Source: Wenyingzhuangia sp. 2_MG-2023
GTDB taxonomy: Bacteria > Bacteroidota > Bacteroidia > Flavobacteriales > Flavobacteriaceae
Assembly: GCF_030548295.1 (NCBI RefSeq)
Contig: NZ_JAUOSB010000012.1
Span: 1-64,000, forward strand
Reading direction: 5' to 3'
DNA: 64,000 nt
In this document: positions 1 to 64,000 of the stretch, piece after piece
Layout: each line of letters begins with the position of its first letter
How positions within the stretch are numbered: the first letter of the stretch is position 1
Notes under the pieces: model-generated
What the model was told of the DNA's origin: nothing
Databases searched by the model: none
Seen by the model: only the letters and a program-made list of their open reading frames with translations
Position numbers and translations under genes: made by a program

Positions 1-178
1 AGTTACCATGTTTTCGTAACCAAACCAAAACGGTACTTCTTCCTTGAATTCCATATGCCTTTTGGGCTTGTTTGTAGCTCATTTCGCCTTTTTCTACTTG
101 GGAAACAACGGCTAATTTAAAGCCTAATGTGTAATCACGCTGGCTGCGCTTCTTCCTTGGATTCTCTGAATATTTCAT
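1..178 (-). CDS. IS3-family transposase OrfA, N-terminal part
   Basis: Reading from the ATG at 178 the frame stays open for 59 codons to the window edge. The product begins MKYSENPRKKRSQRDYTLGF and continues with AVVSQVEKGEMSYKQAQ and STVLVWLRKHGN. This is the helix-turn-helix N-terminus typical of IS3-family OrfA proteins, which bind the element's ends. OrfB, the DDE recombinase normally made by -1 frameshifting, would lie further left. There is no frameshift or stop in the visible part, so the copy may be intact. The gene is short here only because the window starts inside it. Confidence 0.85.
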   Translation of the reverse strand, partial: MKYSENPRKKRSQRDYTLGFKLAVVSQVEKGEMSYKQAQKAYGIQGRSTVLVWLRKHGN

Positions 179-219
179 AAATAAGTCGAATTTGTGTCAA
201 CTTATTCTAGGATGGGACA
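1..219 (-). mobile_element. end of an IS3-family insertion sequence (partial, cut by window edge)
   Basis: The first 178 bases encode the beginning of an IS3-type OrfA on the minus strand. About 40 bp upstream of its start, read on the minus strand, is TGTCCCATCCTAGAATAAG (219 to 201), which begins with TG as IS3-family terminal inverted repeats do. I infer that the element ends at about 219. The other end and any target duplication lie outside the window. The insertion sits just beyond the terminator of the neighbouring hydrolase gene and does not break a visible gene. Confidence 0.8.
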
Positions 220-227
220 ATTTATAC

Positions 228-260
228 AAAAAAGGCTTACAGAAAATGTAAGCCTTTTTT
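228..260. terminator. bidirectional hairpin terminator after the alpha/beta hydrolase gene
   Basis: AAAAAAGGCTTAC (228-240) pairs perfectly with GTAAGCCTTTTTT (248-260) across a 7-nt loop, giving a 13-bp stem with an A/T tract on each side. It lies just past the stop of the minus-strand hydrolase gene and separates it from the IS element. Confidence 0.85.
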
Positions 261-265
261 ATTTC

Positions 266-1042
266 TTATAATCTATCTAATAAATAGTCTTTTAACTTTT
301 TATTGAATACATCTGATCCTTCAATGTTGACAACATGACCACAGTTGGATATAATTTGCAAGGTTGAGTCTTTATGATTTTCAACGATTAACTTTACACT
401 AGGTAAAAACATATAATCTTGAGCTCCCATAAGATATAAAACGGGAGTTTTTATTTGTTTACTTCTAAAAAAAGTCAATAATTCATTAACACTAGACACT
501 AAAGAGAACCATTTAATAAATTCTTTCTGATTCATTTTTTTAGCCTCTTGTACAAAAAAACTTCGTGATTCTTTATGATTTTTTTTAGGCATAATTACAT
601 AGGCAAAAAATTTATAAAGCCATAAATAAGGGATTACATGTTTAAAGAGCATTCCTAACTTCATTAAAACCTGTGCTCTAAAATTTAAATACATAACAGC
701 TCCTCCCATTGTTAAAGAACTTACTTTAAGAGGGTATCTATGTGCTAAATCCATAATAATAATTGTCCCCAAGGAAATTCCTACTAAATGTGTGTTTTTA
801 ATCTTTAAAAAATCAATTACCTCAACAACATCATCTGTTATGTTTTCAAAACTGTAACTTTCTTTGCTATAAATATCTTTAGACTTTCCATGTCCTCTTA
901 GATCAATTAGTAATAAATTAAAATCTTTTTTAAAATATCTAATTTGTGAAAACCAAATAGAACTACTACCTCCTGCTCCATGTATAAAAGTAAGCCATGG
1001 ACTGTCTATTTCTTTATGATTGTAAGTTTTGTAGTGTAGCAT
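266..1042 (-). CDS. alpha/beta-fold hydrolase
   Basis: A 258-residue cytoplasmic alpha/beta hydrolase with no signal peptide. Visible landmarks in order are the oxyanion-hole loop HGAGGSSS near residue 21, the DLRGHGKS strand-turn, the nucleophile elbow GISLG near residue 89, an acidic residue in GAQDYMF and the catalytic histidine in NCGHVVNIE close to the C-terminus. The full Ser-Asp-His triad therefore appears present. The family includes esterases, lactonases and dienelactone hydrolases, and the substrate cannot be told from the sequence. It lies downstream of the transketolase gene but is separated from it by a strong hairpin, so it is probably transcribed on its own or by read-through. 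Hairpins bound it on both sides. Confidence 0.85.
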   Translation of the reverse strand: MLHYKTYNHKEIDSPWLTFIHGAGGSSSIWFSQIRYFKKDFNLLLIDLRGHGKSKDIYSKESYSFENITDDVVEVIDFLKIKNTHLVGISLGTIIIMDLAHRYPLKVSSLTMGGAVMYLNFRAQVLMKLGMLFKHVIPYLWLYKFFAYVIMPKKNHKESRSFFVQEAKKMNQKEFIKWFSLVSSVNELLTFFRSKQIKTPVLYLMGAQDYMFLPSVKLIVENHKDSTLQIISNCGHVVNIEGSDVFNKKLKDYLLDRL

Positions 1043-1062
1043 ATCTATTTTTGTTAAACATA

Positions 1063-1094
1063 AAAAAAGCTCTGTTGTTTAACAGAGCTTTTTT
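1063..1094. terminator. hairpin terminator after the transketolase subunit gene
   Basis: AAAAAAGCTCTGTT (1063-1076) pairs with AACAGAGCTTTTTT (1081-1094) over a 4-nt GTTT loop. On the minus strand it follows the transketolase stop codon and ends in a U-tract. Confidence 0.85.
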
Positions 1095-1121
1095 ATAATA
1101 TGTAACTATAAAGATATTCTC

Positions 1122-1970
1122 TTAATAGTCTCCTAAAGTTGCAGGGTTTTGAGCCAATGCACTTTCTAATTGTTCATCGTTAGGAGCTTTACCATGCCAA
1201 GCATGTGTATGCATCATAAAGTCAATTCCGTTACCCATTTCTGTGTATAATAAAATACAAACTGGTTTTCCTTTTCCTGTTAATGCTTGTGCTTCTTTGA
1301 TACTTGCAATGATTGTTTCAATATCATTTCCTTTTTCAACTTCTAAAACATCCCATCCAAAAGCTTCAAACTTCGCTTTTAAAGACCCCATAGGCATTAC
1401 CTCATCAGTAGTACCATCAATTTGTTTTAAATTTACATCAATCGCAGCAATGTAATTGTCTACCTTTTTACCCGCAGCATACATAATTGCTTCCCAGTTT
1501 TGACCTTCTTGCAATTCACCATCTCCGTGTAAACTATAAATCAAACGATCGTCTCCATTTAATTTTTTAGCTTGTGCAGCTCCAATAGCAACACTCATTC
1601 CTTGTCCTAAAGAACCAGAAGCTATTCTAATTCCAGGCAAACCTTCATGAGTAGTTGGGTGTCCTTGTAATCTTGAATCTAACAAACGGAATGTAGCCAA
1701 CTCAGATACTGGAAAATATCCACTACGAGCTAATACACTATAAAAAACAGGAGATATATGACCGTTAGATAAAAAGAAGAAATCTTCTCCTACTCCATCC
1801 ATATCAAAATTAGAAGCATCGTACTTCATTATTTCTTGATACAAAACAGTAATATATTCTGCACATCCTAAAGATCCCCCAGGGTGACCAGAATTTACAG
1901 CATGTACCATACGTACAATATCTCTTCTTACTTGTTGTGTAAAATCTTTTAGCTCTTGAATAGTTGCCAT
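1122..1970 (-). CDS. transketolase, N-terminal (thiamine diphosphate-binding) subunit
   Basis: A 282-residue protein matching the first half of transketolase, which moves two-carbon ketol units between sugar phosphates in the non-oxidative pentose phosphate pathway. It shows SGHPGGSLGCAEYITVLY near the start, the HGDGELQEGQNWEA diphosphate/Mg-binding segment and IDVNLKQIDGTT. Length fits the split transketolases common in Bacteroidota, where a second gene encodes the pyrimidine-binding and C-terminal domains. That partner is normally next to this one, but here the downstream neighbour is an alpha/beta hydrolase behind a terminator and the upstream neighbour is a divergent ROK kinase, so the second subunit must be elsewhere. 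A consensus promoter lies 20-50 bp upstream. Confidence 0.9.
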   Translation of the reverse strand: MATIQELKDFTQQVRRDIVRMVHAVNSGHPGGSLGCAEYITVLYQEIMKYDASNFDMDGVGEDFFFLSNGHISPVFYSVLARSGYFPVSELATFRLLDSRLQGHPTTHEGLPGIRIASGSLGQGMSVAIGAAQAKKLNGDDRLIYSLHGDGELQEGQNWEAIMYAAGKKVDNYIAAIDVNLKQIDGTTDEVMPMGSLKAKFEAFGWDVLEVEKGNDIETIIASIKEAQALTGKGKPVCILLYTEMGNGIDFMMHTHAWHGKAPNDEQLESALAQNPATLGDY

Positions 1971-1990
1971 TATATATATTTTTAATGTGG

Positions 1991-2021
1991 CAAAAATACA
2001 GTTTTATTTATGTGAAGCAAA
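1991..2021 (-). promoter_or_regulatory. Bacteroidota-type promoter of the transketolase gene
   Basis: On the minus strand TTTG (2021-2018) is followed after 19 bp by TATTTTTG (1998-1991). This matches the TTTG-N19-TAnnTTTG pattern known for the primary sigma factor of Bacteroidota. The expected transcript start is roughly 15 nt before the ATG at 1970. Confidence 0.7.
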
Positions 2022-2152
2022 TTATTTTGTTTTGTATATTAATGATATTTCATTATTAAATCCTTTTCTATGCGTATTGAACATTTCTCAACCTGTTGAT
2101 TTTCCTTATATTTACTTCCAAAGGAACTAATCACCCCAAAAAAACACTATAA

Positions 2153-3055
2153 ATGGAAGTATATTTAGGTATCGATGTTGGAGGAACCAACCTGAAATTT
2201 GGAATTGTAACCAAAAAAGGAAAATTACTAAAGAAAGAAAAATACCCTACCAAAGATTTAAGAAAGACCGGAGATTTTATCAATGGATTTGTAACTCTTA
2301 TTGGCGAAGAATTAAAAAATCATCCTGAAATAAAAAAAGTAGGAATTGCGGTTCCAGGAATGATTTCTAAAAACCGTCAAACCACTGTTTTTATGGCAAA
2401 CGTTCCCGAATTTAACGACGTAGCTTTGATTCCAATCTTGCAAAAAAAATATCCTGAGATTTCCTTTTTCTTAGAAAATGATGCGAATGCTGCCGCTTTG
2501 GGTGAGTTACACTTTGCCAAAAACAAGGTTCCTAAAAACTTTTTATTTATGACTTTAGGTACAGGACTAGGAAGCGCTGCCATTCTTAAAGGAAAAATAT
2601 TTAAAGGAGGAGATGGAAACGCTATGGAAGCTGGACATATCATTACTTCTAACGGAAAAACTGCCGAAGACAATATGGGAAAACATGCTCTTATTGAAAT
2701 GGTTAAAGAAAAAATTAAAAACGGTAAAAAGACAAGATTGACTGCCAAAAATCTAGAAGCTAAAGACATTATAATCGCTGCTATGAATAACGATCCTGTG
2801 GCTGTAAATGTGTTTGAATATGTAGGAACGGTATTGGGAGAAGCTCTGGTGTCTACCATCCGAATACTAGACATCAAAACTGTTTTTATTGGAGGTGGTG
2901 TTAGTAAGGCATTTTATATTGTTGAAAAAAACATGATGAAAATTTTACACGAGAGATTGCCTAATTATTATACCGACAACTTAGATATTAGACTTGCGAC
3001 TTTAGGAAATGATGCGGGAATTATTGGTGCTGCAGCTCTTTGTTTTAAGAAATAA
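2153..3055 (+). CDS. ROK-family sugar kinase (glucokinase-like) lacking the usual zinc motif
   Basis: A 300-residue ASKHA-fold kinase. The N-terminal phosphate loop GIDVGGTNLKFG, the ENDANAAALGE segment carrying the catalytic aspartate and the adenosine-side loop TLGTGLGSA are all present, as is the conserved EAGH that precedes the zinc site in ROK proteins. The cysteine cluster (CxCGxxGCxE) that should follow EAGH is absent: the segment reads SNGKTAEDNMGKHALIE. The protein probably phosphorylates glucose or another hexose in the cytosol. Given the nag operon 2.5 kb away, GlcNAc or mannose are possible but unproven. It is monocistronic, divergent from transketolase and convergent with the aminotransferase, with which it shares a terminator. 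Confidence 0.85.
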   Translation: MEVYLGIDVGGTNLKFGIVTKKGKLLKKEKYPTKDLRKTGDFINGFVTLIGEELKNHPEIKKVGIAVPGMISKNRQTTVFMANVPEFNDVALIPILQKKYPEISFFLENDANAAALGELHFAKNKVPKNFLFMTLGTGLGSAAILKGKIFKGGDGNAMEAGHIITSNGKTAEDNMGKHALIEMVKEKIKNGKKTRLTAKNLEAKDIIIAAMNNDPVAVNVFEYVGTVLGEALVSTIRILDIKTVFIGGGVSKAFYIVEKNMMKILHERLPNYYTDNLDIRLATLGNDAGIIGAAALCFKK

Positions 3056-3085
3056 AAAAAAGCATCTTAATGAGATGCTTTTTTT
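3055..3085. terminator. bidirectional terminator shared by the ROK kinase and aminotransferase genes
   Basis: A-tract plus AGCATCT (3055-3067) pairs with AGATGC plus T-tract (3073-3085) across a 5-nt loop. The aminotransferase stop codon (3069-3067) lies inside the structure and its last four codons form one arm, so the hairpin overlaps coding sequence. Confidence 0.85.
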
Positions 3086-4272
3086 GCTATTATCTGATTG
3101 ATAACCTTTATTATTTTATCACAACCTAATTTTATTTCTTCGTCAGAAATGGTCAATGGTGGACTGATTCTCACTGCTCTTTTCTCAAACAACAAAAAGA
3201 ACAACAACAAACCTTGATCCATACAAGTCAAAACCACTTCTGTAGCCATAGATTCGTCTTCTAACATCAAAGCCAACATCAATCCTTTTCCTCTAATTTC
3301 TTTAATTGCATCGTGTTGCAAATACGTTCTAAAAAGTTGCTCCTTTCTCAAAGCTTCAGCCATTAAGTTGGTTTCTGTAATTTCTTTTACTGTAGCCAAC
3401 GCTGCTGCTGCAATTACAGGATGTCCTCCAAACGTAGTAATATGTCCTAATTTAGGATGATCTTGTAATTTTTGCATGTATTCAAAACTACTGATAAAAG
3501 CTCCAATTGGCATTCCTCCTCCCAATCCTTTTCCAGTAATCAGAATATCTGGAATGCAATTGTAATGTTCAAAACCATAAAACCTACCTGTTCTTCCTAC
3601 CCCTGATTGAATTTCGTCTAAAATCAACAAAGCTCCTACGGCATCACAACGCTTTCTTACTTTTTCTAAATAACCGTTCTCAGAAACAATAAACCCTGCT
3701 CCACCTTGAATGGTTTCTAAAATAACCGCTGCAGTTTCATTCGTTATTTTTTCTAATTCTTCTTCATTGTTAAAAGTGATCAATTTGGTTCCTGGAATCA
3801 AAGGTCTAAATGCTCTGTTCTGAACCTCCGTTCCACAAACACTCATTGCTCCTTGGGTATTTCCATGATATGCATTTTTGGCAGCAATTACTTCTGCTCT
3901 ACCAGTTACTCTTTTGGCCAATTTTAAAGCTCCTTCTGTAGCTTCCGTTCCTGAATTCACCAAATAAACAGTATTCAAATTTTCTGGCAATAAATCCGAC
4001 AGCAATTTGCACAATGCTGTTTGTGGTTGCTGAATAAACTCCCCATAAACCATTACATGCGTATACGCATCTACCTGATCTTTAATAGCTTTAGAAACCC
4101 TAGGATGATTGTGCCCCAAACTGTTTGCCGACACTCCTGCAATAAAATCTAAATATACTGTACCATCTGCACCGTATACATACGATCCTTCTGCTCTTAC
4201 CACCTCAATTGCCAAAGAATGTGGTGTGGTTTGGGTTTGATGTTGAAAAAATTCTTCTCTTAAGCTAGTCAT
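3067..4272 (-). CDS. class III pyridoxal-phosphate aminotransferase (acetylornithine/ornithine type)
   Basis: A 401-residue fold-type I enzyme. It shows NSGTEATEGALKLAK (phosphate-binding), the ILDEIQSGVGRTGRF segment whose aspartate holds the cofactor nitrogen, and ITGKGLGGGMPIGAF with the Schiff-base lysine. Class III members transfer the terminal amino group of ornithine, acetylornithine, lysine or GABA to 2-oxoglutarate. The exact substrate cannot be assigned, and no arginine-biosynthesis genes are nearby. Its ATG overlaps the end of the upstream OstA-like gene by 8 bp, so the two are translationally linked. This pairing of an LPS-export protein and an aminotransferase is probably only operon convenience. 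Confidence 0.88.
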   Translation of the reverse strand: MTSLREEFFQHQTQTTPHSLAIEVVRAEGSYVYGADGTVYLDFIAGVSANSLGHNHPRVSKAIKDQVDAYTHVMVYGEFIQQPQTALCKLLSDLLPENLNTVYLVNSGTEATEGALKLAKRVTGRAEVIAAKNAYHGNTQGAMSVCGTEVQNRAFRPLIPGTKLITFNNEEELEKITNETAAVILETIQGGAGFIVSENGYLEKVRKRCDAVGALLILDEIQSGVGRTGRFYGFEHYNCIPDILITGKGLGGGMPIGAFISSFEYMQKLQDHPKLGHITTFGGHPVIAAAALATVKEITETNLMAEALRKEQLFRTYLQHDAIKEIRGKGLMLALMLEDESMATEVVLTCMDQGLLLFFLLFEKRAVRISPPLTISDEEIKLGCDKIIKVINQIIAKKASH

Positions 4273-5767
4273 GTATAAAAATATCTTCTTTAGTTAACGG
4301 TCGCTCACTTTGCCTCCAAAGAAACCCTTTCAACAATTTTTTATCTTCTGGAAACTGAGTTGGTGGATAAGTTTTACCATCTGGCTTTTTCAAAAACAAA
4401 ATCTCTTTGATTTTACTTTCTTCAAAAGTAAACTGAATATTACTACATTCTATATTCATAATAGCATTCAATGCTCCCTTTTCATCTCTGGCATAATTCA
4501 CCACAGCTCCATTTCCTTTGACCAACAATGAAGACAATTTTTGATTCTCAAACTTACCAAACATATTTTTCCCTTGAATCTGATTGTAACCTACACTGTC
4601 TTTTTGAACTATCAACGCGTGTTTTAAAATCTTTAAAGAATCTAATTTGTTGGTTTCTTTATCGCTAATCAAACGAATGCTATCTCCGGTAATCTGATTG
4701 TTTTCTGACCACAATACAGGATTGGTAAACAATTCTGTAATTCCTTTTCCTTGATGTGTAACTAAAGAATCACACTTTCCACTCAAATCTGATTTGTAAA
4801 TTTTTACGTGATGGTACACTTTCATCAATTTATTTTTCTCAACTCCAGTAATAGATAAAGTATCTCCATGAATGTACATCGAATCTTTTTCGCTTACCGA
4901 AATAGCTATAGGTCTTTTGGTTATAATAATTGAATCTTTTTGCCTGTAAACTTCTCCATAATCTCCTTTCACTATAATTTTATTCACGGTATCTGTAATC
5001 ACCAAATTCCCAGTTCCCGAAGCAAAATCTGTCAACTGGTTGTAGTACAAACTATCTCCCTGTATTTCACTATCTTGATGGTAAATAATGGAGTTTTTCA
5101 ACAAATAACCTAAAGACAACCTTGTGTCATAAATTCCCCTTTCTGTATACAAATCACTGTCTTTGTTCACAATGGTAGAAGGTCCATACAAGTACGTTTT
5201 TCCAGACTCTGTATAATAATCCATATGCCCTGTTTTCAAAGTCATGTCTGGGTTTACTACCGTTACATTTTGTCTAGCTGTTAATTTTTTGTCATTGGCA
5301 AAATATTCCCCAACTTGACTGGTCATGGTATTTTCTTTATTGACAATAGTTCCAAAACAATCGTAAGACAAAACCTGAGTTGCTCTGTTAAAATGCAACG
5401 TATCTGTAGTTAAGGTGATGTCTTTGTCTTTTACAATTACTTTTCCCCAAGACAATGCTTTTTGACTATCTCCATCGTATTGCAAATGGTCACTATTTTG
5501 AGTCAACGTATCTGCTTGATTCACCAGCACATCACCATAAGCATACAATCTATTTTCTGCTCTGTAAAACAAAGCTCGTTTGCAGGTTAAAATAGCTCCT
5601 TGGTGTTCTACTTCTACTGCACCATTTAACACCGTAGCTCCAGGATATTGTTTTTGATCTGCATACGTTTGATCGGAATGCACTATTTTTATTTTATCTG
5701 ATTGTGCCTTACCTAACAAGGGAAAACAGAAGATAAAAATGATTTTAAAAGGGATTCTTAGTTTCAT
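4265..5767 (-). CDS. OstA/LptA-like outer-membrane biogenesis protein
   Basis: A 500-residue exported protein with a signal peptide (positively charged start, IIFIFCF core, cleavage after GKAQ). The rest is a long run of short beta-strand repeats of the OstA_N type, such as VEHQGAILTCKRALFY, RLYAYGDVLVNQADT and ITLTTDTLHFNRATQ. LptA/OstA beta-taco domains carry lipopolysaccharide across the periplasm in the Lpt bridge. E. coli LptA is under 200 residues, so this protein holds several such units in tandem, as is usual in Bacteroidota. A possible -7 box TATCTTTG (5782-5775) lies almost on the start codon but lacks a -33 partner. Confidence 0.85.
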   Translation of the reverse strand: MKLRIPFKIIFIFCFPLLGKAQSDKIKIVHSDQTYADQKQYPGATVLNGAVEVEHQGAILTCKRALFYRAENRLYAYGDVLVNQADTLTQNSDHLQYDGDSQKALSWGKVIVKDKDITLTTDTLHFNRATQVLSYDCFGTIVNKENTMTSQVGEYFANDKKLTARQNVTVVNPDMTLKTGHMDYYTESGKTYLYGPSTIVNKDSDLYTERGIYDTRLSLGYLLKNSIIYHQDSEIQGDSLYYNQLTDFASGTGNLVITDTVNKIIVKGDYGEVYRQKDSIIITKRPIAISVSEKDSMYIHGDTLSITGVEKNKLMKVYHHVKIYKSDLSGKCDSLVTHQGKGITELFTNPVLWSENNQITGDSIRLISDKETNKLDSLKILKHALIVQKDSVGYNQIQGKNMFGKFENQKLSSLLVKGNGAVVNYARDEKGALNAIMNIECSNIQFTFEESKIKEILFLKKPDGKTYPPTQFPEDKKLLKGFLWRQSERPLTKEDIFIHD

Positions 5768-5981
5768 ACGTGAGCAAAGATACTTTATTCCATTAATTTT
5801 AGAAATCTTTGTTGTACAATTGACTTACAAGCTTAGTGCCAATATTTTTTACGGTCAAAAACAGTGAGGGTTTTGTTCTATCAACTTTAAATTTACAAAT
5901 CAAATACAAAACAAAAAAATCACCAACCCTAAAAGCTGATGATTTTAAAAACATAAAACTAAATGATCTCAATTTTTTTTA

Positions 5982-6611
5982 TCAAATATTTCCTACTATA
6001 TTTTTACCATGATAGGCTCTTGCTTCAATCAAAGAATGTAACTCATCAAAATTAACAGTTGTAATATGCCCCTGAGCCATTATTTCTATTTCATTTGCTG
6101 ACAAGGCTATCATTTTTCTTAAATTTTCTGCTCCATCATAAGCATTTTCTTTTCCTCCAGAAGTTAAAACAGTGTCAATTTTTTTTATTTTCAACAACTC
6201 TTTTAAAGAATCTACAGGACTCTTAGTTTCATCAATGGCCTTGTGAACAACTACTTTTAAAGGATGAGCTGCATTTGCAAGTTTTGTGATTACTGGAATA
6301 TCTAAAGTTAAATCTTCTTTTAAAACTCCAAAAACAACTCCTTCAACACCTAGTTCTTTACACAGCTCTATGCTTTCTAACATTTGCTGAAATTCTTCTT
6401 GATTGTAAGTAAAATCTCCTGCTCTAGGTCTAATCATTACTCTTATTGGAATTGAAACTTCTTTTTGCACCAATTCTATCAAGGCTCTTGAAGGTGTCAA
6501 TCCTCCTACTTCCCATTCAGCACACAGTTCAATTCTATTTGCTCCCAAAGCTTCTGCTTTTATAGCCTGTGCTACACTCTCCACACAAGCCTCTTTTATA
6601 ATTACATTCAT
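5982..6611 (-). CDS. cutC: CutC-family TIM-barrel protein
   Basis: A 209-residue cytoplasmic protein with the CutC signature segments EALGANRIELCAEWEVGGLTP, IPIRVMIRPRAGDFTY and DTVLTSGGKENAYDG. It is somewhat shorter than E. coli CutC (about 248 residues) but ends in a typical HGKNIVG-type tail, so it does not look truncated. CutC was named for copper tolerance, yet its biochemical role is poorly established. Here it is the last gene of the GlcNAc operon, 45 bp after the hexosaminidase gene, with no copper genes in sight. That context suggests a role connected with sugar metabolism, which is inference only. Confidence 0.85.
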   Translation of the reverse strand: MNVIIKEACVESVAQAIKAEALGANRIELCAEWEVGGLTPSRALIELVQKEVSIPIRVMIRPRAGDFTYNQEEFQQMLESIELCKELGVEGVVFGVLKEDLTLDIPVITKLANAAHPLKVVVHKAIDETKSPVDSLKELLKIKKIDTVLTSGGKENAYDGAENLRKMIALSANEIEIMAQGHITTVNFDELHSLIEARAYHGKNIVGNI

Positions 6612-6656
6612 TTTCTAACTTACAATTTCTATCATCATTCAATAATATCTCACAAC

Positions 6657-8264
6657 TTAATTTTCCAACTCATAAAAATGAATTCCGAGCAAAGTCCATC
6701 GTTCCTTTATTTTCTTAAGAGATTGTTCAAATCTTTCAAAATTTTTGTTTTCTATGTCAGTCCACCCAACCTCAGCATATGCTGCCAAACGTGGAAATAT
6801 TTGTTTTTCCATACTTGGTACAGTAGGTATCCATTCACTCCACATTTGTGTTCCCGTTCCCAAAATATGAGATTGATACTTCTTATCCAATCCTTCTGGA
6901 ATTGGGTCAAAAGCATACGATTTTGAAAGCGGTGTTCTTTTGTAAGTATAATCCAAATAAGTATCCCAGTGATTTGAATTCACAACATCATATCCTTCTT
7001 GTACTGCTTTGTTTATCAAGTCTAAATTTCCTTTCCAAAAATGAACAATAGCGGATTTTGCTAATTTTTGCTCAGATTTTGGTGCTTCTTCTTTTCTTTC
7101 ACCATGAACATCTCCTCCCATTATTTCATTCCAACCCATCATTCTTTTTCCTGCATTGTCTATATAATTAGAAATTTGATTGGTAAAATAAATTTGCAAA
7201 TCTACAGGAGATTTTAATCCTTTTGATTCCATAAAACTTTGAACAGATTCCGAATCTTCCCAAGGTTTAAAATTCACCTCATCTCCACCAATATGCACTA
7301 CTTGACTTGGAAAAAGCACCAATACTTCATCCAAAATATCTTTAAGAAAACGAACTACTTTTGGGTTTGCTATGTTAAAAGAATCGTCCATTTTACCAAA
7401 AACCTCTGGTACTTCGGTCGTTGTTCCCAAAGATCCCAACCATGGATAAGCGGCAATTGCTGCCATAGCATGACCTGGCATTTCAATTTCTGGAACTACA
7501 CTGATATGTCTTTTTTTAGCATAACTAATAATTTCTTTGATTTCTTCTTGTGTGTAAAAACCTTCATGAGGAACCCCTGTTCTTTCCTCACTTTTTCTAC
7601 TCAATTGCGTGTTTTTTCGTTTTGATCCTATTTCAGTTAATTTAGGATATTTTTTTATTTCAATTCTCCATCCTTGATCGTCTGTCAAATGCCAATGAAA
7701 TGTATTCATTTTTAACAATGCCATTTGATCCAAAAGATTTTTTACGACTGTTGCTCCTTTAAAATGTCTGGATTCATCCAACATAAAAGCTCTCCAAGGA
7801 AACCTTGGTTTGTCCATAATTTCCAATTCAGAAATTTTAATTTTTTGATTGATTTTCACGAAACCAAAATCCACAGGTAAAAGTTGTTTAAATGATTGTA
7901 TTCCATAAAAAAGACCTGCGGTTGTTGCTGCTTTTATTACAATCTGATCTTTACCTACAGAAAGCATATACCCCTCCTCACCTAGTTCATTTTTTAAGGT
8001 TTCCACAATCTCAAGGTGAATTCCTTTTCCTTTGGCTACAATTTTTATTTTTTTTCTAAAACCTTTTTCTAAAAACTCAGCCAAATATGTTGCTTCACTC
8101 ATCACCTCTTGATTAGCGATAATTTTAACATTCTTTTTCAATGTTATTTCACTTGTTCCCAAAACTATTTTACTAGGTTGTGGAATGATTTGAATAGCTG
8201 GTGATGCTTGTACTATATTTGTAAAAAAGCCTACAAAAAGGCAAATTATATTTATTAATTTCAT
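6657..8264 (-). CDS. GH20 beta-N-acetylhexosaminidase, exported
   Basis: A 535-residue enzyme with an N-terminal signal peptide ending near SPA. A GH20b-type alpha/beta domain comes first (about residues 25-150), followed by the catalytic TIM barrel. Key motifs are WHLTDDQGWRIEIKKYP (191-207), PEIEMPGHAMA (258-268) and the catalytic HIGGDE pair D328-E329. GH20 enzymes use the substrate's own acetamido group as nucleophile to release terminal GlcNAc or GalNAc from chitin oligomers or glycoconjugates. It acts in the periplasm or on the surface and supplies sugar to the symporter, nagA and nagB encoded in the same operon. Full length, no missing catalytic residue. Confidence 0.93.
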   Translation of the reverse strand: MKLINIICLFVGFFTNIVQASPAIQIIPQPSKIVLGTSEITLKKNVKIIANQEVMSEATYLAEFLEKGFRKKIKIVAKGKGIHLEIVETLKNELGEEGYMLSVGKDQIVIKAATTAGLFYGIQSFKQLLPVDFGFVKINQKIKISELEIMDKPRFPWRAFMLDESRHFKGATVVKNLLDQMALLKMNTFHWHLTDDQGWRIEIKKYPKLTEIGSKRKNTQLSRKSEERTGVPHEGFYTQEEIKEIISYAKKRHISVVPEIEMPGHAMAAIAAYPWLGSLGTTTEVPEVFGKMDDSFNIANPKVVRFLKDILDEVLVLFPSQVVHIGGDEVNFKPWEDSESVQSFMESKGLKSPVDLQIYFTNQISNYIDNAGKRMMGWNEIMGGDVHGERKEEAPKSEQKLAKSAIVHFWKGNLDLINKAVQEGYDVVNSNHWDTYLDYTYKRTPLSKSYAFDPIPEGLDKKYQSHILGTGTQMWSEWIPTVPSMEKQIFPRLAAYAEVGWTDIENKNFERFEQSLKKIKERWTLLGIHFYELEN

Positions 8265-8296
8265 ACGTAAATACTTTTACTTATTTTTTGATTTGA

Positions 8297-9445
8297 TTAA
8301 CGAGTGTAAACTACTTTACCTGCTTTGATGGTCTTTAATATGTTTATTTTATTATTTGTACGCTCAAAAACAATAACATCAGCAATTGCATTTTTTTCGA
8401 GTCCCATAGCTCCTTTTTCTCCTAATAATTGTTGAACTTTTATTGAAGCCATGTCTAAAGCGGTTGACAATGTTGCAATTTCTGAATTTACCAAATGATC
8501 TACACACCAACACAACGACTGAGCCGAACCTGCCAACATATTAGGATTGTCTTTTATAAATAGTTTTCCATCATCATTTAGTTCAATTTCTCCACCAATA
8601 TGACTAGAATAAGAACCTGATGGCAAACCTGCAAAACGAGTTGCGTCACTTACCAACACACATTTTTCTCCTTTTACCTTTACAAAAACACTTAAAATAG
8701 ATTTTGGCAAATGAAAACCGTCTGCAATAATTGTTGCCCATAAATCTTCTGCTGCCAACTGTTCCCATATGTAATTAGCATGACGAGGTAGTGTTGCATG
8801 CGATGCATTTCCAAGATGTGTGGAAACTCTAGCTCCAGCCAATACAGCCTCTTTTATTTGTTCTGAACTTGCAGCCGTATGTCCTATTGCCGCTATTACT
8901 CCCGAAGCAACACATTGTTTTATAAAAGCTATAGCTTCTGGCCATTCAGGAGACAACGTGATCATTTTAATCTTTCCTTTTGCTAGTTTTTGCCACTTGC
9001 AAAACAAATTCCAATCTGGAGCTTTTACATATTTTAATGGATGAGCTCCTCTTGGCCCATCTTCTAAAGACAAAAAAGGTCCTTCTAAATGAATTCCTAA
9101 AATGGTTTTATTTATATAAATATCTTTTTCACAAGCACTTACAATGGTTTCTAAAGCAGTACAAACAGCACTATCACTATTGGTAATCAACGTTGGATAA
9201 TAACTAGTTACTCCTTCTTGCCATAAATATTCCGTTATTTTTACAACATCAGACTCTTGTAATTCTTCTTCATTAAAATCGACACCTCTAAAACCATTGA
9301 TTTGCAAATCTACCAAACCTGGTGCAATTGTTTTTTCTGATTTTAATGCTGGATTTGACTCTATTTCAGCAATCAAACCGTTATCCAATGTTATTTCAAC
9401 AGGTTGCTTTGTTTTGTAATGAATTCCTTTTATTACACGCTCCAT
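8297..9445 (-). CDS. nagA: N-acetylglucosamine-6-phosphate deacetylase
   Basis: A 382-residue amidohydrolase with LVDLQINGFRGVDF near the start, metal ligand glutamate in HLEGPFLS, histidines in AIGHTAAS and STHLGNASHA and the catalytic aspartate in VSDATRFAG. It removes acetate from GlcNAc-6-phosphate, giving glucosamine-6-phosphate for NagB. The segment between the metal site and the catalytic aspartate (LPRHANYIWEQLAAEDLW) differs from the HHREPG-type loop of E. coli NagA, marking a separate subfamily that I recall as frequent in Bacteroidota. Located 9 bp after the symporter gene within the operon. A related N-acetylhexosamine-phosphate substrate cannot be excluded. Confidence 0.87.
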   Translation of the reverse strand: MERVIKGIHYKTKQPVEITLDNGLIAEIESNPALKSEKTIAPGLVDLQINGFRGVDFNEEELQESDVVKITEYLWQEGVTSYYPTLITNSDSAVCTALETIVSACEKDIYINKTILGIHLEGPFLSLEDGPRGAHPLKYVKAPDWNLFCKWQKLAKGKIKMITLSPEWPEAIAFIKQCVASGVIAAIGHTAASSEQIKEAVLAGARVSTHLGNASHATLPRHANYIWEQLAAEDLWATIIADGFHLPKSILSVFVKVKGEKCVLVSDATRFAGLPSGSYSSHIGGEIELNDDGKLFIKDNPNMLAGSAQSLCWCVDHLVNSEIATLSTALDMASIKVQQLLGEKGAMGLEKNAIADVIVFERTNNKINILKTIKAGKVVYTR

Positions 9446-9454
9446 TTCCTATTC

Positions 9455-10927
9455 TTAATTTTTCTTATCTAAATTTAAATGCAACTTTTTTACCGCCTCT
9501 GGAACTTCTTTTTTATTTAAAAATCCGAAAAGTGTAAATAATATAAATGAAATTACAATAGGAGTTCCAATTGTAATGGCTAAAGAATTTACTGGAAATA
9601 TTTTAAGTAAAATAAATGTACACAAACCACCAACTATTGATATAACAGCAGCCTTTCCATCGCTTTTTGCAAAAAAGGGCAACAATCCTAAAATCATTGG
9701 AATGGAAATAGGTCCTAACAATGCTGCAAACCATGAAATAATCAAACCAAAAACACCTCCAAAAGAACCTGCATTCAACGCTGTTACAATGGTAAGTAAC
9801 GTAAAACACAATGTGGTAATCCTTGCTAATTTTAGTAATTTATCACTTGAAAAACTTTTGATTTTTGGAAAAATATTTGGAAGTATGTCTCTACTGATAA
9901 CTGCAGATACTGTATTGGAATCCGAAGCTGTCATAGACAATGTGTTTGCAAACAGAGATGCTAAAACCAAGCCCACCAATCCTTTGGGTAAAAATTCAGT
10001 CACCATTAACCCATAAGACAAGGTTGGTTCTGATAAGTTTTCAAAAAATATAGGAGCTGCAAACATGGGGTACAACAATACCAATGGCCAAATAAAATAA
10101 AGTACAGATGATAATATAGCGGCTTTTTTAGCTGTTGCTCCCGAGGAAGAAGAAATAAATCTTGTGGCTAAATTCCACGTTCCTCCACTGTAACTAAAAA
10201 AGTTGATAATCAGCATGACCAAAGCAAAAAGTAACGTATACGGATCGTTAAAAAAACTAGAATTTTCTTCTGGCAAACGATCCCACATAGTAATGATTCC
10301 TTCTACACCATCGTCTAATTTTAAAACAATCATTACAAACATGATCACTCCTGCAAGTAACTGAACGATGAACTGCCCAAAATCATTCCAAACATCTGCC
10401 CACAAACCACCAATGGTGATGTAAATTAAAGACACAAACCCCACCAATAAAATTCCAAAAGTGATAGAAGTACCACTAAAAACATTTAACAACATGGCTA
10501 TAGCTGCCAATTTTCCTCCTGTATCAAAAACTTTTATAATAGCTCCCGCCCAAGCAATCAGTTGCTGCGTTGTTAGGTTGTACCTAAGTAACAGATATTC
10601 CGTAGGAGACTGAATTCCTGCATATATTCTTAATTTAGACCATCTTGGTGCAATGTGAAAAGCAGCAATCAGCGTGGCAATTCCCACGGTAAAAGCCCAC
10701 CAAACATACAACGTAAAACCATGCGTATAGGCAATACCTGCATAAGCTACAAAAACAGCTCCACTATACCCAGATACGTGGTGTGAAATTCCAGACAACC
10801 ACCAAGGTAATTTTCCTCCTGCTGTGTAAAAATCTGCTGAATTTTTTACTCGGAACGATGCCCACAATCCAATAGCTAAAAGCATTAAAAAGTACAAGGA
10901 TAAAACAACCCAATCTAATAATTCCAT
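9455..10927 (-). CDS. sodium/solute symporter (SSS family), probable GlcNAc or related sugar transporter
   Basis: A 490-residue integral membrane protein with about 13-14 hydrophobic segments and the SSS features FRVKNSADFYTAGGKLPWW near the N-terminus, GISHHVSGYSGAVFVAYAG and LRYNLTTQQL. SSS transporters move sugars, amino acids or vitamins into the cytoplasm with sodium, sharing the LeuT fold. Placement between a GH20-like gene and nagA points to GlcNAc or a GlcNAc-containing sugar as substrate (inference). No phosphotransferase system is visible, so a separate kinase is needed to make the 6-phosphate that NagA uses. None is in the operon, and the ROK kinase near 2.6 kb is one candidate. 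Confidence 0.88.
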   Translation of the reverse strand: MELLDWVVLSLYFLMLLAIGLWASFRVKNSADFYTAGGKLPWWLSGISHHVSGYSGAVFVAYAGIAYTHGFTLYVWWAFTVGIATLIAAFHIAPRWSKLRIYAGIQSPTEYLLLRYNLTTQQLIAWAGAIIKVFDTGGKLAAIAMLLNVFSGTSITFGILLVGFVSLIYITIGGLWADVWNDFGQFIVQLLAGVIMFVMIVLKLDDGVEGIITMWDRLPEENSSFFNDPYTLLFALVMLIINFFSYSGGTWNLATRFISSSSGATAKKAAILSSVLYFIWPLVLLYPMFAAPIFFENLSEPTLSYGLMVTEFLPKGLVGLVLASLFANTLSMTASDSNTVSAVISRDILPNIFPKIKSFSSDKLLKLARITTLCFTLLTIVTALNAGSFGGVFGLIISWFAALLGPISIPMILGLLPFFAKSDGKAAVISIVGGLCTFILLKIFPVNSLAITIGTPIVISFILFTLFGFLNKKEVPEAVKKLHLNLDKKN

Positions 10928-10993
10928 ATATTCTGTGTTTAGTTTTTGATGTTGTACAGGTCTAGTACGTATTGACTTAAAATTATTAAATAA

Positions 10994-12556
10994 TTACTTC
11001 AGTTTTGCCAAGCGATTGTATAGAACCGTGATCGGTTCAATTCTCAATTCGTTTTGTTCTTTCAACTCAGAATCATAAATAAAATCTTCGTTTAAGTCAT
11101 AAAATCTTTTGCCTAATTCTTTTCCTTCTTTTAAAATTTGATCTAATTTTTTCAACAACTCTGGAGTTTGATCCACAGAAAAATCTGTTGAGTTGTACTC
11201 AGAATTCACCTCTTTAAAATCTAAATAGTGCATTCTTAAATCTGCCATCAACTTAAAATGTGCAAATTCTTCCTTGTTTTGTTTAGGTTTTATCTTGTTA
11301 AGTTGATTCCTAACTAGTGCAAAATTAGCTTTCATTTCCGCTATATTTTTGCTTTTTGTAGGTTTTCCATTTACGATTAGCTCTGGAGAAGCGTATAGAA
11401 ACGCTAACAATTGTTGAGCATTTACATCGTTTAGTCCAAAGTGATTTTTTCCATAATCTAAAATAAATTTTTCAGGATGAATAGGTTCCTTCGTTTTTAG
11501 AGCTTGGGCATAACTAGCAATGGAAATTCTGAAAGCGGAAAGCGGATACGTATTTCTTAATTGTACCATATCAACCACATCATAATTCACATCCCAATTA
11601 AAACCGTACACTCCACTTGTAGACCAAGAAGTCATAATCATTCCTTCGTAACCCGCTGTTCTTGAGTAAGGAATAAAATCTTTCTGATTTTTAAAATGAG
11701 TTTTCCAATCCGTTACATACCAATTGTCTGGGTGACTTCTTATTGCTGGAGCTCCCCAAAAGGTAAATCCTAATTCTTGCAATCCTGGAACATCTCCAAA
11801 ATGATTGATTCTCCAACCGTAATTCCAATCTACAAAAATGGTTTCTTTGGGTAATTCTTTTGCTGCTTCTGGATGTTTTAAAATAATATCTGCCCACATC
11901 ACAGGTTTTTTACCAAGGCTTACAACAATATCTGCCATCATTGTCATGTAATCCACAAACAATTTTGATTTTCCTTCTTCTTCCACCTTTTTAGCACATA
12001 AAGGACAATGACCTAACAAACGAGTTTCATCACCTCCAATATGAATGTAATCGGAATTGTGCATTTGAGCCATATCTGAAAACAATTCTGTAAACAACTT
12101 TTTACTCTCTTCTGTTTTCATAGGACAGAGTTGAGAAATGTCTTTTCGATCTTCCTTTAAATTACTATATCTAGGGTTTCTAAGAATGTATTCTACATGT
12201 CCTAAACTTTGTTGCAATGGGATTACTTTGATTCCCAAACCATCACAATACGCAACAAAATCTTGTATTTCCCCACGAGTGTAAGACAATTCATTTGCGA
12301 TAGTCGCATGTTTCTCAAAAGGATATGTAGCTTCATATTCCATAACAAGTGTGTTCATTCCAAATTCAGAAAGTTCTTTGACAAACTTTTTAAGAGCTTT
12401 GGGAGTCATCACTTGTATACGTAAATCCAAATGAAAACCTTTTACCTTAAAATCTTTTGATGTAGCATTTACAGGAACTTGAGCGTTTAGAGAAAAAGGT
12501 TGAACAATGCTAAGACTCAAAATTAGTAAAAGACTAAAAAAATAATTACATCTCAT
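10994..12556 (-). CDS. GH20-type beta-N-acetylhexosaminidase-like protein, exported, single catalytic domain
   Basis: A 520-residue protein with a signal peptide cleaved after LNAQ. The barrel starts almost at once (GFHLDLRIQVM, residues 40-50), so the N-terminal alpha/beta domain of ordinary GH20 enzymes is missing. The catalytic pair is conserved in YIHIGGDETRLLGHCPLC (D176-E177), the neighbouring cysteines suggesting a local metal or disulphide. An alpha-helical C-terminal region of about 150 residues follows the barrel. This layout differs from the second GH20 in the same operon, so the two probably act on different linkages or chain positions. The hydrolase activity itself is inferred from the D-E motif. 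Confidence 0.82.
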   Translation of the reverse strand: MRCNYFFSLLLILSLSIVQPFSLNAQVPVNATSKDFKVKGFHLDLRIQVMTPKALKKFVKELSEFGMNTLVMEYEATYPFEKHATIANELSYTRGEIQDFVAYCDGLGIKVIPLQQSLGHVEYILRNPRYSNLKEDRKDISQLCPMKTEESKKLFTELFSDMAQMHNSDYIHIGGDETRLLGHCPLCAKKVEEEGKSKLFVDYMTMMADIVVSLGKKPVMWADIILKHPEAAKELPKETIFVDWNYGWRINHFGDVPGLQELGFTFWGAPAIRSHPDNWYVTDWKTHFKNQKDFIPYSRTAGYEGMIMTSWSTSGVYGFNWDVNYDVVDMVQLRNTYPLSAFRISIASYAQALKTKEPIHPEKFILDYGKNHFGLNDVNAQQLLAFLYASPELIVNGKPTKSKNIAEMKANFALVRNQLNKIKPKQNKEEFAHFKLMADLRMHYLDFKEVNSEYNSTDFSVDQTPELLKKLDQILKEGKELGKRFYDLNEDFIYDSELKEQNELRIEPITVLYNRLAKLK

Positions 12557-12566
12557 GGGGTTCTTT

Positions 12567-13343
12567 TTATTTATTTAAAACATCAATTTGAACATTTTCC
12601 ACACAACTATAAGCTTCTTCATCAAAGTAGTAGCTACAGTTCTCGTGTGTTCTAAGAATTGTTGCTGGGCAAGAAGTTGAAATAGGTTCTTGCAAAGTAT
12701 CTCTAACCGCATTGCTTTTGTTTACACCAAGCACTACACAAAACAAATAATCACCACTTAAAAGTGTTGGAATTGTTAAAGTTAATGCTTTTTTAGGCAC
12801 ATCATCAACCGTTGCAAAACAACCATCATTTACCTGTTGTACACGGCATTCATCATCTAGCTCTACCACTTTTATGGTTTTAGCATCGTTGAAATCTGCC
12901 ACAGGAGGATCGTTAAAAGCAATATGCCCGTTCTCACCAATACCCAAACACACAATATCTATAGATTCTTTATCTATCAAGTTAGCATATCTTTCTAGTT
13001 CTTTGTCTACAGAATCCATCGGGTTGATGGTGTTTTTTTCTTTGACTTGAACTTTAGAAAAAAGATGCTTCTCAAGATATTCTGCAAATAATTGAGGAGC
13101 TTTTTGGGGCAAACCTAAATATTCGTCCATATTAAAAGCTACAATTTTATGCCACTGAATTTGAGTTGATTTTGATAGATACTCTAACATCGTATCTTGA
13201 GAAGGAGCAGCAGCAAAAACAATGCGTATCTTTTCTCGATACTCTTGCAATTTAACAATACGGGATTCTATTGCCATACCTGCAGCTCTACCGACTTGTT
13301 CTGGGGTAGAAAAAACATGAACATCCTTTTTTAAATCTATCAT
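12567..13343 (-). CDS. nagB: glucosamine-6-phosphate deaminase
   Basis: A 258-residue sugar-phosphate isomerase-like protein with FNMDEYLGL (D73, E74) and the active-site loop GIGENGHIAFNDPP (H140). NagB converts glucosamine-6-phosphate to fructose-6-phosphate and ammonia, the step that links GlcNAc use to glycolysis. It is the first gene of the nagB / GH20-like / symporter / nagA / GH20 / cutC operon, with 9-66 bp gaps between members. No clear promoter or operator was recognised in the 110 bp separating it from the GH16 gene upstream, so read-through from the susC promoter at 20.2 kb remains possible. Confidence 0.92.
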   Translation of the reverse strand: MIDLKKDVHVFSTPEQVGRAAGMAIESRIVKLQEYREKIRIVFAAAPSQDTMLEYLSKSTQIQWHKIVAFNMDEYLGLPQKAPQLFAEYLEKHLFSKVQVKEKNTINPMDSVDKELERYANLIDKESIDIVCLGIGENGHIAFNDPPVADFNDAKTIKVVELDDECRVQQVNDGCFATVDDVPKKALTLTIPTLLSGDYLFCVVLGVNKSNAVRDTLQEPISTSCPATILRTHENCSYYFDEEAYSCVENVQIDVLNK

Positions 13344-13424
13344 ATATATTTTTTATTTTTTACAGTATTAACAAAAGCATTTGCCTTTTTAAAGGTTAAG
13401 CTATCAGCATAATTTGTTATAAAC

Positions 13425-13456
13425 TAACACACGTAATTAGTTGTGTTTGTGTGTTA
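13425..13456 (-). terminator. weak hairpin at the 3' end of the GH16 gene
   Basis: TAACACAC (13425-13432) pairs with GTGTGTTA (13449-13456); the latter contains the GH16 stop codon. The stem is 8 bp and no U-tract follows on the minus strand, so termination would be leaky at best. Confidence 0.35.
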
Positions 13457-14230
13457 AAAAATATCAACATGGTCTATAATCATTTCTGCTTCTTTGTTAT
13501 CTGTAGGCTTTACTCCTCTAAAAAGCCATAGGTTTATTTTTAATCTTTCGTCATTATCCGGAGGAATGCTAACACCTGTGTATGTCCAAGTACTAATCAC
13601 ATCTTTGGTTTCTGGGGTGAGGGTATGTCCGCGATAACTTCCGAACTCAATACGATCAGATTTCCAATCAAAGAAATGCGTAGACAATTCAGATTCTAAA
13701 TCTAAATTGTAACGAGTCTTGTTTCCTGCTAAATAAGAAGGTTGAATTGCAAATTGAGAGTCTTGATTTTCTGAATCAGACCACTTAGAAAACTCAATAT
13801 CAATTTCTTCCTCGTCATTTTTATAGGTAAACAAACCTCCTACCACATTTTCATCCAATTGATCTACTCTGCTCGCAACATAAAAAACATACTTATCAAA
13901 TCCGTACGAGTTGCGAAGTGTTACCCCTGAACAATACCATATACCTCCTATTTCTACAATTTTAAGATGCAAACGACCATCTTCATCCACCCATACATTT
14001 TCTTCAGAATCTGAGAAATAATTAGGTCCAGGACCTGCTGTACTTTCCTCATTAGTTCTTACCACCCACTCGTATCCTGAAAATTCAATTACTCGTGTTG
14101 TATTTACCACAGGCTCTTCCACCTGGTCTTGTGACTGACAAGCCCCTAAAACCAGTAACAAAGATATCTGAATGCATTTTTTAGAAAATTGCATGAATGC
14201 TGGATAAATGTTCGTTTTTTTCTTAATCAT
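13454..14230 (-). CDS. GH16-family glycoside hydrolase, surface lipoprotein
   Basis: A 258-residue protein with a lipoprotein signal (LLVLGAC, Cys31). A start at the internal Met13 (14194) gives a cleaner signal peptide and may be the real one. The GH16 catalytic motif is seen as EEIDIEF, with E142 as nucleophile, D144 and E146 as acid/base. Earlier landmarks are GPGPNYFS, NVWVDEDGRLHLKI and IWYCSGV. GH16 enzymes cut beta-1,3/1,4-glucans, agar, porphyran or carrageenan; the substrate here is not decidable. It is the last gene of a SusC-SusD-FAS1-GH16 operon and lies 5 bp after its neighbour, so it would act on the glycan bound by those surface proteins. Confidence 0.82.
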   Translation of the reverse strand: MIKKKTNIYPAFMQFSKKCIQISLLLVLGACQSQDQVEEPVVNTTRVIEFSGYEWVVRTNEESTAGPGPNYFSDSEENVWVDEDGRLHLKIVEIGGIWYCSGVTLRNSYGFDKYVFYVASRVDQLDENVVGGLFTYKNDEEEIDIEFSKWSDSENQDSQFAIQPSYLAGNKTRYNLDLESELSTHFFDWKSDRIEFGSYRGHTLTPETKDVISTWTYTGVSIPPDNDERLKINLWLFRGVKPTDNKEAEMIIDHVDIF

Positions 14231-14235
14231 AATTG

Positions 14236-15684
14236 TTATTGAATTGTTATCTGTGTTTCAAAAGCATCTAAAGAAGAACCTGCTCTATCTCTTGCCGAAA
14301 CTGATATTGTGTCTTCTGAACCCGTACCATCATTTATGTACAAAAGATTCATCACATCAACATCTTGTTGCGTAAACTTATCTCCAACTTTTAAAATATC
14401 AGCACCTCTTACCAACCATCCATGTGTTGGTTCTGCTACAACACTGTAAATAATATCTGCAGAAGCAGCTCCTGAAACCTCTAATACTTCTTTATTAAAA
14501 GCATATGCTCCACCATTTTCTACAATAAATCCTGTATTGGTTTGCAATTCTAAAACATTATCTCCAGAAGCAATTATTGCAATTAACATAGGAGGATTGA
14601 AATCTGTGTTTTCTTTAGATCCAAATTCATCAGTTTCATTACTTCCAGCCTCACCATCAAGCATAAAAGAAACACGTTGTTTTTTATCTAGTGAATTGTA
14701 ATAATCTGTAACATCATAATTAAATGTGCTAACCTTTGTTGTGGTTAGACTTGCAATAGGATCGTTATCGGGGAAAGTTGCATTGTTAAATGTCAAGCCC
14801 ATTTCTGTCCACAAAGTATCTTTTACTTCATAAAGGTCTAAGGCAACTCCTTTAGCATGTGTAAACTTAACTGCCAATTCAAATTTTAAGTCGGTAATTA
14901 CACCTTCTTCATCAAACTCATTCAAATCAAACATTAAAAAAGCTTTTCTATCATAAGTTCCATTATCTGTAACATTTTTAACTTTCAGTAATGCATCTGC
15001 ACCATAATTTCTTCCTGATGCGGAACCACCATTAACAAAAGTATCGTACAATGGGAAAATAGTATCTGTTTTTACTGATGGATCTGGTACACTTAAATCT
15101 CCTGCAGCTGAAAAATATACAATAGAAGATACTACGTGTATAATTCCGTTTGTTGGCTCTAAATTAGAAGTTACAATCGTCCACTGTTTATTAGTTTCTT
15201 GATTGACAAGTCCCTCATAATTTGAATTGTGAGACAAATACATGGTTTGTCCATTTTCGGTTGCATAAGGTAAAGGCAGATTGCTCTCTGCTAAATCTGG
15301 ATCTGTAAAAGTGACCAAATCATTTACAATATGATATTTCATTGCATTTTTTAAAATTGGCAAAGGCACATCTCCTAAACTACTGTAAGAATTGTTACTC
15401 AGATATTCTGAAAAAGCTGCATTTGTAGGTGCTATAAAAGTTTTAGATTCAGCCTCATAAACCGATTGAAGGTCTACCAACTTTATTGCTTCTTCAAACA
15501 TCATTAATGAATCGTGACTCTGGATATACTCCCAGGCACTCATGTTCACTTTTTCACTGTACTCAGATTTGCTGTATTCAAAATTTTCTTGAATTTCACA
15601 ACTATAAAAGGCACCAATCAATAGGGCTGAGCATATAATTTTCCCCCAAGGTGCTGTGATTTTATTATTTTTCATCCTATTCAT
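14236..15684 (-). CDS. surface lipoprotein: FAS1 domain + CBM96-like (DNRLRE) domain + cadherin/CSPG-like domain
   Basis: A 482-residue lipoprotein (LIGAFYSC, Cys29). Three domains can be told apart. Residues about 48-192 form a fasciclin (FAS1) domain with TFIAPTNAAFSEYL and the ending NGIIHVVSSIVYF. Residues about 207-371 resemble the CBM96/DNRLRE family, with the start DTFVNGGSASGRNYGADALLKVK and the RKAFLMFDL strand. Residues about 382-482 resemble a CSPG/cadherin-3 repeat (PTHGWLVRGADILKVGDKFTQQDVDVMNLLYIND). No catalytic motif is seen, so it is probably a glycan- or matrix-binding partner of SusD on the cell surface. It sits between susD and the GH16 gene. I do not recall this exact three-domain combination as described. 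Confidence 0.75.
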   Translation of the reverse strand: MNRMKNNKITAPWGKIICSALLIGAFYSCEIQENFEYSKSEYSEKVNMSAWEYIQSHDSLMMFEEAIKLVDLQSVYEAESKTFIAPTNAAFSEYLSNNSYSSLGDVPLPILKNAMKYHIVNDLVTFTDPDLAESNLPLPYATENGQTMYLSHNSNYEGLVNQETNKQWTIVTSNLEPTNGIIHVVSSIVYFSAAGDLSVPDPSVKTDTIFPLYDTFVNGGSASGRNYGADALLKVKNVTDNGTYDRKAFLMFDLNEFDEEGVITDLKFELAVKFTHAKGVALDLYEVKDTLWTEMGLTFNNATFPDNDPIASLTTTKVSTFNYDVTDYYNSLDKKQRVSFMLDGEAGSNETDEFGSKENTDFNPPMLIAIIASGDNVLELQTNTGFIVENGGAYAFNKEVLEVSGAASADIIYSVVAEPTHGWLVRGADILKVGDKFTQQDVDVMNLLYINDGTGSEDTISVSARDRAGSSLDAFETQITIQ

Positions 15685-15714
15685 TTTTTAAATTAAAATC
15701 AGGCATAGCCCTTA

Positions 15715-17088
15715 TTATTGATAAAAGGAATTTTGTTCTAACGATGGATTTCTATTCAAAGCATCTTCGTAAATTGGCCATACTAAATTAGCGTCTTCAC
15801 TCAACCCATTGATAGGATTCATCACCTCTATAGCTTTTCCATTTCTTACCAAATCAAACCAACGATGTCCTTCAAAAGAAAGCTCTATAGAACGTTCGTG
15901 TAAAATAGCCGAAGCTACATCTCCATACATTGTAATAGCTGTTGCCTCATCAAGATTAGGTAAACCTGCTCTGGTACGTATTACATTTAACAAAGTCAAC
16001 GCTTCCTCTGTTTCTCCTAAATTGCTATGAGCTTCTGCTTTTAGTAAAATGATGTCTGCCAAACGCACCAACACAATATTGTTTTCAGATGGATCTGCGC
16101 TTTCATCATTAAATCCTTGTCCAAAAAACTTCCATATTTTGCGAGGTTCTTCTACTGTGGTGTCATAGATCAAATCTTTTCTTAAATCATCGTCTTCAAA
16201 AGAGTTTCTAAAATCTTCGCTTGGAAAATAATCACTATCCGACCCTAAAGCATACAACACACGAAGTGAATTTGTTTGAGTAGCATTGTAACCTACTTCA
16301 AAAATGCTTTCGTTAGAATATCCTGATGTAAATATTGAAGACCAATCACTAATTGCCACTAAAGAATACGAGCTATTGTCCATTACCTTTTCTGCAGATT
16401 CAATAGCGTTTGCATATTGTTTTCTCCACATATAAACTTGAGTCAACAATGCGTTTGCACTACCTTGAGTCATTAAAATTCGATCTCTTTCTCCTCCGTA
16501 ATAATCTTCACAATTTTCTGAAGCAAAAATCAAGTCTTCTACTATTTGATCTAACACCAATTCTTGATCTGTTCTAGCAATAAAAATATCTTGCTCAACA
16601 CTTTCATACGGCTCAGTAATCAAAGGAACATCTCCCCAAACGCGAACTGCATAAAAATAACACAAAGCTCTTAAAGCTCTAGATTGACCAATTAATTTCA
16701 AACCAAACTCACTACTAGTAACTTCTGGAATGTATTTAATAGCATAATTTGCACGGCTAATTGTGGTGTACAAATTGTTCCAACTTGCAGAATTAATGGT
16801 TTTACTCAATGTATTTTGCTGCAAAACCAATGGATCTCCTGAATGATTTGTATTTACTGCATCCGCTCTTCCTTCTCCCCAATAAGCAAAGTTGGTACGA
16901 AAAGCAGATTGAGCGGCTTCGTAAACTCCGTATACTCCAGCTTGAGCATCGCTTGTTGTTTGGTAAAACCCTTGAGCAGAAAAACTACTGACCGGATTTT
17001 TATCTAGTATGTCCTCTGAGCATGAAAATGCACTAAACAGGACTATTGTTAAAATAAGTTTTTTCATGTTTTTCGTTTTTTTCATCAT
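15715..17088 (-). CDS. SusD/RagB-family surface glycan-binding lipoprotein
   Basis: A 457-residue lipoprotein (AFSC lipobox near residue 23). The start region EDILDKNPVSSFSAQGFYQTTSDAQAGVYGVYEA and the C-terminal IRTRAGLPNLDEATA and ERSIELSFEGHRWFDLVRNGKA are standard SusD/RagB features. The helical TPR core binds the ligand and closes as a lid on the SusC barrel. Its ATG overlaps the susC stop by one base (TAATG), so the pair is translationally coupled. The ligand is unknown, but the GH16 enzyme downstream suggests a beta-glucan or a galactan. Confidence 0.92.
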   Translation of the reverse strand: MMKKTKNMKKLILTIVLFSAFSCSEDILDKNPVSSFSAQGFYQTTSDAQAGVYGVYEAAQSAFRTNFAYWGEGRADAVNTNHSGDPLVLQQNTLSKTINSASWNNLYTTISRANYAIKYIPEVTSSEFGLKLIGQSRALRALCYFYAVRVWGDVPLITEPYESVEQDIFIARTDQELVLDQIVEDLIFASENCEDYYGGERDRILMTQGSANALLTQVYMWRKQYANAIESAEKVMDNSSYSLVAISDWSSIFTSGYSNESIFEVGYNATQTNSLRVLYALGSDSDYFPSEDFRNSFEDDDLRKDLIYDTTVEEPRKIWKFFGQGFNDESADPSENNIVLVRLADIILLKAEAHSNLGETEEALTLLNVIRTRAGLPNLDEATAITMYGDVASAILHERSIELSFEGHRWFDLVRNGKAIEVMNPINGLSEDANLVWPIYEDALNRNPSLEQNSFYQ

Positions 17089-20000
17089 TAAAATCCAAAG
17101 TTTAACCCTAAAATCACTGTTCTACTCTGTGGATAAGACCCTTGGTCTACTCCAGCTCTTAATCCGCTGTAAGAATTCACATCAGGATCGTAACCTGTAT
17201 ACTTTGTCCAAGTAATTAAATTTGAACCCGTTACGTAAGCATCTAATTTTGTAATTCCTAATTGGCTAATCATGTCTTTAGGAAAACTATAGCTAAAGTT
17301 GATGTTCTTAAGTTTTAGATAAGAACCATCTTCTACCCATCTACTTTGTACTCTACTGTCACTTTCTCTAGGATCGTCTCTAATCGGTTTTGGAAAATTA
17401 GTCACATCACCCTGTTGTGTCCATCTGTTTAGAGCATCTGTAGATAAATTATTGTAACGTACTACTGAATTACGTTGATGGTTGATTTCACTATATATAT
17501 CGTTTCCATAAGAAAATTGAAAAAACACACTCAAACTAAAGTTTTTATAAGAAAAACTGTTGGTAATCCCTCCAAAAAAGTCTGGAGTTGCATCTCCAAT
17601 AATTTGTTTGTCATCTGCATCAATAATGTTGTCTCCATTTACATCGTCCCAAATAGGTTCTCCTCCTTTAAAAGTTGGCCCTAAAGCTCCGTAAGTGACT
17701 CCGTTTACGTTGTCTTCATCACTTGCGTAGACTCCGTTAAATTTCCATCCGTAAAAAGTACCAATCGGCAATCCTTCTTTTAAAATATGGTAATTTCCGT
17801 TTTGAATATAACCGTTTGTCAATACATCATCTGGCAAATCTGTAACCTTATTACGGTTTGTACTAATGTTTAAATTGGTATCCCATTTGAACTTTCCAAC
17901 CAAATTGTGTGAGTTGATAGAAACCTCAAGACCTTTATTTTCAATACTTCCTATGTTTTGAGTAATGTAAGAGAAACCTGTTGTTCTTGGAATTGGAACA
18001 TTGTACAACAAATCATCTGTCTTTTTCAAGTACACATCTGCATTCAATACAATTCTATTCTGTAACAATGACAAATCCAAACCAGCATCAAACTGTGTGG
18101 TTGTTTCCCAAGTCAATCCTGAGTTAGGCATTACTGTAGGAGCAGCTCCAGAATAATCTAAATAATTAGTTCCTACTGCAAATTCTCCTTGCGAAGTATA
18201 ATTTCCTATAGCTTCGTTTCCTGTTTGACCAACACTAAATCTTAATTTAGCATCGTTTATTACTTTTAATTGATCCCAAAATGGCTCTTCTGAAAATCTC
18301 CATCCTAAAGAAAGTGAAGGAAAATATCCAAATCTTTTGTCATCTCCAAATCTTGAAGATCCATCTGCTCTAAGATTCACTTCTGCAAGATACATCTCTT
18401 TGTAATCGTAAGAAGCTCTACCAAAATAAGATAGCAATGCGTGTTCTGATGTTGTGTTTACTTCTTGACCAGAAATAGTTCCCGCCCCGTTCAACGTTCT
18501 AACATTATCACTTGTAAAATACATCCCATCCATTCCTGTTTGTTCGTATTGCCATTTTTGAAAACTGAAACCTGCAACCGCAGCTAAATTGTGATTGTTT
18601 TTGATTTGTTTGTTAAAACTCAAATAAGTTTCATTTCCCCAAGTCAAATTATCAGTAGCTCTTACCGCTCCTGTATTGTAACCTTCACGATAATCTAATG
18701 TAGAAGGGACAAACTCATCTTCTTTCATAGAAATAAAATCCAAATTCAAATTACTTCTAATCTTTAATGATTTTAGAATTTGATATTCTACATATTCATT
18801 TCCAACAATTCTATTTGTTTTATTTAAATGCGTAGCCAACTCTGCCAACCCTACTGGATTTCTTTTTCCGAATGTATATCCGTTTAAAGAACCATCTGGC
18901 AAGTACATTGCATATGTTGGAGGACGAACTAACAATTCACGAACGACACTTAAGTTTCCTGTTCCGGCAGCATTGATACGATTGTTAACACCATTGGTAT
19001 ACGATAAACTTTGACCAAATGTTAATTTATCTGATGCTTTAAAATCCACATTCAATCTAGAGGTAACTCTTTTGTAATTAGAATTTAAAATCACTCCATC
19101 TTGATCTAAGAAAGAAGAACTCCATGCATATTTTACATTGTCATTACCACCTCTTACAGACAAATCAATTTTATGCTGAGGTGCTATTCTAAACATTTCT
19201 TCTTGCCAATCTACATCACCATTGTTTTTTGCATTTAATGAATCTAAAACTGCAGACAATGGCTCAATAGGATTGTCCATATTATTATACGAATCAATAA
19301 TCAAAGATCTGTATTGACTAGCATTCAATACACTTAATTTTCTACTTACCTCACTTACTCCAGTAAATACATTCAATTCAATTTTAGCCTTTCCATTCTT
19401 TCCTCTTTTGGTTGTAATCATTACCACACCATTTGCAGCACGAGAACCATAGATAGCTGTAGAAGCAGCATCTTTTAACACCTCAATAGACTCAATATCT
19501 CCTGGGTTGATATCCGCTAAAGGATTCAAACCAAAATTCTCAGTTCCATTTAACGAAGACAAACTATTAGACTCAATAGGAACTCCATCCACTACATACA
19601 AAGGAGAGTTTCCTGAATTTAAAGAAGAACTACCCCTTACTCTAATAGTCATTCCACCTCCTGGAGCTCCAGAATTGGAAGTAACCTGTACACCTGCAGC
19701 ACGACCTTGTAATAACGATACAGGATCTTGTTGATTTGCACTTGCAATTTCTTCACTTCCTACAGATACAATTGAACCTGTTAAATTTCTTTTCTTCTTT
19801 TTACCATAACCCACAATCACCAACTCATCTAACTGACTTAGCTCTGGTTTTAAGATTATGTTAATTCTGTTTTGTTTTCCAACAACAATCTCTTGGCTTT
19901 CAAACCCCAAAAAGGAAAAAACCAAAACATCTTTTGCTGACAGATTCCTCATTGTATACTCTCCATCCATACCAGAGAGTGTACCTGCAGAAGAACCCTT

Positions 20001-20183
20001 AACAAGAACATTTACACCGAACAACGGACCATCATCTCCGGAAACAACTCCAGAAACTGTCCGCATTTGAGAATACCCAGCAACAACAAAAAACATTGCA
20101 ATAACTGTAGTAACCCATTTTGACGTCAACCTAAAAGCCAATCTAAACTTGATAGGGACACTTTTGTAATTTTTTTCACTCAT
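17088..20183 (-). CDS. SusC/RagA-type TonB-dependent outer-membrane transporter
   Basis: A 1031-residue protein. After a signal peptide ending near YSQ, a carboxypeptidase-D-like domain (residues about 43-118, GPLFGVNVLVKGSSAGTLSGMDGEY) leads to a TonB-box-like stretch LDELVIVGYGKKKKR. The plug follows (QGRAAGVQVTSNSGAPGGG, NPGDIESIEVLKDAASTAIYGSRAANGVVMITTK), then the 22-strand barrel ending LNFGF. There is no STN domain, so it is not an anti-sigma-controlled receptor. Energised by TonB, it would import oligosaccharides held by the SusD encoded next. It is the first gene of its operon and is controlled by a promoter whose -33 overlaps a LacI-type operator. Confidence 0.94.
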   Translation of the reverse strand: MSEKNYKSVPIKFRLAFRLTSKWVTTVIAMFFVVAGYSQMRTVSGVVSGDDGPLFGVNVLVKGSSAGTLSGMDGEYTMRNLSAKDVLVFSFLGFESQEIVVGKQNRINIILKPELSQLDELVIVGYGKKKKRNLTGSIVSVGSEEIASANQQDPVSLLQGRAAGVQVTSNSGAPGGGMTIRVRGSSSLNSGNSPLYVVDGVPIESNSLSSLNGTENFGLNPLADINPGDIESIEVLKDAASTAIYGSRAANGVVMITTKRGKNGKAKIELNVFTGVSEVSRKLSVLNASQYRSLIIDSYNNMDNPIEPLSAVLDSLNAKNNGDVDWQEEMFRIAPQHKIDLSVRGGNDNVKYAWSSSFLDQDGVILNSNYKRVTSRLNVDFKASDKLTFGQSLSYTNGVNNRINAAGTGNLSVVRELLVRPPTYAMYLPDGSLNGYTFGKRNPVGLAELATHLNKTNRIVGNEYVEYQILKSLKIRSNLNLDFISMKEDEFVPSTLDYREGYNTGAVRATDNLTWGNETYLSFNKQIKNNHNLAAVAGFSFQKWQYEQTGMDGMYFTSDNVRTLNGAGTISGQEVNTTSEHALLSYFGRASYDYKEMYLAEVNLRADGSSRFGDDKRFGYFPSLSLGWRFSEEPFWDQLKVINDAKLRFSVGQTGNEAIGNYTSQGEFAVGTNYLDYSGAAPTVMPNSGLTWETTTQFDAGLDLSLLQNRIVLNADVYLKKTDDLLYNVPIPRTTGFSYITQNIGSIENKGLEVSINSHNLVGKFKWDTNLNISTNRNKVTDLPDDVLTNGYIQNGNYHILKEGLPIGTFYGWKFNGVYASDEDNVNGVTYGALGPTFKGGEPIWDDVNGDNIIDADDKQIIGDATPDFFGGITNSFSYKNFSLSVFFQFSYGNDIYSEINHQRNSVVRYNNLSTDALNRWTQQGDVTNFPKPIRDDPRESDSRVQSRWVEDGSYLKLKNINFSYSFPKDMISQLGITKLDAYVTGSNLITWTKYTGYDPDVNSYSGLRAGVDQGSYPQSRTVILGLNFGF

Positions 20184-20235
20184 AGTTAAGTTTACTTATA
20201 GTTAATAGATAGTTAAAAAATCGACCTTACTCTTC

Positions 20236-20267
20236 CAAAGATATACATAACACAAAGTTTATGCAAA
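20236..20267 (-). promoter_or_regulatory. promoter of the susC-susD-FAS1-GH16 operon
   Basis: On the minus strand TTTG (20267-20264) is followed after 20 bp by TATCTTTG (20243-20236), an exact TAnnTTTG -7 box. The expected transcript start lies about 45 nt upstream of the susC ATG at 20183. The -33 element is contained in the palindromic operator at 20262-20275. Confidence 0.75.
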
Positions 20268-20275
20268 CGTTTCCA
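20262..20275. promoter_or_regulatory. LacI/GalR-type operator
   Basis: TGCAAACGTTTCCA has the symmetric pattern TGnAAACGTTTnCA, with a fully palindromic AAACGTTT core, the classic form bound by LacI/GalR-family dimers. It lies between susC and the divergent lacI-type gene and covers the -33 element of the susC promoter, so the bound protein would block (or, less likely, replace) sigma contact there. Confidence 0.8.
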
Positions 20276-20433
20276 TTAAAAAAAAGAACTTTTTATGGAC
20301 TTACACAAAAAAAAATAGAATTATAACTTAAATTTGTAAAAAAGAACCTGTGAAAATGGAGTATTGACAAAATTCATTGCTATAACAGCCTCTGAAATTT
20401 GTTCTATTTTTATGCAATCATTTGTTTTATCCC

Positions 20434-21477
20434 ATGAAAAAAACAAGAATAACGCTAAAAGACCTAGCTCTCGAGCTTAAATTAGCACCCTCTACAATTT
20501 CTAGAGCATTAGATAATCATCCTGCAATCAGCAATGCAACTAAAAAAAGAGTGCAACAGAAAGCTGATGAAATAGGATTTGTACCCAACTCCATAGCTTC
20601 TAGCTTTAGAAAGAAAAAAACACAATCCATAGGAATTATTGTTCCCAGAATTGATGTTCACTTTCACTCCCTAGTAATTAGTGGAATTGAAGAATACTCT
20701 TATGACTCTGGCTACAATGTAACTATTTTTCAATCTAACAACTCTCTAAAACGAGAAGAAGAAATAGCTAGAATACTACAAAACAAGATGGTAGAAGGAG
20801 TCATTGCTTGTTTGGCTATAGAAACGGAAAACTACGATCACTTTAAAAAGTTTAAAAAACTAGGGGTTCCTGTTGTCTTTTACGATAGAGTCCCTTCAAA
20901 CTTTGATGCGAACAAAATAGTGATTAACGACTTTGAATCTGCCTTTACAGCTACTGAACACCTTATCAACATGGGCTGTAAGCGTATTGGCCATATTGCA
21001 GGTAATCAATCTACAACTATCTTTAAATATAGACTCGCAGGGTACAAAGCAGCCTTAGAAAAACACCAATTAAACATGGATCCACGTTTGATATCCTATA
21101 CAAATGACCTAAGTTATGATGAAGGAGTGGAATCTGCAGAAGCTTTTTTAGCACTTCCAGAACTGCCAGATGGCATATTTTGTGCAAACGATTACACTGC
21201 TGTAAGTGCCATTCAAGTTTTTAGAAGAGCCAATATAAAAATTCCAGAAGACATTGCTATTGTTGGGTTTAGTAACTATCCAATTTCTAAAGTTATAGAA
21301 CCTCATATTACAACTGTTAATGATCAAGCTTTTCAAATGGGGTGCACAGCTGCCAAACTATTGATTCGTTTGATTGAAGATGATGATGATGATTCCATCA
21401 ACTCTGAAACCATTTCTTTGAAAACAGAATTGATTGTACGTGAATCTTCTATGAAAAATAAAGACATTATCAATTAA
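20434..21477 (+). CDS. LacI/GalR-family transcriptional regulator
   Basis: About 347 residues from the ATG at 20434, which fits the family better than the in-frame TTG at 20422. The N-terminal helix-turn-helix reads ITLKDLALELKLAPSTISRA and is followed by the hinge helix segment (VPNSIASSFRKKKTQ). The rest is a periplasmic-binding-protein-like sensor, with SIGIIVPRIDVHFHS, FYDRVP, GHIAGNQST and DGIFCANDYTAVSAIQ. It is divergent from susC with a matching palindromic operator in the shared 238-bp region, so it very likely controls that operon in response to a sugar or sugar phosphate. No clear promoter of its own was found. Confidence 0.92.
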   Translation: MKKTRITLKDLALELKLAPSTISRALDNHPAISNATKKRVQQKADEIGFVPNSIASSFRKKKTQSIGIIVPRIDVHFHSLVISGIEEYSYDSGYNVTIFQSNNSLKREEEIARILQNKMVEGVIACLAIETENYDHFKKFKKLGVPVVFYDRVPSNFDANKIVINDFESAFTATEHLINMGCKRIGHIAGNQSTTIFKYRLAGYKAALEKHQLNMDPRLISYTNDLSYDEGVESAEAFLALPELPDGIFCANDYTAVSAIQVFRRANIKIPEDIAIVGFSNYPISKVIEPHITTVNDQAFQMGCTAAKLLIRLIEDDDDDSINSETISLKTELIVRESSMKNKDIIN

Positions 21478-21503
21478 AGAAGAAATTACCTCATCTAAAA
21501 CAT

Positions 21504-21534
21504 AAAAAACCTCAACAGCTTGTTGAGGTTTTTT
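21504..21534. terminator. bidirectional hairpin terminator after the lacI-type gene
   Basis: AAAAAACCTCAACA (21504-21517) pairs perfectly with TGTTGAGGTTTTTT (21521-21534) across a 3-nt loop, giving a 14-bp stem with U-tracts in both directions. The GDPD gene converges on it from the right but stops 160 bp away. Confidence 0.9.
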
Positions 21535-21695
21535 ACAAGAAAAGTAGTTTTACCACAGATACAAAACAATTATTCTATTTATTTTAAATTCCGAACACTT
21601 AAAAATTAAGTACCAATACTTTAGGGGTAGTATCTATTCTTGATAGTTATAAAGTAGTTTTGACTGTATTTACTCGTCTTTGGTATTATAAAAAT

Positions 21696-22484
21696 TTATT
21701 GAGTATCCAAAACCTTAAATAACAATTCAGGGTTGTTAGTTGTAATGTAATCTATATTCTGATGTAACAATTCTTTCATATCTTCTTCTTTGTTCACCGT
21801 CCAAGAATTCACTGTTAGCCCTAAATCTTGTGCTTCTTTCATCCATGTTGGATTTTTTCTATACACTTTATAGTTGTAATTAATTCCTGTATACCCCACA
21901 GCTAAAACTTCTACTGGAGTTTTGTCTCCGTTTAAATAAGCTATTTTTGCATTTGTATCTAATTGATGAACGAGTTGTCCAGCATCAAAATCAAAACAAA
22001 TATATTCTACCATGGACTGAGCTTGTAAGCTATGCACTAATTCTACAGCCATTTTAGTCAACTTTAAAGTTTTCTCTTTTCCCGAAGGTGCTGATTTTAT
22101 TTCTAAAATCAATTTCGTTTTATTCTGCTTTAATCCTTGTTCTAAATATTCTTTTAAAGTTGGTATTTTTTCTCCATTAGAAAGTTTAAGCACTAATAAT
22201 TCATCATACAAAGCAGTTTCTATGTCTATCCCCATAAAGTCTTTATCATGATTCACAACCATAACGTTATCTTTGGTTAAATGCACATCGAATTCCGCCC
22301 CATAACACTCTAGCTCAATTGCTTGTTTAAGAGCAGCAATAGAATTTTCTGGCAATCCATGAGACTCCCACGCTCCTCTATGAGCAATGACAGGATTGTT
22401 TTTATTTTTGTTGCAACTAATTAATAAAAACAGCAATGCTATTATTGTTGTAACTTTTTTTGTTTTGAAAAAAACTGATATCAT
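21696..22484 (-). CDS. glycerophosphodiester phosphodiesterase, lipoprotein
   Basis: A GDPD-family TIM barrel of about 262 residues from the preferred start at 22484, which begins directly with a lipoprotein signal (MISVFFKTKK, then LLFLLISC). An in-frame ATG at 22529 would add 15 residues but lies in the loop of a strong hairpin. Catalytic and metal residues are seen in VIAHRGAWESHGLPENS, ECYGAEFDVHLTKD and VVNHDKDFMG. The family hydrolyses glycerophosphodiesters to glycerol-3-phosphate and an alcohol. It is the last gene of the sigma/FecR/SusCD operon after a Tat-exported phosphoesterase, suggesting the pair strips phosphate groups from a phosphodiester taken up by this system. Confidence 0.88.
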   Translation of the reverse strand: MISVFFKTKKVTTIIALLFLLISCNKNKNNPVIAHRGAWESHGLPENSIAALKQAIELECYGAEFDVHLTKDNVMVVNHDKDFMGIDIETALYDELLVLKLSNGEKIPTLKEYLEQGLKQNKTKLILEIKSAPSGKEKTLKLTKMAVELVHSLQAQSMVEYICFDFDAGQLVHQLDTNAKIAYLNGDKTPVEVLAVGYTGINYNYKVYRKNPTWMKEAQDLGLTVNSWTVNKEEDMKELLHQNIDYITTNNPELLFKVLDTQ

Positions 22485-22513
22485 TCTTTTATTTTTATGT
22501 GATTGTGATAGTA

Positions 22514-22545
22514 AAAGAGGTATTTGCATTGCGAAACACCTCTTT
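22514..22545 (-). terminator. hairpin between the phosphoesterase and GDPD genes (attenuator or processing site)
   Basis: On the minus-strand RNA AAAGAGGUGUUU (22545-22534) pairs over all 12 positions (one G-U) with AAAUACCUCUUU (22525-22514) around an 8-nt loop and ends in UUUU. It starts 6 nt after the phosphoesterase stop codon. It could reduce transcription into the GDPD gene or protect the upstream message. Confidence 0.6.
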
Positions 22546-22550
22546 ATAAA

Positions 22551-24530
22551 TTATTTTGTACTTAAAGAAAATGCCTTGGGACGAACCATACTTTCAGTGT
22601 ATACATTTCCAAATCTATCTATTACTTTTATTTCTAAAGTAGTATTTGGAGCTGATGCTATTACTTTAAACAAATGAGAAGTTTCATTAGTTGCAAAGGC
22701 AGATGTTGGTGTAGCTCCGTTATTTAATCGCAAAGCATCGTAAGAAATAATATGTAGCGGATCTTTAGCCGTAATTCTAGTTACTGCTAATTGATTCCCA
22801 TTTTCACTTACTTCAATTTGCCAATCTTTTTCATAACCCCAAACATTTATTAACACTTCGTTATTTAGATTCTTTTGTGAATATGAATCTGCATAGATTG
22901 CTAAATCTGCATCTGTAGATTGAGGAGCAAAATCAGCAGCTGTAATGTGTACCGAATTTAAATCGTAAGTTCTAAATTGATAATTTTCATCATGACCAAT
23001 TCCTTTGTACTTCCACTCCATATTTCTATTATTCACATTCCAAATACTGTAACCACCAGGGCTTCCATCTTTACAAATATGATTGTCTGCATAACCATTT
23101 TTACCTGTCCACCACCAAGTTGCACAAACAGCTCCCGTGTTATGTTCTATTAAATTGGATTCTTGCTCCACTCTATAATTTTCATGCAAATGTCCAGACA
23201 ATACATGAACCTTTGAAAAAGGTTTTAGCAGATCTATCAACGCATCTCCATTGTATAAAGAAATATCGTTTATTTGGTTTCCACTGGCATCTAGCGTAGG
23301 TCTTTTGTAAAGTGGAGTGTGCATGGCCAATACAATAGGTGTCGATTTATCTGCTACAGCTTCTAAGTCTTGCTGTAACCATTTTAACTGATCGCCATTG
23401 ATATTGTAACTATAATTACGGCTTCCGACTGTCCCTATAGAACCTCCTGAGTTGATGTACTCCACATCGTCTAAAACCACATAATGAATATCTCCTATAT
23501 TGAAAGAATAATAGGTAGGTCCTAAAACTTCTCTATACTTATTTTCAGCCTCCCAATCATTCGCATAATAAGGATCGTAATCATGATTCCCTATCAAATT
23601 AAAAACAGGGCAATCCAACATATTCATGTAAGGCAAGTATTCATTCAGTCCAAAATTATTTGTGTACCAATACAAATCCCAAGTCATATCTCCCAAGGTT
23701 AAAATATATACTTTGGTGCCGTCGGCTGAATATTTAGCAATGGTGTCATTTACATCTGGAACTATTTTGCTTGTGTATTGATCAACATCGTTGTTACGAT
23801 TTGCCAAATGCCAGTCTGCCATGGGAATGACTACGTGTTTTTGATTGTTTACTTTTATCAAAGAAAAATCCTTTTGTTCTACCGTAGTTGCATTGCTACT
23901 CAATCGCTTAAAAAACTGAGGAGCATTTCCTACTGTGGGAACTTCATAATTTCCAGGAATTGAGATAAACACAAAACCTGTTTTCTTAAGTGATGGTAAG
24001 TAATATACGCCATTAACATCTGTAACCGTTACTTCGTGTCCATCAGAAACGGACACCCCTGAAATTCCTTGTCCATCAGCATACACAACACCTTTTACCG
24101 TCATTCCTTCTACATCAGGAATATTTACATTTGCTATTACATTTAACAACAAACTTCCTAACAAAAGACTTTCTGTATTTCTTTGAACCGTAATTTGATA
24201 TGTTCCTGTAGAAAATTCTTGTGGAATGACAAATGTTGCATTTCTATCCGTAACGTTAATAACATTACAAATATGACTTATTTCTGAATTTGAAGAAGAT
24301 TTTAATAAAATCTGATCTCCAACCTCAAACCCTTTACCTGTAAGTTCAAAAGACTCTCCAGCAACCACATCAACACTCGATGGAATTGAAACCCCTGTAA
24401 TGTTAAAATCATTTACCTCAAGTTCACTCGCATTGTTTTGACAACTTGCAAAAGTAAGTCCCACGCCACTAAAACTAGCAACAGTTGTTAAACCACCTAT
24501 TTTTAAAAACTTTCTTCTTGTCTGTTTCAT
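22551..24530 (-). CDS. calcineurin-like phosphoesterase, Tat-exported lipoprotein
   Basis: About 659 residues. The ATG at 24530 is preferred over 24551 because it begins with a full twin-arginine signal (QTRRKFLKIGG) followed by a lipobox (LTFASC); the earlier start would overlap the upstream gene by 8 bp. After an Ig/IPT-like beta domain (about residues 40-135) and a MetallophosN-like beta domain, the metallophosphatase core shows MADWH, LGDMTW, IGNHDYD, AMHTPLYK and SGHLHENY. A C-terminal MetallophosC-like domain closes the protein. All five metal-binding motifs are present. Tat export implies cofactor loading in the cytoplasm. The enzyme is likely a surface-exposed phosphatase or phosphodiesterase acting with the GDPD encoded downstream. 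Confidence 0.85.
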   Translation of the reverse strand: MKQTRRKFLKIGGLTTVASFSGVGLTFASCQNNASELEVNDFNITGVSIPSSVDVVAGESFELTGKGFEVGDQILLKSSSNSEISHICNVINVTDRNATFVIPQEFSTGTYQITVQRNTESLLLGSLLLNVIANVNIPDVEGMTVKGVVYADGQGISGVSVSDGHEVTVTDVNGVYYLPSLKKTGFVFISIPGNYEVPTVGNAPQFFKRLSSNATTVEQKDFSLIKVNNQKHVVIPMADWHLANRNNDVDQYTSKIVPDVNDTIAKYSADGTKVYILTLGDMTWDLYWYTNNFGLNEYLPYMNMLDCPVFNLIGNHDYDPYYANDWEAENKYREVLGPTYYSFNIGDIHYVVLDDVEYINSGGSIGTVGSRNYSYNINGDQLKWLQQDLEAVADKSTPIVLAMHTPLYKRPTLDASGNQINDISLYNGDALIDLLKPFSKVHVLSGHLHENYRVEQESNLIEHNTGAVCATWWWTGKNGYADNHICKDGSPGGYSIWNVNNRNMEWKYKGIGHDENYQFRTYDLNSVHITAADFAPQSTDADLAIYADSYSQKNLNNEVLINVWGYEKDWQIEVSENGNQLAVTRITAKDPLHIISYDALRLNNGATPTSAFATNETSHLFKVIASAPNTTLEIKVIDRFGNVYTESMVRPKAFSLSTK

Positions 24531-24543
24531 TTTAAAGATCTGT

Positions 24544-25776
24544 TTACTCAATAATGGTTACCTTAATATCATCTAAGAAAATTCTATTTTTCCCTTTTCC
24601 AACACCTACTAAGTAATAATCACCACCTAAAAATTTTATTTGTGTATCTGAACTAGCCCCAGTAATGGTAAACTCGTAACTAGATGCTGCATCTTCCCAT
24701 ATTGCTGTACAATCAGGATCTGCATCATAATCTGGCCAGTTGTCAATCGTTAATGAATTTATACTTACAGTTCCTGATCCCACAACACTAACATTTAATG
24801 TATTATCATCTTGTGTTCCTCCTTTGGTTTGATAAGGAACAGCTTTAAAAGTGACTTTTAAATTTGTAGGTTCATCTAACCCTGTTAGTTTTGGCGAGAT
24901 TAAATCTCCTCCATATCCTGTTTTTCCTAATTTTAAGAATCCTGTACGAGCATACACTACTTTTTGATTGCTAGAAAATTCGTTTTCTGTACTATTCCAT
25001 CCTTTATCCATTTCATCAGTAGTCCACGAATCCATTCTTACCTCTCCTGAATAGGTATAAAAAATAGGGCTTCCGTAATTTAACCAATCAAATTTTTCTT
25101 CTAGAATCACATCTCCTGGAGATTGTGTAATGATAATTTCTTTATCTAGACTAGGGTGCTCTGCTGCAGTAACTGTTATAATTGCAGAACGTGTTTCTCC
25201 TCTATTTTTTTCTGCTAATAATGTGATTTCATTTTCAGAAATAGCAACTTCAGAAAGCCAACTTCCATCAGTTATGGTGTATGTCCAATTTACATTGGCT
25301 TTTACTGCAATAGGAAAACTGTTCTCCGCAGAAGGAATAGCCACTCCACTTTCTGCAGCTTCTACTACAATAAAAGGAATATTTGCTGTTTGATCAATTC
25401 TAAAAAGAACAGGTTGCTCCTTTCCATCTACCACAAATGAGAAATTGACATTTCTACTTTCAAAAGTGATGTTTTCATCAATCACAAACTTAAAAATTCC
25501 ATCATCTTCGCCTTCGGCAGGAAAAGCTCTCACCCAATCTACTGCATCTTGAGCTACAACTTTCCATGGTCTGTTAGACCTTACTACATAACTTTGAGTA
25601 AATTCCTGGGTGTCTGCAGAAATTCCTGTAGGATTTTCTTCTATGGTAAAATAAGCTTCACCAGCAACCTCATTTTCATCATTGGTACACGATATCTGTA
25701 CTCCTAAACAAAAAACGGAGATGATGTATACAATCCTTTTTATTCTTCTTGAATTAAATATATTACTTGTCTTCAT
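24544..25776 (-). CDS. BACON-domain surface lipoprotein
   Basis: A 410-residue lipoprotein (GVQISC lipobox). Two BACON-type Ig-like modules occupy about residues 40-130 and 131-218 (SNRPWKVVAQDAVDWVRAFP, KANVNWTYTITDGSWLSEV, ending EIIITQSPG). The remaining 190 residues start VILEEKFDWLNYG and form a jelly-roll-like domain (GDLISPKLTGLDEPTNLKVTFKA, RIFLDDIKVTIIE) of the kind used to bind ligands. BACON proteins are found beside SusD in many Bacteroidota uptake loci, as accessory ligand-binding or spacer proteins. No catalytic motif is recognised. It lies 21 bp after susD in the phosphodiester-type operon. Confidence 0.8.
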   Translation of the reverse strand: MKTSNIFNSRRIKRIVYIISVFCLGVQISCTNDENEVAGEAYFTIEENPTGISADTQEFTQSYVVRSNRPWKVVAQDAVDWVRAFPAEGEDDGIFKFVIDENITFESRNVNFSFVVDGKEQPVLFRIDQTANIPFIVVEAAESGVAIPSAENSFPIAVKANVNWTYTITDGSWLSEVAISENEITLLAEKNRGETRSAIITVTAAEHPSLDKEIIITQSPGDVILEEKFDWLNYGSPIFYTYSGEVRMDSWTTDEMDKGWNSTENEFSSNQKVVYARTGFLKLGKTGYGGDLISPKLTGLDEPTNLKVTFKAVPYQTKGGTQDDNTLNVSVVGSGTVSINSLTIDNWPDYDADPDCTAIWEDAASSYEFTITGASSDTQIKFLGGDYYLVGVGKGKNRIFLDDIKVTIIE

Positions 25777-25797
25777 GCTGTTTCGTTTTTCAAATTC

Positions 25798-27366
25798 TTA
25801 GTTTCCATCAATGGCTTGTTTACTCCACCAAACTGGAGTTTTCATAGTATTTCCTCCCATATTACTAATAGCTGCTTCAGAATTCACTGCATTTGTAGCT
25901 AAAGTTGTCGTTGGATATCCAAATCTTGTTGGTAATGTATAATCATTAAAAACAGTTCCATCACCAATTGTTAACTCAGGATATTCTGTTCTTCTATATT
26001 CATGATAAGCTTCCATACCTACCCAGAATAGGGCTAAATATTTTTGATTTCCAATCAACTCATATTTATTGGTAAAAGCATCCCAAGAAGCCAATTCAGA
26101 AGCTAACAAAGCTGTAACATCATCTTCAGAAACTACTACAGGAGTTTGGCTGAACTGACCTAAAACTGCCCATTTTTCTACAGAAGCTCTTACTGCATTT
26201 TCATAATGTTCTTTAGCTACAGTTTCTCCTCCTGGAATAAATCCTTTTAAAGCAGATTCTGCCAAAATAAACTCTACTTCTGCATAATCCATAAAAGTTC
26301 CTGGAGCATCTGCTCTAGCCAACACTTCTGTATTTAACCAAGAAGTTCCTCTATCAGCATCACCTTGGTCTTGCTCTGTAACTCCTGCTATGGTTCCTTT
26401 CCAAATATTATTTGGATTCACACTTACATTCGAATTTTTCTTTCCGATAATAGGCAAACGAGGATCCACAAAAGTTTCTTGATCACTTGCATCTGTTACT
26501 ACGGTCATTTTTATTAGTTGCTCTGTTAATTTTCTACCAGAACTCGTAAAAGCCCCTTCGTTTTCATCTGCAAATTGACTTCTATATGGATCATTTCCAG
26601 AAAACACAACCGTTGCATTGTCTTGATTAGAAGTAAAAATTGGATATGTTGAAGGATTGTTTAAAATTTCAGAAATTTTAGTTCCAGCATTCATCTCACT
26701 ACGTCCACTTACTCTCATCAACAAACGTAAATAAAGGGAGTTGTTAAACTTTTGCCACTGTTCCATAGAACCCCCATACATACCATCTAAAGATGGTTTT
26801 AGAAAAACTGGAGTTGTAGCATAAATACTATTCGCTTCTAATAAATCAGCAAACAATTGTTCATACACTTCTTTTTGCGTATCAAACACAGGCTTTGTAG
26901 TTCCATTTTCTTTTCTAGCACTAAAAGCCTCTGAGTAAGGAATATCACCAAACATATCGGTAAGGTTAGACATGTATAAAACCTTTAACGTTAAGGCTAT
27001 GGCTTCTAGAGAACGATTTTCTTGTTCAATACTTAAATCATACATGTGAGAAACATTGTTCCCATAACGGTTATAGGCATTCCAAACACTCTGCCAGTTA
27101 GAATCACTAATAAAATAGCGATGTTCTTGTCTTGTGGTTCCACCTGTAAAAGCGGTGAATTGAATCAACTCATTGTTCCAATACCAAGTATAATTTTGCC
27201 AAAAATTAGCACCGTTATACAACAAAGGTTCAAACATACCACTAGCTTGTATTTCTCCTACATTAGTTGTGTTTGGATTTGTATTTATTTCGTTAAAATC
27301 GCCTGTACACGCAATGCTAATAATTGCCAGTAAAGCTGTTGCTATTGTTATTTTTAATTTGTTCAT
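25798..27366 (-). CDS. SusD/RagB-like lipoprotein (SusD-like 2 type)
   Basis: A 522-residue lipoprotein (IISIAC lipobox) with the opening GDFNEINTNPNTTNVGEIQASGMF, the DMFGDIPYSEAF motif and the C-terminal ATTTLATNAVNSEAAISNMGGNTMKTPVWWSKQ, all typical of the SusD-like family that usually accompanies STN-type SusC transporters. It lies 11 bp after its SusC gene. Such SusD proteins often serve ligands other than plain polysaccharides. Together with the two phosphoesterase genes in this operon the ligand may be a phosphodiester-bearing molecule, which is inference from context. Confidence 0.9.
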   Translation of the reverse strand: MNKLKITIATALLAIISIACTGDFNEINTNPNTTNVGEIQASGMFEPLLYNGANFWQNYTWYWNNELIQFTAFTGGTTRQEHRYFISDSNWQSVWNAYNRYGNNVSHMYDLSIEQENRSLEAIALTLKVLYMSNLTDMFGDIPYSEAFSARKENGTTKPVFDTQKEVYEQLFADLLEANSIYATTPVFLKPSLDGMYGGSMEQWQKFNNSLYLRLLMRVSGRSEMNAGTKISEILNNPSTYPIFTSNQDNATVVFSGNDPYRSQFADENEGAFTSSGRKLTEQLIKMTVVTDASDQETFVDPRLPIIGKKNSNVSVNPNNIWKGTIAGVTEQDQGDADRGTSWLNTEVLARADAPGTFMDYAEVEFILAESALKGFIPGGETVAKEHYENAVRASVEKWAVLGQFSQTPVVVSEDDVTALLASELASWDAFTNKYELIGNQKYLALFWVGMEAYHEYRRTEYPELTIGDGTVFNDYTLPTRFGYPTTTLATNAVNSEAAISNMGGNTMKTPVWWSKQAIDGN

Positions 27367-27377
27367 TTCCTGAGAAT

Positions 27378-30300
27378 TTAGAATGAAAATTTAACATTGA
27401 AACCATAAGATCTAGTCATTGGAAAAGACATGGTTTCTATCCCTTTATAAATATCAGATCCATTTAACATTCCTGTTTCAGGATCGTATTGAGGGAATTC
27501 CGTAATGGTAAATAAATTGGTAGCAAAGACTCCTAAGCTTGCATCGTTTAAAAAACCTGTCTTTTTCAAGATTTCCTGTGGTATTTTATAATCCAAACGT
27601 AGTTCTCTTAATTTTAAATAAGAATTGCTAAACGTATTTGTTTCCGCATTGTTACGGTTCCATATATAAGAATTGTAGTAGGTTTGTATACTTTTGGTAA
27701 CATTTGTGTTTTCTGTATAAGATATTGTTCCATCTGTATTGTTTACAACGTTTACTCCATTATGCACCAATCCATCATACCTTCCTTCTAATGAATTGTT
27801 CAATTTTCCTTGATAAGACAAAGCAAAATTGGTAACCGAATACGTGTTTCCTCCATATTGCCCTGTAAAATTAGCCGTTAAAGAAAAGTTTTTATATCTA
27901 AAACGCTGAACAACACCACCTCTCCAATCAGGGTTTACATTTCCTATTTTTCTATCTGGAGCTTCATCTAAAATAGGATACCCATCTGCATTTACTAAAT
28001 GCATTCCCGAAGCATCGTGTTCTTGACCATTTTGATCTACATAAGTAGATCCTTCTGGTGCTCTTTGAAATCCACGACCATAAATTACATGCATTTGTTG
28101 CCCTACATAAGAGTAGATATTTACCCTACCCCCAATGGTAGTTCCCATTTCGGTTTGAAGTGGTTGATTTGGATCCCAATCATCTTGTAAACTCACCAAC
28201 TTGTTTTTATTTTTAGACCAGTTGATGTCAAAAGACCATTCAAAATTTCTATTTCTGATAGGTACAAAATGTGCAGAAACCTCAATTCCCTGATTGCTAA
28301 TTTCCCCTGCATTTATTTTTAAGCCTGTTGCTCCTGTAGCCTGATCTACTCCTACAGATACGATTTGATTTGTAGTAGACGATTTGTACAAGGTTACATC
28401 AAAAGCAACTCTATTTTTAAACATTTTAGCCTCTAAACCTGCTTCCCAGCTTTCTACGTTTTCAGGCTTTATTTCTGGATCTGGAATAGTTCCTGGCAAT
28501 GTATATCCTCCTGGGTAAGATGATGTTGAATAATATTGATCTAAAGAATAAGGATTGGTATCGTTCCCTACATTTGCCCAAGACAAACGCAATTTTGTAA
28601 AATCAATCCATGCTGCATTTTTTCTAAAATCAAAAATTTCACTCATTAAGATACTTGCTGCTACCGATGGATAAAAGAAAGATCTGTTATTTTTTGACAA
28701 AGTACTAGACCAATCATTACGACCTGTGATGTCTAAATAATAAGTATTGTCCCAGCTTAAAGAAGCCAAACCATACAAACTATTCACAACTTTTTTTCTT
28801 CTATAATTGTATGGATCTGGAATAACACCTGTTGGTAAATTAGTTGTATGATAAATTCCTTCTTCACCAAGTTGGCTTAACGTTATTTTGCTATTGTAAT
28901 CTTCGTTTACTCTATTGTTAGCACCAACTACGGCAGTTACACCCAATTTACCCTGCACCAAATTGTTATTTGTATAGCTCAACATTGCTTCATTGTTATT
29001 CTCTATACCCCTAACTGTTTGCTCTCTATAAAAACCATCTTGATAATCTGCAGTATAAAAAGGTCTACGTTGAGTTCTAAATTCATCAGACCAGTCCAAT
29101 CCTGAATTCACTTTAAACACAAGGCCTTTCATAATATCGAAACTAAAACCTATGTTCCCAAAAACTCTATTTTTATCTTGTGTATTTAATTCCTCATACA
29201 AAGAACGGTATGGATTAAAACCATTTTTAGAAGGAAAAACTAAGCCTTGGCCATTCTCACCTTCGGCATTCCAGTTAGCATAATTGTATCTACCTTGAAA
29301 ATATTCATTTTTCCAATCGTTGATACTATTTACATTAAATCCCCAAGTTAAAGCATACATTGGGTTGTTTTCATTATATCCTCCACCAGGCATGTTATCA
29401 CTCTGTTTGCGAACATAATTAATTTTTGTGTTTAATTTAATTCTATCCGTTACAGGTGTGTTTAGCGATAATGAAACTGTTTTTCTATCAAAACCAGTAT
29501 TGGGTAAAATCCATTCATTCTTAAAATCTGTAACCGAAAAACGAGTTGATGTTCCATTTCCATTGTTCCCGCTAATGCTGATGGTATTACTCTTGGTAAC
29601 TCCTGTTTGAAACAAACCAGTATACCAGTCATCTTTATACGTATAAGGTAGTTTTGTAAATTCACCTGTATCCCAATCTTTAGAGGCATACAAGTAACGT
29701 AATTTGTTTTCATCAAACTTTTCTCCAAATGTGTAACGAGAATAATGCCTAGGTACTGCTATACCATCGTTGGTCATATCTGATGTTAATTCCCACATAG
29801 AAAACTCACTTTCTCCCATATCTGATCCGTTTCCGTATTCTGTTTGAAAATCTGGAAAATAACCTGCTTTATCAAAAGTGATAGACGAGTTTACCGAGAC
29901 ACCAATTCCTTTTGTTTTTTTACCCGATTTTGTAGTAATTAAAATAGCTCCACCACCTGCTCTTGACCCATACAAAGCTGCTGCTGTAGGTCCTTTTAAG
30001 ATAGAAACCGAAGCAATATCATCTGGGTTTAAATCACTAATTCCATTACCATAATCAATAGGAGCATCTCCTTGAGCATAGTTACTTACACTTCTTGTGG
30101 ATGTAATTCCAGAAGTAATAGGCACACCATCTACTACAAATAAAGCTTCGTTGCTTCCGTAGTTTAAAGATTGATCTCCACGCAAAGTAACTCTTACAGA
30201 CCCACTTGGTCCTGTACCTGCTTGGTCAAAAGTTAGTCCCGCTACTTTTCCTGACATCCCATTGATCCAGTTTCCAGTTACCGTTTTGGTTAAATCTTCT

Positions 30301-30983
30301 TCTTTAACTTTTGCTACTGAATATCCTAAAGATTTTTCTTCTCTTGTAATATTAAGAGCAGTAACCACTACTTCGTTCAATTTTGTAATATCTTCTTTTA
30401 AAACAATTTTAAATTCAGTCTTATTTTCTACAGCAATTTCTTGGGTAATAAAACCATTGTAAGAAATTATCAATGTTGGATGTAGACTTGATAATTGTAT
30501 TTTAAAATTACCGTCAAAATCAGATATTGCATGATTTGAAGTTCCTTTTTCTAAAATATCGACTGCTGGTAAAGGCTCTCCTGCCTCATCAATTATGACT
30601 CCAGTTATTTTTCTCAAACTTATCTTTGATCTAGATAGTTGTTGTACAGAAATGTTGTTGTTAATACGTTTAAACTTTAATTTGGCTTCAAAAGTTAATT
30701 GTTCTAATATTTTTAAAACAGATATGTCTTTTGATTTTACTGTAATAACCTCATCAATTTTACTTAGAGACTCATCGTAAATAAAATGATACTCAGTTTT
30801 AGATTCTACTTCTTTTAAAATTTCTAAGGGGGTTGCATCTATTTTTAAAATTGATATCTTTGTTTCTGCTAGTCCTTGTCCAAAAGCATATTTTGCAAGC
30901 ATTGGATTGGCAAAAAATAAAATAGCTAAATAAACAGACAATTTTGTGACCATTTTGACAAAAGGGTGTTTAATTAATTTCAT
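27378..30983 (-). CDS. SusC/RagA-type TonB-dependent transporter with STN signalling domain
   Basis: A 1201-residue protein, about 170 residues longer than the other two SusC proteins here because it carries an N-terminal STN domain (residues about 45-115, ATPLEILKEVESKTEYHFIY and VKSKDISVLKILEQLTFEA). A carboxypeptidase-D-like domain, a plug (SGKVAGLTFDQAG, NPDDIASVSILKGPTAAALYGSRAGGGAILITTK) and the barrel follow. The STN domain contacts a FecR-type anti-sigma factor when substrate binds, and fecR and the sigma gene lie directly upstream. This is therefore a self-signalling uptake receptor in the manner of FecA, but with a SusD partner. Confidence 0.93.
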   Translation of the reverse strand: MKLIKHPFVKMVTKLSVYLAILFFANPMLAKYAFGQGLAETKISILKIDATPLEILKEVESKTEYHFIYDESLSKIDEVITVKSKDISVLKILEQLTFEAKLKFKRINNNISVQQLSRSKISLRKITGVIIDEAGEPLPAVDILEKGTSNHAISDFDGNFKIQLSSLHPTLIISYNGFITQEIAVENKTEFKIVLKEDITKLNEVVVTALNITREEKSLGYSVAKVKEEDLTKTVTGNWINGMSGKVAGLTFDQAGTGPSGSVRVTLRGDQSLNYGSNEALFVVDGVPITSGITSTRSVSNYAQGDAPIDYGNGISDLNPDDIASVSILKGPTAAALYGSRAGGGAILITTKSGKKTKGIGVSVNSSITFDKAGYFPDFQTEYGNGSDMGESEFSMWELTSDMTNDGIAVPRHYSRYTFGEKFDENKLRYLYASKDWDTGEFTKLPYTYKDDWYTGLFQTGVTKSNTISISGNNGNGTSTRFSVTDFKNEWILPNTGFDRKTVSLSLNTPVTDRIKLNTKINYVRKQSDNMPGGGYNENNPMYALTWGFNVNSINDWKNEYFQGRYNYANWNAEGENGQGLVFPSKNGFNPYRSLYEELNTQDKNRVFGNIGFSFDIMKGLVFKVNSGLDWSDEFRTQRRPFYTADYQDGFYREQTVRGIENNNEAMLSYTNNNLVQGKLGVTAVVGANNRVNEDYNSKITLSQLGEEGIYHTTNLPTGVIPDPYNYRRKKVVNSLYGLASLSWDNTYYLDITGRNDWSSTLSKNNRSFFYPSVAASILMSEIFDFRKNAAWIDFTKLRLSWANVGNDTNPYSLDQYYSTSSYPGGYTLPGTIPDPEIKPENVESWEAGLEAKMFKNRVAFDVTLYKSSTTNQIVSVGVDQATGATGLKINAGEISNQGIEVSAHFVPIRNRNFEWSFDINWSKNKNKLVSLQDDWDPNQPLQTEMGTTIGGRVNIYSYVGQQMHVIYGRGFQRAPEGSTYVDQNGQEHDASGMHLVNADGYPILDEAPDRKIGNVNPDWRGGVVQRFRYKNFSLTANFTGQYGGNTYSVTNFALSYQGKLNNSLEGRYDGLVHNGVNVVNNTDGTISYTENTNVTKSIQTYYNSYIWNRNNAETNTFSNSYLKLRELRLDYKIPQEILKKTGFLNDASLGVFATNLFTITEFPQYDPETGMLNGSDIYKGIETMSFPMTRSYGFNVKFSF

Positions 30984-31027
30984 AAAAAATGTTTAATAAT
31001 TTCTATAATTAGTTGTTGTTAAGCCGT

Positions 31028-31070
31028 AACAGTCTGTTTTACTCGCCAAAGTATCTTATAACAGACTGTT
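31028..31070. repeat. 11-bp inverted repeat upstream of the STN-type susC
   Basis: AACAGTCTGTT (31028-31038) and AACAGACTGTT (31060-31070) are perfect inverted copies 21 bp apart, between fecR and susC. A T-tract follows only on the plus-strand side, so this is not a good terminator for fecR. It may be an RNA hairpin in the susC leader or an operator. Confidence 0.55.
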
Positions 31071-31112
31071 TTTTATTATATGTGTAAAGTGTTTATTTCA
31101 TAGTTTTTATTT

Positions 31113-32084
31113 TTAATTATTACAATCTCCTATTATTTCAACCTCTCTAGCTGAGATAAATTTATAAGTTAAACTAGGTTTGACAAATGTGATATTTTGT
31201 AAAATATTTTCTAATGAAGCATTCTTAAACACTCCTGTAAACGAACAATTTTTACTGCTTTGATTTTGGATTTTAATTTTCACATTGAACCATTTCTCTA
31301 ATTTTGGAATGGCTGTAGCTAATTTTTCATTATCAAATCTTAATACTCCATCTCTCCAACACAAAAACCTATCTAAATCTATTTTTTGCTTTACAAAACC
31401 TTGGGTAGATTTGTTATAGTTTACTTGGTACGATGGTGTTAGTAGAATTTCATTTTCATTTTCTATATCCACGCTTATTTTACCAGTTGCTAAGGTTACC
31501 GTGATATCATCTTCATCATCATAAGATTTTATATTAAAAGAAGTTCCCAACACACGAGTAGTAATTAGTGAAGTTTTTACAACAAACGGATGTAAACTGT
31601 CTTTTTTAACTTCAAAAAAAGCTTCACCAGAAAGTGTTACTTCTCTAATAGAATCTCTAAAAAACTCAGGAAATTTAATTTCACTTCCGCTATTCAGTTT
31701 TACCAAAGAACCGTCGGGCAATGTAACCGTTAACTTTTTACCGTAATCTGCTTTTTTACTTATTATTTCTGCCATCGGTTTCAAAATAGCACCTCTATTT
31801 AATTCCGATGAATAATACCAACTAACTCCTCCAATAGAAATAGAAATGATAAAAACTGCAGCTATTTTCATCCAACTATCTATCAATCGTCTTTGTTTGT
31901 TCTGATTAATTTTGGCATAAATATCTTGACCAATCATAGATTTATGCCTATTATTTAGGAAACTAGTACTCTTATTCTTTTCCATCATTTTCTCTTCAAA
32001 AGAAAAAAGAATAGCCTCTTCTTTTTGAGTAAGAAGTCCTTTTTGTTTTTTACCGATGAGTATTTTTAATTCTTTTTCTGTCAT
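31113..32084 (-). CDS. FecR-family anti-sigma factor
   Basis: A 323-residue single-pass membrane protein. The cytoplasmic part (residues 1-70) should hold the sigma factor, a transmembrane helix spans about 71-91 (WMKIAAVFIISISIGG), and the periplasmic FecR domain shows KLTVTLPDGSLVKLNSGSEIKFP and REVTLSGEAFFEV. A C-terminal DUF4974 segment (about 255-320, KLEKWFNVKIKI) should dock with the STN domain of the transporter encoded next. Gene order sigma, FecR, SusC-STN is the standard cell-surface signalling arrangement of Bacteroidota. Confidence 0.93.
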   Translation of the reverse strand: MTEKELKILIGKKQKGLLTQKEEAILFSFEEKMMEKNKSTSFLNNRHKSMIGQDIYAKINQNKQRRLIDSWMKIAAVFIISISIGGVSWYYSSELNRGAILKPMAEIISKKADYGKKLTVTLPDGSLVKLNSGSEIKFPEFFRDSIREVTLSGEAFFEVKKDSLHPFVVKTSLITTRVLGTSFNIKSYDDEDDITVTLATGKISVDIENENEILLTPSYQVNYNKSTQGFVKQKIDLDRFLCWRDGVLRFDNEKLATAIPKLEKWFNVKIKIQNQSSKNCSFTGVFKNASLENILQNITFVKPSLTYKFISAREVEIIGDCNN

Positions 32085-32223
32085 GCTATTTTTAGGTCTA
32101 TATTAGTATATACCCAAACACATGAGCCTTTCACGGTTAAAAATGCAGGTTTAATGTTATGTTTACATTTAGAAAGGTTGTTAACTTTTAATTAACAAAA
32201 TAGAGAGGTTTGCAAAGAATAAC

Positions 32224-32781
32224 CTAACAATTTAGAATAAAGAAAAATACAGAAACAGCTTTCCCCATATTGTTTCTAATAGACTTTACCGCAATAGATA
32301 ACTGATTTTCTACAGTTCGTTTAGAAATACCAATTTTATCAGCAATTTCTTCGTTATCCAATCCTTGATAACGACTTAATGTAAAAATTTCACGACACTT
32401 AGTAGGTAATAGATTTACATAATAATTCAAACGCATACTTACTTCGTCTAAATCATGATTCAATTCTACTGGAGCATCCATAGATAGTTCACTACAAACT
32501 TCTAACTGAACTTTATTGAATTTTTTATCCCTAAGAGTATTGTAAACTTTGTAACGGACCGCTTGATAAAGAAAGGCATCAATGTTATCTGTAGAAATCT
32601 CACCTCGTCTTTTCCAATAATCCAACCAAACTTCTTGAATTACGTCTTTAGCCTCAACTTCATCCATAATAAGTGATTGAGCAAAAACAAACAATTTTTC
32701 CCATAACCTATTATACAAACTACTAAAAGCTATTTCGTCAGAATTGGCAATTCGCTTTGCTAGTTCTACATTAGAAGGCAT
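32224..32781 (-). CDS. ECF (FecI-like) RNA polymerase sigma factor
   Basis: A 185-residue sigma-70 family protein with only regions 2 and 4. Region 2 shows LIMDEVEAKDVIQEVWLDYWKRR, and region 4 shows TKCREIFTLSRYQGLDNEEIADKIGISKRTVENQLSIAVKSIRNNM with a clear helix-turn-helix. It would be held by the FecR protein encoded 139 bp downstream and released when the STN-type SusC binds ligand, then drive the SusCD-phosphoesterase genes. Leading gene of this unit; no promoter was recognised upstream. Confidence 0.93.
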   Translation of the reverse strand: MPSNVELAKRIANSDEIAFSSLYNRLWEKLFVFAQSLIMDEVEAKDVIQEVWLDYWKRRGEISTDNIDAFLYQAVRYKVYNTLRDKKFNKVQLEVCSELSMDAPVELNHDLDEVSMRLNYYVNLLPTKCREIFTLSRYQGLDNEEIADKIGISKRTVENQLSIAVKSIRNNMGKAVSVFFFILNC

Positions 32782-32966
32782 TTTATTACTTTTTTTAAAA
32801 GTGCAATGTAATCAAAATAGGTTTTTTAAATATTACTGGAATGTTAACGTTTGATTTTTAAAAGATTTAAAAATCAAACTTAGAATTAGAAAAGAAGACT
32901 TCCTTTTCATTTCTCCAAATAATTTGATTATTGATAAAACTACTCGAATCTCATTCCTAAAAATAT

Positions 32967-34169
32967 TTATTTTTTTATTGAAACAATCAGTTTGTTTTCT
33001 ATGATTTTCTTTTGTTTTTGTAATAATTCATCCCAATCATTCACTAAGGAAACTTGTTTACTTTTGGTCCATGCAAAACCTACATAATAGGTAAGTCTAT
33101 CTGTTGGTTTGTTAATTACCAATAACTGACTTTGATCTGGAATAGTAGAAACGTGTTGCTTAGCATCTAAAATAGTTTCTGAACTTATAACTATTCCTTC
33201 ACCTACATAAGATTTTCCCATGGGCTCCCAATGTCTAAACCATCCTTGTTCTTTGTTTAATTTCACTTTTCCTTTATTGTTATGTAACGTTATTCCAACT
33301 GTGTAGTTTGGAACTTTATGCTCTGATTGTAAAGCAACCTCGAATTTGGAAAAATTACTTCCTAAATCTAACGTAATCTTCTTTTTTTCAGAAATTTGAT
33401 AAGCACTCCACGGAGCATAACTCAACTCAAATACTGTTCTTAAAGGTCCTTTAGCAACTCTATTATAGGTTGTGAAATTTTTAGAAACGTATAAACTATC
33501 ATTTTCCCACACCCCTATTCCACCAGTACCTCTACTAGTTCCTACGTGATATGGGTCGTGACCTTCTCCACGATCTGTGTGATAATATCCTGGTTCATTC
33601 ATGTTTTTTGAATACCATTTATCAATAATAGCATAATCTACACGTTTCAGCCATAAGTCAATACCACTAGAAAGTGTTCCATCCTCTTCCTGTTCCTCTA
33701 TCCTACGTTGAGCATCTGGCCCATAAGTTCTAAAAGCGACTTTGTCATTTTCCCAAGTATAATCATCTGTTCTTTCAGGAACAAATCTAGAATACGCTAC
33801 TACATTTGTAGTTTTTATTTTAGAGGTATCATCAACTACAACAATATATTTTGCTTCTGAATTAGGAGCAACATGTGCTTGAAACAACAATTCATCATTC
33901 ACACCATCTTGATTGTTGTCTATCCATTGTGTTACTACATATTCCGTTTCTCCTTGCTTTTTTATTTTTATAATTGTTTCTGAGTGTTTTTGTAACAGTG
34001 GGTTTAATTGTTTTCTGGATAAGGACACCACCTCAGCTCTGTTAAAATCTAATGTATTAGTAACTTTAATTATCAATTGATAATCTTCTTTTTTACTAGA
34101 ATAAGAAATTAAACTCACTAACAATATTAGAAATATAATCAGTGAGTATATATTTAAATGTTTCTTCAT
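32967..34169 (-). CDS. DUF4861 family protein, exported
   Basis: A 400-residue protein with a hydrophobic N-terminus (SLIIFLILLVSLIS) that looks like a signal peptide. The lipobox position carries serine instead of cysteine. Family landmarks are TDDYTWENDKVAFRTYGP, the YHTDRGEGHDPYHVGTSRGTGGIGVW segment rich in His, Asp and Glu, and VAKGPLRTVFELSYAPW. DUF4861 proteins recur beside uronic-acid polysaccharide lyases in Bacteroidota, but I know of no settled activity. Here it is the last gene of the GH88-PL8-beta-helix operon, 24 bp after the beta-helix gene. It may process or bind uronate-containing products, which is inference from context only. Confidence 0.8.
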   Translation of the reverse strand: MKKHLNIYSLIIFLILLVSLISYSSKKEDYQLIIKVTNTLDFNRAEVVSLSRKQLNPLLQKHSETIIKIKKQGETEYVVTQWIDNNQDGVNDELLFQAHVAPNSEAKYIVVVDDTSKIKTTNVVAYSRFVPERTDDYTWENDKVAFRTYGPDAQRRIEEQEEDGTLSSGIDLWLKRVDYAIIDKWYSKNMNEPGYYHTDRGEGHDPYHVGTSRGTGGIGVWENDSLYVSKNFTTYNRVAKGPLRTVFELSYAPWSAYQISEKKKITLDLGSNFSKFEVALQSEHKVPNYTVGITLHNNKGKVKLNKEQGWFRHWEPMGKSYVGEGIVISSETILDAKQHVSTIPDQSQLLVINKPTDRLTYYVGFAWTKSKQVSLVNDWDELLQKQKKIIENKLIVSIKK

Positions 34170-34193
34170 TTAATAAATTATTTTTAGTATTAA

Positions 34194-35426
34194 TTAATAA
34201 TTATTGGAATTATTAATTCCTGAAGCTAGATAAATAGTACCTATACTATTGTTATACACTCCACCATTATTGCTATTAAACAATGTTGCATCTACTGGAC
34301 TTGTTATTTTAAGAGTTCCAGCAGACAAATTATTTCCAGATATCAAAATAGATTCTTCATAAAAACCACTAGAGGTTGTATTTCTCCAATAACCAATTCC
34401 GTGATAGATGTCATTTGGTGAATTTGCTACTGAAATGGTATTGTTAATAATTTCTATGTTTTTTAAATAGGGATGAGCTGCAGTGCTAACATACACATAC
34501 ATTAATATACCCGAAGTTGTCATGGTATTGTTTTGAATTAGTGCTCCATCTCCATTTCTAATTTTAATAGCTCCACCCTCTCCAGCTGCGGGCCATCCAG
34601 AAATTGTATTATTTTCAATAATAACATCGTTAAAACTATGAACATAAATACCATGATCAGTTTCATCAAAATCTACCCACGATTCATTCCTACTGATCGT
34701 ATTTCCTGAGATAGAGGTTCCATCACTATTGTCATTAATAGCTGTTACAAAATATCCTTCTGCACCACTATTACCAAAAGTGTTGTTGGCTATTCCTGTA
34801 TCTACACAATCAACTGTATAAATACCTCGCCCACTATTTCCTAGTCTTCTTTTAAAAACATTCCCTTTTACCAACATATCATCACAATTGTACATTTGTA
34901 TGTAAGCATCTTGCGTATACGTTTTTGTAGTTCCTGCTTTTCTTCTTCCATAATCAAAAATGCAGTACCTAAAACTTGTGTTGCTAGCATTTCTAATGTT
35001 GATTCGGATGTTTCTAAACTGTATACCGTAAATATCAATATCTCTATTGTTGGAGCTCCAATATTGCTCTAGCATTTCAGTTGTTGATGTATCGTAAGCT
35101 GTAAATATTGGGGTTACGGAAGATTCTTTGTGAATGGTAATTCCGTTTTTTATAGCCAACTCTCCTGTAATTACGTACGTTCCAGGCTCAACGGCTATAG
35201 TATCTCCATAGGAAGCTGATTTTAAAACGGTATTGATCTCAGAAAAAGTCATTCCATTTGTAATCTTATGATTAGAAAACACTACAATAGTATCTTGATC
35301 CACAGAATCCTTTTCTTCGATTGCCTCTTCTTCAATTTCTTCCTCCATATCAACATTAGTGGAACTACAAGAAACAAAAAAAAGAAACCCCAATACAACT
35401 ACTAAAAAATCTTCTAATTTATACAT
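34194..35426 (-). CDS. right-handed beta-helix lipoprotein, candidate polysaccharide lyase
   Basis: A 410-residue lipoprotein (FFVSC lipobox), with an acidic linker (residues about 28-45) and then a parallel beta-helix. The helix begins ITNGMTFSEINTVLKSASYGDTIAVEPGTYVITGELAI, the typical first turn of PL6-type lyases, and continues with repeated N-N-T-I coils (VIIENNTISGW, GALIQNNTMTTS, IEIINNTISVA). Chondroitinase B and alginate lyases of PL6 share this opening and fold. I cannot pick out a certain Lys-Arg catalytic pair. Its position between the PL8 lyase and DUF4861 genes suggests it attacks dermatan/chondroitin-type chains or their branches. Confidence 0.75.
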   Translation of the reverse strand: MYKLEDFLVVVLGFLFFVSCSSTNVDMEEEIEEEAIEEKDSVDQDTIVVFSNHKITNGMTFSEINTVLKSASYGDTIAVEPGTYVITGELAIKNGITIHKESSVTPIFTAYDTSTTEMLEQYWSSNNRDIDIYGIQFRNIRINIRNASNTSFRYCIFDYGRRKAGTTKTYTQDAYIQMYNCDDMLVKGNVFKRRLGNSGRGIYTVDCVDTGIANNTFGNSGAEGYFVTAINDNSDGTSISGNTISRNESWVDFDETDHGIYVHSFNDVIIENNTISGWPAAGEGGAIKIRNGDGALIQNNTMTTSGILMYVYVSTAAHPYLKNIEIINNTISVANSPNDIYHGIGYWRNTTSSGFYEESILISGNNLSAGTLKITSPVDATLFNSNNGGVYNNSIGTIYLASGINNSNNY

Positions 35427-35447
35427 TTTGTTGTTTCTTAGTATTCA

Positions 35448-38400
35448 TTACATTTTTTTCATTGAAAATTTTCTAGGCAACCCATCTATACATTCTAACA
35501 AGACTACTGTATTGCCTTTTTTGTAAGTAATTGATTTGATAAAATTTAAATGCTCACTTTGCCATTTTCCATTTAAAGTAATGGCTACAGACACAGATCT
35601 ACTATAATTTCTGTATCTGTATTTCTCATATTCTTCAAAGTTCAAATCAGGTTGTACAGCACTGATTTCTATTTTATTTTGAACATCATCAATCATAATT
35701 AAACAAGGTTCTGACACTTGTTTTAAAACTCCATTATTTAAGTCTTTATCAGCTTCAAAAACCACATAACCTGTTGTATTTGTTGTTTTATAAGTAACGA
35801 TGTGAGCTACTTCATCAGCTCTTAATACACTATAACTAGTGTCTTTTTCAGCTTTTTCTTCAAATTTATTTTGGCTTTTTTCATCTAAAAAAGGATAAAT
35901 CACATATTGATAAGAAGCATTGTTGGGTGCCAAACCGTGGTCTATCCACCCTGTTGCATAATCTCCTTCCGTTTCTTTTACTCCTTTTCCTTTTGCATTC
36001 ATTTTACCCGTATTGATAGAGTATTTATTATGATAGGATTGTTGCTCTTTTTTCTGGATATAAGTATCATTTTGTGATAACAAATAATATCCATTTCCAT
36101 AAGGATCTATCACCCATTTCTTTTTTGCTGATACTTCTGACAACTTTATCAACGATGGTATTTTTTTAATCTTTCCTTCAGAAGAATACAATACTTTTTT
36201 TGCTTCTGGTAAAAAGGTTTGAAACAAATTGGTCTGTGTAGCATTTATAGAATCTATACTAGAAATATTACTTCCTATAGCTATCATTTTATCACCAAAA
36301 GAGAATACTGATTTTTTAGCTTTTAATTTTCCTGGATAACCATTTTTGGTATTTTCTCCATCTGCATTAGAACCACTACCTTCATTCAATATCATTCCAA
36401 AAACTCCATTTCCGTTTAATTCCGTTGCTCCTGCAAAAGTTTCATCGCTTCTAAACATCACCAATGGCTTACTAGGCTCTAATTCTTTAAAAGGCAAATA
36501 AATAACGGTAGCTCCCGGATATCGGTTCCAATCCCAGCCGTCTTGTTTAAAACCACTACCACTTTCTCCTTTGTTATTTAACAACTGTATGGTTCCGTTT
36601 GATGGATATCTACCATATCTATTTTCATCCACATATATTTCTGATGCCCAGACATATTTGTTATATCCTTTTACAATAGCAGCCCAATCATCATTTTTTC
36701 TATGAATGGCCGTGGCTGCATAGGGCATGGTTATGTATGATTTTAATTCTTGTTCTTTGATACCTTCTATATCTTTAAAAATAGAACTATTAAGCACGTC
36801 CTCTTCTCCCCAAAGTCTTATATAAGCAGCTGCAAACTCTTGATCTATTTTTGAATTCCCTCTAGGATTTCCAGCCTGTGCCATCATTAAATATTGAGGC
36901 CTTAAAGATTCTATTCCATTATTCTCTATAGGATGTCTTCCTGCATTACCAAATCCCCAATTAAAAATTTGACAATATTCACTTGTTTTTAAAAAAGCAT
37001 TTTTAAAGTTTTGATGTCCTTCGGTTCTAACTCTAAATCTTGTTCTGGATAATGTTTTAATTACTTTAGGAACATTTTGAAAAGCTCCAAAACCATAAGC
37101 AGGATAATGTCCATTATGATGCCATGAAGTTCCATCTACTTTAAATCCTCTTGGTTCGTTTTGTTGAGCCAAAATTGCAGACATATAATTGGAATAAGCT
37201 TTTAGCAATGCTGCTTGTTTCTCTTGATTTTCTTCTAAAAAAATCAACATTAAATGATAATACGATTGTGTGTTTAAGTAATCTATGTTTACATGAAAAG
37301 TACTTTCATCATCTAACAACATTCCTAAATTAAAAAGCCAATGCATACTATCTGCTACCTCTTTTAACAAACCTGCTTGATACAGTACTTTTCTCATGGT
37401 ATAAAAACCTTCTGCAATACCTCTTACAAAATATCCTACATGATGTCTTGTTCCACCATTAGAACCCGCTTGCCAACCTTGATCTAAAAAATATTTGGTT
37501 CCAAGCACAAACATACTTTCTATTTCTCGGGTTTCTTCCAGAGAAGATCTATCGTGAAAATGAGATAATTTTCTCATGATAGCTCCAAACTTCTTTACAT
37601 CATTATAACGTCGTTTTCCTTGCTGATTTTCATCAAAAAACTCTTGTTCCTCATAAACTGTTAACGGAGGCCCTAAAACAACTCCATCTTTTTCATAAAT
37701 CCCCATCTCATCAAAGTCCGATTTTAAACTATTGATATATGTTTTATACTTAGCAGGAACTGTTAAGTCTTGTGTAATTATTTCTTGAAATTTATTTAGT
37801 TCTAATCTTGTTGCAACAGAAATAGGAGCTGCCTCTAAGTTTTTAATACGATTAAAATTACTAGCCAAAGGCATCCAAAAGTCTTCTCTTAACTTTTTAT
37901 CTTTTTTTATGAAGGGAACTATCTCATCTGGATATTGATGTCTATCATCTTGGTATTGAGAAAATACAATGTCATCAAAAAACAATTCCCCTTGACTAGA
38001 AGTTGTGGTTACTTTAAAATAATCATAATCTACGGGTTCTCCTTTTTTAGGTGCATTTCCATACATTTCATAAAAAGGAACCCAAACTCTTCTCCATCCT
38101 TTAAAAGACAATTCTACATCAAAATACACTTGTTGCACTCCATCTTTTTCAAAAGAAATTGTTATGGTATCGTTTATAGCTTTTTCGTTATAAATAGAAA
38201 TATTTAGCGTAGGGCTTGCAGGAAAATAACTCCCGTATGCTAAAGGACTTTCCTCCATAGATACTGTTTTAAAGTGAGCTGTACCAAATGAACTCTGTTG
38301 GTTCCAACTCCACTTTAAAGAGCTATTTCCATATCTTTTATGCTTTTTACTAATTGATAAATCTCCTGCTGATTGATTGTAAAAATTTAAAATAGTTTTA

Positions 38401-38516
38401 CTTTCAAAAGATTCAACAGCAGGCAATTTTTCTTGTGCATATACTGTTACTACACTAAAAAAGATGAATATCAAATAAATTATTTGATGATTTAATTTTG
38501 AAAAAACACGAACCAT
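35448..38516 (-). CDS. PL8 chondroitinase ABC-type lyase, exported
   Basis: A 1022-residue enzyme, the same size as Proteus vulgaris chondroitinase ABC I. A signal peptide ends at VYAQ. Residues about 30-190 form the N-terminal carbohydrate-binding jelly roll (AVESFESKTILNFYNQ), followed by the alpha-toroid and beta-sandwich catalytic parts. By comparison with my memory of the Proteus enzyme, the catalytic residues are H467 and Y474 (in WHHNGHYPAYG), R527 (NAGRHP) and E626 (WASEIY). NRYGRY and GWDWNR are also kept. The enzyme eliminates beta-1,4 bonds next to uronic acid in chondroitin, dermatan or hyaluronan, giving unsaturated disaccharides for the GH88 encoded upstream. Confidence 0.93.
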   Translation of the reverse strand: MVRVFSKLNHQIIYLIFIFFSVVTVYAQEKLPAVESFESKTILNFYNQSAGDLSISKKHKRYGNSSLKWSWNQQSSFGTAHFKTVSMEESPLAYGSYFPASPTLNISIYNEKAINDTITISFEKDGVQQVYFDVELSFKGWRRVWVPFYEMYGNAPKKGEPVDYDYFKVTTTSSQGELFFDDIVFSQYQDDRHQYPDEIVPFIKKDKKLREDFWMPLASNFNRIKNLEAAPISVATRLELNKFQEIITQDLTVPAKYKTYINSLKSDFDEMGIYEKDGVVLGPPLTVYEEQEFFDENQQGKRRYNDVKKFGAIMRKLSHFHDRSSLEETREIESMFVLGTKYFLDQGWQAGSNGGTRHHVGYFVRGIAEGFYTMRKVLYQAGLLKEVADSMHWLFNLGMLLDDESTFHVNIDYLNTQSYYHLMLIFLEENQEKQAALLKAYSNYMSAILAQQNEPRGFKVDGTSWHHNGHYPAYGFGAFQNVPKVIKTLSRTRFRVRTEGHQNFKNAFLKTSEYCQIFNWGFGNAGRHPIENNGIESLRPQYLMMAQAGNPRGNSKIDQEFAAAYIRLWGEEDVLNSSIFKDIEGIKEQELKSYITMPYAATAIHRKNDDWAAIVKGYNKYVWASEIYVDENRYGRYPSNGTIQLLNNKGESGSGFKQDGWDWNRYPGATVIYLPFKELEPSKPLVMFRSDETFAGATELNGNGVFGMILNEGSGSNADGENTKNGYPGKLKAKKSVFSFGDKMIAIGSNISSIDSINATQTNLFQTFLPEAKKVLYSSEGKIKKIPSLIKLSEVSAKKKWVIDPYGNGYYLLSQNDTYIQKKEQQSYHNKYSINTGKMNAKGKGVKETEGDYATGWIDHGLAPNNASYQYVIYPFLDEKSQNKFEEKAEKDTSYSVLRADEVAHIVTYKTTNTTGYVVFEADKDLNNGVLKQVSEPCLIMIDDVQNKIEISAVQPDLNFEEYEKYRYRNYSRSVSVAITLNGKWQSEHLNFIKSITYKKGNTVVLLECIDGLPRKFSMKKM

Positions 38517-38559
38517 AACTGTTTATTTTCTAACTTATAAATACATTTAAAACTACTTA

Positions 38560-39816
38560 CTATTTCTCTTGAAGTCTTTTTAATCTAGACAAAGCTTCAA
38601 TATAATAGTAATCTGCATAAATTAATGCAACATCAATTTCCCAACCTAAAGATTTAGCTCCTGTAGAATGTCTTAAAAAAGCATCGTTAATTCCTACTCC
38701 TGAATATTCTGTAGAATTTAAACTCTTTAACATAGCCAATGCTGCATGGTAATATTTTTCTTGACTAGCTTTGTCTTCTACTAAAGTACTTAAATCAATT
38801 AAAGCACTAGCAACAACGGCTGCAGCAGAAGCATCTTTTTCTTCTTTTGGATTGTTTGCTACATCAAAATCCCAACAAGGAATCATATCTTCTGGCAACA
38901 AACTCAAATATGTATCGGCTAATACTTTCGCAAAATCTAAGAATTTTTTGTCCTTCGTTTCTTTGTATACCATTGTATATCCATAAACCCCCCAAGCTTG
39001 TCCTCTAGACCATCTGCTATTGTCTGCATAACCTTGTTTGGTGTGTCTATTTAATACTTTTCCTGATATAGAATCGTATTCCAAAACATGCCAAGAAGTA
39101 TGATCTTTTCTAAAATGATTATTCATGGTTGTTTCTGCATGTTTTACAGCTATATCATAATGCTCAGGATTTCCTCCATTTTTTGCAGACCAAAACAACA
39201 ATTCCAAATTCAGCATATTATCTATAATCGTAATATGTTGTTTCCATCTTGGATGCATTTTGTTAGACCATGATTTTATAGTTCCTACATTTGGATTGAA
39301 TCTGGTTGCTAATGAATTTGCAGAAGTTAATAGAATGTCTTTGTATTCTTTTTTATTTCCTATTTCAACTCCATTACCATAAGCAGGAAACATCATAAAA
39401 CCAATATCGTGGTGTTCTGTAATATTTTTAAAGTCTTCAAAAACCTCGGTACGTTTGATAGCTTCTTTTTTCCATTTTTCATTTCCAGTAACATCATAAG
39501 CATACCATAAAATTCCAGGATAAAAACCAGAAGTCCACATTAGTTTATCATTTTTCACTTGATGCCAATCACTATCTTCTTTTTCTATAAATCTAGGATG
39601 CATGGTTAAATCCGTTAATTTAGGAACCGATTTTTCTAATTGCGCTTCACAATCTGCAATGGCTTTTTTTAAAATATAAGCAGACAACGTATCTTTATTA
39701 GAAACTGTGATTGCCTTATTTGATTTTTGAGTTTCACCTTTACAACTTATCAAACCTAAACACAAGCTTAAGAAAGCCGTTTTTATCACATTAGGAACTA
39801 TTTTTTTTAGCATCAT
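38560..39816 (-). CDS. GH88 unsaturated glucuronyl hydrolase, lipoprotein
   Basis: A 418-residue protein with a lipoprotein signal (LGLISC). The alpha6/alpha6 barrel shows MWTSGFYPGILWYAYD, HHDIGFMMFPAYGNG with catalytic D137, IIDNMLNLELLFW with D199, and DNSRWSRGQAWGVYGY. GH88 hydrates the double bond of unsaturated glucuronyl disaccharides left by lyases, releasing a ketouronate and free N-acetylhexosamine. It is the first gene of the GH88-PL8-beta-helix-DUF4861 operon and lies downstream of a putative 22-bp-spaced repeat promoter. Confidence 0.93.
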   Translation of the reverse strand: MMLKKIVPNVIKTAFLSLCLGLISCKGETQKSNKAITVSNKDTLSAYILKKAIADCEAQLEKSVPKLTDLTMHPRFIEKEDSDWHQVKNDKLMWTSGFYPGILWYAYDVTGNEKWKKEAIKRTEVFEDFKNITEHHDIGFMMFPAYGNGVEIGNKKEYKDILLTSANSLATRFNPNVGTIKSWSNKMHPRWKQHITIIDNMLNLELLFWSAKNGGNPEHYDIAVKHAETTMNNHFRKDHTSWHVLEYDSISGKVLNRHTKQGYADNSRWSRGQAWGVYGYTMVYKETKDKKFLDFAKVLADTYLSLLPEDMIPCWDFDVANNPKEEKDASAAAVVASALIDLSTLVEDKASQEKYYHAALAMLKSLNSTEYSGVGINDAFLRHSTGAKSLGWEIDVALIYADYYYIEALSRLKRLQEK

Positions 39817-39877
39817 TCTTTTATTCTTTTTATTTAAATAATTGTTTTTACGCTCTCATCAGTACAAGAACGAATTG

Positions 39878-39939
39878 TAAAATTGAGTCTTCTTCTTAAA
39901 AAAAAGGAGGGGATTCTTATTCATATAAGAGGTATTTAC
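39878..39939 (-). promoter_or_regulatory. putative HTCS-type repeat promoter of the GH88-PL8 operon (weak version)
   Basis: GAGGGGATTC begins at 39907 and GAGGTATTTA at 39929, 22 bp apart, as in the two stronger sites at 41.5 and 47.7 kb. At the equivalent distance downstream on the minus strand (39885-39878) is CAATTTTA, a partial match to TAnnTTTG. The spacing agrees but the sequence match is weak. Confidence 0.4.
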
Positions 39940-40117
39940 TGTTCTCACTTTCCTAAAAAACCTTTGAACACTGAAATCCAAATACTTAAAAAAACTATTG
40001 TTTTTTTGTTATTGAAAACTCTTTTAAAAATCACATAACAGATGAGTGATCTTAATAACTTCCATAATTCATCTCCTAGATTGTTCCTTATTTGAACGAT
40101 TGATCAGCATATAGATA

Positions 40118-40152
40118 AACAAGGACAGATAATTTTGAAGTCTGTCCTTGTT
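40118..40152 (-). terminator. hairpin after the T9SS-protein gene
   Basis: AACAAGGACAGA (40118-40129) pairs perfectly with TCTGTCCTTGTT (40141-40152) across an 11-nt loop, 35 bp past the stop codon. The following minus-strand sequence is only moderately U-rich, so it may stabilise the message as well as end it. Confidence 0.65.
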
Positions 40153-40186
40153 AGAAATCAAACTTTGATTCTTATTTTTATGATTC

Positions 40187-41449
40187 TTACTTCAAAATTA
40201 TTTTTTTAACCAATACACCACCTGTTTCAGATTCTAACCTTAAAAGATACAGACCTCGTGGAAAGCTACTTACGTTTAGATTTTGTGTAAACGAACCTTG
40301 GTGCACTAATTTTCCTGTAATATCTAAAATCATGATGTTTTTTACACTAACAATGTCATTCCCTACTATGTTTAAAATATCTGTTGCTGGATTTGGATAT
40401 ACTGAAACGTTTTCATTTAAAACAGTATCTTCTATAGATAAAGTTGACAAGTCTGTAGAGATTACTGAACCACCAACAGTTACATTATCTATCGAGAAAT
40501 CACGAGACATATTCCCATCAAAATCTTTCACAAATCTCAACTCTACTACATCACCTTCATCTGTAGACAAAGCAGTATAACTTATTGATATTTCAGCTAC
40601 ACTACCTCCTGGTAAATTAGTAACTCCTGATGTTTTTAACTCTTGACCATCTGTAACATTATACAAAGAAACAACGACTTTGTTATATGAAGAACCTGGA
40701 TTGTAAACGTTCGTTACCACACTATATACAACTGTTTCTTCCATGGTATCATCAAATGTAAAAGCAACACCTTGACCAATTGCCACTGACAATCCATCTA
40801 CAAAAATAGCCCCATCACTCACTCCATCTCCATTATCTCCATCATCGATAGTATTTGTTATTTCAGTATCTCCAATTGGAGACCATGATCCGGCTGGAGA
40901 CAATACAGATGGAGGGGTAGGACCAACCGCTATTCCATTCAATTCTAAAATATCAATCGCATAATTACGGTAAGCACCCGCTTGTGTTTTCACATACCTC
41001 ACTTCTAAGACATCACCTGCATCAGTAGCTACAGCAGTATAGTTTAACTCCACTGCTTTGATATCATCTCCTGCAGCGTGATTAAAAGGTTGAACTCCAG
41101 CAACCACTGATGTTAATTCTGTTCCATCTGTTTTGTTATACAAATACACTGTTACATTACAGTAAGAAGTATTTACATTGTATAATGTTGTGTTTAGAGT
41201 ATAAGTGGCACCATTTTCAATAGTTCCATCAAAAGTAAAGTATACTGCTTCATCTATAGCCGTACCATCTGCTCCGTCAATAAATTTTGCACCATCTCCA
41301 GCTCCATCACCATTATCTTCATCGTTTGTAACATCTGTTATGATTACGGATCCTACACCAACAGAGTACGAACCTGTTGCGGTAACTTGTGCTTTTGAAA
41401 TGGTAGCAATTCCAAATAAAAGAATTGTTAATAAAGTAATTTTTTTCAT
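40187..41449 (-). CDS. secreted protein with two aspartate-rich repeat domains and a T9SS sorting domain
   Basis: A 420-residue protein with a signal peptide ending at SKAQ. Two copies of one domain of about 145 residues follow (about 23-172 and 185-327). Each begins with a short Gly/Ser strand and a glycine/aspartate-rich loop (DNGDGAGDGAKFIDG at 45-59; DNGDGVSDGAIFVDG at 205-219) and has matching later strands (NVTVYLYNKTDGTEL / KVVVSLYNVTDGQEL; GDVLEVRYVK / GDVVELRFVK; YAIDILELNG / FSIDNVTVGG). Residues about 348-420 are a type A C-terminal sorting domain (VSVYPNPATD, ending VLVKKIILK). I recognise no known catalytic family. The loops look suited to calcium binding and the folds to carbohydrate binding. 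It has its own promoter of the shared repeat type, so it belongs to the chondroitin locus. Confidence 0.75.
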   Translation of the reverse strand: MKKITLLTILLFGIATISKAQVTATGSYSVGVGSVIITDVTNDEDNGDGAGDGAKFIDGADGTAIDEAVYFTFDGTIENGATYTLNTTLYNVNTSYCNVTVYLYNKTDGTELTSVVAGVQPFNHAAGDDIKAVELNYTAVATDAGDVLEVRYVKTQAGAYRNYAIDILELNGIAVGPTPPSVLSPAGSWSPIGDTEITNTIDDGDNGDGVSDGAIFVDGLSVAIGQGVAFTFDDTMEETVVYSVVTNVYNPGSSYNKVVVSLYNVTDGQELKTSGVTNLPGGSVAEISISYTALSTDEGDVVELRFVKDFDGNMSRDFSIDNVTVGGSVISTDLSTLSIEDTVLNENVSVYPNPATDILNIVGNDIVSVKNIMILDITGKLVHQGSFTQNLNVSSFPRGLYLLRLESETGGVLVKKIILK

Positions 41450-41482
41450 ACTAAAAGATTTAAAGGTTAATAATTATATTGA

Positions 41483-41544
41483 CAAAATTAACTTGACTTT
41501 TAGTTTTTAAAGAGGGGCTAGCTTTTCCAAAAAGAGGGGCTAAC
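41483..41544 (-). promoter_or_regulatory. promoter with paired GAGGGGCTA(G/A)C direct repeats, T9SS-protein gene
   Basis: GAGGGGCTAGC (41512-41522) and GAGGGGCTAAC (41534-41544) are direct repeats with a 22-bp period. On the minus strand a -7 box TAATTTTG (41490-41483) follows 21 bp after the proximal copy, and no -33 TTTG is present, which suggests a promoter that depends on an activator bound at the repeats. Confidence 0.65.
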
Positions 41545-41796
41545 TAGCAAAACACCATTAATTATCAACACAATAGATAATTTTCTAAGTTTGAATAAGG
41601 CTCTAATAGAATTACCTTGATGTAAAATTCTTTAAACCTAAAATTAAGATCTTTTAACTCTTTAGTAAAACTTCTATTGAGTAATACTATCTGTATTTGT
41701 ACTATCTATTGAAAAACATACAGAGCTTTTGTTTTTATAAATGTTTAGGCTTACAGCACAAATATCTATATAGTTCTCTTTTGTACTTAAAACAAC

Positions 41797-41855
41797 AAAA
41801 GTTGTGTCGCTAAAACTATAGTGGGGTTTCTACAGCCTTAACAAACACAACTTTT
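41797..41855 (-). terminator. long-loop inverted repeat after the DUF5017 gene
   Basis: AAAAGTTGTGT (41797-41807) and ACACAACTTTT (41845-41855) are perfect 11-bp inverted copies 37 bp apart, about 35-90 bp past the stop of the DUF5017 gene. On the minus strand the 3' arm runs into UUUUGUUGUUUU. The loop is long for a terminator, so the role is uncertain. Confidence 0.45.
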
Positions 41856-41888
41856 ATTCTAAAATTTTAGCACTTATTTTAAAAGCAA

Positions 41889-42830
41889 CTATTCTACAAC
41901 TTCAATAGTCAATTCTTTTATACCTTCTTTACTTCCATATACCGTTGTATTGTTGCCTAGGAAGGTTGCTGTATAAATTCCAGCTTCTGTGTAAGTATGT
42001 GTAAAAGAAGACAAACGTTCTGAATACGATTTTAAAGCTGCTCCTTGGTCTGGTAAAATAGCTGTTAAATCAATTCGTTCTGTAATTAACCAATCTTCAT
42101 TAGTATAATCTGCAGAAGTTCCATTCATTCTAAAAAAACCATCAGACCAATAAATCCATTGATCTTTGTTGGTATCATCATTGGTTCCTTGAACATTGAC
42201 TGTTTGCCATTCCGTTGATTCAAAATCTGTAACAGGTAAAGATGTTGATTTTCCTTCTACTGCCAACTCAATATTAAAATTATTAAAACGATACTCTCCC
42301 TGTCTGTTTCCTTCTGATGTTTTTCCATCTGCTAGAATTTTAAAAGCAATATAAACTGGTTTTCCTTCAGATGCTAAATCAGAAATATCTGCAATTCCAG
42401 AATTTGTCCACGCATACGTTCTAGCGGTAGGTAACACAAATTTATCGGAAATATCAATCCACGTTGCCAAAGCTATGGCTTCTGCAGTTCCTGACCCATC
42501 ATAATCTGTAGAGTATTGCACTGACAATCCAGGATCTGATAAACTTGTACCATTTTGATAGTGTTGAGCACAATCAAAGGACATATTAATAGTTCCATCA
42601 ATATTAGTTCTGTCTCTATGTTGATATTCATATCCAAATTCTCCTGAATAAAAACTTAAAAAATTAGGTGCATTTTCTATACTAAACTCAACCTCTTCAC
42701 CTACCTTAACAGTTTCATTACTTACGGTAATATCAAAATTAGGTTCGCTTACTTCTTCAAAATCCTCACAACTTGTAAACACAAGTGCTAAAAGAGAAAT
42801 GCTTGTTATTATTTTATGTATACTTTTCAT
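41889..42830 (-). CDS. DUF5017 family surface lipoprotein
   Basis: A 313-residue lipoprotein (LVFTSC lipobox). It opens with PNFDITVSNETVKVGEEVEFSIENAPNFLSFYSGEFGYEYQHRDR, the characteristic first domain of DUF5017, then a beta-sandwich (residues about 90-250, WIDISDKFVLPTARTYAW, NFNIELAVEG) and a final PKD-like strand set (AGIYTATFLGNNTTVYGSKEGIKELTIEV). It follows SusD directly, the position of SusE/F-like surface glycan-binding proteins. It probably helps bind the chondroitin-type substrate on the cell surface. No catalytic residues are seen. Confidence 0.82.
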   Translation of the reverse strand: MKSIHKIITSISLLALVFTSCEDFEEVSEPNFDITVSNETVKVGEEVEFSIENAPNFLSFYSGEFGYEYQHRDRTNIDGTINMSFDCAQHYQNGTSLSDPGLSVQYSTDYDGSGTAEAIALATWIDISDKFVLPTARTYAWTNSGIADISDLASEGKPVYIAFKILADGKTSEGNRQGEYRFNNFNIELAVEGKSTSLPVTDFESTEWQTVNVQGTNDDTNKDQWIYWSDGFFRMNGTSADYTNEDWLITERIDLTAILPDQGAALKSYSERLSSFTHTYTEAGIYTATFLGNNTTVYGSKEGIKELTIEVVE

Positions 42831-42862
42831 ATGTATGTGCTTTTAAATGATACGATGGAATT

Positions 42863-44494
42863 TTACCAACCTTTTGTTTGTGACAAGTTGGTATTTACTC
42901 CTAATTCTTGTTCTGGAATAGGTAATATGTAATGTTTAGAAATATCAAAATTGTTGTACCCATCTAAGTAGTTAAAAGACGAACTGAAACTATTGTATCT
43001 TACTTCTAAAACATCTGGTTCATCACCACTTAACGGAATACCATCATCTCCTAAATTTGCTTCTGCATAAATACTCCAATCAGTATTTAAAAACTCTGGA
43101 TCTGCTGCTAGAGTTTCCATCAATTCTTTGGTTTCTGTAACCTTATCTTCTAAAACTCCCCATCTTAAAAGATCGTATTTACGATGTCCTTCAAAACACA
43201 ACTCCAATCTACGTTCCTCCTGTATTAATTCTTCATTAATAACCGTTAGTGGTGTTGCATTGGCTCTATTTCTCACTCTGTTAACAGCATCTAAAGCCAA
43301 ACTAGAACCAGGAGTAATGTTGTTTTCTGCTTCTGCATACATCAACAATACATCAGAAAATCTTAACACAGGCCAGTGATGAGCTCCATAACTTGAATTA
43401 GTATTGTTACTTTCTAAAGATCTTCTGTATTTGGATGCTACTTCTAAAAATTGATTGTTCAATAACTCAGGTTCACAATCATTTAATCTTGGAACATAAT
43501 AAGGGTTCACGTTCCACAAACCTCTTTCATCAGCAAGATCTGATCTGTATTTTTGAATTAAAGAAATGGTTGCATTCATCAAGGCAAAACCTTTCCCACA
43601 ACCTTCATCGTGCACTAACATTCCGGATACTGCTCCTAATTTTGAGGCTTGATACACATCTGAATTGGCAAAAGAAAAACCTATTTGAAACAATACTTCC
43701 TTAGGCTCATATATTTCCATTGCTAGGTTATTAAACACATCTTCATAACTAGGATTTAGTTCATAATAAGGATCGTTTATAATGGTTTCTGTCCATTCTT
43801 TAGCTTTTTCATACGCTCCAGGTTCATTAAATGGTGCACCTGCCATATATAAGTATGCTCTTGCTAACAAACCTCTTGCAACTCCTTTTCCTGCTCTACC
43901 TGGAGTTACATCAGCATCTTCAGGTAAATTTTGTTCTGCAATTTCTAAATCTGAAATAATTTGTTTGTAAACATCTATTCCTGGAGTTCTAGGTAAAAGT
44001 TGTCCTGAAGTGTTTTCTAATTGCATTGGAATTCCTTCTTCACCTCCAAATGCTTTTTCTAAATCAAAATAAAGAAACGCTCTTAAAAAATGTCCTTCTG
44101 CAATTAACTCTTGTTTTAAACTCTCTTCTAAATTTGATTTTTTTACTCCTGTTAAGAAAGTATTAACACTTACAATTCCTTCATAATAATTGGTCCAAAC
44201 TGCTTTTAACTTTGTGTCTGATGCAGAGAAATCATTTTTAATATAACCAAATGCTCCTACTCTGTTGTAATGTCCTTCATCTGTATAACTAGAAGGGTAC
44301 AATGCGTTAATTTCTGCTTCTCTATACGCACTCACTACTCTACTATATACCCCTGCTAATCCTGCTATAGCACCAGATTCTGAAAGATATAAAGTTTCTG
44401 AAGAGATATTATCTTTTTGTTCTATATCTAATAAATTGTTACATCCTTGTATAAACAGAAATGTTACTGATATGATTATTAATCTTATTTTCAT
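42863..44494 (-). CDS. SusD/RagB-family lipoprotein of the chondroitin-type locus
   Basis: A 543-residue lipoprotein (FIQGC lipobox) with NLLDIEQKDNISSETLYLSESGAIAGLAGVYSRV at the N-terminus, DVLLMYAEAENNI, VNRVRNRANATPL and ERRLELCFEGHRKYDLLRWG near the C-terminus. These are the usual SusD helices and C-terminal lid contacts. It lies 11 bp after its SusC gene and 32 bp before the DUF5017 gene. Its likely ligand is a chondroitin- or hyaluronan-type oligosaccharide, judged from the PL8 and GH88 genes nearby. Confidence 0.92.
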   Translation of the reverse strand: MKIRLIIISVTFLFIQGCNNLLDIEQKDNISSETLYLSESGAIAGLAGVYSRVVSAYREAEINALYPSSYTDEGHYNRVGAFGYIKNDFSASDTKLKAVWTNYYEGIVSVNTFLTGVKKSNLEESLKQELIAEGHFLRAFLYFDLEKAFGGEEGIPMQLENTSGQLLPRTPGIDVYKQIISDLEIAEQNLPEDADVTPGRAGKGVARGLLARAYLYMAGAPFNEPGAYEKAKEWTETIINDPYYELNPSYEDVFNNLAMEIYEPKEVLFQIGFSFANSDVYQASKLGAVSGMLVHDEGCGKGFALMNATISLIQKYRSDLADERGLWNVNPYYVPRLNDCEPELLNNQFLEVASKYRRSLESNNTNSSYGAHHWPVLRFSDVLLMYAEAENNITPGSSLALDAVNRVRNRANATPLTVINEELIQEERRLELCFEGHRKYDLLRWGVLEDKVTETKELMETLAADPEFLNTDWSIYAEANLGDDGIPLSGDEPDVLEVRYNSFSSSFNYLDGYNNFDISKHYILPIPEQELGVNTNLSQTKGW

Positions 44495-44505
44495 AATTGT
44501 ATTTT

Positions 44506-47500
44506 TTAAAATGATGCTTTTAAACCTAAACTAAATGTTCTTTGTTTTGGGTATGCAGAATAATCTATTCCAGGCATAATTGCTGAACTGTTTACAGAAA
44601 CCTCTGGATCAAAACCAGAATAATTTGTCCAAGTAATTAGATTTTGTCCAGATGCATATAATTCTAAACTATTTAATTTTAATTTTTCCCAGTTCTCTAC
44701 TTGAAAACGGTACGATAAGTTCACTGTTTTTAACCTTATGTAAGATCCGTCCTCTACAATTCTAGAAGAAATATCTTCAAATCCTTGTCCACCTGCTCTG
44801 TACATATCTGTATCTTGATTATCAATAGTCCATCTATTTACAGCAGTTGCTAATTGATTTTGTCCTACCGTATTTAAGTCTTCAAAAACCAATCTATTGG
44901 CATTTAAAATATCATTACCATAAGACCATTGAAAGAAAGTACTTAAGCTAAAGTTCTTATATTTAAATGTATTTCCTAATCCACCAAAATGTTTTGCCAA
45001 ACCATTCCCAATAATCGTTTTGTCATCATTTGTAATCACTCCATCACCATTTAAATCTTTGTATTTTTCATCTCCTGCTTGGTGACTTGAGTAACTTGGT
45101 TGATTAGCTAACAACGTATGAGTAGTTTCTGTAGGGTCATAATTTTCAAAATCTTCAGGCTGGTAAACTCCGTCAGATATAAACCCATACATATTACCTA
45201 AAGGTTTATTTTCTTCTACTATATATTGTTGACTACTTAGTTTCCAGTAATAATTTGGAGTTCCAAAAATGGGTTTGCTTTCTGGTAAAGACATTACTTT
45301 ATTTTGGTTGAATGAAATGTTAAAATCTGTAGACCAACTAAAGTTTTTGGTTTTTATATTTTGAGTATTAAAACTAAATTCAAAACCTCTGTTTCTTACA
45401 TGACCTGAATTTACCCACTGAGTAGAAAACCCTTGAGATGGAGCTGCATCTGAATTTAACAATAAATCTTTGGTGTCTTTTTGATAAATTTCTGCAGTAA
45501 AAGAGACTCTATCTTTTAAGAATGCTACATCTATCCCCGCATTAAATTGTGATGTGGTTTCCCATTGCAAATCTAAATTTGCACCAAAACTAGTCGTTCT
45601 TTGTCCTAATATTGTTTGACCATCTATAAAATATGAAGCGTTATCTGAAGTTAAGACTTGATTTCCTGCATTGTAATCAAGTATTCTATCATTTCCTGTT
45701 TTACCATATCCAACTTTAAATTTAAGTTGAGAAAAAAGGTCTAAATCTTTAATAAATCTTTCCTCTTCTGCTTTCCAAGATGCTGCTATAGAAGGAAAAT
45801 AACCCACTCTGTTATTCTCAGGAAAAGCTGACGAAGCATCTCTTCTAAGAGTAGCAGTTAGTAAGTATTTGTTTTTAAAACTATAGTTTAAACGTCCTAA
45901 GAAAGAAAGCACACTTCTTTTTTCAGTACCATTTACATCGGTTCCACTGTTTAGTGTTCCTTCATCTATAGCATTAATTCCTAAATGCTCTACATATTGA
46001 GGAATGTCTATAGACTTAAAATAAGTTTGTTCAAATTCTCTTATGTTTAATGTAGCACCTACAAGCGCATCAATTCTATGATCGTTAAAGGTCTTTTTAT
46101 AACTTAATGTATTTACAGAAGAATAATATTTCCATCTTCTATTGTCCATGGATCCATTAATACCATCTATTTTGTTTACTAATCTTCCATAAACAGTTTG
46201 GCTGTTGTAAAACTGACCTGTTTTTCTGTGTTGAGAATTATAACTCCCTTTAACATCTAAAGTTAACTGTGGTGTTATTTTATACATTAAACGCAGATTT
46301 GTTATTAACTGATCTGTTTCACTTTTTCTATATTCATTGTTTAATGATATAATTGGATGCCATGAAACAATGTTTGTCAAATCATACTCATCGCTAATGG
46401 TATTTAAAGGATCTTCACCTCCATAATCTAAAAATTTATTAGCAACAGGTGTATAACCTATTAAACTTCTTAAAAAAGAGTAAGAAGAGGTTCCTTGAGT
46501 ACTTAACCCTTCTTGAGAATAATCTGTGTAAATTAAATCTACAGTAGCATCTAACTTATCATTTATTTTATGATTTAAAGTAAGCCTACCATTTAGTCTA
46601 TTGTACTCAGAATTCAACAAAGTTCCTTGATCCTCAATAGCATTTATAGAAGCATTAAATTTTGTTTTTTCTGCTCCACTAGAAATTTTAATTTTGTGAG
46701 TTTTAGAAAATGCCGTTCTAAAAGCTTCATCTTGCCAATTTCGGGTCGGTGCATCCACATAATCTTCTAAATCACCTACCATAACACTGTTTCCTGTTAC
46801 TTCATCTGGTATAGAAAAGAACCTTAAACTCGTTGAGCCTTCGTTCAATTCTAAATTTAATTTTATGTATTCATAAGAATTTAAAACGTCTAAAGTTTTA
46901 GATACTTCTTTAACATCAAGCCTTGTTTCATAACTAATTTTTGTTTTTCCTTTTTTAGCTCGTTTGGTGGTTAGTATAATAACCCCATTAGATCCTCTTA
47001 CACCATAAATAGCTGTTGCAGATGCATCTTTTAAAATATCCATAGACTCTATATCCGATGGATCTATCAAACCAGGATTAAAATCTTCTACAATAAATCC
47101 ATCAACAACATATAAGGGTGAGTTGTCTCCGTTTACGGTATTCCCACCTCTAATAACGATGCTTGATGCACTACCAGGTTCACCATTTCCAGAACTTACT
47201 TGTACACCAGAAACTCTACCTGCTAAAGCTTCATCAAAATTTGCTACGGGGGCTTCAGTTAATTTCTCCATATCTACAGAAGCTACGGAACCAGTTAAAT
47301 CCTTCCTTTGAACATTTCCATATCCAATAATAACAACCTGATCCAATACGCTTAAATTTGGAACCAGCTTTATATTGTATACAGATTCTTCTGTAACTGT
47401 AATTTTTGAAGGCTCATACCCCACAAAGCTAAATTCCAGCTGTGCACCTTTATTTACACTTATTACAAAACGACCATCGAAATCGGTAACCTCTACAGTT

Positions 47501-47691
47501 GAATTTGATTTGTTAAAAATATTGACCCCAGGTAATGGCATCCCCAATTCATCTACTACGGTTCCTTCTATCTCTTTTTTCTGGGCATTTGATGAAAAAA
47601 CACCAAATACTCCAACCAGAATTAAAAATAATATTGCCTTTTTATATACTAAATTTGGCAAAAGTAACTTGTGCTTGTTTTTCATATTCAT
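44506..47691 (-). CDS. SusC/RagA-type TonB-dependent transporter of the chondroitin-type locus
   Basis: A 1061-residue outer-membrane transporter: signal peptide ending at SNAQ, carboxypeptidase-D-like domain (EIEGTVVDELGMPLPGVNIFNKS), TonB-box-like VLDQVVIIGYGNVQRK, plug (GRVSGVQVSSGNGEPG; DIESMDILKDASATAIYGVRGSNGVIILTTK) and a barrel ending GLKASF. It has no STN domain, consistent with control by the hybrid two-component protein encoded just upstream. It starts a SusC-SusD-DUF5017 operon. An in-frame ATG two codons later (47685) is an equally good start. The promoter carries a GAGGGGCTAGC site. Confidence 0.94.
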   Translation of the reverse strand: MNMKNKHKLLLPNLVYKKAILFLILVGVFGVFSSNAQKKEIEGTVVDELGMPLPGVNIFNKSNSTVEVTDFDGRFVISVNKGAQLEFSFVGYEPSKITVTEESVYNIKLVPNLSVLDQVVIIGYGNVQRKDLTGSVASVDMEKLTEAPVANFDEALAGRVSGVQVSSGNGEPGSASSIVIRGGNTVNGDNSPLYVVDGFIVEDFNPGLIDPSDIESMDILKDASATAIYGVRGSNGVIILTTKRAKKGKTKISYETRLDVKEVSKTLDVLNSYEYIKLNLELNEGSTSLRFFSIPDEVTGNSVMVGDLEDYVDAPTRNWQDEAFRTAFSKTHKIKISSGAEKTKFNASINAIEDQGTLLNSEYNRLNGRLTLNHKINDKLDATVDLIYTDYSQEGLSTQGTSSYSFLRSLIGYTPVANKFLDYGGEDPLNTISDEYDLTNIVSWHPIISLNNEYRKSETDQLITNLRLMYKITPQLTLDVKGSYNSQHRKTGQFYNSQTVYGRLVNKIDGINGSMDNRRWKYYSSVNTLSYKKTFNDHRIDALVGATLNIREFEQTYFKSIDIPQYVEHLGINAIDEGTLNSGTDVNGTEKRSVLSFLGRLNYSFKNKYLLTATLRRDASSAFPENNRVGYFPSIAASWKAEEERFIKDLDLFSQLKFKVGYGKTGNDRILDYNAGNQVLTSDNASYFIDGQTILGQRTTSFGANLDLQWETTSQFNAGIDVAFLKDRVSFTAEIYQKDTKDLLLNSDAAPSQGFSTQWVNSGHVRNRGFEFSFNTQNIKTKNFSWSTDFNISFNQNKVMSLPESKPIFGTPNYYWKLSSQQYIVEENKPLGNMYGFISDGVYQPEDFENYDPTETTHTLLANQPSYSSHQAGDEKYKDLNGDGVITNDDKTIIGNGLAKHFGGLGNTFKYKNFSLSTFFQWSYGNDILNANRLVFEDLNTVGQNQLATAVNRWTIDNQDTDMYRAGGQGFEDISSRIVEDGSYIRLKTVNLSYRFQVENWEKLKLNSLELYASGQNLITWTNYSGFDPEVSVNSSAIMPGIDYSAYPKQRTFSLGLKASF

Positions 47692-47711
47692 GTTTTAGAT
47701 TAGACTTAGTA

Positions 47712-47773
47712 CAAACTTAAAATGCTTTTAAATTTTTAAAAAGGTAGTCCTTATTCAATTTTGAGGGGCTAGC
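47712..47773 (-). promoter_or_regulatory. promoter with GAGGGGCTAGC element, susC-susD-DUF5017 operon
   Basis: A -7 box TAAGTTTG (47719-47712) lies 21 bp downstream of AAGGTAGTCC (starting 47741), itself 22 bp from an exact GAGGGGCTAGC (47763-47773). Distances are identical to the site at 41483-41544. The proximal half-site is degenerate (AGG retained). No -33 TTTG is visible. Another CAGGGG lies at 47792. Confidence 0.6.
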
Positions 47774-47827
47774 TGTTCAGACCTTTAAAAACAGGGGTAT
47801 TGACAAGTTATATGAGAATGATTACGT

Positions 47828-47862
47828 AAAAAAGGTTAACCATTTAGAGATTAACCTTTTTT
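47828..47862. terminator. hairpin terminator of the hybrid two-component gene
   Basis: AAAAAAGGTTAA (47828-47839) pairs with TTAACCTTTTTT (47851-47862) across an 11-nt loop, 35 bp past the stop codon, with a U-tract on the minus strand. Confidence 0.88.
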
Positions 47863-47896
47863 ATTTCTAACTCATTTTTATGATGTTCTCTTAAAG

Positions 47897-50800
47897 TTAT
47901 TCATCTAAACTAGATGAAGCATTTGTACGACATTCTGACGGCAATTCGTTAAACAACTCCTTAAACGTTTTTCTAAAGTGTTTTAAATCATTAAAACCAA
48001 GACTAAAGGCTATTTCAGAAATATTTAATTGTGTATTTACAATCAGCTGTCTTGCTTTTTTAAGTTTTATGGTTCTTATAAATTCAATAATAGTTTGGTT
48101 TGTTAACGCTTTTAACTTTCTATACAAAGCAGACCTACTCATCCCCATATCCGATATAAAATCTTGAATAGCATATTCAGAATTTTGCATATTATCTTCT
48201 ATCAAGTTGATGGCTTTTTGTAAAAATAATTCATCTTCAGACTCAACTTCTACTTTTTTAGGCTCAAGAATAATCTCTTTTCTATACTTTTCTATAAGTG
48301 CTTTTCTTGCCTTGATTAAGTTATCAACCCTAATTTCTAAAACGGTTGAATCAAAAGGTTTTAAAATATATGCATCTGCTCCGGTTTTGTATCCTTGTTT
48401 CTGAGATTCTTCTGATGTTTTGGCAGTTAACAAAATAACAGGAATATGACTGGTAGAAATATTGGTTTTAATTTTATCACAAAACTCCATTCCATTCATT
48501 TCTGGCATCATTACATCGCTAATAATTAAATCTATAGTCTGATTTTTAGTGATCTCCAATCCAACTTTTCCATTCTCGGCCTCTAGTATATTATAATTCT
48601 TTTTTAAGATACTTTTCACAAAGCTTCTTACCTCAAAATTATCTTCAACAACTAAAATTGTGGGGCTTTCATCAGTTACTTCATTTTCTGTTTCTATATT
48701 TTCTGTGACAATATCTTCTGATAAAAAATCCGAAGTGTTGGTTAAAAACAAATTTTGATTTTGATCTATTTTGTTTTCATCAACAATTTGATCTTCTCTT
48801 AGGTGATTTTTACCTAGTGGCAACAAAACAATAAAAGAAGTTCCTTTTCCTTCTTTACTAACTACTTTAATAGATCCATGATGCAATTTGATTAAACTTT
48901 TAGTCAATGCTAATCCTATTCCCGTTCCTGTACGGACATTTTCGTTTTGCTCTAATTGATAAAACCTCTCAAAAATAAGTTTGATGCTTTTTTTAGGTAC
49001 TCCTTTTCCGCTATCTTTTACAACTACTTTTACAAAATCTTTAGCCGTATCTTTTTTATCTTTCTTGTTAATTATTGATACTTCTATGCTAATTGCTCCA
49101 TTGTCTGGTGTAAACTTAAAAGCATTTGATAATAAATTAAGGATTACTTTTTTTAAGTTGATTTTATCATACCATAAGTAAATATTAGCATTAGATGGTG
49201 TATAAGAGTAATGAATATTTCTTACCCTTGCCAACTCATCAAAAGAAAGTTTGATGTTTTCTATAAACGGAACAATATTAGATCTGGATGCTTTTAGTTG
49301 AATTTTACCGGATTGACTTTTTCTAAAATCTAACAATTGATTTACTAGCTGTAACAAAGTTTTTGCATTTCTATACATAATTTTATGCTGATTTTGCATA
49401 AACTCATTCCCCATACCATCTTTAATTAAACTTTCTAAAGGCCCAATAATTAAAGTTAAGGGAGTACGAAAGTCATGAGATATATTAGTAAATAACTGGA
49501 GCTTTAACTGGTTAATTTCTTCTAATTTTTCTTTTTCTAATCTTTCTTGTTTTAATTCATTTTTTTCCTGAATTCTTAAAAGGCTATACTTTCTAATAAT
49601 TAAAAGAATAATTACTATGATAATTGTATAAATAAGGTAAGCCCACCAGGTTTTCCATGGTGCAGGAAGTATTTTTACTTTTATAGTTGCTCCTTTTTCA
49701 TTCCACACACCATTGCTATTTGATGCTTTTACTTTAAAAGTATAGGTTCCTGCATCTAAGTTGGTATAGGTTGCTGATCTTTTGTTTCCTATATAATTCC
49801 ACTCCTCATCAAAACCATCTAATTTGTAAGCATATTCACATTTTTTAGGTTTAGAATATCCTAGCGCAACAAAATTAAAGCTGAACACATTGTGATGATG
49901 TTTTAAAACAAGTTCGTTATTTTTAGCTAAAAAAGGTTGGTTGTTTACAAGTATAGAAGTAATTGAAACAGGAGGAATAAAAGAACTTTCTACCATACGA
50001 TTGGGATTAAAATAATTAACACCATTTGCTCCTCCAAACATCAAATTATTATTTTTTAGTTTTATGGCAGCTCCATAATTAAATTCATTTTCTGTCAATC
50101 CATCAGAAACATTAAAATTATCAAATTTACGAGTGGATAAATTCAAACGACTTAAACCATTATTGGTACTCAGCCAAAGATTGTTATCATCATCTGGCAA
50201 TACACTATAAATAACTTCGTTTGGCAAGCCATTATTTATATCGTATTTGGTACTTTTTTGAGTTTTCGCTTCGTAATAATACAATCCATCTCCTTCTGTA
50301 CCTATCCATAAATTATGTAATGCATCTTCATAAACATCTAAGGTTGCACTAACCGTATATTCATAAGTTTGCTTTTTTCTATAAACTAATGGTTCTATTT
50401 TATAGGTTAGTGTATTTAATTTTGCCAAACCTTTATTGCCTCCAACCCACAATGTGTTTTTTTCTGAAGCCTGAGAAATGGTGTAAATAATAGAGCCTAT
50501 ACTGTTTAAAGAATCTTTAATTCTAACAATTTTATTGTTTTTAAAAACATTTAAACCACCTCCAGAAGTTCCTATACAAATATTGTTGGTGTCATCTTCA
50601 AATAGAGATATTACACGGTTACTGCTTAAACTGGTGGTATCGTTTAATTTATTTTTATACTTTTTAAATACTTTGGGTTGTTTGTGTACCTCTAAAAAAT
50701 TTAAACCACCGTCATGAGTTCCAATCCATAAATTTCCTTTTTTTGTTTTGATGATAGATTTTACATTGTCTGCACTGATGCTATTAGGATTTTTACTATC

Positions 50801-52009
50801 ATGTCTATAATATTTAAACAGTTGAGTGCTTTTATTATAAAAATTGATTCCACCACCTTCTGTACCAATCCATAAATTTTGATGTTCATCTTCGGCAATA
50901 GAACTCACCACTTTGTAATTCAATTTAGATTTGGTTAAACCAGCAGTAAAGCTTTTAAACAAATCATAATTTCTATCGTAATAATTAATTCCACCCGCAT
51001 AAGTACCAATCCATATGTCTTTTTTAGTATCCTCAAAAATCTCATAGATAGAATTCTGACTCAGACTGCTTGGGTTATTTTCTTGATGTTGAAAATGACG
51101 TATAAGAGTTTTATCCTGATCAATAATATAAAGTCCCGTATATGTACCCACCCATAAATGACCTAAATAATCTTGAAAAACACTTCTAACCTCACTGGAT
51201 ATTGATTGAATTGCATTGGTTTGAATCTTAAATTTTTGAAAATTATTAGTATCCTTGTTAAAAAACCAAAGACCATTTTGATATCCTAACCAGATAGATC
51301 CCTCTTTATCTTCATAAATAACAGGAGCATAATTATCTGTTTCTTTTTTTACAGTACTTGGAGGATATGAAAAAGTTTGATGTTTATTATTTTCTGGATT
51401 AAAAACATCTATATTTTCTGTATTACATATCCATATATCTCCTTTATTTTGAATGCATAAACTTCTTATTTTGTTACTAGACAACTCTTTTTTATTCGCT
51501 GTATATTGGGTGATTGTATTACTTTTTACATTAATTTTTTCCAAACCTAGATTTGTAGCCAACCAAATATTTTGATTTTTATCTGCTGTAATATCCCATA
51601 TTTCTTTGGTTTTAATTAATGTATCTTGCTTGTGACTATAACGCTGAAAGTTGTTTTCTTCTGGAATAAATTTATTCAAACCATTCATGGTTCCAACCCA
51701 AATATCTCCTTGTTGATCTTGAAATAAAGACCTCACAAAATTATTACTTAGGCTATAAGTATCTTGAGAATTATGACGGTAATTTATAAAGTTATGACCA
51801 TCAAATCTATTTAAACCATCTCTGGTTCCAAACCATAGAAATCCTTCACGATCTTGAAGAATACAAAGCACAGAACTTTGAGACAATCCTTCCGCCAAGG
51901 AAAATTGTTTGAACTTTAATGCTTGATTTTCTTTTAAATTATCTTGACTACAAAGAAAGTTATGAAATAAGATAAAACATAAAAATGTTATTCTTTTTAA
52001 TGATTTCAA
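47897..52009 (-). CDS. hybrid two-component system sensor/regulator (HTCS)
   Basis: A 1370-residue single-protein signalling system. A signal peptide precedes a periplasmic double beta-propeller of repeated reg_prop motifs (W-F/V-G-T-x-x-G-L, residues about 35-680) and a Y_Y_Y domain (about 705-780). A transmembrane helix spans 788-806. The kinase part has H845 in NISHDFRTPLTLI and the ATP-binding boxes NLLSNAFKFTP and GTGIGLAL. The receiver carries D1165 (LIISDVMMPEMNG). An AraC-type helix-turn-helix ends the protein (about 1275-1365). Known members sense an oligosaccharide in the periplasm and activate the neighbouring locus. The start is TTG (52009); no in-frame ATG fits the signal peptide. 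It probably binds the GAGGGGCTAGC repeats. Confidence 0.95.
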   Translation of the reverse strand: MKSLKRITFLCFILFHNFLCSQDNLKENQALKFKQFSLAEGLSQSSVLCILQDREGFLWFGTRDGLNRFDGHNFINYRHNSQDTYSLSNNFVRSLFQDQQGDIWVGTMNGLNKFIPEENNFQRYSHKQDTLIKTKEIWDITADKNQNIWLATNLGLEKINVKSNTITQYTANKKELSSNKIRSLCIQNKGDIWICNTENIDVFNPENNKHQTFSYPPSTVKKETDNYAPVIYEDKEGSIWLGYQNGLWFFNKDTNNFQKFKIQTNAIQSISSEVRSVFQDYLGHLWVGTYTGLYIIDQDKTLIRHFQHQENNPSSLSQNSIYEIFEDTKKDIWIGTYAGGINYYDRNYDLFKSFTAGLTKSKLNYKVVSSIAEDEHQNLWIGTEGGGINFYNKSTQLFKYYRHDSKNPNSISADNVKSIIKTKKGNLWIGTHDGGLNFLEVHKQPKVFKKYKNKLNDTTSLSSNRVISLFEDDTNNICIGTSGGGLNVFKNNKIVRIKDSLNSIGSIIYTISQASEKNTLWVGGNKGLAKLNTLTYKIEPLVYRKKQTYEYTVSATLDVYEDALHNLWIGTEGDGLYYYEAKTQKSTKYDINNGLPNEVIYSVLPDDDNNLWLSTNNGLSRLNLSTRKFDNFNVSDGLTENEFNYGAAIKLKNNNLMFGGANGVNYFNPNRMVESSFIPPVSITSILVNNQPFLAKNNELVLKHHHNVFSFNFVALGYSKPKKCEYAYKLDGFDEEWNYIGNKRSATYTNLDAGTYTFKVKASNSNGVWNEKGATIKVKILPAPWKTWWAYLIYTIIIVIILLIIRKYSLLRIQEKNELKQERLEKEKLEEINQLKLQLFTNISHDFRTPLTLIIGPLESLIKDGMGNEFMQNQHKIMYRNAKTLLQLVNQLLDFRKSQSGKIQLKASRSNIVPFIENIKLSFDELARVRNIHYSYTPSNANIYLWYDKINLKKVILNLLSNAFKFTPDNGAISIEVSIINKKDKKDTAKDFVKVVVKDSGKGVPKKSIKLIFERFYQLEQNENVRTGTGIGLALTKSLIKLHHGSIKVVSKEGKGTSFIVLLPLGKNHLREDQIVDENKIDQNQNLFLTNTSDFLSEDIVTENIETENEVTDESPTILVVEDNFEVRSFVKSILKKNYNILEAENGKVGLEITKNQTIDLIISDVMMPEMNGMEFCDKIKTNISTSHIPVILLTAKTSEESQKQGYKTGADAYILKPFDSTVLEIRVDNLIKARKALIEKYRKEIILEPKKVEVESEDELFLQKAINLIEDNMQNSEYAIQDFISDMGMSRSALYRKLKALTNQTIIEFIRTIKLKKARQLIVNTQLNISEIAFSLGFNDLKHFRKTFKELFNELPSECRTNASSSLDE

Positions 52010-52229
52010 ATTTTGAATTATAAAATAGTTAGTAAAAGTATTGTCCTTAGACCTTGATATTTATTACAAAATAAACATAAATAGATTAAAAAAAATATAT
52101 TTACCGATGTATTTATGAAACGTAAGATAAAGATAGCTTATACTTTTTGGATCATTATATAGTTAAAATAGACACGACAATTTGTCTTGATCCTATATTT
52201 TGCTTTTGTTTCAAATTACCACAAACAAA

Positions 52230-52262
52230 AAAGCCTTATAAACATAATGTTTATAAGGCTTT
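52230..52262 (-). terminator. 16-bp palindromic terminator, probably of the lost tRNA gene
   Basis: AAAGCCTTATAAACAT (52230-52245) and ATGTTTATAAGGCTTT (52247-52262) are perfect inverted copies. On the minus strand the hairpin begins about 22 nt after the tRNA 3' end at 52284 and runs into TTTTTTG, as expected for the tRNA's own terminator. Confidence 0.75.
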
Positions 52263-52283
52263 GGAAGAGATTAACTTTTCTCT

Positions 52284-52306
52284 TGCGGTCTGGACGGGAC
52301 TCGAAC
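52284..52306 (-). other. 3'-terminal fragment of a tRNA gene (probably tRNA-Asp), likely attachment-site scar
   Basis: On the minus strand GTTCGAGTCCCGTCCAGACC is a tRNA T-loop (TTCGAGT), the 3' half of the T-stem (CCCGT) and the 3' acceptor strand (CCAGACC), followed by GCA. Upstream of the T-loop the sequence no longer pairs: the T-stem 5' half should read ACGGG but is AAACG, and no anticodon or D arm can be drawn. The acceptor would start GGTCTGG, which fits flavobacterial tRNA-Asp as I remember it. tRNA 3' ends are standard targets for integrative elements. Confidence 0.6.
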
Positions 52307-52318
52307 GTTTTCCGTTAT

Positions 52319-52330
52319 GCCTTATAAACA
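52319..52330 (+). repeat. 12-bp repeat GCCTTATAAACA
   Basis: GCCTTATAAACA occurs here, at 52233-52244 in the same direction and at 52248-52259 inverted, i.e. on both sides of the tRNA fragment. Such repeats beside an integration core can be recombinase arm sites, or simply the trace of a local duplication. Confidence 0.5.
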
Positions 52331-52472
52331 GTGCTACTACACACATATGTTACTTTTTACTAACCGAATCACTAACCAATAATTTGAGTATAATTATATT
52401 AATTTGATTCGCATTTCTAACTACAAACTTACGACTTAATACACTATAAATCAATATAAAAAGCATCAAATA

Positions 52473-52565
52473 TTATGATACTTGCTTCAAATATTGGTTG
52501 ATGATTTCGATACTTATCCCGCTATATTCAGCGAATTCTTCTGAAGTGATAAATTGGCTATAAAT
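52473..52565 (-). pseudogene. decayed coding remnant, possibly a small DNA-binding protein
   Basis: A 30-codon open frame without start, reading QFITSEEFAEYSGISIEI and NQYLKQVS before TAA. An in-frame stop lies just upstream. The peptide has the look of an ITxEExAExxGIS helix-turn-helix, as in excisionase-like or MerR-like proteins. It may be the tail of a gene lost when a mobile element decayed at this junction. Short length makes chance possible. Confidence 0.35.
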
Positions 52566-52674
52566 TTATTTACTTATTCTGACAAAAGTTCAATTTTCAA
52601 ATAACACACTGAGTCTATTTTATAGAAACAACAAATTATAATGATTTCCATAACAAAATTCATAATAAATCACC

Positions 52675-54087
52675 TTATTCAATAGCTCTTTTTTTAGCTA
52701 ATTTAATAAGTTCCAACATCTGTTTTACAACTTCTTTGTTTTCTGGTTTATTAGCTATATTTTCATTTTCTTCTGGATCAATTTTTAAATTATACAACAT
52801 CATTCCTGGTTTTTTTCCCGTATATTCTGTAAAAGAATATTCTTTTGTTGTTATCGCATCTCCATCTAAAAAACGACTATACGCATATTCTCTAAAACTT
52901 AATTTAGGATTACTAATATTTTTAACAAAACTCTTACCTTGAAGTGTCTCTGGAGGTTTTACACCTGTTAATTCACATAATGTTGGATACAAATCCACTG
53001 ATTCAACAATAGCATTACTAGTATTCCCTTTATTGATATTTGGTAATTTAATCATCAGAGGAACTTTTAATGACAAATTCATTGTATTATGTTTTCCCCA
53101 GAAATTATGCTCTCCTAAATGCCAACCATGATCCCCCCATAAAACAATAATAGTATTCTTATCTAAGTTTAAATCTTCTAGCTTAGAAAGTACATCTCCT
53201 ATTAATTTATCTGTATAACTAACACTCGCTAAATAACCATGTTTCATAACTCTATGAAATTCTTCAGAATTACGCTTCATTCCATTTAAATAGTAATTTT
53301 TTAACTCACCACTTCCATGAAGTGCTTTTGGAGCATCTTTAGGTCTAAAGATATTATCTGCTAATTCAATTGAATCTCTGTTATATAAATTCCAATATTT
53401 CTTAGGAGCATAAAAAGGCATATGAGGTCTCACAAAACCACATGCTAAAAAGAATGGCTCTCCACTATCTTTTAAGATTTCTAACTTCTTCATTGTTTTT
53501 AATGCTGTTTGACCATCTGGATATTGCCAGTCATCAACATCGGGAGATTCCACAATACTTCCTCTTCCTCTCTTACTTAAATGGTTTAAAGTTTTTGGAT
53601 CTAACGATAACCTATAATTTAATTCATCCTCTTCCTCTTGATATTTTCTCCAAGCAGGCTCACTCCAACTTTTTTGTTCAGAATCATGTTTACTATGGAA
53701 TACTTTACCTATCGAAAAAGTTTTATAGCCTGCCTCTTTAAATTGTTGCGGTAATGTTTTAGCTTTTGGAACATCTTTTTCTGCCAAAGCATCATACTGC
53801 ACAAACCTATTTAATGTTGGTAAAATACCTGTTAATATACTTGCTCTTGACGCACCACAAACAGGAACATTACAATATGCTTTGTTAAAAAGCACTGCTT
53901 TTGATGCAAGCTTATCTATATTAGGAGATATTACTTGAGAAGCCCCATAGCACCCTAATTCTGGACGAAGATCATCCACCATAATGAACAAAACATTAGG
54001 AGAGCTTTTAACTAAAGGTTCTTTTTTACTTATTTGATATGTTCTACAAGAAGAAAAGAACACCATTAATATTAATAATCTATACAT
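52675..54087 (-). CDS. S1-family sulfatase (iduronate-2-sulfatase-like), lipoprotein
   Basis: A 470-residue protein with a short lipoprotein signal (FFSSC, Cys14). The metal-binding start FIMVDDLRPELGCYG (D38, D39) and the modification motif VCGASRASILTG are present; Cys77 would become formylglycine. Further metal ligands appear in VLWGDHGWHLGEHNFWGKH. The layout RPELGCYG...CNVPVCGASR and FVRPHMPFYAPKKYW matches iduronate-2-sulfatase-like enzymes of family S1. These remove 2-O-sulfate from uronic acids or related sulfates from marine glycans. It is the last gene of the right-hand operon, 4 bp after GH2. It could also serve the neighbouring chondroitin locus, which has no sulfatase of its own. 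Confidence 0.9.
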   Translation of the reverse strand: MYRLLILMVFFSSCRTYQISKKEPLVKSSPNVLFIMVDDLRPELGCYGASQVISPNIDKLASKAVLFNKAYCNVPVCGASRASILTGILPTLNRFVQYDALAEKDVPKAKTLPQQFKEAGYKTFSIGKVFHSKHDSEQKSWSEPAWRKYQEEEDELNYRLSLDPKTLNHLSKRGRGSIVESPDVDDWQYPDGQTALKTMKKLEILKDSGEPFFLACGFVRPHMPFYAPKKYWNLYNRDSIELADNIFRPKDAPKALHGSGELKNYYLNGMKRNSEEFHRVMKHGYLASVSYTDKLIGDVLSKLEDLNLDKNTIIVLWGDHGWHLGEHNFWGKHNTMNLSLKVPLMIKLPNINKGNTSNAIVESVDLYPTLCELTGVKPPETLQGKSFVKNISNPKLSFREYAYSRFLDGDAITTKEYSFTEYTGKKPGMMLYNLKIDPEENENIANKPENKEVVKQMLELIKLAKKRAIE

Positions 54088-54091
54088 GTTT

Positions 54092-56695
54092 TTATTTTTT
54101 ATTTTTACTTCTAAACTCCATCAACTCCTGCTCTTGCCCTGTAATAACTAATCTTAAATTTTCTATCTCTTTATGTAATTCTTGTACATCTAATGGTAAA
54201 TCTATAGTTGAATCTTGAACAGAAATAATATGTTCATTCTTTGATTCTTTTGACATTTTAAAATAATTTTCATCATATAAAAAAGGAATATTCGCAGGTT
54301 TGGATTTTAAAGATATAGTTGATGAACTTAATCCATTTGAATACGCTTTTATTTTTATTTCTCCTGATTTTAATGATGCACGAACTAACATTGTTGCTAC
54401 TCCCATCTCCGTTTTCACAGGATTTAAATTTACCAATGAACCTTCACCTTCTATTGTAAAATATACTTCAGATGAAGCTAATACTTTTTTAACTCCATCA
54501 GTATCAACAATTGTAGCTCTTATAGGTACAATATCTGATCCATCAGCAATCAAATCTAAACCTTCAGAAGACACATTTAATTTTACTCCTGATGTTCGTT
54601 CAGCATAATTTTTGTGCTGTTTCACAACAACTTCATTTCCTATCAATCCTTCAACAACCAATTCTATTTGATTTGTTTTTCTTCTCCAATTTGTATTAAT
54701 CTCCGAAAAATCAAACGCATCTTTAATAATAAAAGGCGGGTGTGGTAAATTTCTATATTTAGGATCTGTAGATGGTTTTATTATACCAATTACCTTACCT
54801 AACCATGTAACTTTAAGTTTTTCACAATTACTAAAAAACACCATATCCTTAGGTGATATCTGAGTTAATTCATTTGCTGCAAAAACCATTGGACCTGTTT
54901 TAATACCATTGACTTTATAGGTAGGATCGTATTGACTTTTATATAAATAATAAACATATTTTGGTAGCCTAACCCCGTTTAAAAGCCCTCCCCAAAAAGG
55001 ATCTGGATGATACCCTCTTTGATGATCAATTCCCGCCCAAATAGCACCACCTAATCTTGATTTTGGTGTTGCATACCTATCACTTAAAGTAGCAGCTTGT
55101 ATTAATGCTTGATTTAATAAAGCACGTTCTCCCCATTCCATTTTAACACGAGTAGTAGCATTTTGAGATGACCAATTATCTACCTCATTTCCATCTCCAT
55201 ACTCACGATTAAACGAATTTACATTAGGATCTGTTCCATGATAATGCAAATCTAACCCTCCTTTCTTAGCTTCTTGATAATCTGTTACCGTAAACATTCC
55301 CGGAAATGGATATTCTTTATGTGCTATTTTATGCATGGTATTCATCGCATTCGCTGGCTGCTTAGGTGTTTCATTCAATGCTGTTTCCCACATTAATACA
55401 GAAGCCACATTTCTATCTCTTCTAACCAATCTACGAGTATCTTCATATAGTCTTTTTTCAAAAACTGGACTTTTAAAATTAAAAAAGTGCCACCCAGGAT
55501 TTGCTGTTGTGGTTAACATCCCTAATTCATCGCAAGCATCATAAAAAGCGGGGTCTTGAGGATAATGACCTGCACGGATAATGCGAGAACCTCCCTCTCT
55601 TAATAATTTCACATCTCTCCACTGGCCTGAATTAGGTAATGCATTTCCTATAAATGTATAATCTTGATGACGATTGACACCAATCAATTTATCTGTATAA
55701 GGCATTTTATTGATATACAATCCGTTTTTTCCTCTCATTTCAAATAAACGAATTCCAATTCGTGTTCTCATCGCATCTACAACTACTCCATTAATCAACA
55801 ATTCCGTTTTAATAAAATGTAAGTAAGGGTTGTCTGGGTGCCAAAACTGTACATCGTTAACAGTTAACAACTGTTTCATTTGTTTAGACTTTCCTGCTCT
55901 TAGAGTTAGTTTTTTAGTCGTTTTTTTAAGAAGATTAAAATTAGTATCCTCTAAAGTTGTCACCAATTCAATTTTACTAGTTTGCTTACTATCATTAATA
56001 ACCTCTGTTCTAATTTCTAATTTAGCAGTATTGTCAGAAACATCAATAGTTCCTGCAAAAACGCCACCTCCAGCAACAGTATTACTTAATTCTGGCAATG
56101 TTATATGTGTGTTAGATGTTTGAATAATATAAGTATCTCTATAAATTCCTCCCATATAAGTAAAATCTAAACCTCTTTGAATTTTCCCTGGTAAATATGA
56201 AGTATCATCACTATTATCAACCTTAACAGCAATTGTGTTATTTCTATCGTCACTATTAATTTCTTTACTGATATCAATAGTAAAAGGCAAATAACCTCCA
56301 AAATGCTCTGCAACTATTTTTCCATTTATCCATACTTTACATTTACCCATTACAGCTTCAAAATAAAGATATGTTTTAGTTTTAGGATTATTAGTTATTT
56401 GAAACTGTTTACGATACCAAGCAATTCCTTGGTAATTTCTTCCTCCACTTGCATTTTCTCCCAATACTTCCAAACCATGTGGTATATTTGCAGCTTCCCA
56501 TTTAGTATCATCAAAGTTCACTTTTTCGGCTCCTTTGAGATCGCCTTTGTAAAATCTCCAACCTGGATTAAAATTAAAAACCTTTCTAGGTGTATTTTTC
56601 ACCTGATAAAAACCAGCTGTAGAAAAACTCTGAGCTTGCAACACATAACTACAAGCTAGAACCATAAAAAATACTAGATATTTTGATTGTTTCAT
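54092..56695 (-). CDS. GH2 glycoside hydrolase (beta-galactosidase/beta-glucuronidase type), exported
   Basis: An 867-residue enzyme with a signal peptide ending at LQAQ. The order is sugar-binding jelly roll (about 40-195), Ig-like domain, TIM barrel (about 320-600), then further beta domains and a short predicted coiled-coil tail (VQELHKEIENLRLVITGQEQELMEF). The acid/base is E442 (ALNETP) and the nucleophile E498 (NREYGDG). The tail is unusual for GH2 and may allow oligomerisation. GH2 covers beta-galactosidases, beta-glucuronidases and beta-mannosidases; which applies here is unknown. Its ATG overlaps the stop of the upstream lyase gene by one base. Confidence 0.88.
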   Translation of the reverse strand: MKQSKYLVFFMVLACSYVLQAQSFSTAGFYQVKNTPRKVFNFNPGWRFYKGDLKGAEKVNFDDTKWEAANIPHGLEVLGENASGGRNYQGIAWYRKQFQITNNPKTKTYLYFEAVMGKCKVWINGKIVAEHFGGYLPFTIDISKEINSDDRNNTIAVKVDNSDDTSYLPGKIQRGLDFTYMGGIYRDTYIIQTSNTHITLPELSNTVAGGGVFAGTIDVSDNTAKLEIRTEVINDSKQTSKIELVTTLEDTNFNLLKKTTKKLTLRAGKSKQMKQLLTVNDVQFWHPDNPYLHFIKTELLINGVVVDAMRTRIGIRLFEMRGKNGLYINKMPYTDKLIGVNRHQDYTFIGNALPNSGQWRDVKLLREGGSRIIRAGHYPQDPAFYDACDELGMLTTTANPGWHFFNFKSPVFEKRLYEDTRRLVRRDRNVASVLMWETALNETPKQPANAMNTMHKIAHKEYPFPGMFTVTDYQEAKKGGLDLHYHGTDPNVNSFNREYGDGNEVDNWSSQNATTRVKMEWGERALLNQALIQAATLSDRYATPKSRLGGAIWAGIDHQRGYHPDPFWGGLLNGVRLPKYVYYLYKSQYDPTYKVNGIKTGPMVFAANELTQISPKDMVFFSNCEKLKVTWLGKVIGIIKPSTDPKYRNLPHPPFIIKDAFDFSEINTNWRRKTNQIELVVEGLIGNEVVVKQHKNYAERTSGVKLNVSSEGLDLIADGSDIVPIRATIVDTDGVKKVLASSEVYFTIEGEGSLVNLNPVKTEMGVATMLVRASLKSGEIKIKAYSNGLSSSTISLKSKPANIPFLYDENYFKMSKESKNEHIISVQDSTIDLPLDVQELHKEIENLRLVITGQEQELMEFRSKNKK

Positions 56696-58551
56696 TATTT
56701 ATTTTTTTTTAATCTAATTTTTAATATTGTTTCCTTAGATTTTATTGATTTTCTAGGAATACGTATTTCAATTCGTTTTAATTTTTTTATTTGTCTATCT
56801 AATTTTAATGGAGAAGGATCTAAAGAAACAACAGACATTTTATAATTAGGATGTGTAATATTTTCTAAACTTAATTTTTTACCATCTTTACTTAAAACAG
56901 CTCCAGTATTCGTAATTAAAACATCTGCAGTTGTTAACATTTGCCAGGTAATTAATTCTGTTTTTTCAGAAAACTCTAATTCATCTACAATTAATAATGA
57001 TGTACCACTTTCTTTACAAAATGTCCTTTGAGCCTTTTTTATATTATCTCCATAAACAGGTGTTAAATCAAAAGTAACCTCTGGACTCTCTCCTTCTTTA
57101 AAATCAATCATTTTAGCATAAGCCCCACTATTAAACAACTGATTATTAATAGTTAAAGTATTGTGACCGAAATTATTTTTAGTTAACAAAGTCCACCTAT
57201 CACTTGTTTGAGCACTAGACCATAAATTAAAACCTTCTTTTTCTAATTCATGATACCCTTGTACTCCTGGATCTATAGCCCACCTAACCTTATCTAATTC
57301 AAAAACAAAAGAACCAGCATCCATATTACCATGGCTGATACTAGCCCTACCTCCTTTACAACCTAAATAAAATTGATGTTCTCCTTCACTTCTAAAAATC
57401 GCCAACGGATTACTCCCATTTCCTTTCCAATTTAAAGGTAATTTCTCTCTTGATTTTTCGTTGAATTGAGCTAACCAAAGCATAGCAATACCATCAAACC
57501 TAGATAACTTACCCATACTTTTAGGAGCTTTTAAAAAGCTTTCTTCCTTATAAAAAGACTTATTACCTGTTTTTGTTGCAAACCATGCTAAACTAGAATT
57601 TCCATTATCATTCTGAAAATCCTCACAATCAGAAAAATTAAAATACCTCCCTGATGGGGCTTCACTTAATAATCTAAACACAGCACTAGCCATAAATCCA
57701 GGTACATCATTTGCTCCAAAATCAGTATCAAAAGCACTCTCAAACATACTATTAGTTGTAACGGAATATGCGGTTGCATAGTCCCAATATGTTGCCCCTT
57801 CTGGATAAGCTCCATCTGGTCCATAAGTAGCTAAAGCATTAGGCAAACCATCTAACGCTCTATGTATTGTTTTTGCGGAAATTTCACTATACTGATCTGC
57901 AACTACAATAGAAGCAGCTATTAAGCCACCAGAACACACTTGATTCCAATTGGTATTACTATAAGCTATATTCCATTTTTTGTTTTTTCTCCAAGATTTT
58001 TGTATTGCTTTCTCTAACAATGACTTTTTTGCCAATTCAATTGTTGTTTTGGGTAATTGGTTTTGAGTCCAATCTACAGCAATAGCAACTCCTAGAGCCA
58101 TTTCCGCAACATCTAAAAAATGAGAGGGATTCCAGTCTTTAAAGTTACAAACAGCTAAAACCTCATCATTAATTCTGTTTAGTGTTTTAGGATCCTCTTC
58201 CATTAAATAAACAAATCCTAAAATATTTATTCTATACAAAAATTCACGGGAAACATCTAACATTCTTCTCCCCTCTAGAACTCTTTTTAAAAGTGGTTGC
58301 TCATAAATATTGGCCGCATTTAATTGAATTGCTTTGTACATATTAATTAAAACAGGATCTTTCTTTAGTTTTTTCTTAACCAAGTCAACTGTTTTTTTTG
58401 TATAAACAATTCTAGGAAGTGTTTTTTTTATCTCTTTTTTTAAATAAAGAGTAGACATCGGATTTTTTAATACAGGCTGTACATTTTGACTAAAAACACT
58501 AGTACAAACTAAGGTTATCAAACAAATATTTAAAATAAATTTTATGTTCAT
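56695..58551 (-). CDS. heparinase II/III-type polysaccharide lyase, exported
   Basis: A 618-residue protein with a signal peptide ending at VFSQ. Residues about 40-330 form an alpha-toroid with NTNWNQVCSGG (199-209) and DGAYPEGATYWDYATAY (246-262). The beta-sandwich that follows has GGRASISHGNMDAGSFVFELDKVRWAIDPG (400-429), typical of the heparinase II/III superfamily (PL12, 15, 17, 21 and relatives). Candidate catalytic residues are N202, Y255 and H407. These enzymes cut next to uronic acids by beta-elimination and give unsaturated ends, the substrate type of the GH105 encoded just upstream. The exact polysaccharide is not evident. Confidence 0.85.
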   Translation of the reverse strand: MNIKFILNICLITLVCTSVFSQNVQPVLKNPMSTLYLKKEIKKTLPRIVYTKKTVDLVKKKLKKDPVLINMYKAIQLNAANIYEQPLLKRVLEGRRMLDVSREFLYRINILGFVYLMEEDPKTLNRINDEVLAVCNFKDWNPSHFLDVAEMALGVAIAVDWTQNQLPKTTIELAKKSLLEKAIQKSWRKNKKWNIAYSNTNWNQVCSGGLIAASIVVADQYSEISAKTIHRALDGLPNALATYGPDGAYPEGATYWDYATAYSVTTNSMFESAFDTDFGANDVPGFMASAVFRLLSEAPSGRYFNFSDCEDFQNDNGNSSLAWFATKTGNKSFYKEESFLKAPKSMGKLSRFDGIAMLWLAQFNEKSREKLPLNWKGNGSNPLAIFRSEGEHQFYLGCKGGRASISHGNMDAGSFVFELDKVRWAIDPGVQGYHELEKEGFNLWSSAQTSDRWTLLTKNNFGHNTLTINNQLFNSGAYAKMIDFKEGESPEVTFDLTPVYGDNIKKAQRTFCKESGTSLLIVDELEFSEKTELITWQMLTTADVLITNTGAVLSKDGKKLSLENITHPNYKMSVVSLDPSPLKLDRQIKKLKRIEIRIPRKSIKSKETILKIRLKKNK

Positions 58552-58569
58552 TTTTAATTACTCTTTAAA

Positions 58570-59712
58570 TTATTCTAAATTCTTATAATACTTGTATACC
58601 TCTGTACCAGCTGCTAAAAATGCCCCTGATCCGTAAAGCTCTGTGTAATCCTTAAAACTTTCACCAGGTGCTGCCCCTACAGGTTGTACATAGCCCAACA
58701 TTCCATTTTCATTTACACAAGACACCAAGGCATTCCAACTTTTTAACATTACATCTTCATATTCTTTTGCATCTAACACACCGTTGTTTATCCCCCAAGC
58801 CAAACCAAAAGTAAAAAAGGCAGTTCCACTAGTTTCCATATTAGGAAAATCACTTTCGCTACCTAAAAGACTAGCCGACCATGTTCCGTCTGTTCTTTGA
58901 CGTTCTTTTAGAGTTTTAGCAATATCTTTAAAGACAGTCAAATAAAAATCTTTACCACTCCAATCATTAGGAAAATCAGGAATCATTAAAGCCAAACCGC
59001 CAAATACCCAGCCATTACCTCTAGCCCAAAATATTTTTTCTCCGTTTTTTTCTCTAACATTAAAATAACTTTTATCTCTAAAAAATAGTTTTTCTTCTTT
59101 ATCCCAAAGCATATTATATGTTTTATGATATTGTTTATCCATAAAATCTAAATACTTAGAATCTTGAGTAACTTTTGAAAGTTTTGTCCATACTGGTGGT
59201 GCCATAAACAAAGCATCAGACCAATACCATTGGATTTTTTGAGCTCTTTCTGTATGTAAGATTGAGTCAAAACGAGTCTGTGTAGGCAACAACATATTTT
59301 CTTGTTTATAGATCCCATATAAATCTAAATAAAACTGTCCTACTGCTTGGTCGTCTGCATGGTAAACTCTATTGAACAATCTCCATTTATTTTTATTTCC
59401 TATATCCTTTAACCAATTAATATATTTTAATGGACTGTCTGATATAGAAGCATACTCTAATAACCCCGAATAAAACGCTGCACAATGCCATTCCAGATCA
59501 TGATAAGTATTTCTGTGATGCCAAGATTTTCTGTTTTTTGATGGCAATGCTCTATACATCCCCATGTCATCAAAAGTTCTAATTTGCCAATTGGCAACTT
59601 TTTCTGTAATCGCCTTTACTTTCTGAGAGTTTGATTTCTTCTTAAAAGCTATGGTTGAAAATAGTACGATTACTCCTAACGGCAACAACCAAATGAATTT
59701 TGATTTTTTCAT
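58570..59712 (-). CDS. GH105/GH88-type unsaturated uronyl hydrolase
   Basis: A 380-residue alpha6/alpha6 barrel protein with an N-terminal hydrophobic stretch (FIWLLPLGVIVLFSTIAF) acting as signal or anchor. The motifs YHADDQAVGQFYLDLYG, WYWSDALFMAPPVW with the probable catalytic D166, and FWARGNGWVFGGLALM match YteR-like GH105 proteins. They hydrate and release the 4,5-unsaturated uronic acid from the non-reducing end of lyase products, for example in rhamnogalacturonan or ulvan breakdown. It lies between the lyase gene and a GH2 gene, which gives a lyase then GH105 then exo-hydrolase order. Confidence 0.88.
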   Translation of the reverse strand: MKKSKFIWLLPLGVIVLFSTIAFKKKSNSQKVKAITEKVANWQIRTFDDMGMYRALPSKNRKSWHHRNTYHDLEWHCAAFYSGLLEYASISDSPLKYINWLKDIGNKNKWRLFNRVYHADDQAVGQFYLDLYGIYKQENMLLPTQTRFDSILHTERAQKIQWYWSDALFMAPPVWTKLSKVTQDSKYLDFMDKQYHKTYNMLWDKEEKLFFRDKSYFNVREKNGEKIFWARGNGWVFGGLALMIPDFPNDWSGKDFYLTVFKDIAKTLKERQRTDGTWSASLLGSESDFPNMETSGTAFFTFGLAWGINNGVLDAKEYEDVMLKSWNALVSCVNENGMLGYVQPVGAAPGESFKDYTELYGSGAFLAAGTEVYKYYKNLE

Positions 59713-59719
59713 TATTTAC

Positions 59720-61780
59720 TTATTCTTTTAAATTCCAATTTGTAACATCTTCTATAATTGAAGTTTCATCATTTGAAACTACTTTAATAACGTTCTTCCC
59801 TTTTCTTAACTTTACATTATCAAATATTACAATATTGATATCTGATTTATTTTTTAACGTCCTTATTTTCTTATTGTTTACATACAAGGTCACTTTGTTT
59901 AAATTGGTATATACTTTTACCGTATTCACCTTTAAACTTCTTTCTTTATTACGTTTTTCAGTAATGTATAAAACCGGAGACTTGCTCCAATTAGCTTTAT
60001 AAAAATAAAAAGCATCTTTTTTAACTTTTCTATCATATGTCACCAATCCTTTGTGATTTAAATTATTTACACCTCCTCTATTCCAGCCTGCAACAGAAAA
60101 ATCAAACATATTCCAAACAAAAGTTCCCCAAACAAAAGGACGATCTTTTAATATCTTCCAACTTTTCTCATGATATATAGAAGCTACCATTTCAGGAAAA
60201 TATTTCCCTTTAGGTTTCTCTAATTTACTTATGTCTTGATGATTGATATTTCCTCCTGCTCCATACTCACTAATTGCAATTTTAATATTTGGATGATTTT
60301 TATGTGACTTATCTAACCACACACCTAATTCCTCTGTGGAATTAGAATACCATCCAAAATATTTATTCCATGCTTGTAAATCTGTAATATTTCCCATGTT
60401 TGAAATCATATCTCTATCACTTGCAGAAATAGTAAGTCTTGTTTTATCTATACTATTCGCTATTTTCTTTAACTCCTTAACTAATTTTACAGGCGGAGAA
60501 TTTTTTCCTTCCCAAGCTCTTACTTCGTTCCATAGTCCCCAAACAAAAACACTTGGATGATTGTAATTTTGGTAAATCAATTCTTTTAGTTGTTGTTTTG
60601 CATTACCTTCTTCTCTTCCGCTCCAATCATGAACATTTGGAATTTCTGCCCATACTAAAATTCCTTTCTCATCCGCCAACTGATACGTTAAGTCAGAATG
60701 TTGATAATGAGACAACCTCAAAGAAGCAGCACCTATTTCATCAATTAAATCCATATCTGTTCTTAATTGATTTTCTGTAACCGCTGGCCCTACCTGTTTC
60801 CACTCTTGATGTTTACAAACACCATTTAGACGATAAAAATCATGATTTAAAATAAAACCTTTTTCAGGATCTATTTCATACGTTTTAATTCCGAACTTCT
60901 GGCTTACTCTATCAACTCCTTCTGTCGTTGTTAGTTTAACCTCTAAATTATATTGATGCGGGTTGATACGTCCATTCCATAGTATAGGATCTTGAAGTGT
61001 TAAATTTTCAACTGCTACAAAATTAGCATCTGTAGCTATATATTCTTTTTCAGATTCTGCTACAACTTTATTTTTAGCGTTTTTCAACAAATAAGAAATC
61101 TTTAATTTTTCAGAATTAGATGGATTACTTATGTGAGTTCTAATTTCTAACTCTGCATTATTGTCAGTTAATTTTGTTGTTTCAACAAACACCCCTGATG
61201 AAGCAAAATAAGTAGGTGTTATATTACAAATAGGTGTAGAAAAAATTTGTACAGATCTATAAATACCTCCATAATGATTAAACAAAGCATCATCTACAGG
61301 TATTCTTTTAAAATTTGGTGCATTGCTAACATTAACCGCCAGAATGTTTTCTTTTTTTAAATCAATTTTATCTGTAATCTCGAAACAAAATGCAGAGTAG
61401 CCTCCAGTATGCTTTCCTATTTTTTTACCATTTAAGTAAACAACTGCTTCCTGACCTACTCCTTCAAAACGAAGATAGACTCGTTTCCCTTTCATACTAG
61501 TTGGTACTTCTACTTTAGTTCTGTACCAAGTTTCCCCTTTATAATAACCTACATTATGAATAGCATCCATAGAATAACTATGAGGAATTTTTACTGATTC
61601 CCATTGTAGGTCATTTAACTGAGGGAGTTGTCCCTTATTATTAACTCCTTTAAAAAATTTCCAATCATTTATTTTTATGACATCTCTACCTTCTAAAAAC
61701 GGTACTTGTGCTATTGTTCTTAAGCTAGGTGCTAGTATCAAGACCAATACTATTATTATTTTATTTATTTTCAAGTTCAT
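59720..61780 (-). CDS. GH2 glycoside hydrolase (beta-galactosidase type), exported
   Basis: About 686 residues from the preferred ATG at 61780, which starts directly with a signal peptide (MNLKINK, long Ile/Leu/Val core, cleavage after TIAQ). In-frame ATGs at 61810 and 61837 exist; the latter would overlap the upstream gene. The protein has a sugar-binding domain (GKRVYLRFEGVGQEAVVYLNG), an Ig-like domain and a TIM barrel with VFVWGLWNEVRAWEG (acid/base Glu) and IAISEYGAGG (nucleophile Glu). A short DUF4982-like domain ends the protein. It is smaller than the other GH2 in the operon and lacks the coiled-coil tail, so they probably act on different linkages. Confidence 0.88.
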   Translation of the reverse strand: MNLKINKIIIVLVLILAPSLRTIAQVPFLEGRDVIKINDWKFFKGVNNKGQLPQLNDLQWESVKIPHSYSMDAIHNVGYYKGETWYRTKVEVPTSMKGKRVYLRFEGVGQEAVVYLNGKKIGKHTGGYSAFCFEITDKIDLKKENILAVNVSNAPNFKRIPVDDALFNHYGGIYRSVQIFSTPICNITPTYFASSGVFVETTKLTDNNAELEIRTHISNPSNSEKLKISYLLKNAKNKVVAESEKEYIATDANFVAVENLTLQDPILWNGRINPHQYNLEVKLTTTEGVDRVSQKFGIKTYEIDPEKGFILNHDFYRLNGVCKHQEWKQVGPAVTENQLRTDMDLIDEIGAASLRLSHYQHSDLTYQLADEKGILVWAEIPNVHDWSGREEGNAKQQLKELIYQNYNHPSVFVWGLWNEVRAWEGKNSPPVKLVKELKKIANSIDKTRLTISASDRDMISNMGNITDLQAWNKYFGWYSNSTEELGVWLDKSHKNHPNIKIAISEYGAGGNINHQDISKLEKPKGKYFPEMVASIYHEKSWKILKDRPFVWGTFVWNMFDFSVAGWNRGGVNNLNHKGLVTYDRKVKKDAFYFYKANWSKSPVLYITEKRNKERSLKVNTVKVYTNLNKVTLYVNNKKIRTLKNKSDINIVIFDNVKLRKGKNVIKVVSNDETSIIEDVTNWNLKE

Positions 61781-61815
61781 CAATTGTTGATTATTATTTT
61801 TCTTAAACATAACTC

Positions 61816-62505
61816 CTATTTTGTGGTAAAGTTCCATACTTGACCAAAACTCATCCCTCCTTTCTTATCTACAATATTTACTTTCCAGTAATAAGTTGTA
61901 TTCGTATCTAAATTCACTTCTAAGAAATTTTCACTTTGTCTATTTGAAATTTTATGTATTGGTGGATTCTCAGTTCCAAAATAAACATCATACGCTAATA
62001 AATCTCCATCAACATCTTCTCCTTTCCAAAATAAATTAATCTTATCTTCTTCAACTGTATTTTTTGTTTTTGGAGCTATCAACTCAGGTGAAAATGGTAA
62101 ATAATTCACACCCCCTGGACCTTCTGTGTAAAATTGAAAAACAGATGAATAGTCACTACTTAAATTCTTGGAATCAATTGCTTTTACTCTCCAGTAGTAA
62201 GCAATTCCTTTATCTAGTGTTACTGTTGTATTGGTTGCAGCTACGCTAAGAGATTTATTTAATGTAGAAAACTGTGGGTCTTCTGATATTTCTAATAGAT
62301 ACGAAATAGGGTCTCCATCTGCGTCTATTGAAGCTTCCCATTTAAAATCCAAAACATTTGTAATACATAATAAATTGTCTGAAGGGTGTGTTAAGGTTGA
62401 AACAATAGATGGACTCTGATTTTGTTTTTCTGTAGTATCATTATCTCCATCTGAACAAGAATAAAACATGATTCCTAAAAACATTAAATATTTTATGTTT
62501 TTCAT
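61816..62505 (-). CDS. surface lipoprotein with two fibronectin type III-like domains
   Basis: A 229-residue lipoprotein (GIMFYSC lipobox). Two tandem Fn3-like domains are seen, about residues 32-128 (LDFKWEASIDADGDPISYLLEISEDPQF, TTVTLDKGIAYYWRVKAIDS) and about 137-229 (INLFWKGEDVDGDLLAYDVYFG, LDTNTTYYWKVNIVDKKGG). Both contain a D-x-D-G-D loop that may bind calcium. There is no catalytic motif. It is probably a surface glycan-binding or spacer protein. It lies 4 bp after the T9SS-targeted enzyme gene, and its role is inferred from position. Confidence 0.8.
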   Translation of the reverse strand: MKNIKYLMFLGIMFYSCSDGDNDTTEKQNQSPSIVSTLTHPSDNLLCITNVLDFKWEASIDADGDPISYLLEISEDPQFSTLNKSLSVAATNTTVTLDKGIAYYWRVKAIDSKNLSSDYSSVFQFYTEGPGGVNYLPFSPELIAPKTKNTVEEDKINLFWKGEDVDGDLLAYDVYFGTENPPIHKISNRQSENFLEVNLDTNTTYYWKVNIVDKKGGMSFGQVWNFTTK

Positions 62506-62509
62506 ACGA

Positions 62510-64000
62510 CTATTTTTTTACAATTTTAATATTGATAGGCTTGTCAAGAAAAATTTTAGCCAAATAAACCCCCTTAGCTACATCTTTTATATTCATTTCA
62601 ACTTTTCCTGATATTACAGAGTATACTTTTGAAGTTATTAATTGAGATTGTATATTGTATAAATTTACCAAAACCTCTTTTTCTGAGATAGGCAACACAA
62701 ACTCAACATCACCTTCCGTAGGATTTGGATACGCTTTAATATACCCAGAAAAATCAATATTTTTTAATAAGTCTCCTTCGCAAGCCACACTAGATTTTAC
62801 TTGGACTAAATCTCCTTGATTAACTTCTAGAGAAAATGAGTTAGAATAGGTTTCATATACGTTTTCTCCATTAACAGATACATTAAAAGGAGCCGTCCCG
62901 CTCTCTAATTCAACCAAAATTTTATTAGAAGTTAATGACGATTTACCAGTTACTGTAGGTGCTTCTTCAACTTTTAAGCTATAACACTGATTAAAAGCTG
63001 TACCCGTAATAGAAATACACATATTGTAAGTATCTGGAGTAATATTTTCTAATGTCAATTCTTTCGTAAAATTGGTATCGGTACCATTAAAATTAACATT
63101 GTAATTTTGTTCAACATCTGCAACAATAGTGATTTTACCATTATTTTTATCAACACAAGTTTCGCTATTCACAGTAATTGTAAATTTATTATCTTCTGGG
63201 GTTTTCTCTCTAACTTCTAACAACAGAACATCCTCAGGACTCATTTCAAAACTAGTGTTTAGTTTTTCTCCAGTAAGAAGATTCTTACAGATAATAGGAT
63301 TTGTGACTCCTCTCAAACCTAAGGTTATTGATGCTCGTGTTTTTCCGATGTTAACAATAGATATTATTTCTTCACCCTTCGAACTCGTATAAGACCTCCA
63401 GACACAACCTTTTAAATTTAGATCATTCGTTTCTGTTAATGTTATATTAGGTAATCTTTGTTTTGTCGTAACTACGTTCTTTGCTTTGACAGCAAAATCT
63501 GAAACTGAAGATGCAGAGATAATAACACCTCCGCTGTTCGTATTTAAGGTAGCACTTCGAGTTCTACCATACTCATTTTTTTTAAGACTTACGGCATCCA
63601 CAATAATGGTTCCTCCAGCATCCAAATAGCCTTGTAAAGCATTAAATTCATTATCTGTCACAAAATCAGTTTTATAGACTAGAATAGCATCCCAAAGTGA
63701 ATTGTTTTGTTTCTTTATGATATTTTCAGTAGCAAAACCAATTGAAATTCCATCAAAAAATAAGGATTCATACAAATGAAACGTGTCATTCATACTTTCA
63801 TCTCTATTGATTGGCGTAGTATTGGTATTAAATATTCTAATAGGCTTTCTTACATTCTGTAAAGCTGTGATATGTTCAGAATGTGCGTTTAAATCAATAA
63901 TAGTTGCTTCAACAGCATTTACAATTCTTGGTTGTTGATTGTTAGAGCCTGCATATCCATTTCCAGCTTGAGGTTTAATAGACATTACGCCATTGCTATC
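62510..64000 (-). CDS. T9SS-targeted glycoside hydrolase-like protein, C-terminal part (cut by window edge)
   Basis: The frame is open to the right edge (residues DSNGV precede the first ATG at 63985), so the start lies outside the window. The visible 496 residues begin with a glutaminase-like/trimerisation-type domain (WDAILVYKTDFVTDNEFNALQGYLDAGGTIIVDAV) and a small beta domain (GEEIISIVNIGKTRASITLGLRG) as at the end of GH42-like beta-galactosidases. A region of Ig-like repeats follows, and then a type A sorting domain (IKAYPNPTEGDVEFVLP, ending NIKIVKK). The catalytic barrel should be upstream. The enzyme is likely secreted or surface-anchored by the type IX system. Assignment to GH42 is tentative. 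Confidence 0.65.
   Translation of the reverse strand, partial: DSNGVMSIKPQAGNGYAGSNNQQPRIVNAVEATIIDLNAHSEHITALQNVRKPIRIFNTNTTPINRDESMNDTFHLYESLFFDGISIGFATENIIKKQNNSLWDAILVYKTDFVTDNEFNALQGYLDAGGTIIVDAVSLKKNEYGRTRSATLNTNSGGVIISASSVSDFAVKAKNVVTTKQRLPNITLTETNDLNLKGCVWRSYTSSKGEEIISIVNIGKTRASITLGLRGVTNPIICKNLLTGEKLNTSFEMSPEDVLLLEVREKTPEDNKFTITVNSETCVDKNNGKITIVADVEQNYNVNFNGTDTNFTKELTLENITPDTYNMCISITGTAFNQCYSLKVEEAPTVTGKSSLTSNKILVELESGTAPFNVSVNGENVYETYSNSFSLEVNQGDLVQVKSSVACEGDLLKNIDFSGYIKAYPNPTEGDVEFVLPISEKEVLVNLYNIQSQLITSKVYSVISGKVEMNIKDVAKGVYLAKIFLDKPINIKIVKK

Follow-up and report, generated by a model that had tools for sequence, protein, structure and literature searches.

In Bacteroides, 16 HTCS regulons have been described, including that of HTCS_Hya/BT3334 for chondroitin and hyaluronan. 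Their operators are predicted to be direct repeats with a mean distance of 21 bp (for example 16+5, 12+9, 14+6) and are read as bound by an HTCS dimer on one face of the DNA (Ravcheev et al. 2013, PMC3878776). BT0366, one of the Bacteroides HTCSs with predicted operators, shifts its promoter DNA according to a second study (PMC5061871). Direct-repeat HTCS operators are thus an already predicted type, to which the flavobacterial paired operator described here adds. Like the Bacteroides operators, it is a direct repeat of two half-sites in front of operons of the HTCS's own locus; it differs in its 22-bp period, its flavobacterial family, its GAACAG/CCCC boxes and its demonstrable fixed −7 register. 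A literature search—with most subscription journals outside its coverage—listed no title on a flavobacterial HTCS operator among its matches.

Class II activators of the AraC/XylS family use direct-repeat sites as well, the proximal one lying at the −35/−33 region, and carry two helix-turn-helices per domain. The sites in the window—the whole stretch of 64,000 nucleotides that was analyzed—resemble these in the direct repeat and in the proximal position at the −35/−33 region. Unlike in AraC/XylS systems, the proposed regulator is receiver-controlled inside a hybrid sensor kinase, and the promoter is of the Bacteroidota sigma-A type with a −7 TAnnTTTG. This HTCS (47897–52009, on the minus strand like all features below) combines in one chain a Reg_prop propeller sensor, Y_Y_Y, HisKA, HATPase_c, Response_reg and an AraC-type HTH_18, as assigned by Pfam. 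The closest solved structure to its sensor part is chain 4a2l (E 1.4e-113), which we take to be BT4663, the heparin HTCS.

The genes next to the HTCS, again by Pfam, are a susC-like TonB receptor (44506–47691), a susD-like gene (42863–44494), a DUF5017 protein (41889–42830) that by spacing is probably in the susCD operon, a protein with a T9SS sorting domain (Por_Secre_tail, 40187–41449), a GH88-like gene (38560–39816; 28.8 bits against a cut-off of 26.6) and a PL8 lyase (Lyase_N, Lyase_catalyt, Lyase_8; 35448–38516). Two more genes (32967–35426; one DUF4861, one without a Pfam match) probably belong to the GH88-PL8 operon, judged by spacing. With PL8 lyase and GH88 next to susCD and an HTCS, the locus is a predicted chondroitin/hyaluronan-degradation PUL.

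The earlier note on this DNA had pointed to repeated words upstream of the T9SS-protein gene and susC, and all of them lie where it placed them: GAGGGGCTAGC at 41512–41522 and 47763–47773, and GAGGGGCTAAC at 41534–41544. The 21 bp that it gave between the proximal repeat and the −7 box hold at both genes, as do the exact TAnnTTTG boxes on the sense (minus) strand, TAAGTTTG at 47719–47712 for susC and TAATTTTG at 41490–41483 for the T9SS-protein gene. Its weaker version in front of the GH88-PL8 operon is likewise present (39945–39906, AGAACAG...ACC / GAATA...CCCC), with a partial −7 box, CAATTTTA (39885–39878), in the same register. The 11-mer that it took as the repeat unit is real and forms only part of that unit: about 10 bp upstream of CCCC sits another box, GAACA. 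Read on the sense strand, the GAGGGGCTAGC word supplies the CCCC box of a larger predicted operator, TGAACAG-TA-n-CCCC; this unit recurs after 22 bp, and the −7 box TAnnTTTR starts at position 61. This operator precedes susC, the T9SS-protein gene and the GH88-PL8 operon. At susC (47740–47779), half 1 is TGAACAGCTAGCCCCTC (47779–47763) and half 2 spans 47757–47741, with the −7 box at operator positions 61–68; the copy at 47741 is degenerate as described, in that GAATA is kept and just CC is left of CCCC. In the T9SS operator (41511–41550), both CCCC boxes are perfect, at a spacing of 22 bp, and the GAACA boxes are degenerate (TGCTAG, GAAAAG). Each site in the window carries a degenerate box. 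Over 19 sites, the identity between the two halves peaks at 0.557 at a shift of 22, followed by 0.381 at 21, where 0.252 is expected. Missing −33 elements had also been brought forward. Indeed, none of the three window sites has a TTG in its −33 region; however, this is not diagnostic in flavobacteria and nothing special to these sites, because F. johnsoniae likewise has no identifiable −33 motif according to PMC7366714, and this argument was dropped.

A reading in which these are chance C-rich words in AT-rich promoters can draw on the single 11-mer, which shows no enrichment in the window when two mismatches are allowed (4 places against an expected 7.8) and with one mismatch occurs at 14 places in the genome, compared with 10 for the reversed pattern. 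The exact GAGGGGCTARC occurs three times in the 3.98-Mb genome, each time within the window locus. Taken alone, the single 11-mer is weak; what counts as evidence is the way the boxes are spaced and that this arrangement is conserved. With a matrix built solely from eight orthologous loci of other genera—its training sites initially picked by eye and later checked by leave-one-out and outside data—the susC, GH88-PL8 and T9SS sites rank first, second and third in the window, −7 box included (29.2, 25.2 and 17.8 bits; next 3.6). A scan trained in part on the window's own sites is given no weight here. Without the −7 part, susC (20.4 bits) and GH88 (19.3 bits) both exceed the largest best score of the shuffled windows (17.5). 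The T9SS site is the weakest of the three and needs its −7 box to stand out: without it, the site is not significant, its 9.2 bits falling short of the 10.2 that shuffled windows reach on average as their best score—a further point for chance—and the site is absent from the five listed matches when training uses susC sites only. Against chance stand this out-of-sample ranking, the genome-wide specificity and the conservation, which contradict it already for susC and GH88-PL8 and leave it highly improbable.

The genome-wide specificity was seen with R1, an operator model derived from other genomes and used for a scan of the whole genome. The four top sites comprise the three in the window and another that precedes a second PL8 lyase; after them comes a gap from 20.5 to 14.0 bits. 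Here, the T9SS site is the best of the genome (25.0 bits), with the susC operator at 24.3 bits (E 1.3e-4) and the GH88-PL8 operator at 20.5 bits. The best sites are hence confined to functionally related genes, and the wide occurrence at unrelated genes that the earlier note had named as grounds for giving up its idea was not observed. Among the listed matches of the window and genome scans, none lies upstream of the HTCS itself as a sign of autoregulation. The neighbouring operon (52675–63985) contains a sulfatase, GH2, a heparinase II/III-like gene and GH88. It was left out of the regulon because neither this operon nor the contig beyond (L179, L180) gave an R1 match at E 5.

Conservation points the same way. 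All eight orthologous loci, which were selected for their synteny, have the operator between HTCS and susC, contrary to the lack of conservation that had been named as a second ground for abandoning the idea. In leave-one-out runs without the −7 box, the susC operator ranks first in nine of nine loci, and in each of these loci position 61 is where a −7 box begins. Six of the 8 orthologous loci also have it before a T9SS-protein gene; because it is chiefly the sorting domain that links the window gene to those of the relatives, these genes count as positional counterparts and not as established orthologues. GH88-PL8 operons are preceded by it in 7 of 8 genomes with our own included (6/7 others); G121, where the score is just 6.3, lacks a good GH88 site. 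The −7-like box at 60–61 of the GH88 site is missing in G127, G140 and G121. A stretch conserved upstream of susC might also act in the susC leader, as an RNA or as some other cis element. Its position upstream of the −7 box, which keeps it out of the transcript from that promoter, its recurrence before T9SS and GH88 genes and its 22-bp direct-repeat period make this the least probable of the readings considered.

Who binds the operator is best approached across genomes. Among 397 genomes of the family, 15 of the 25 with an operator have the HTCS (29/397 overall; p 3e-13), and without the eight training genomes and our own genome it is 6 of 16 (p 5e-5), p-values that take no account of shared ancestry. 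Ten operator matches fall in genomes without this HTCS at the cut-off used, against roughly 2 expected, and three of the ten (L225, L227, L232) still score 16–27 with the operator matrix. In non-orthologous PULs, an operator scoring at least 9 lies between HTCS and next gene for 15 of 23 same-clade HTCSs versus 0 of 21 others (p 5e-7, shared ancestry again left out of account), scanned from the HTCS stop codon to the next start codon. This version replaced a simpler one (15/24 versus 0/28) that scanned 450 bp, because some control promoters lay beyond that range and seven of the 28 controls lacked a downstream gene on the same strand. For 8 of the 23 same-clade HTCSs, no good site precedes the next gene, and L090 bears the helix DLKYFR, yet no operator before its next gene. 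The relatives L016–L024 (9 of 65 loci) gave a single weak match, in L023 (12.7 bits), which does not extend the operator beyond the family. The second recognition helix differs between clades—D-[LI]-K-x-F-R versus SPSYFAK, NPKYFSK, DPLYFSR and others—in a comparison that included the C-terminal helix GFNDLKHFRKTF of the window HTCS. Downstream of 28 HTCSs (24 of our own genus and four of the family), no shared geometry was visible by eye. The operator code is not universal, because none of 28 HTCSs of other types, the same 24 together with L172–L175, scored 9 or more with the operator matrix. At E 1e-290, no new HTCS appeared in an order-wide sample (395 genomes) or among G127 relatives (119 genomes).

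The operator might instead belong to another regulator, with the window HTCS a mere neighbour: an AraC protein or the paralogous HTCS C45:25099-29157, which is 49% identical, of the same clade and followed downstream by a related operator variant (ACAACAATATACCCCC...). A window-like site precedes a PL8 lyase on the paralogue's contig, which makes cross-talk possible, and since HTCS and PUL genes travel together, co-occurrence alone cannot separate regulators. Nevertheless, the operators adjoin a window-type HTCS in 8/8 orthologous loci and track the HTCS clade into PULs with other genes, whereas the site downstream of the paralogue itself scores lower (13.8 bits under the same model), and we regard another owner as unlikely. 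With high probability, on these comparative grounds, the paired sites serve the HTCS at 47897–52009 as activator operators: this HTCS is the likely regulator, and it probably acts as activator. The proposal that it governs all three units as one regulon is thereby supported by the 8/8 loci, the genome specificity and the clade tracking.

For the mechanism, we infer binding, phosphorylation, dimer, ligand, start sites and activation as follows. The periplasmic sensor would bind a glycosaminoglycan oligosaccharide, upon which the HTCS would be phosphorylated. Each repeat unit has GAACA(G) and CCCC boxes one helical turn apart, in agreement with one AraC-type domain whose two helix-turn-helices would occupy successive major grooves. 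An HTCS dimer would occupy a single DNA face from about −72 to about −34, with the proximal CCCC box at about −39 to −35, near the place of a −33 element and 22 bp ahead of the −7 box; at this proximal position RNA polymerase would be recruited. One signal would then turn on susC-susD-DUF5017, the T9SS-protein gene and GH88-PL8 together. More tentatively, and with somewhat more doubt than confidence, we consider a clade-wide promoter code across the family, in which D-[LI]-K-x-F-R reads CCCC, the first helix reads the variable GAACA, and the operator stands 22 bp before a −7 box with no −33 element.

HTCSs control much of the polysaccharide use in Bacteroidota, and the operators that we found in print are those of Bacteroides. 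The defined 69-bp promoter–operator unit lends itself to regulon prediction, to the design of binding tests and to the question of which HTH residue meets which box. If the clade-wide code is true, regulons would be predictable from sequence in unstudied genomes.

The genes at this locus all lie on the minus strand, so that the functional reading of the repeated word is GCTAGCCCCTC. The earlier note had proposed GRGGGGCTARC repeats with a 22-bp period, set 21 bp from a TAnnTTTG box, as the operator of the HTCS encoded at 47897-52009 on the minus strand, and its words were all found in place. Exact GAGGGGCTARC occurs at three places in the 3.98-Mb genome—all within this locus—and the paired form, with a gap of 8–14 bp permitted, only once (41512-41544). 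With one mismatch, however, there are 14 places genome-wide versus 10 for the reversed pattern, and with two mismatches there is no enrichment in the window. Hence, the single word is weak evidence, and what counts is the arrangement.

This arrangement emerges from 39 regions around homologues of the HTCS: 34 places from a family sample of 397 genomes (29 of which, own genome counted, contain a match with E no worse than 1e-250), the paralogue of the own genome (contig C45, 25099-29157), and four HTCSs from other genomes of the genus. Eight regions (L140-L146, L152) retain the order HTCS-susC-susD, with susC identities of 55–67%, and seven of these also bear DUF5017. The comparison of the same intergenic regions in relatives, which the earlier note had suggested, reveals an element kept in the HTCS-susC gaps of all eight: TGAACAG-x-TA-x-CCCC, a second unit 22 bp on, and then the -7 box. 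The originally described repeat unit thus captured the CCCC part but missed the GAACA part. Thirteen operator sites align gap-free (MAFFT), with T1, G2, C35, C37, T61, A62, and T65-T67 invariant. Half-to-half identity over 19 sites is highest at 22 bp (0.557, against 0.381 at 21 bp and 0.252 expected)—a partly circular figure, as some of these sites were found by matrix, while the nine susC sites were not chosen by spacing. Near oriented position 15012 of L145, a second susC-like gene region carries nearly the same operator as the first, with an additional C that puts the -7 box at 62; this region may be a duplicated PUL unit.

A matrix built on 11 sites in these eight regions, window sequence excluded, ranks the operators before susC (44506-47691; 29.2), the GH88-PL8 operon (38560-39816, 35448-38516; 25.2), and the T9SS-protein gene (40187-41449; 17.8) first to third in the window; the next match scores 3.6, and the best in 30 shuffled windows 13.5. 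Without its -7 part, the matrix gives 20.4, 19.3, and 9.2, respectively, with the next match at 7.6. Since shuffled windows then reach 17.5 with a mean best of 10.2, the susC and GH88-PL8 sites stay significant, whereas the T9SS site without its -7 box does not. In a leave-one-out approach trained on susC operators only, -7 part omitted, the susC operator ranks first in 9/9 loci, each of which has a -7 box beginning at position 61. In the window, the GH88-PL8 site follows at rank 2 (14.3, with 9.7 for the next match); the best five matches listed do not include the T9SS site.

Operators at comparable units recur across genera. A gene for a T9SS sorting-domain protein has an operator upstream with a -7 box at 61 in six of eight loci; no such site was found in L146 and L152. 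Seven other genomes have GH88 followed closely by PL8, and, window counted, 7/8 genomes show an operator score of at least 13.7 in the stretch before GH88 (752 tiled background stretches have their 95% point at 5.0), with G121 at only 6.3; a -7-like box in a loose pattern lies at 60-61 in five of the eight. Of the sites in the earlier note, it is the weaker one before GH88-PL8 that gained most from comparison. By eye, the T9SS proteins of L140, L142, and L144 and a PL8 lyase of contig C45 have a common stretch starting at about YYEDFR, possibly a secreted glycan-binding module.

Same-clade HTCSs are 42–54% identical and often stand at the head of PULs with other genes. Between HTCS stop codon and next start codon, an operator scoring 9 or more is present in 15/23 same-clade versus 0/21 other-type cases (p 5e-7, a guide only, as the loci are interrelated and three stem from one genus); fixed 450-bp stretches give 15/24 versus 0/28. 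The clade has a common D-[LI]-K-x-F-R in the second recognition helix, where other types carry SPSYFAK, NPKYFSK, or DPLYFSR. L090 marks an exception, with a DLKYFR helix yet no operator found before the next gene; L085 has this helix too, but no same-strand gene within 1500 bp. L161, L163, and L171, likewise same-clade, have TGAAATTGC in place of TAnnTTTG after the operator, at a similar distance; it may be another variant of the -7 box.

A genome-wide scan with R1, a sequence-only model from 13 nonwindow sites, singles out four places: 41483-41545 (T9SS-protein gene, 25.0 bits), 47712-47779 (susC, 24.3), C45:9646-9709 (21.6), and 39877-39944 (GH88-PL8, 20.5), before a drop to 14.0 bits. Three belong to the window locus; the fourth lies upstream of a T9SS-tailed PL8 lyase of 1272 residues (L209:5795-9613). 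This lyase adjoins DctP/DctM transporter genes and lies some 15 kb away from the paralogous HTCS, and cross-regulation of the two PULs is possible. At E 0.005, 25 of the 397 family genomes have an operator match, 15 of them with the HTCS at cut-off. Without the eight training genomes, the HTCS is found in 7/17 operator genomes (expected 0.9, p 6e-6); setting the own genome aside as well leaves 6/16 (expected 0.8, p 5e-5). The ten operator genomes lacking the HTCS at cut-off exceed the roughly two predicted by E 0.005; their best sites rescore from -1.3 to 26.6 with the operator matrix. As L225, L227, and L232, from genomes without a close HTCS homologue, reach 16–27 bits, some of the ten may be genuine operators of an HTCS that is less closely related.

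The -7 box TAnnTTTG of F. psychrophilum covers -12 to -5 (PMC9723704). In this numbering, operator position 61 equals -12, which puts the operator at about -72 to -34 and its last CCCC box at about -39 to -35, from where an activator would be able to touch the polymerase at the -33 region. The reported lack of -33 elements holds insofar as TTG was not found at positions 34-46 in 16/18 sites, all three window sites among them; it proves nothing alone, as a -33 motif could not be identified in F. johnsoniae either (PMC7366714). By analogy with the HTCS family, the window HTCS would be phosphorylated, bind these sites, and activate transcription.

The adjacent susCD PUL (22551-32781) bears its own ECF sigma factor and FecR-type anti-sigma factor and is of a different regulatory type. 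Directly upstream of the HTCS, a series of sulfatase, GH2, heparinase II/III-like, GH88, GH2, and T9SS-tailed genes (52675-63985) gave no R1 match at E 5 and thus holds no operator of this type by that scan.

HTCS direct-repeat operators are already known as a kind: in Bacteroides they were predicted for 16 HTCSs, among them the chondroitin and hyaluronan regulator HTCS_Hya (BT3334) (Ravcheev et al. 2013, PMC3878776), BT0366 is reported to shift promoter DNA (PMC5061871), and gel shifts are described for the response-regulator parts of BT4124 and BT4663 (PMC11253607). The mean distance there is 21 bp, in contrast to 22 bp for the flavobacterial direct repeat, and no register to the -7 box was found in the consulted parts of PMC3878776. 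New, as far as our literature searches reach, are the motif, its register of 22 bp and position 61, and the flavobacterial regulon.
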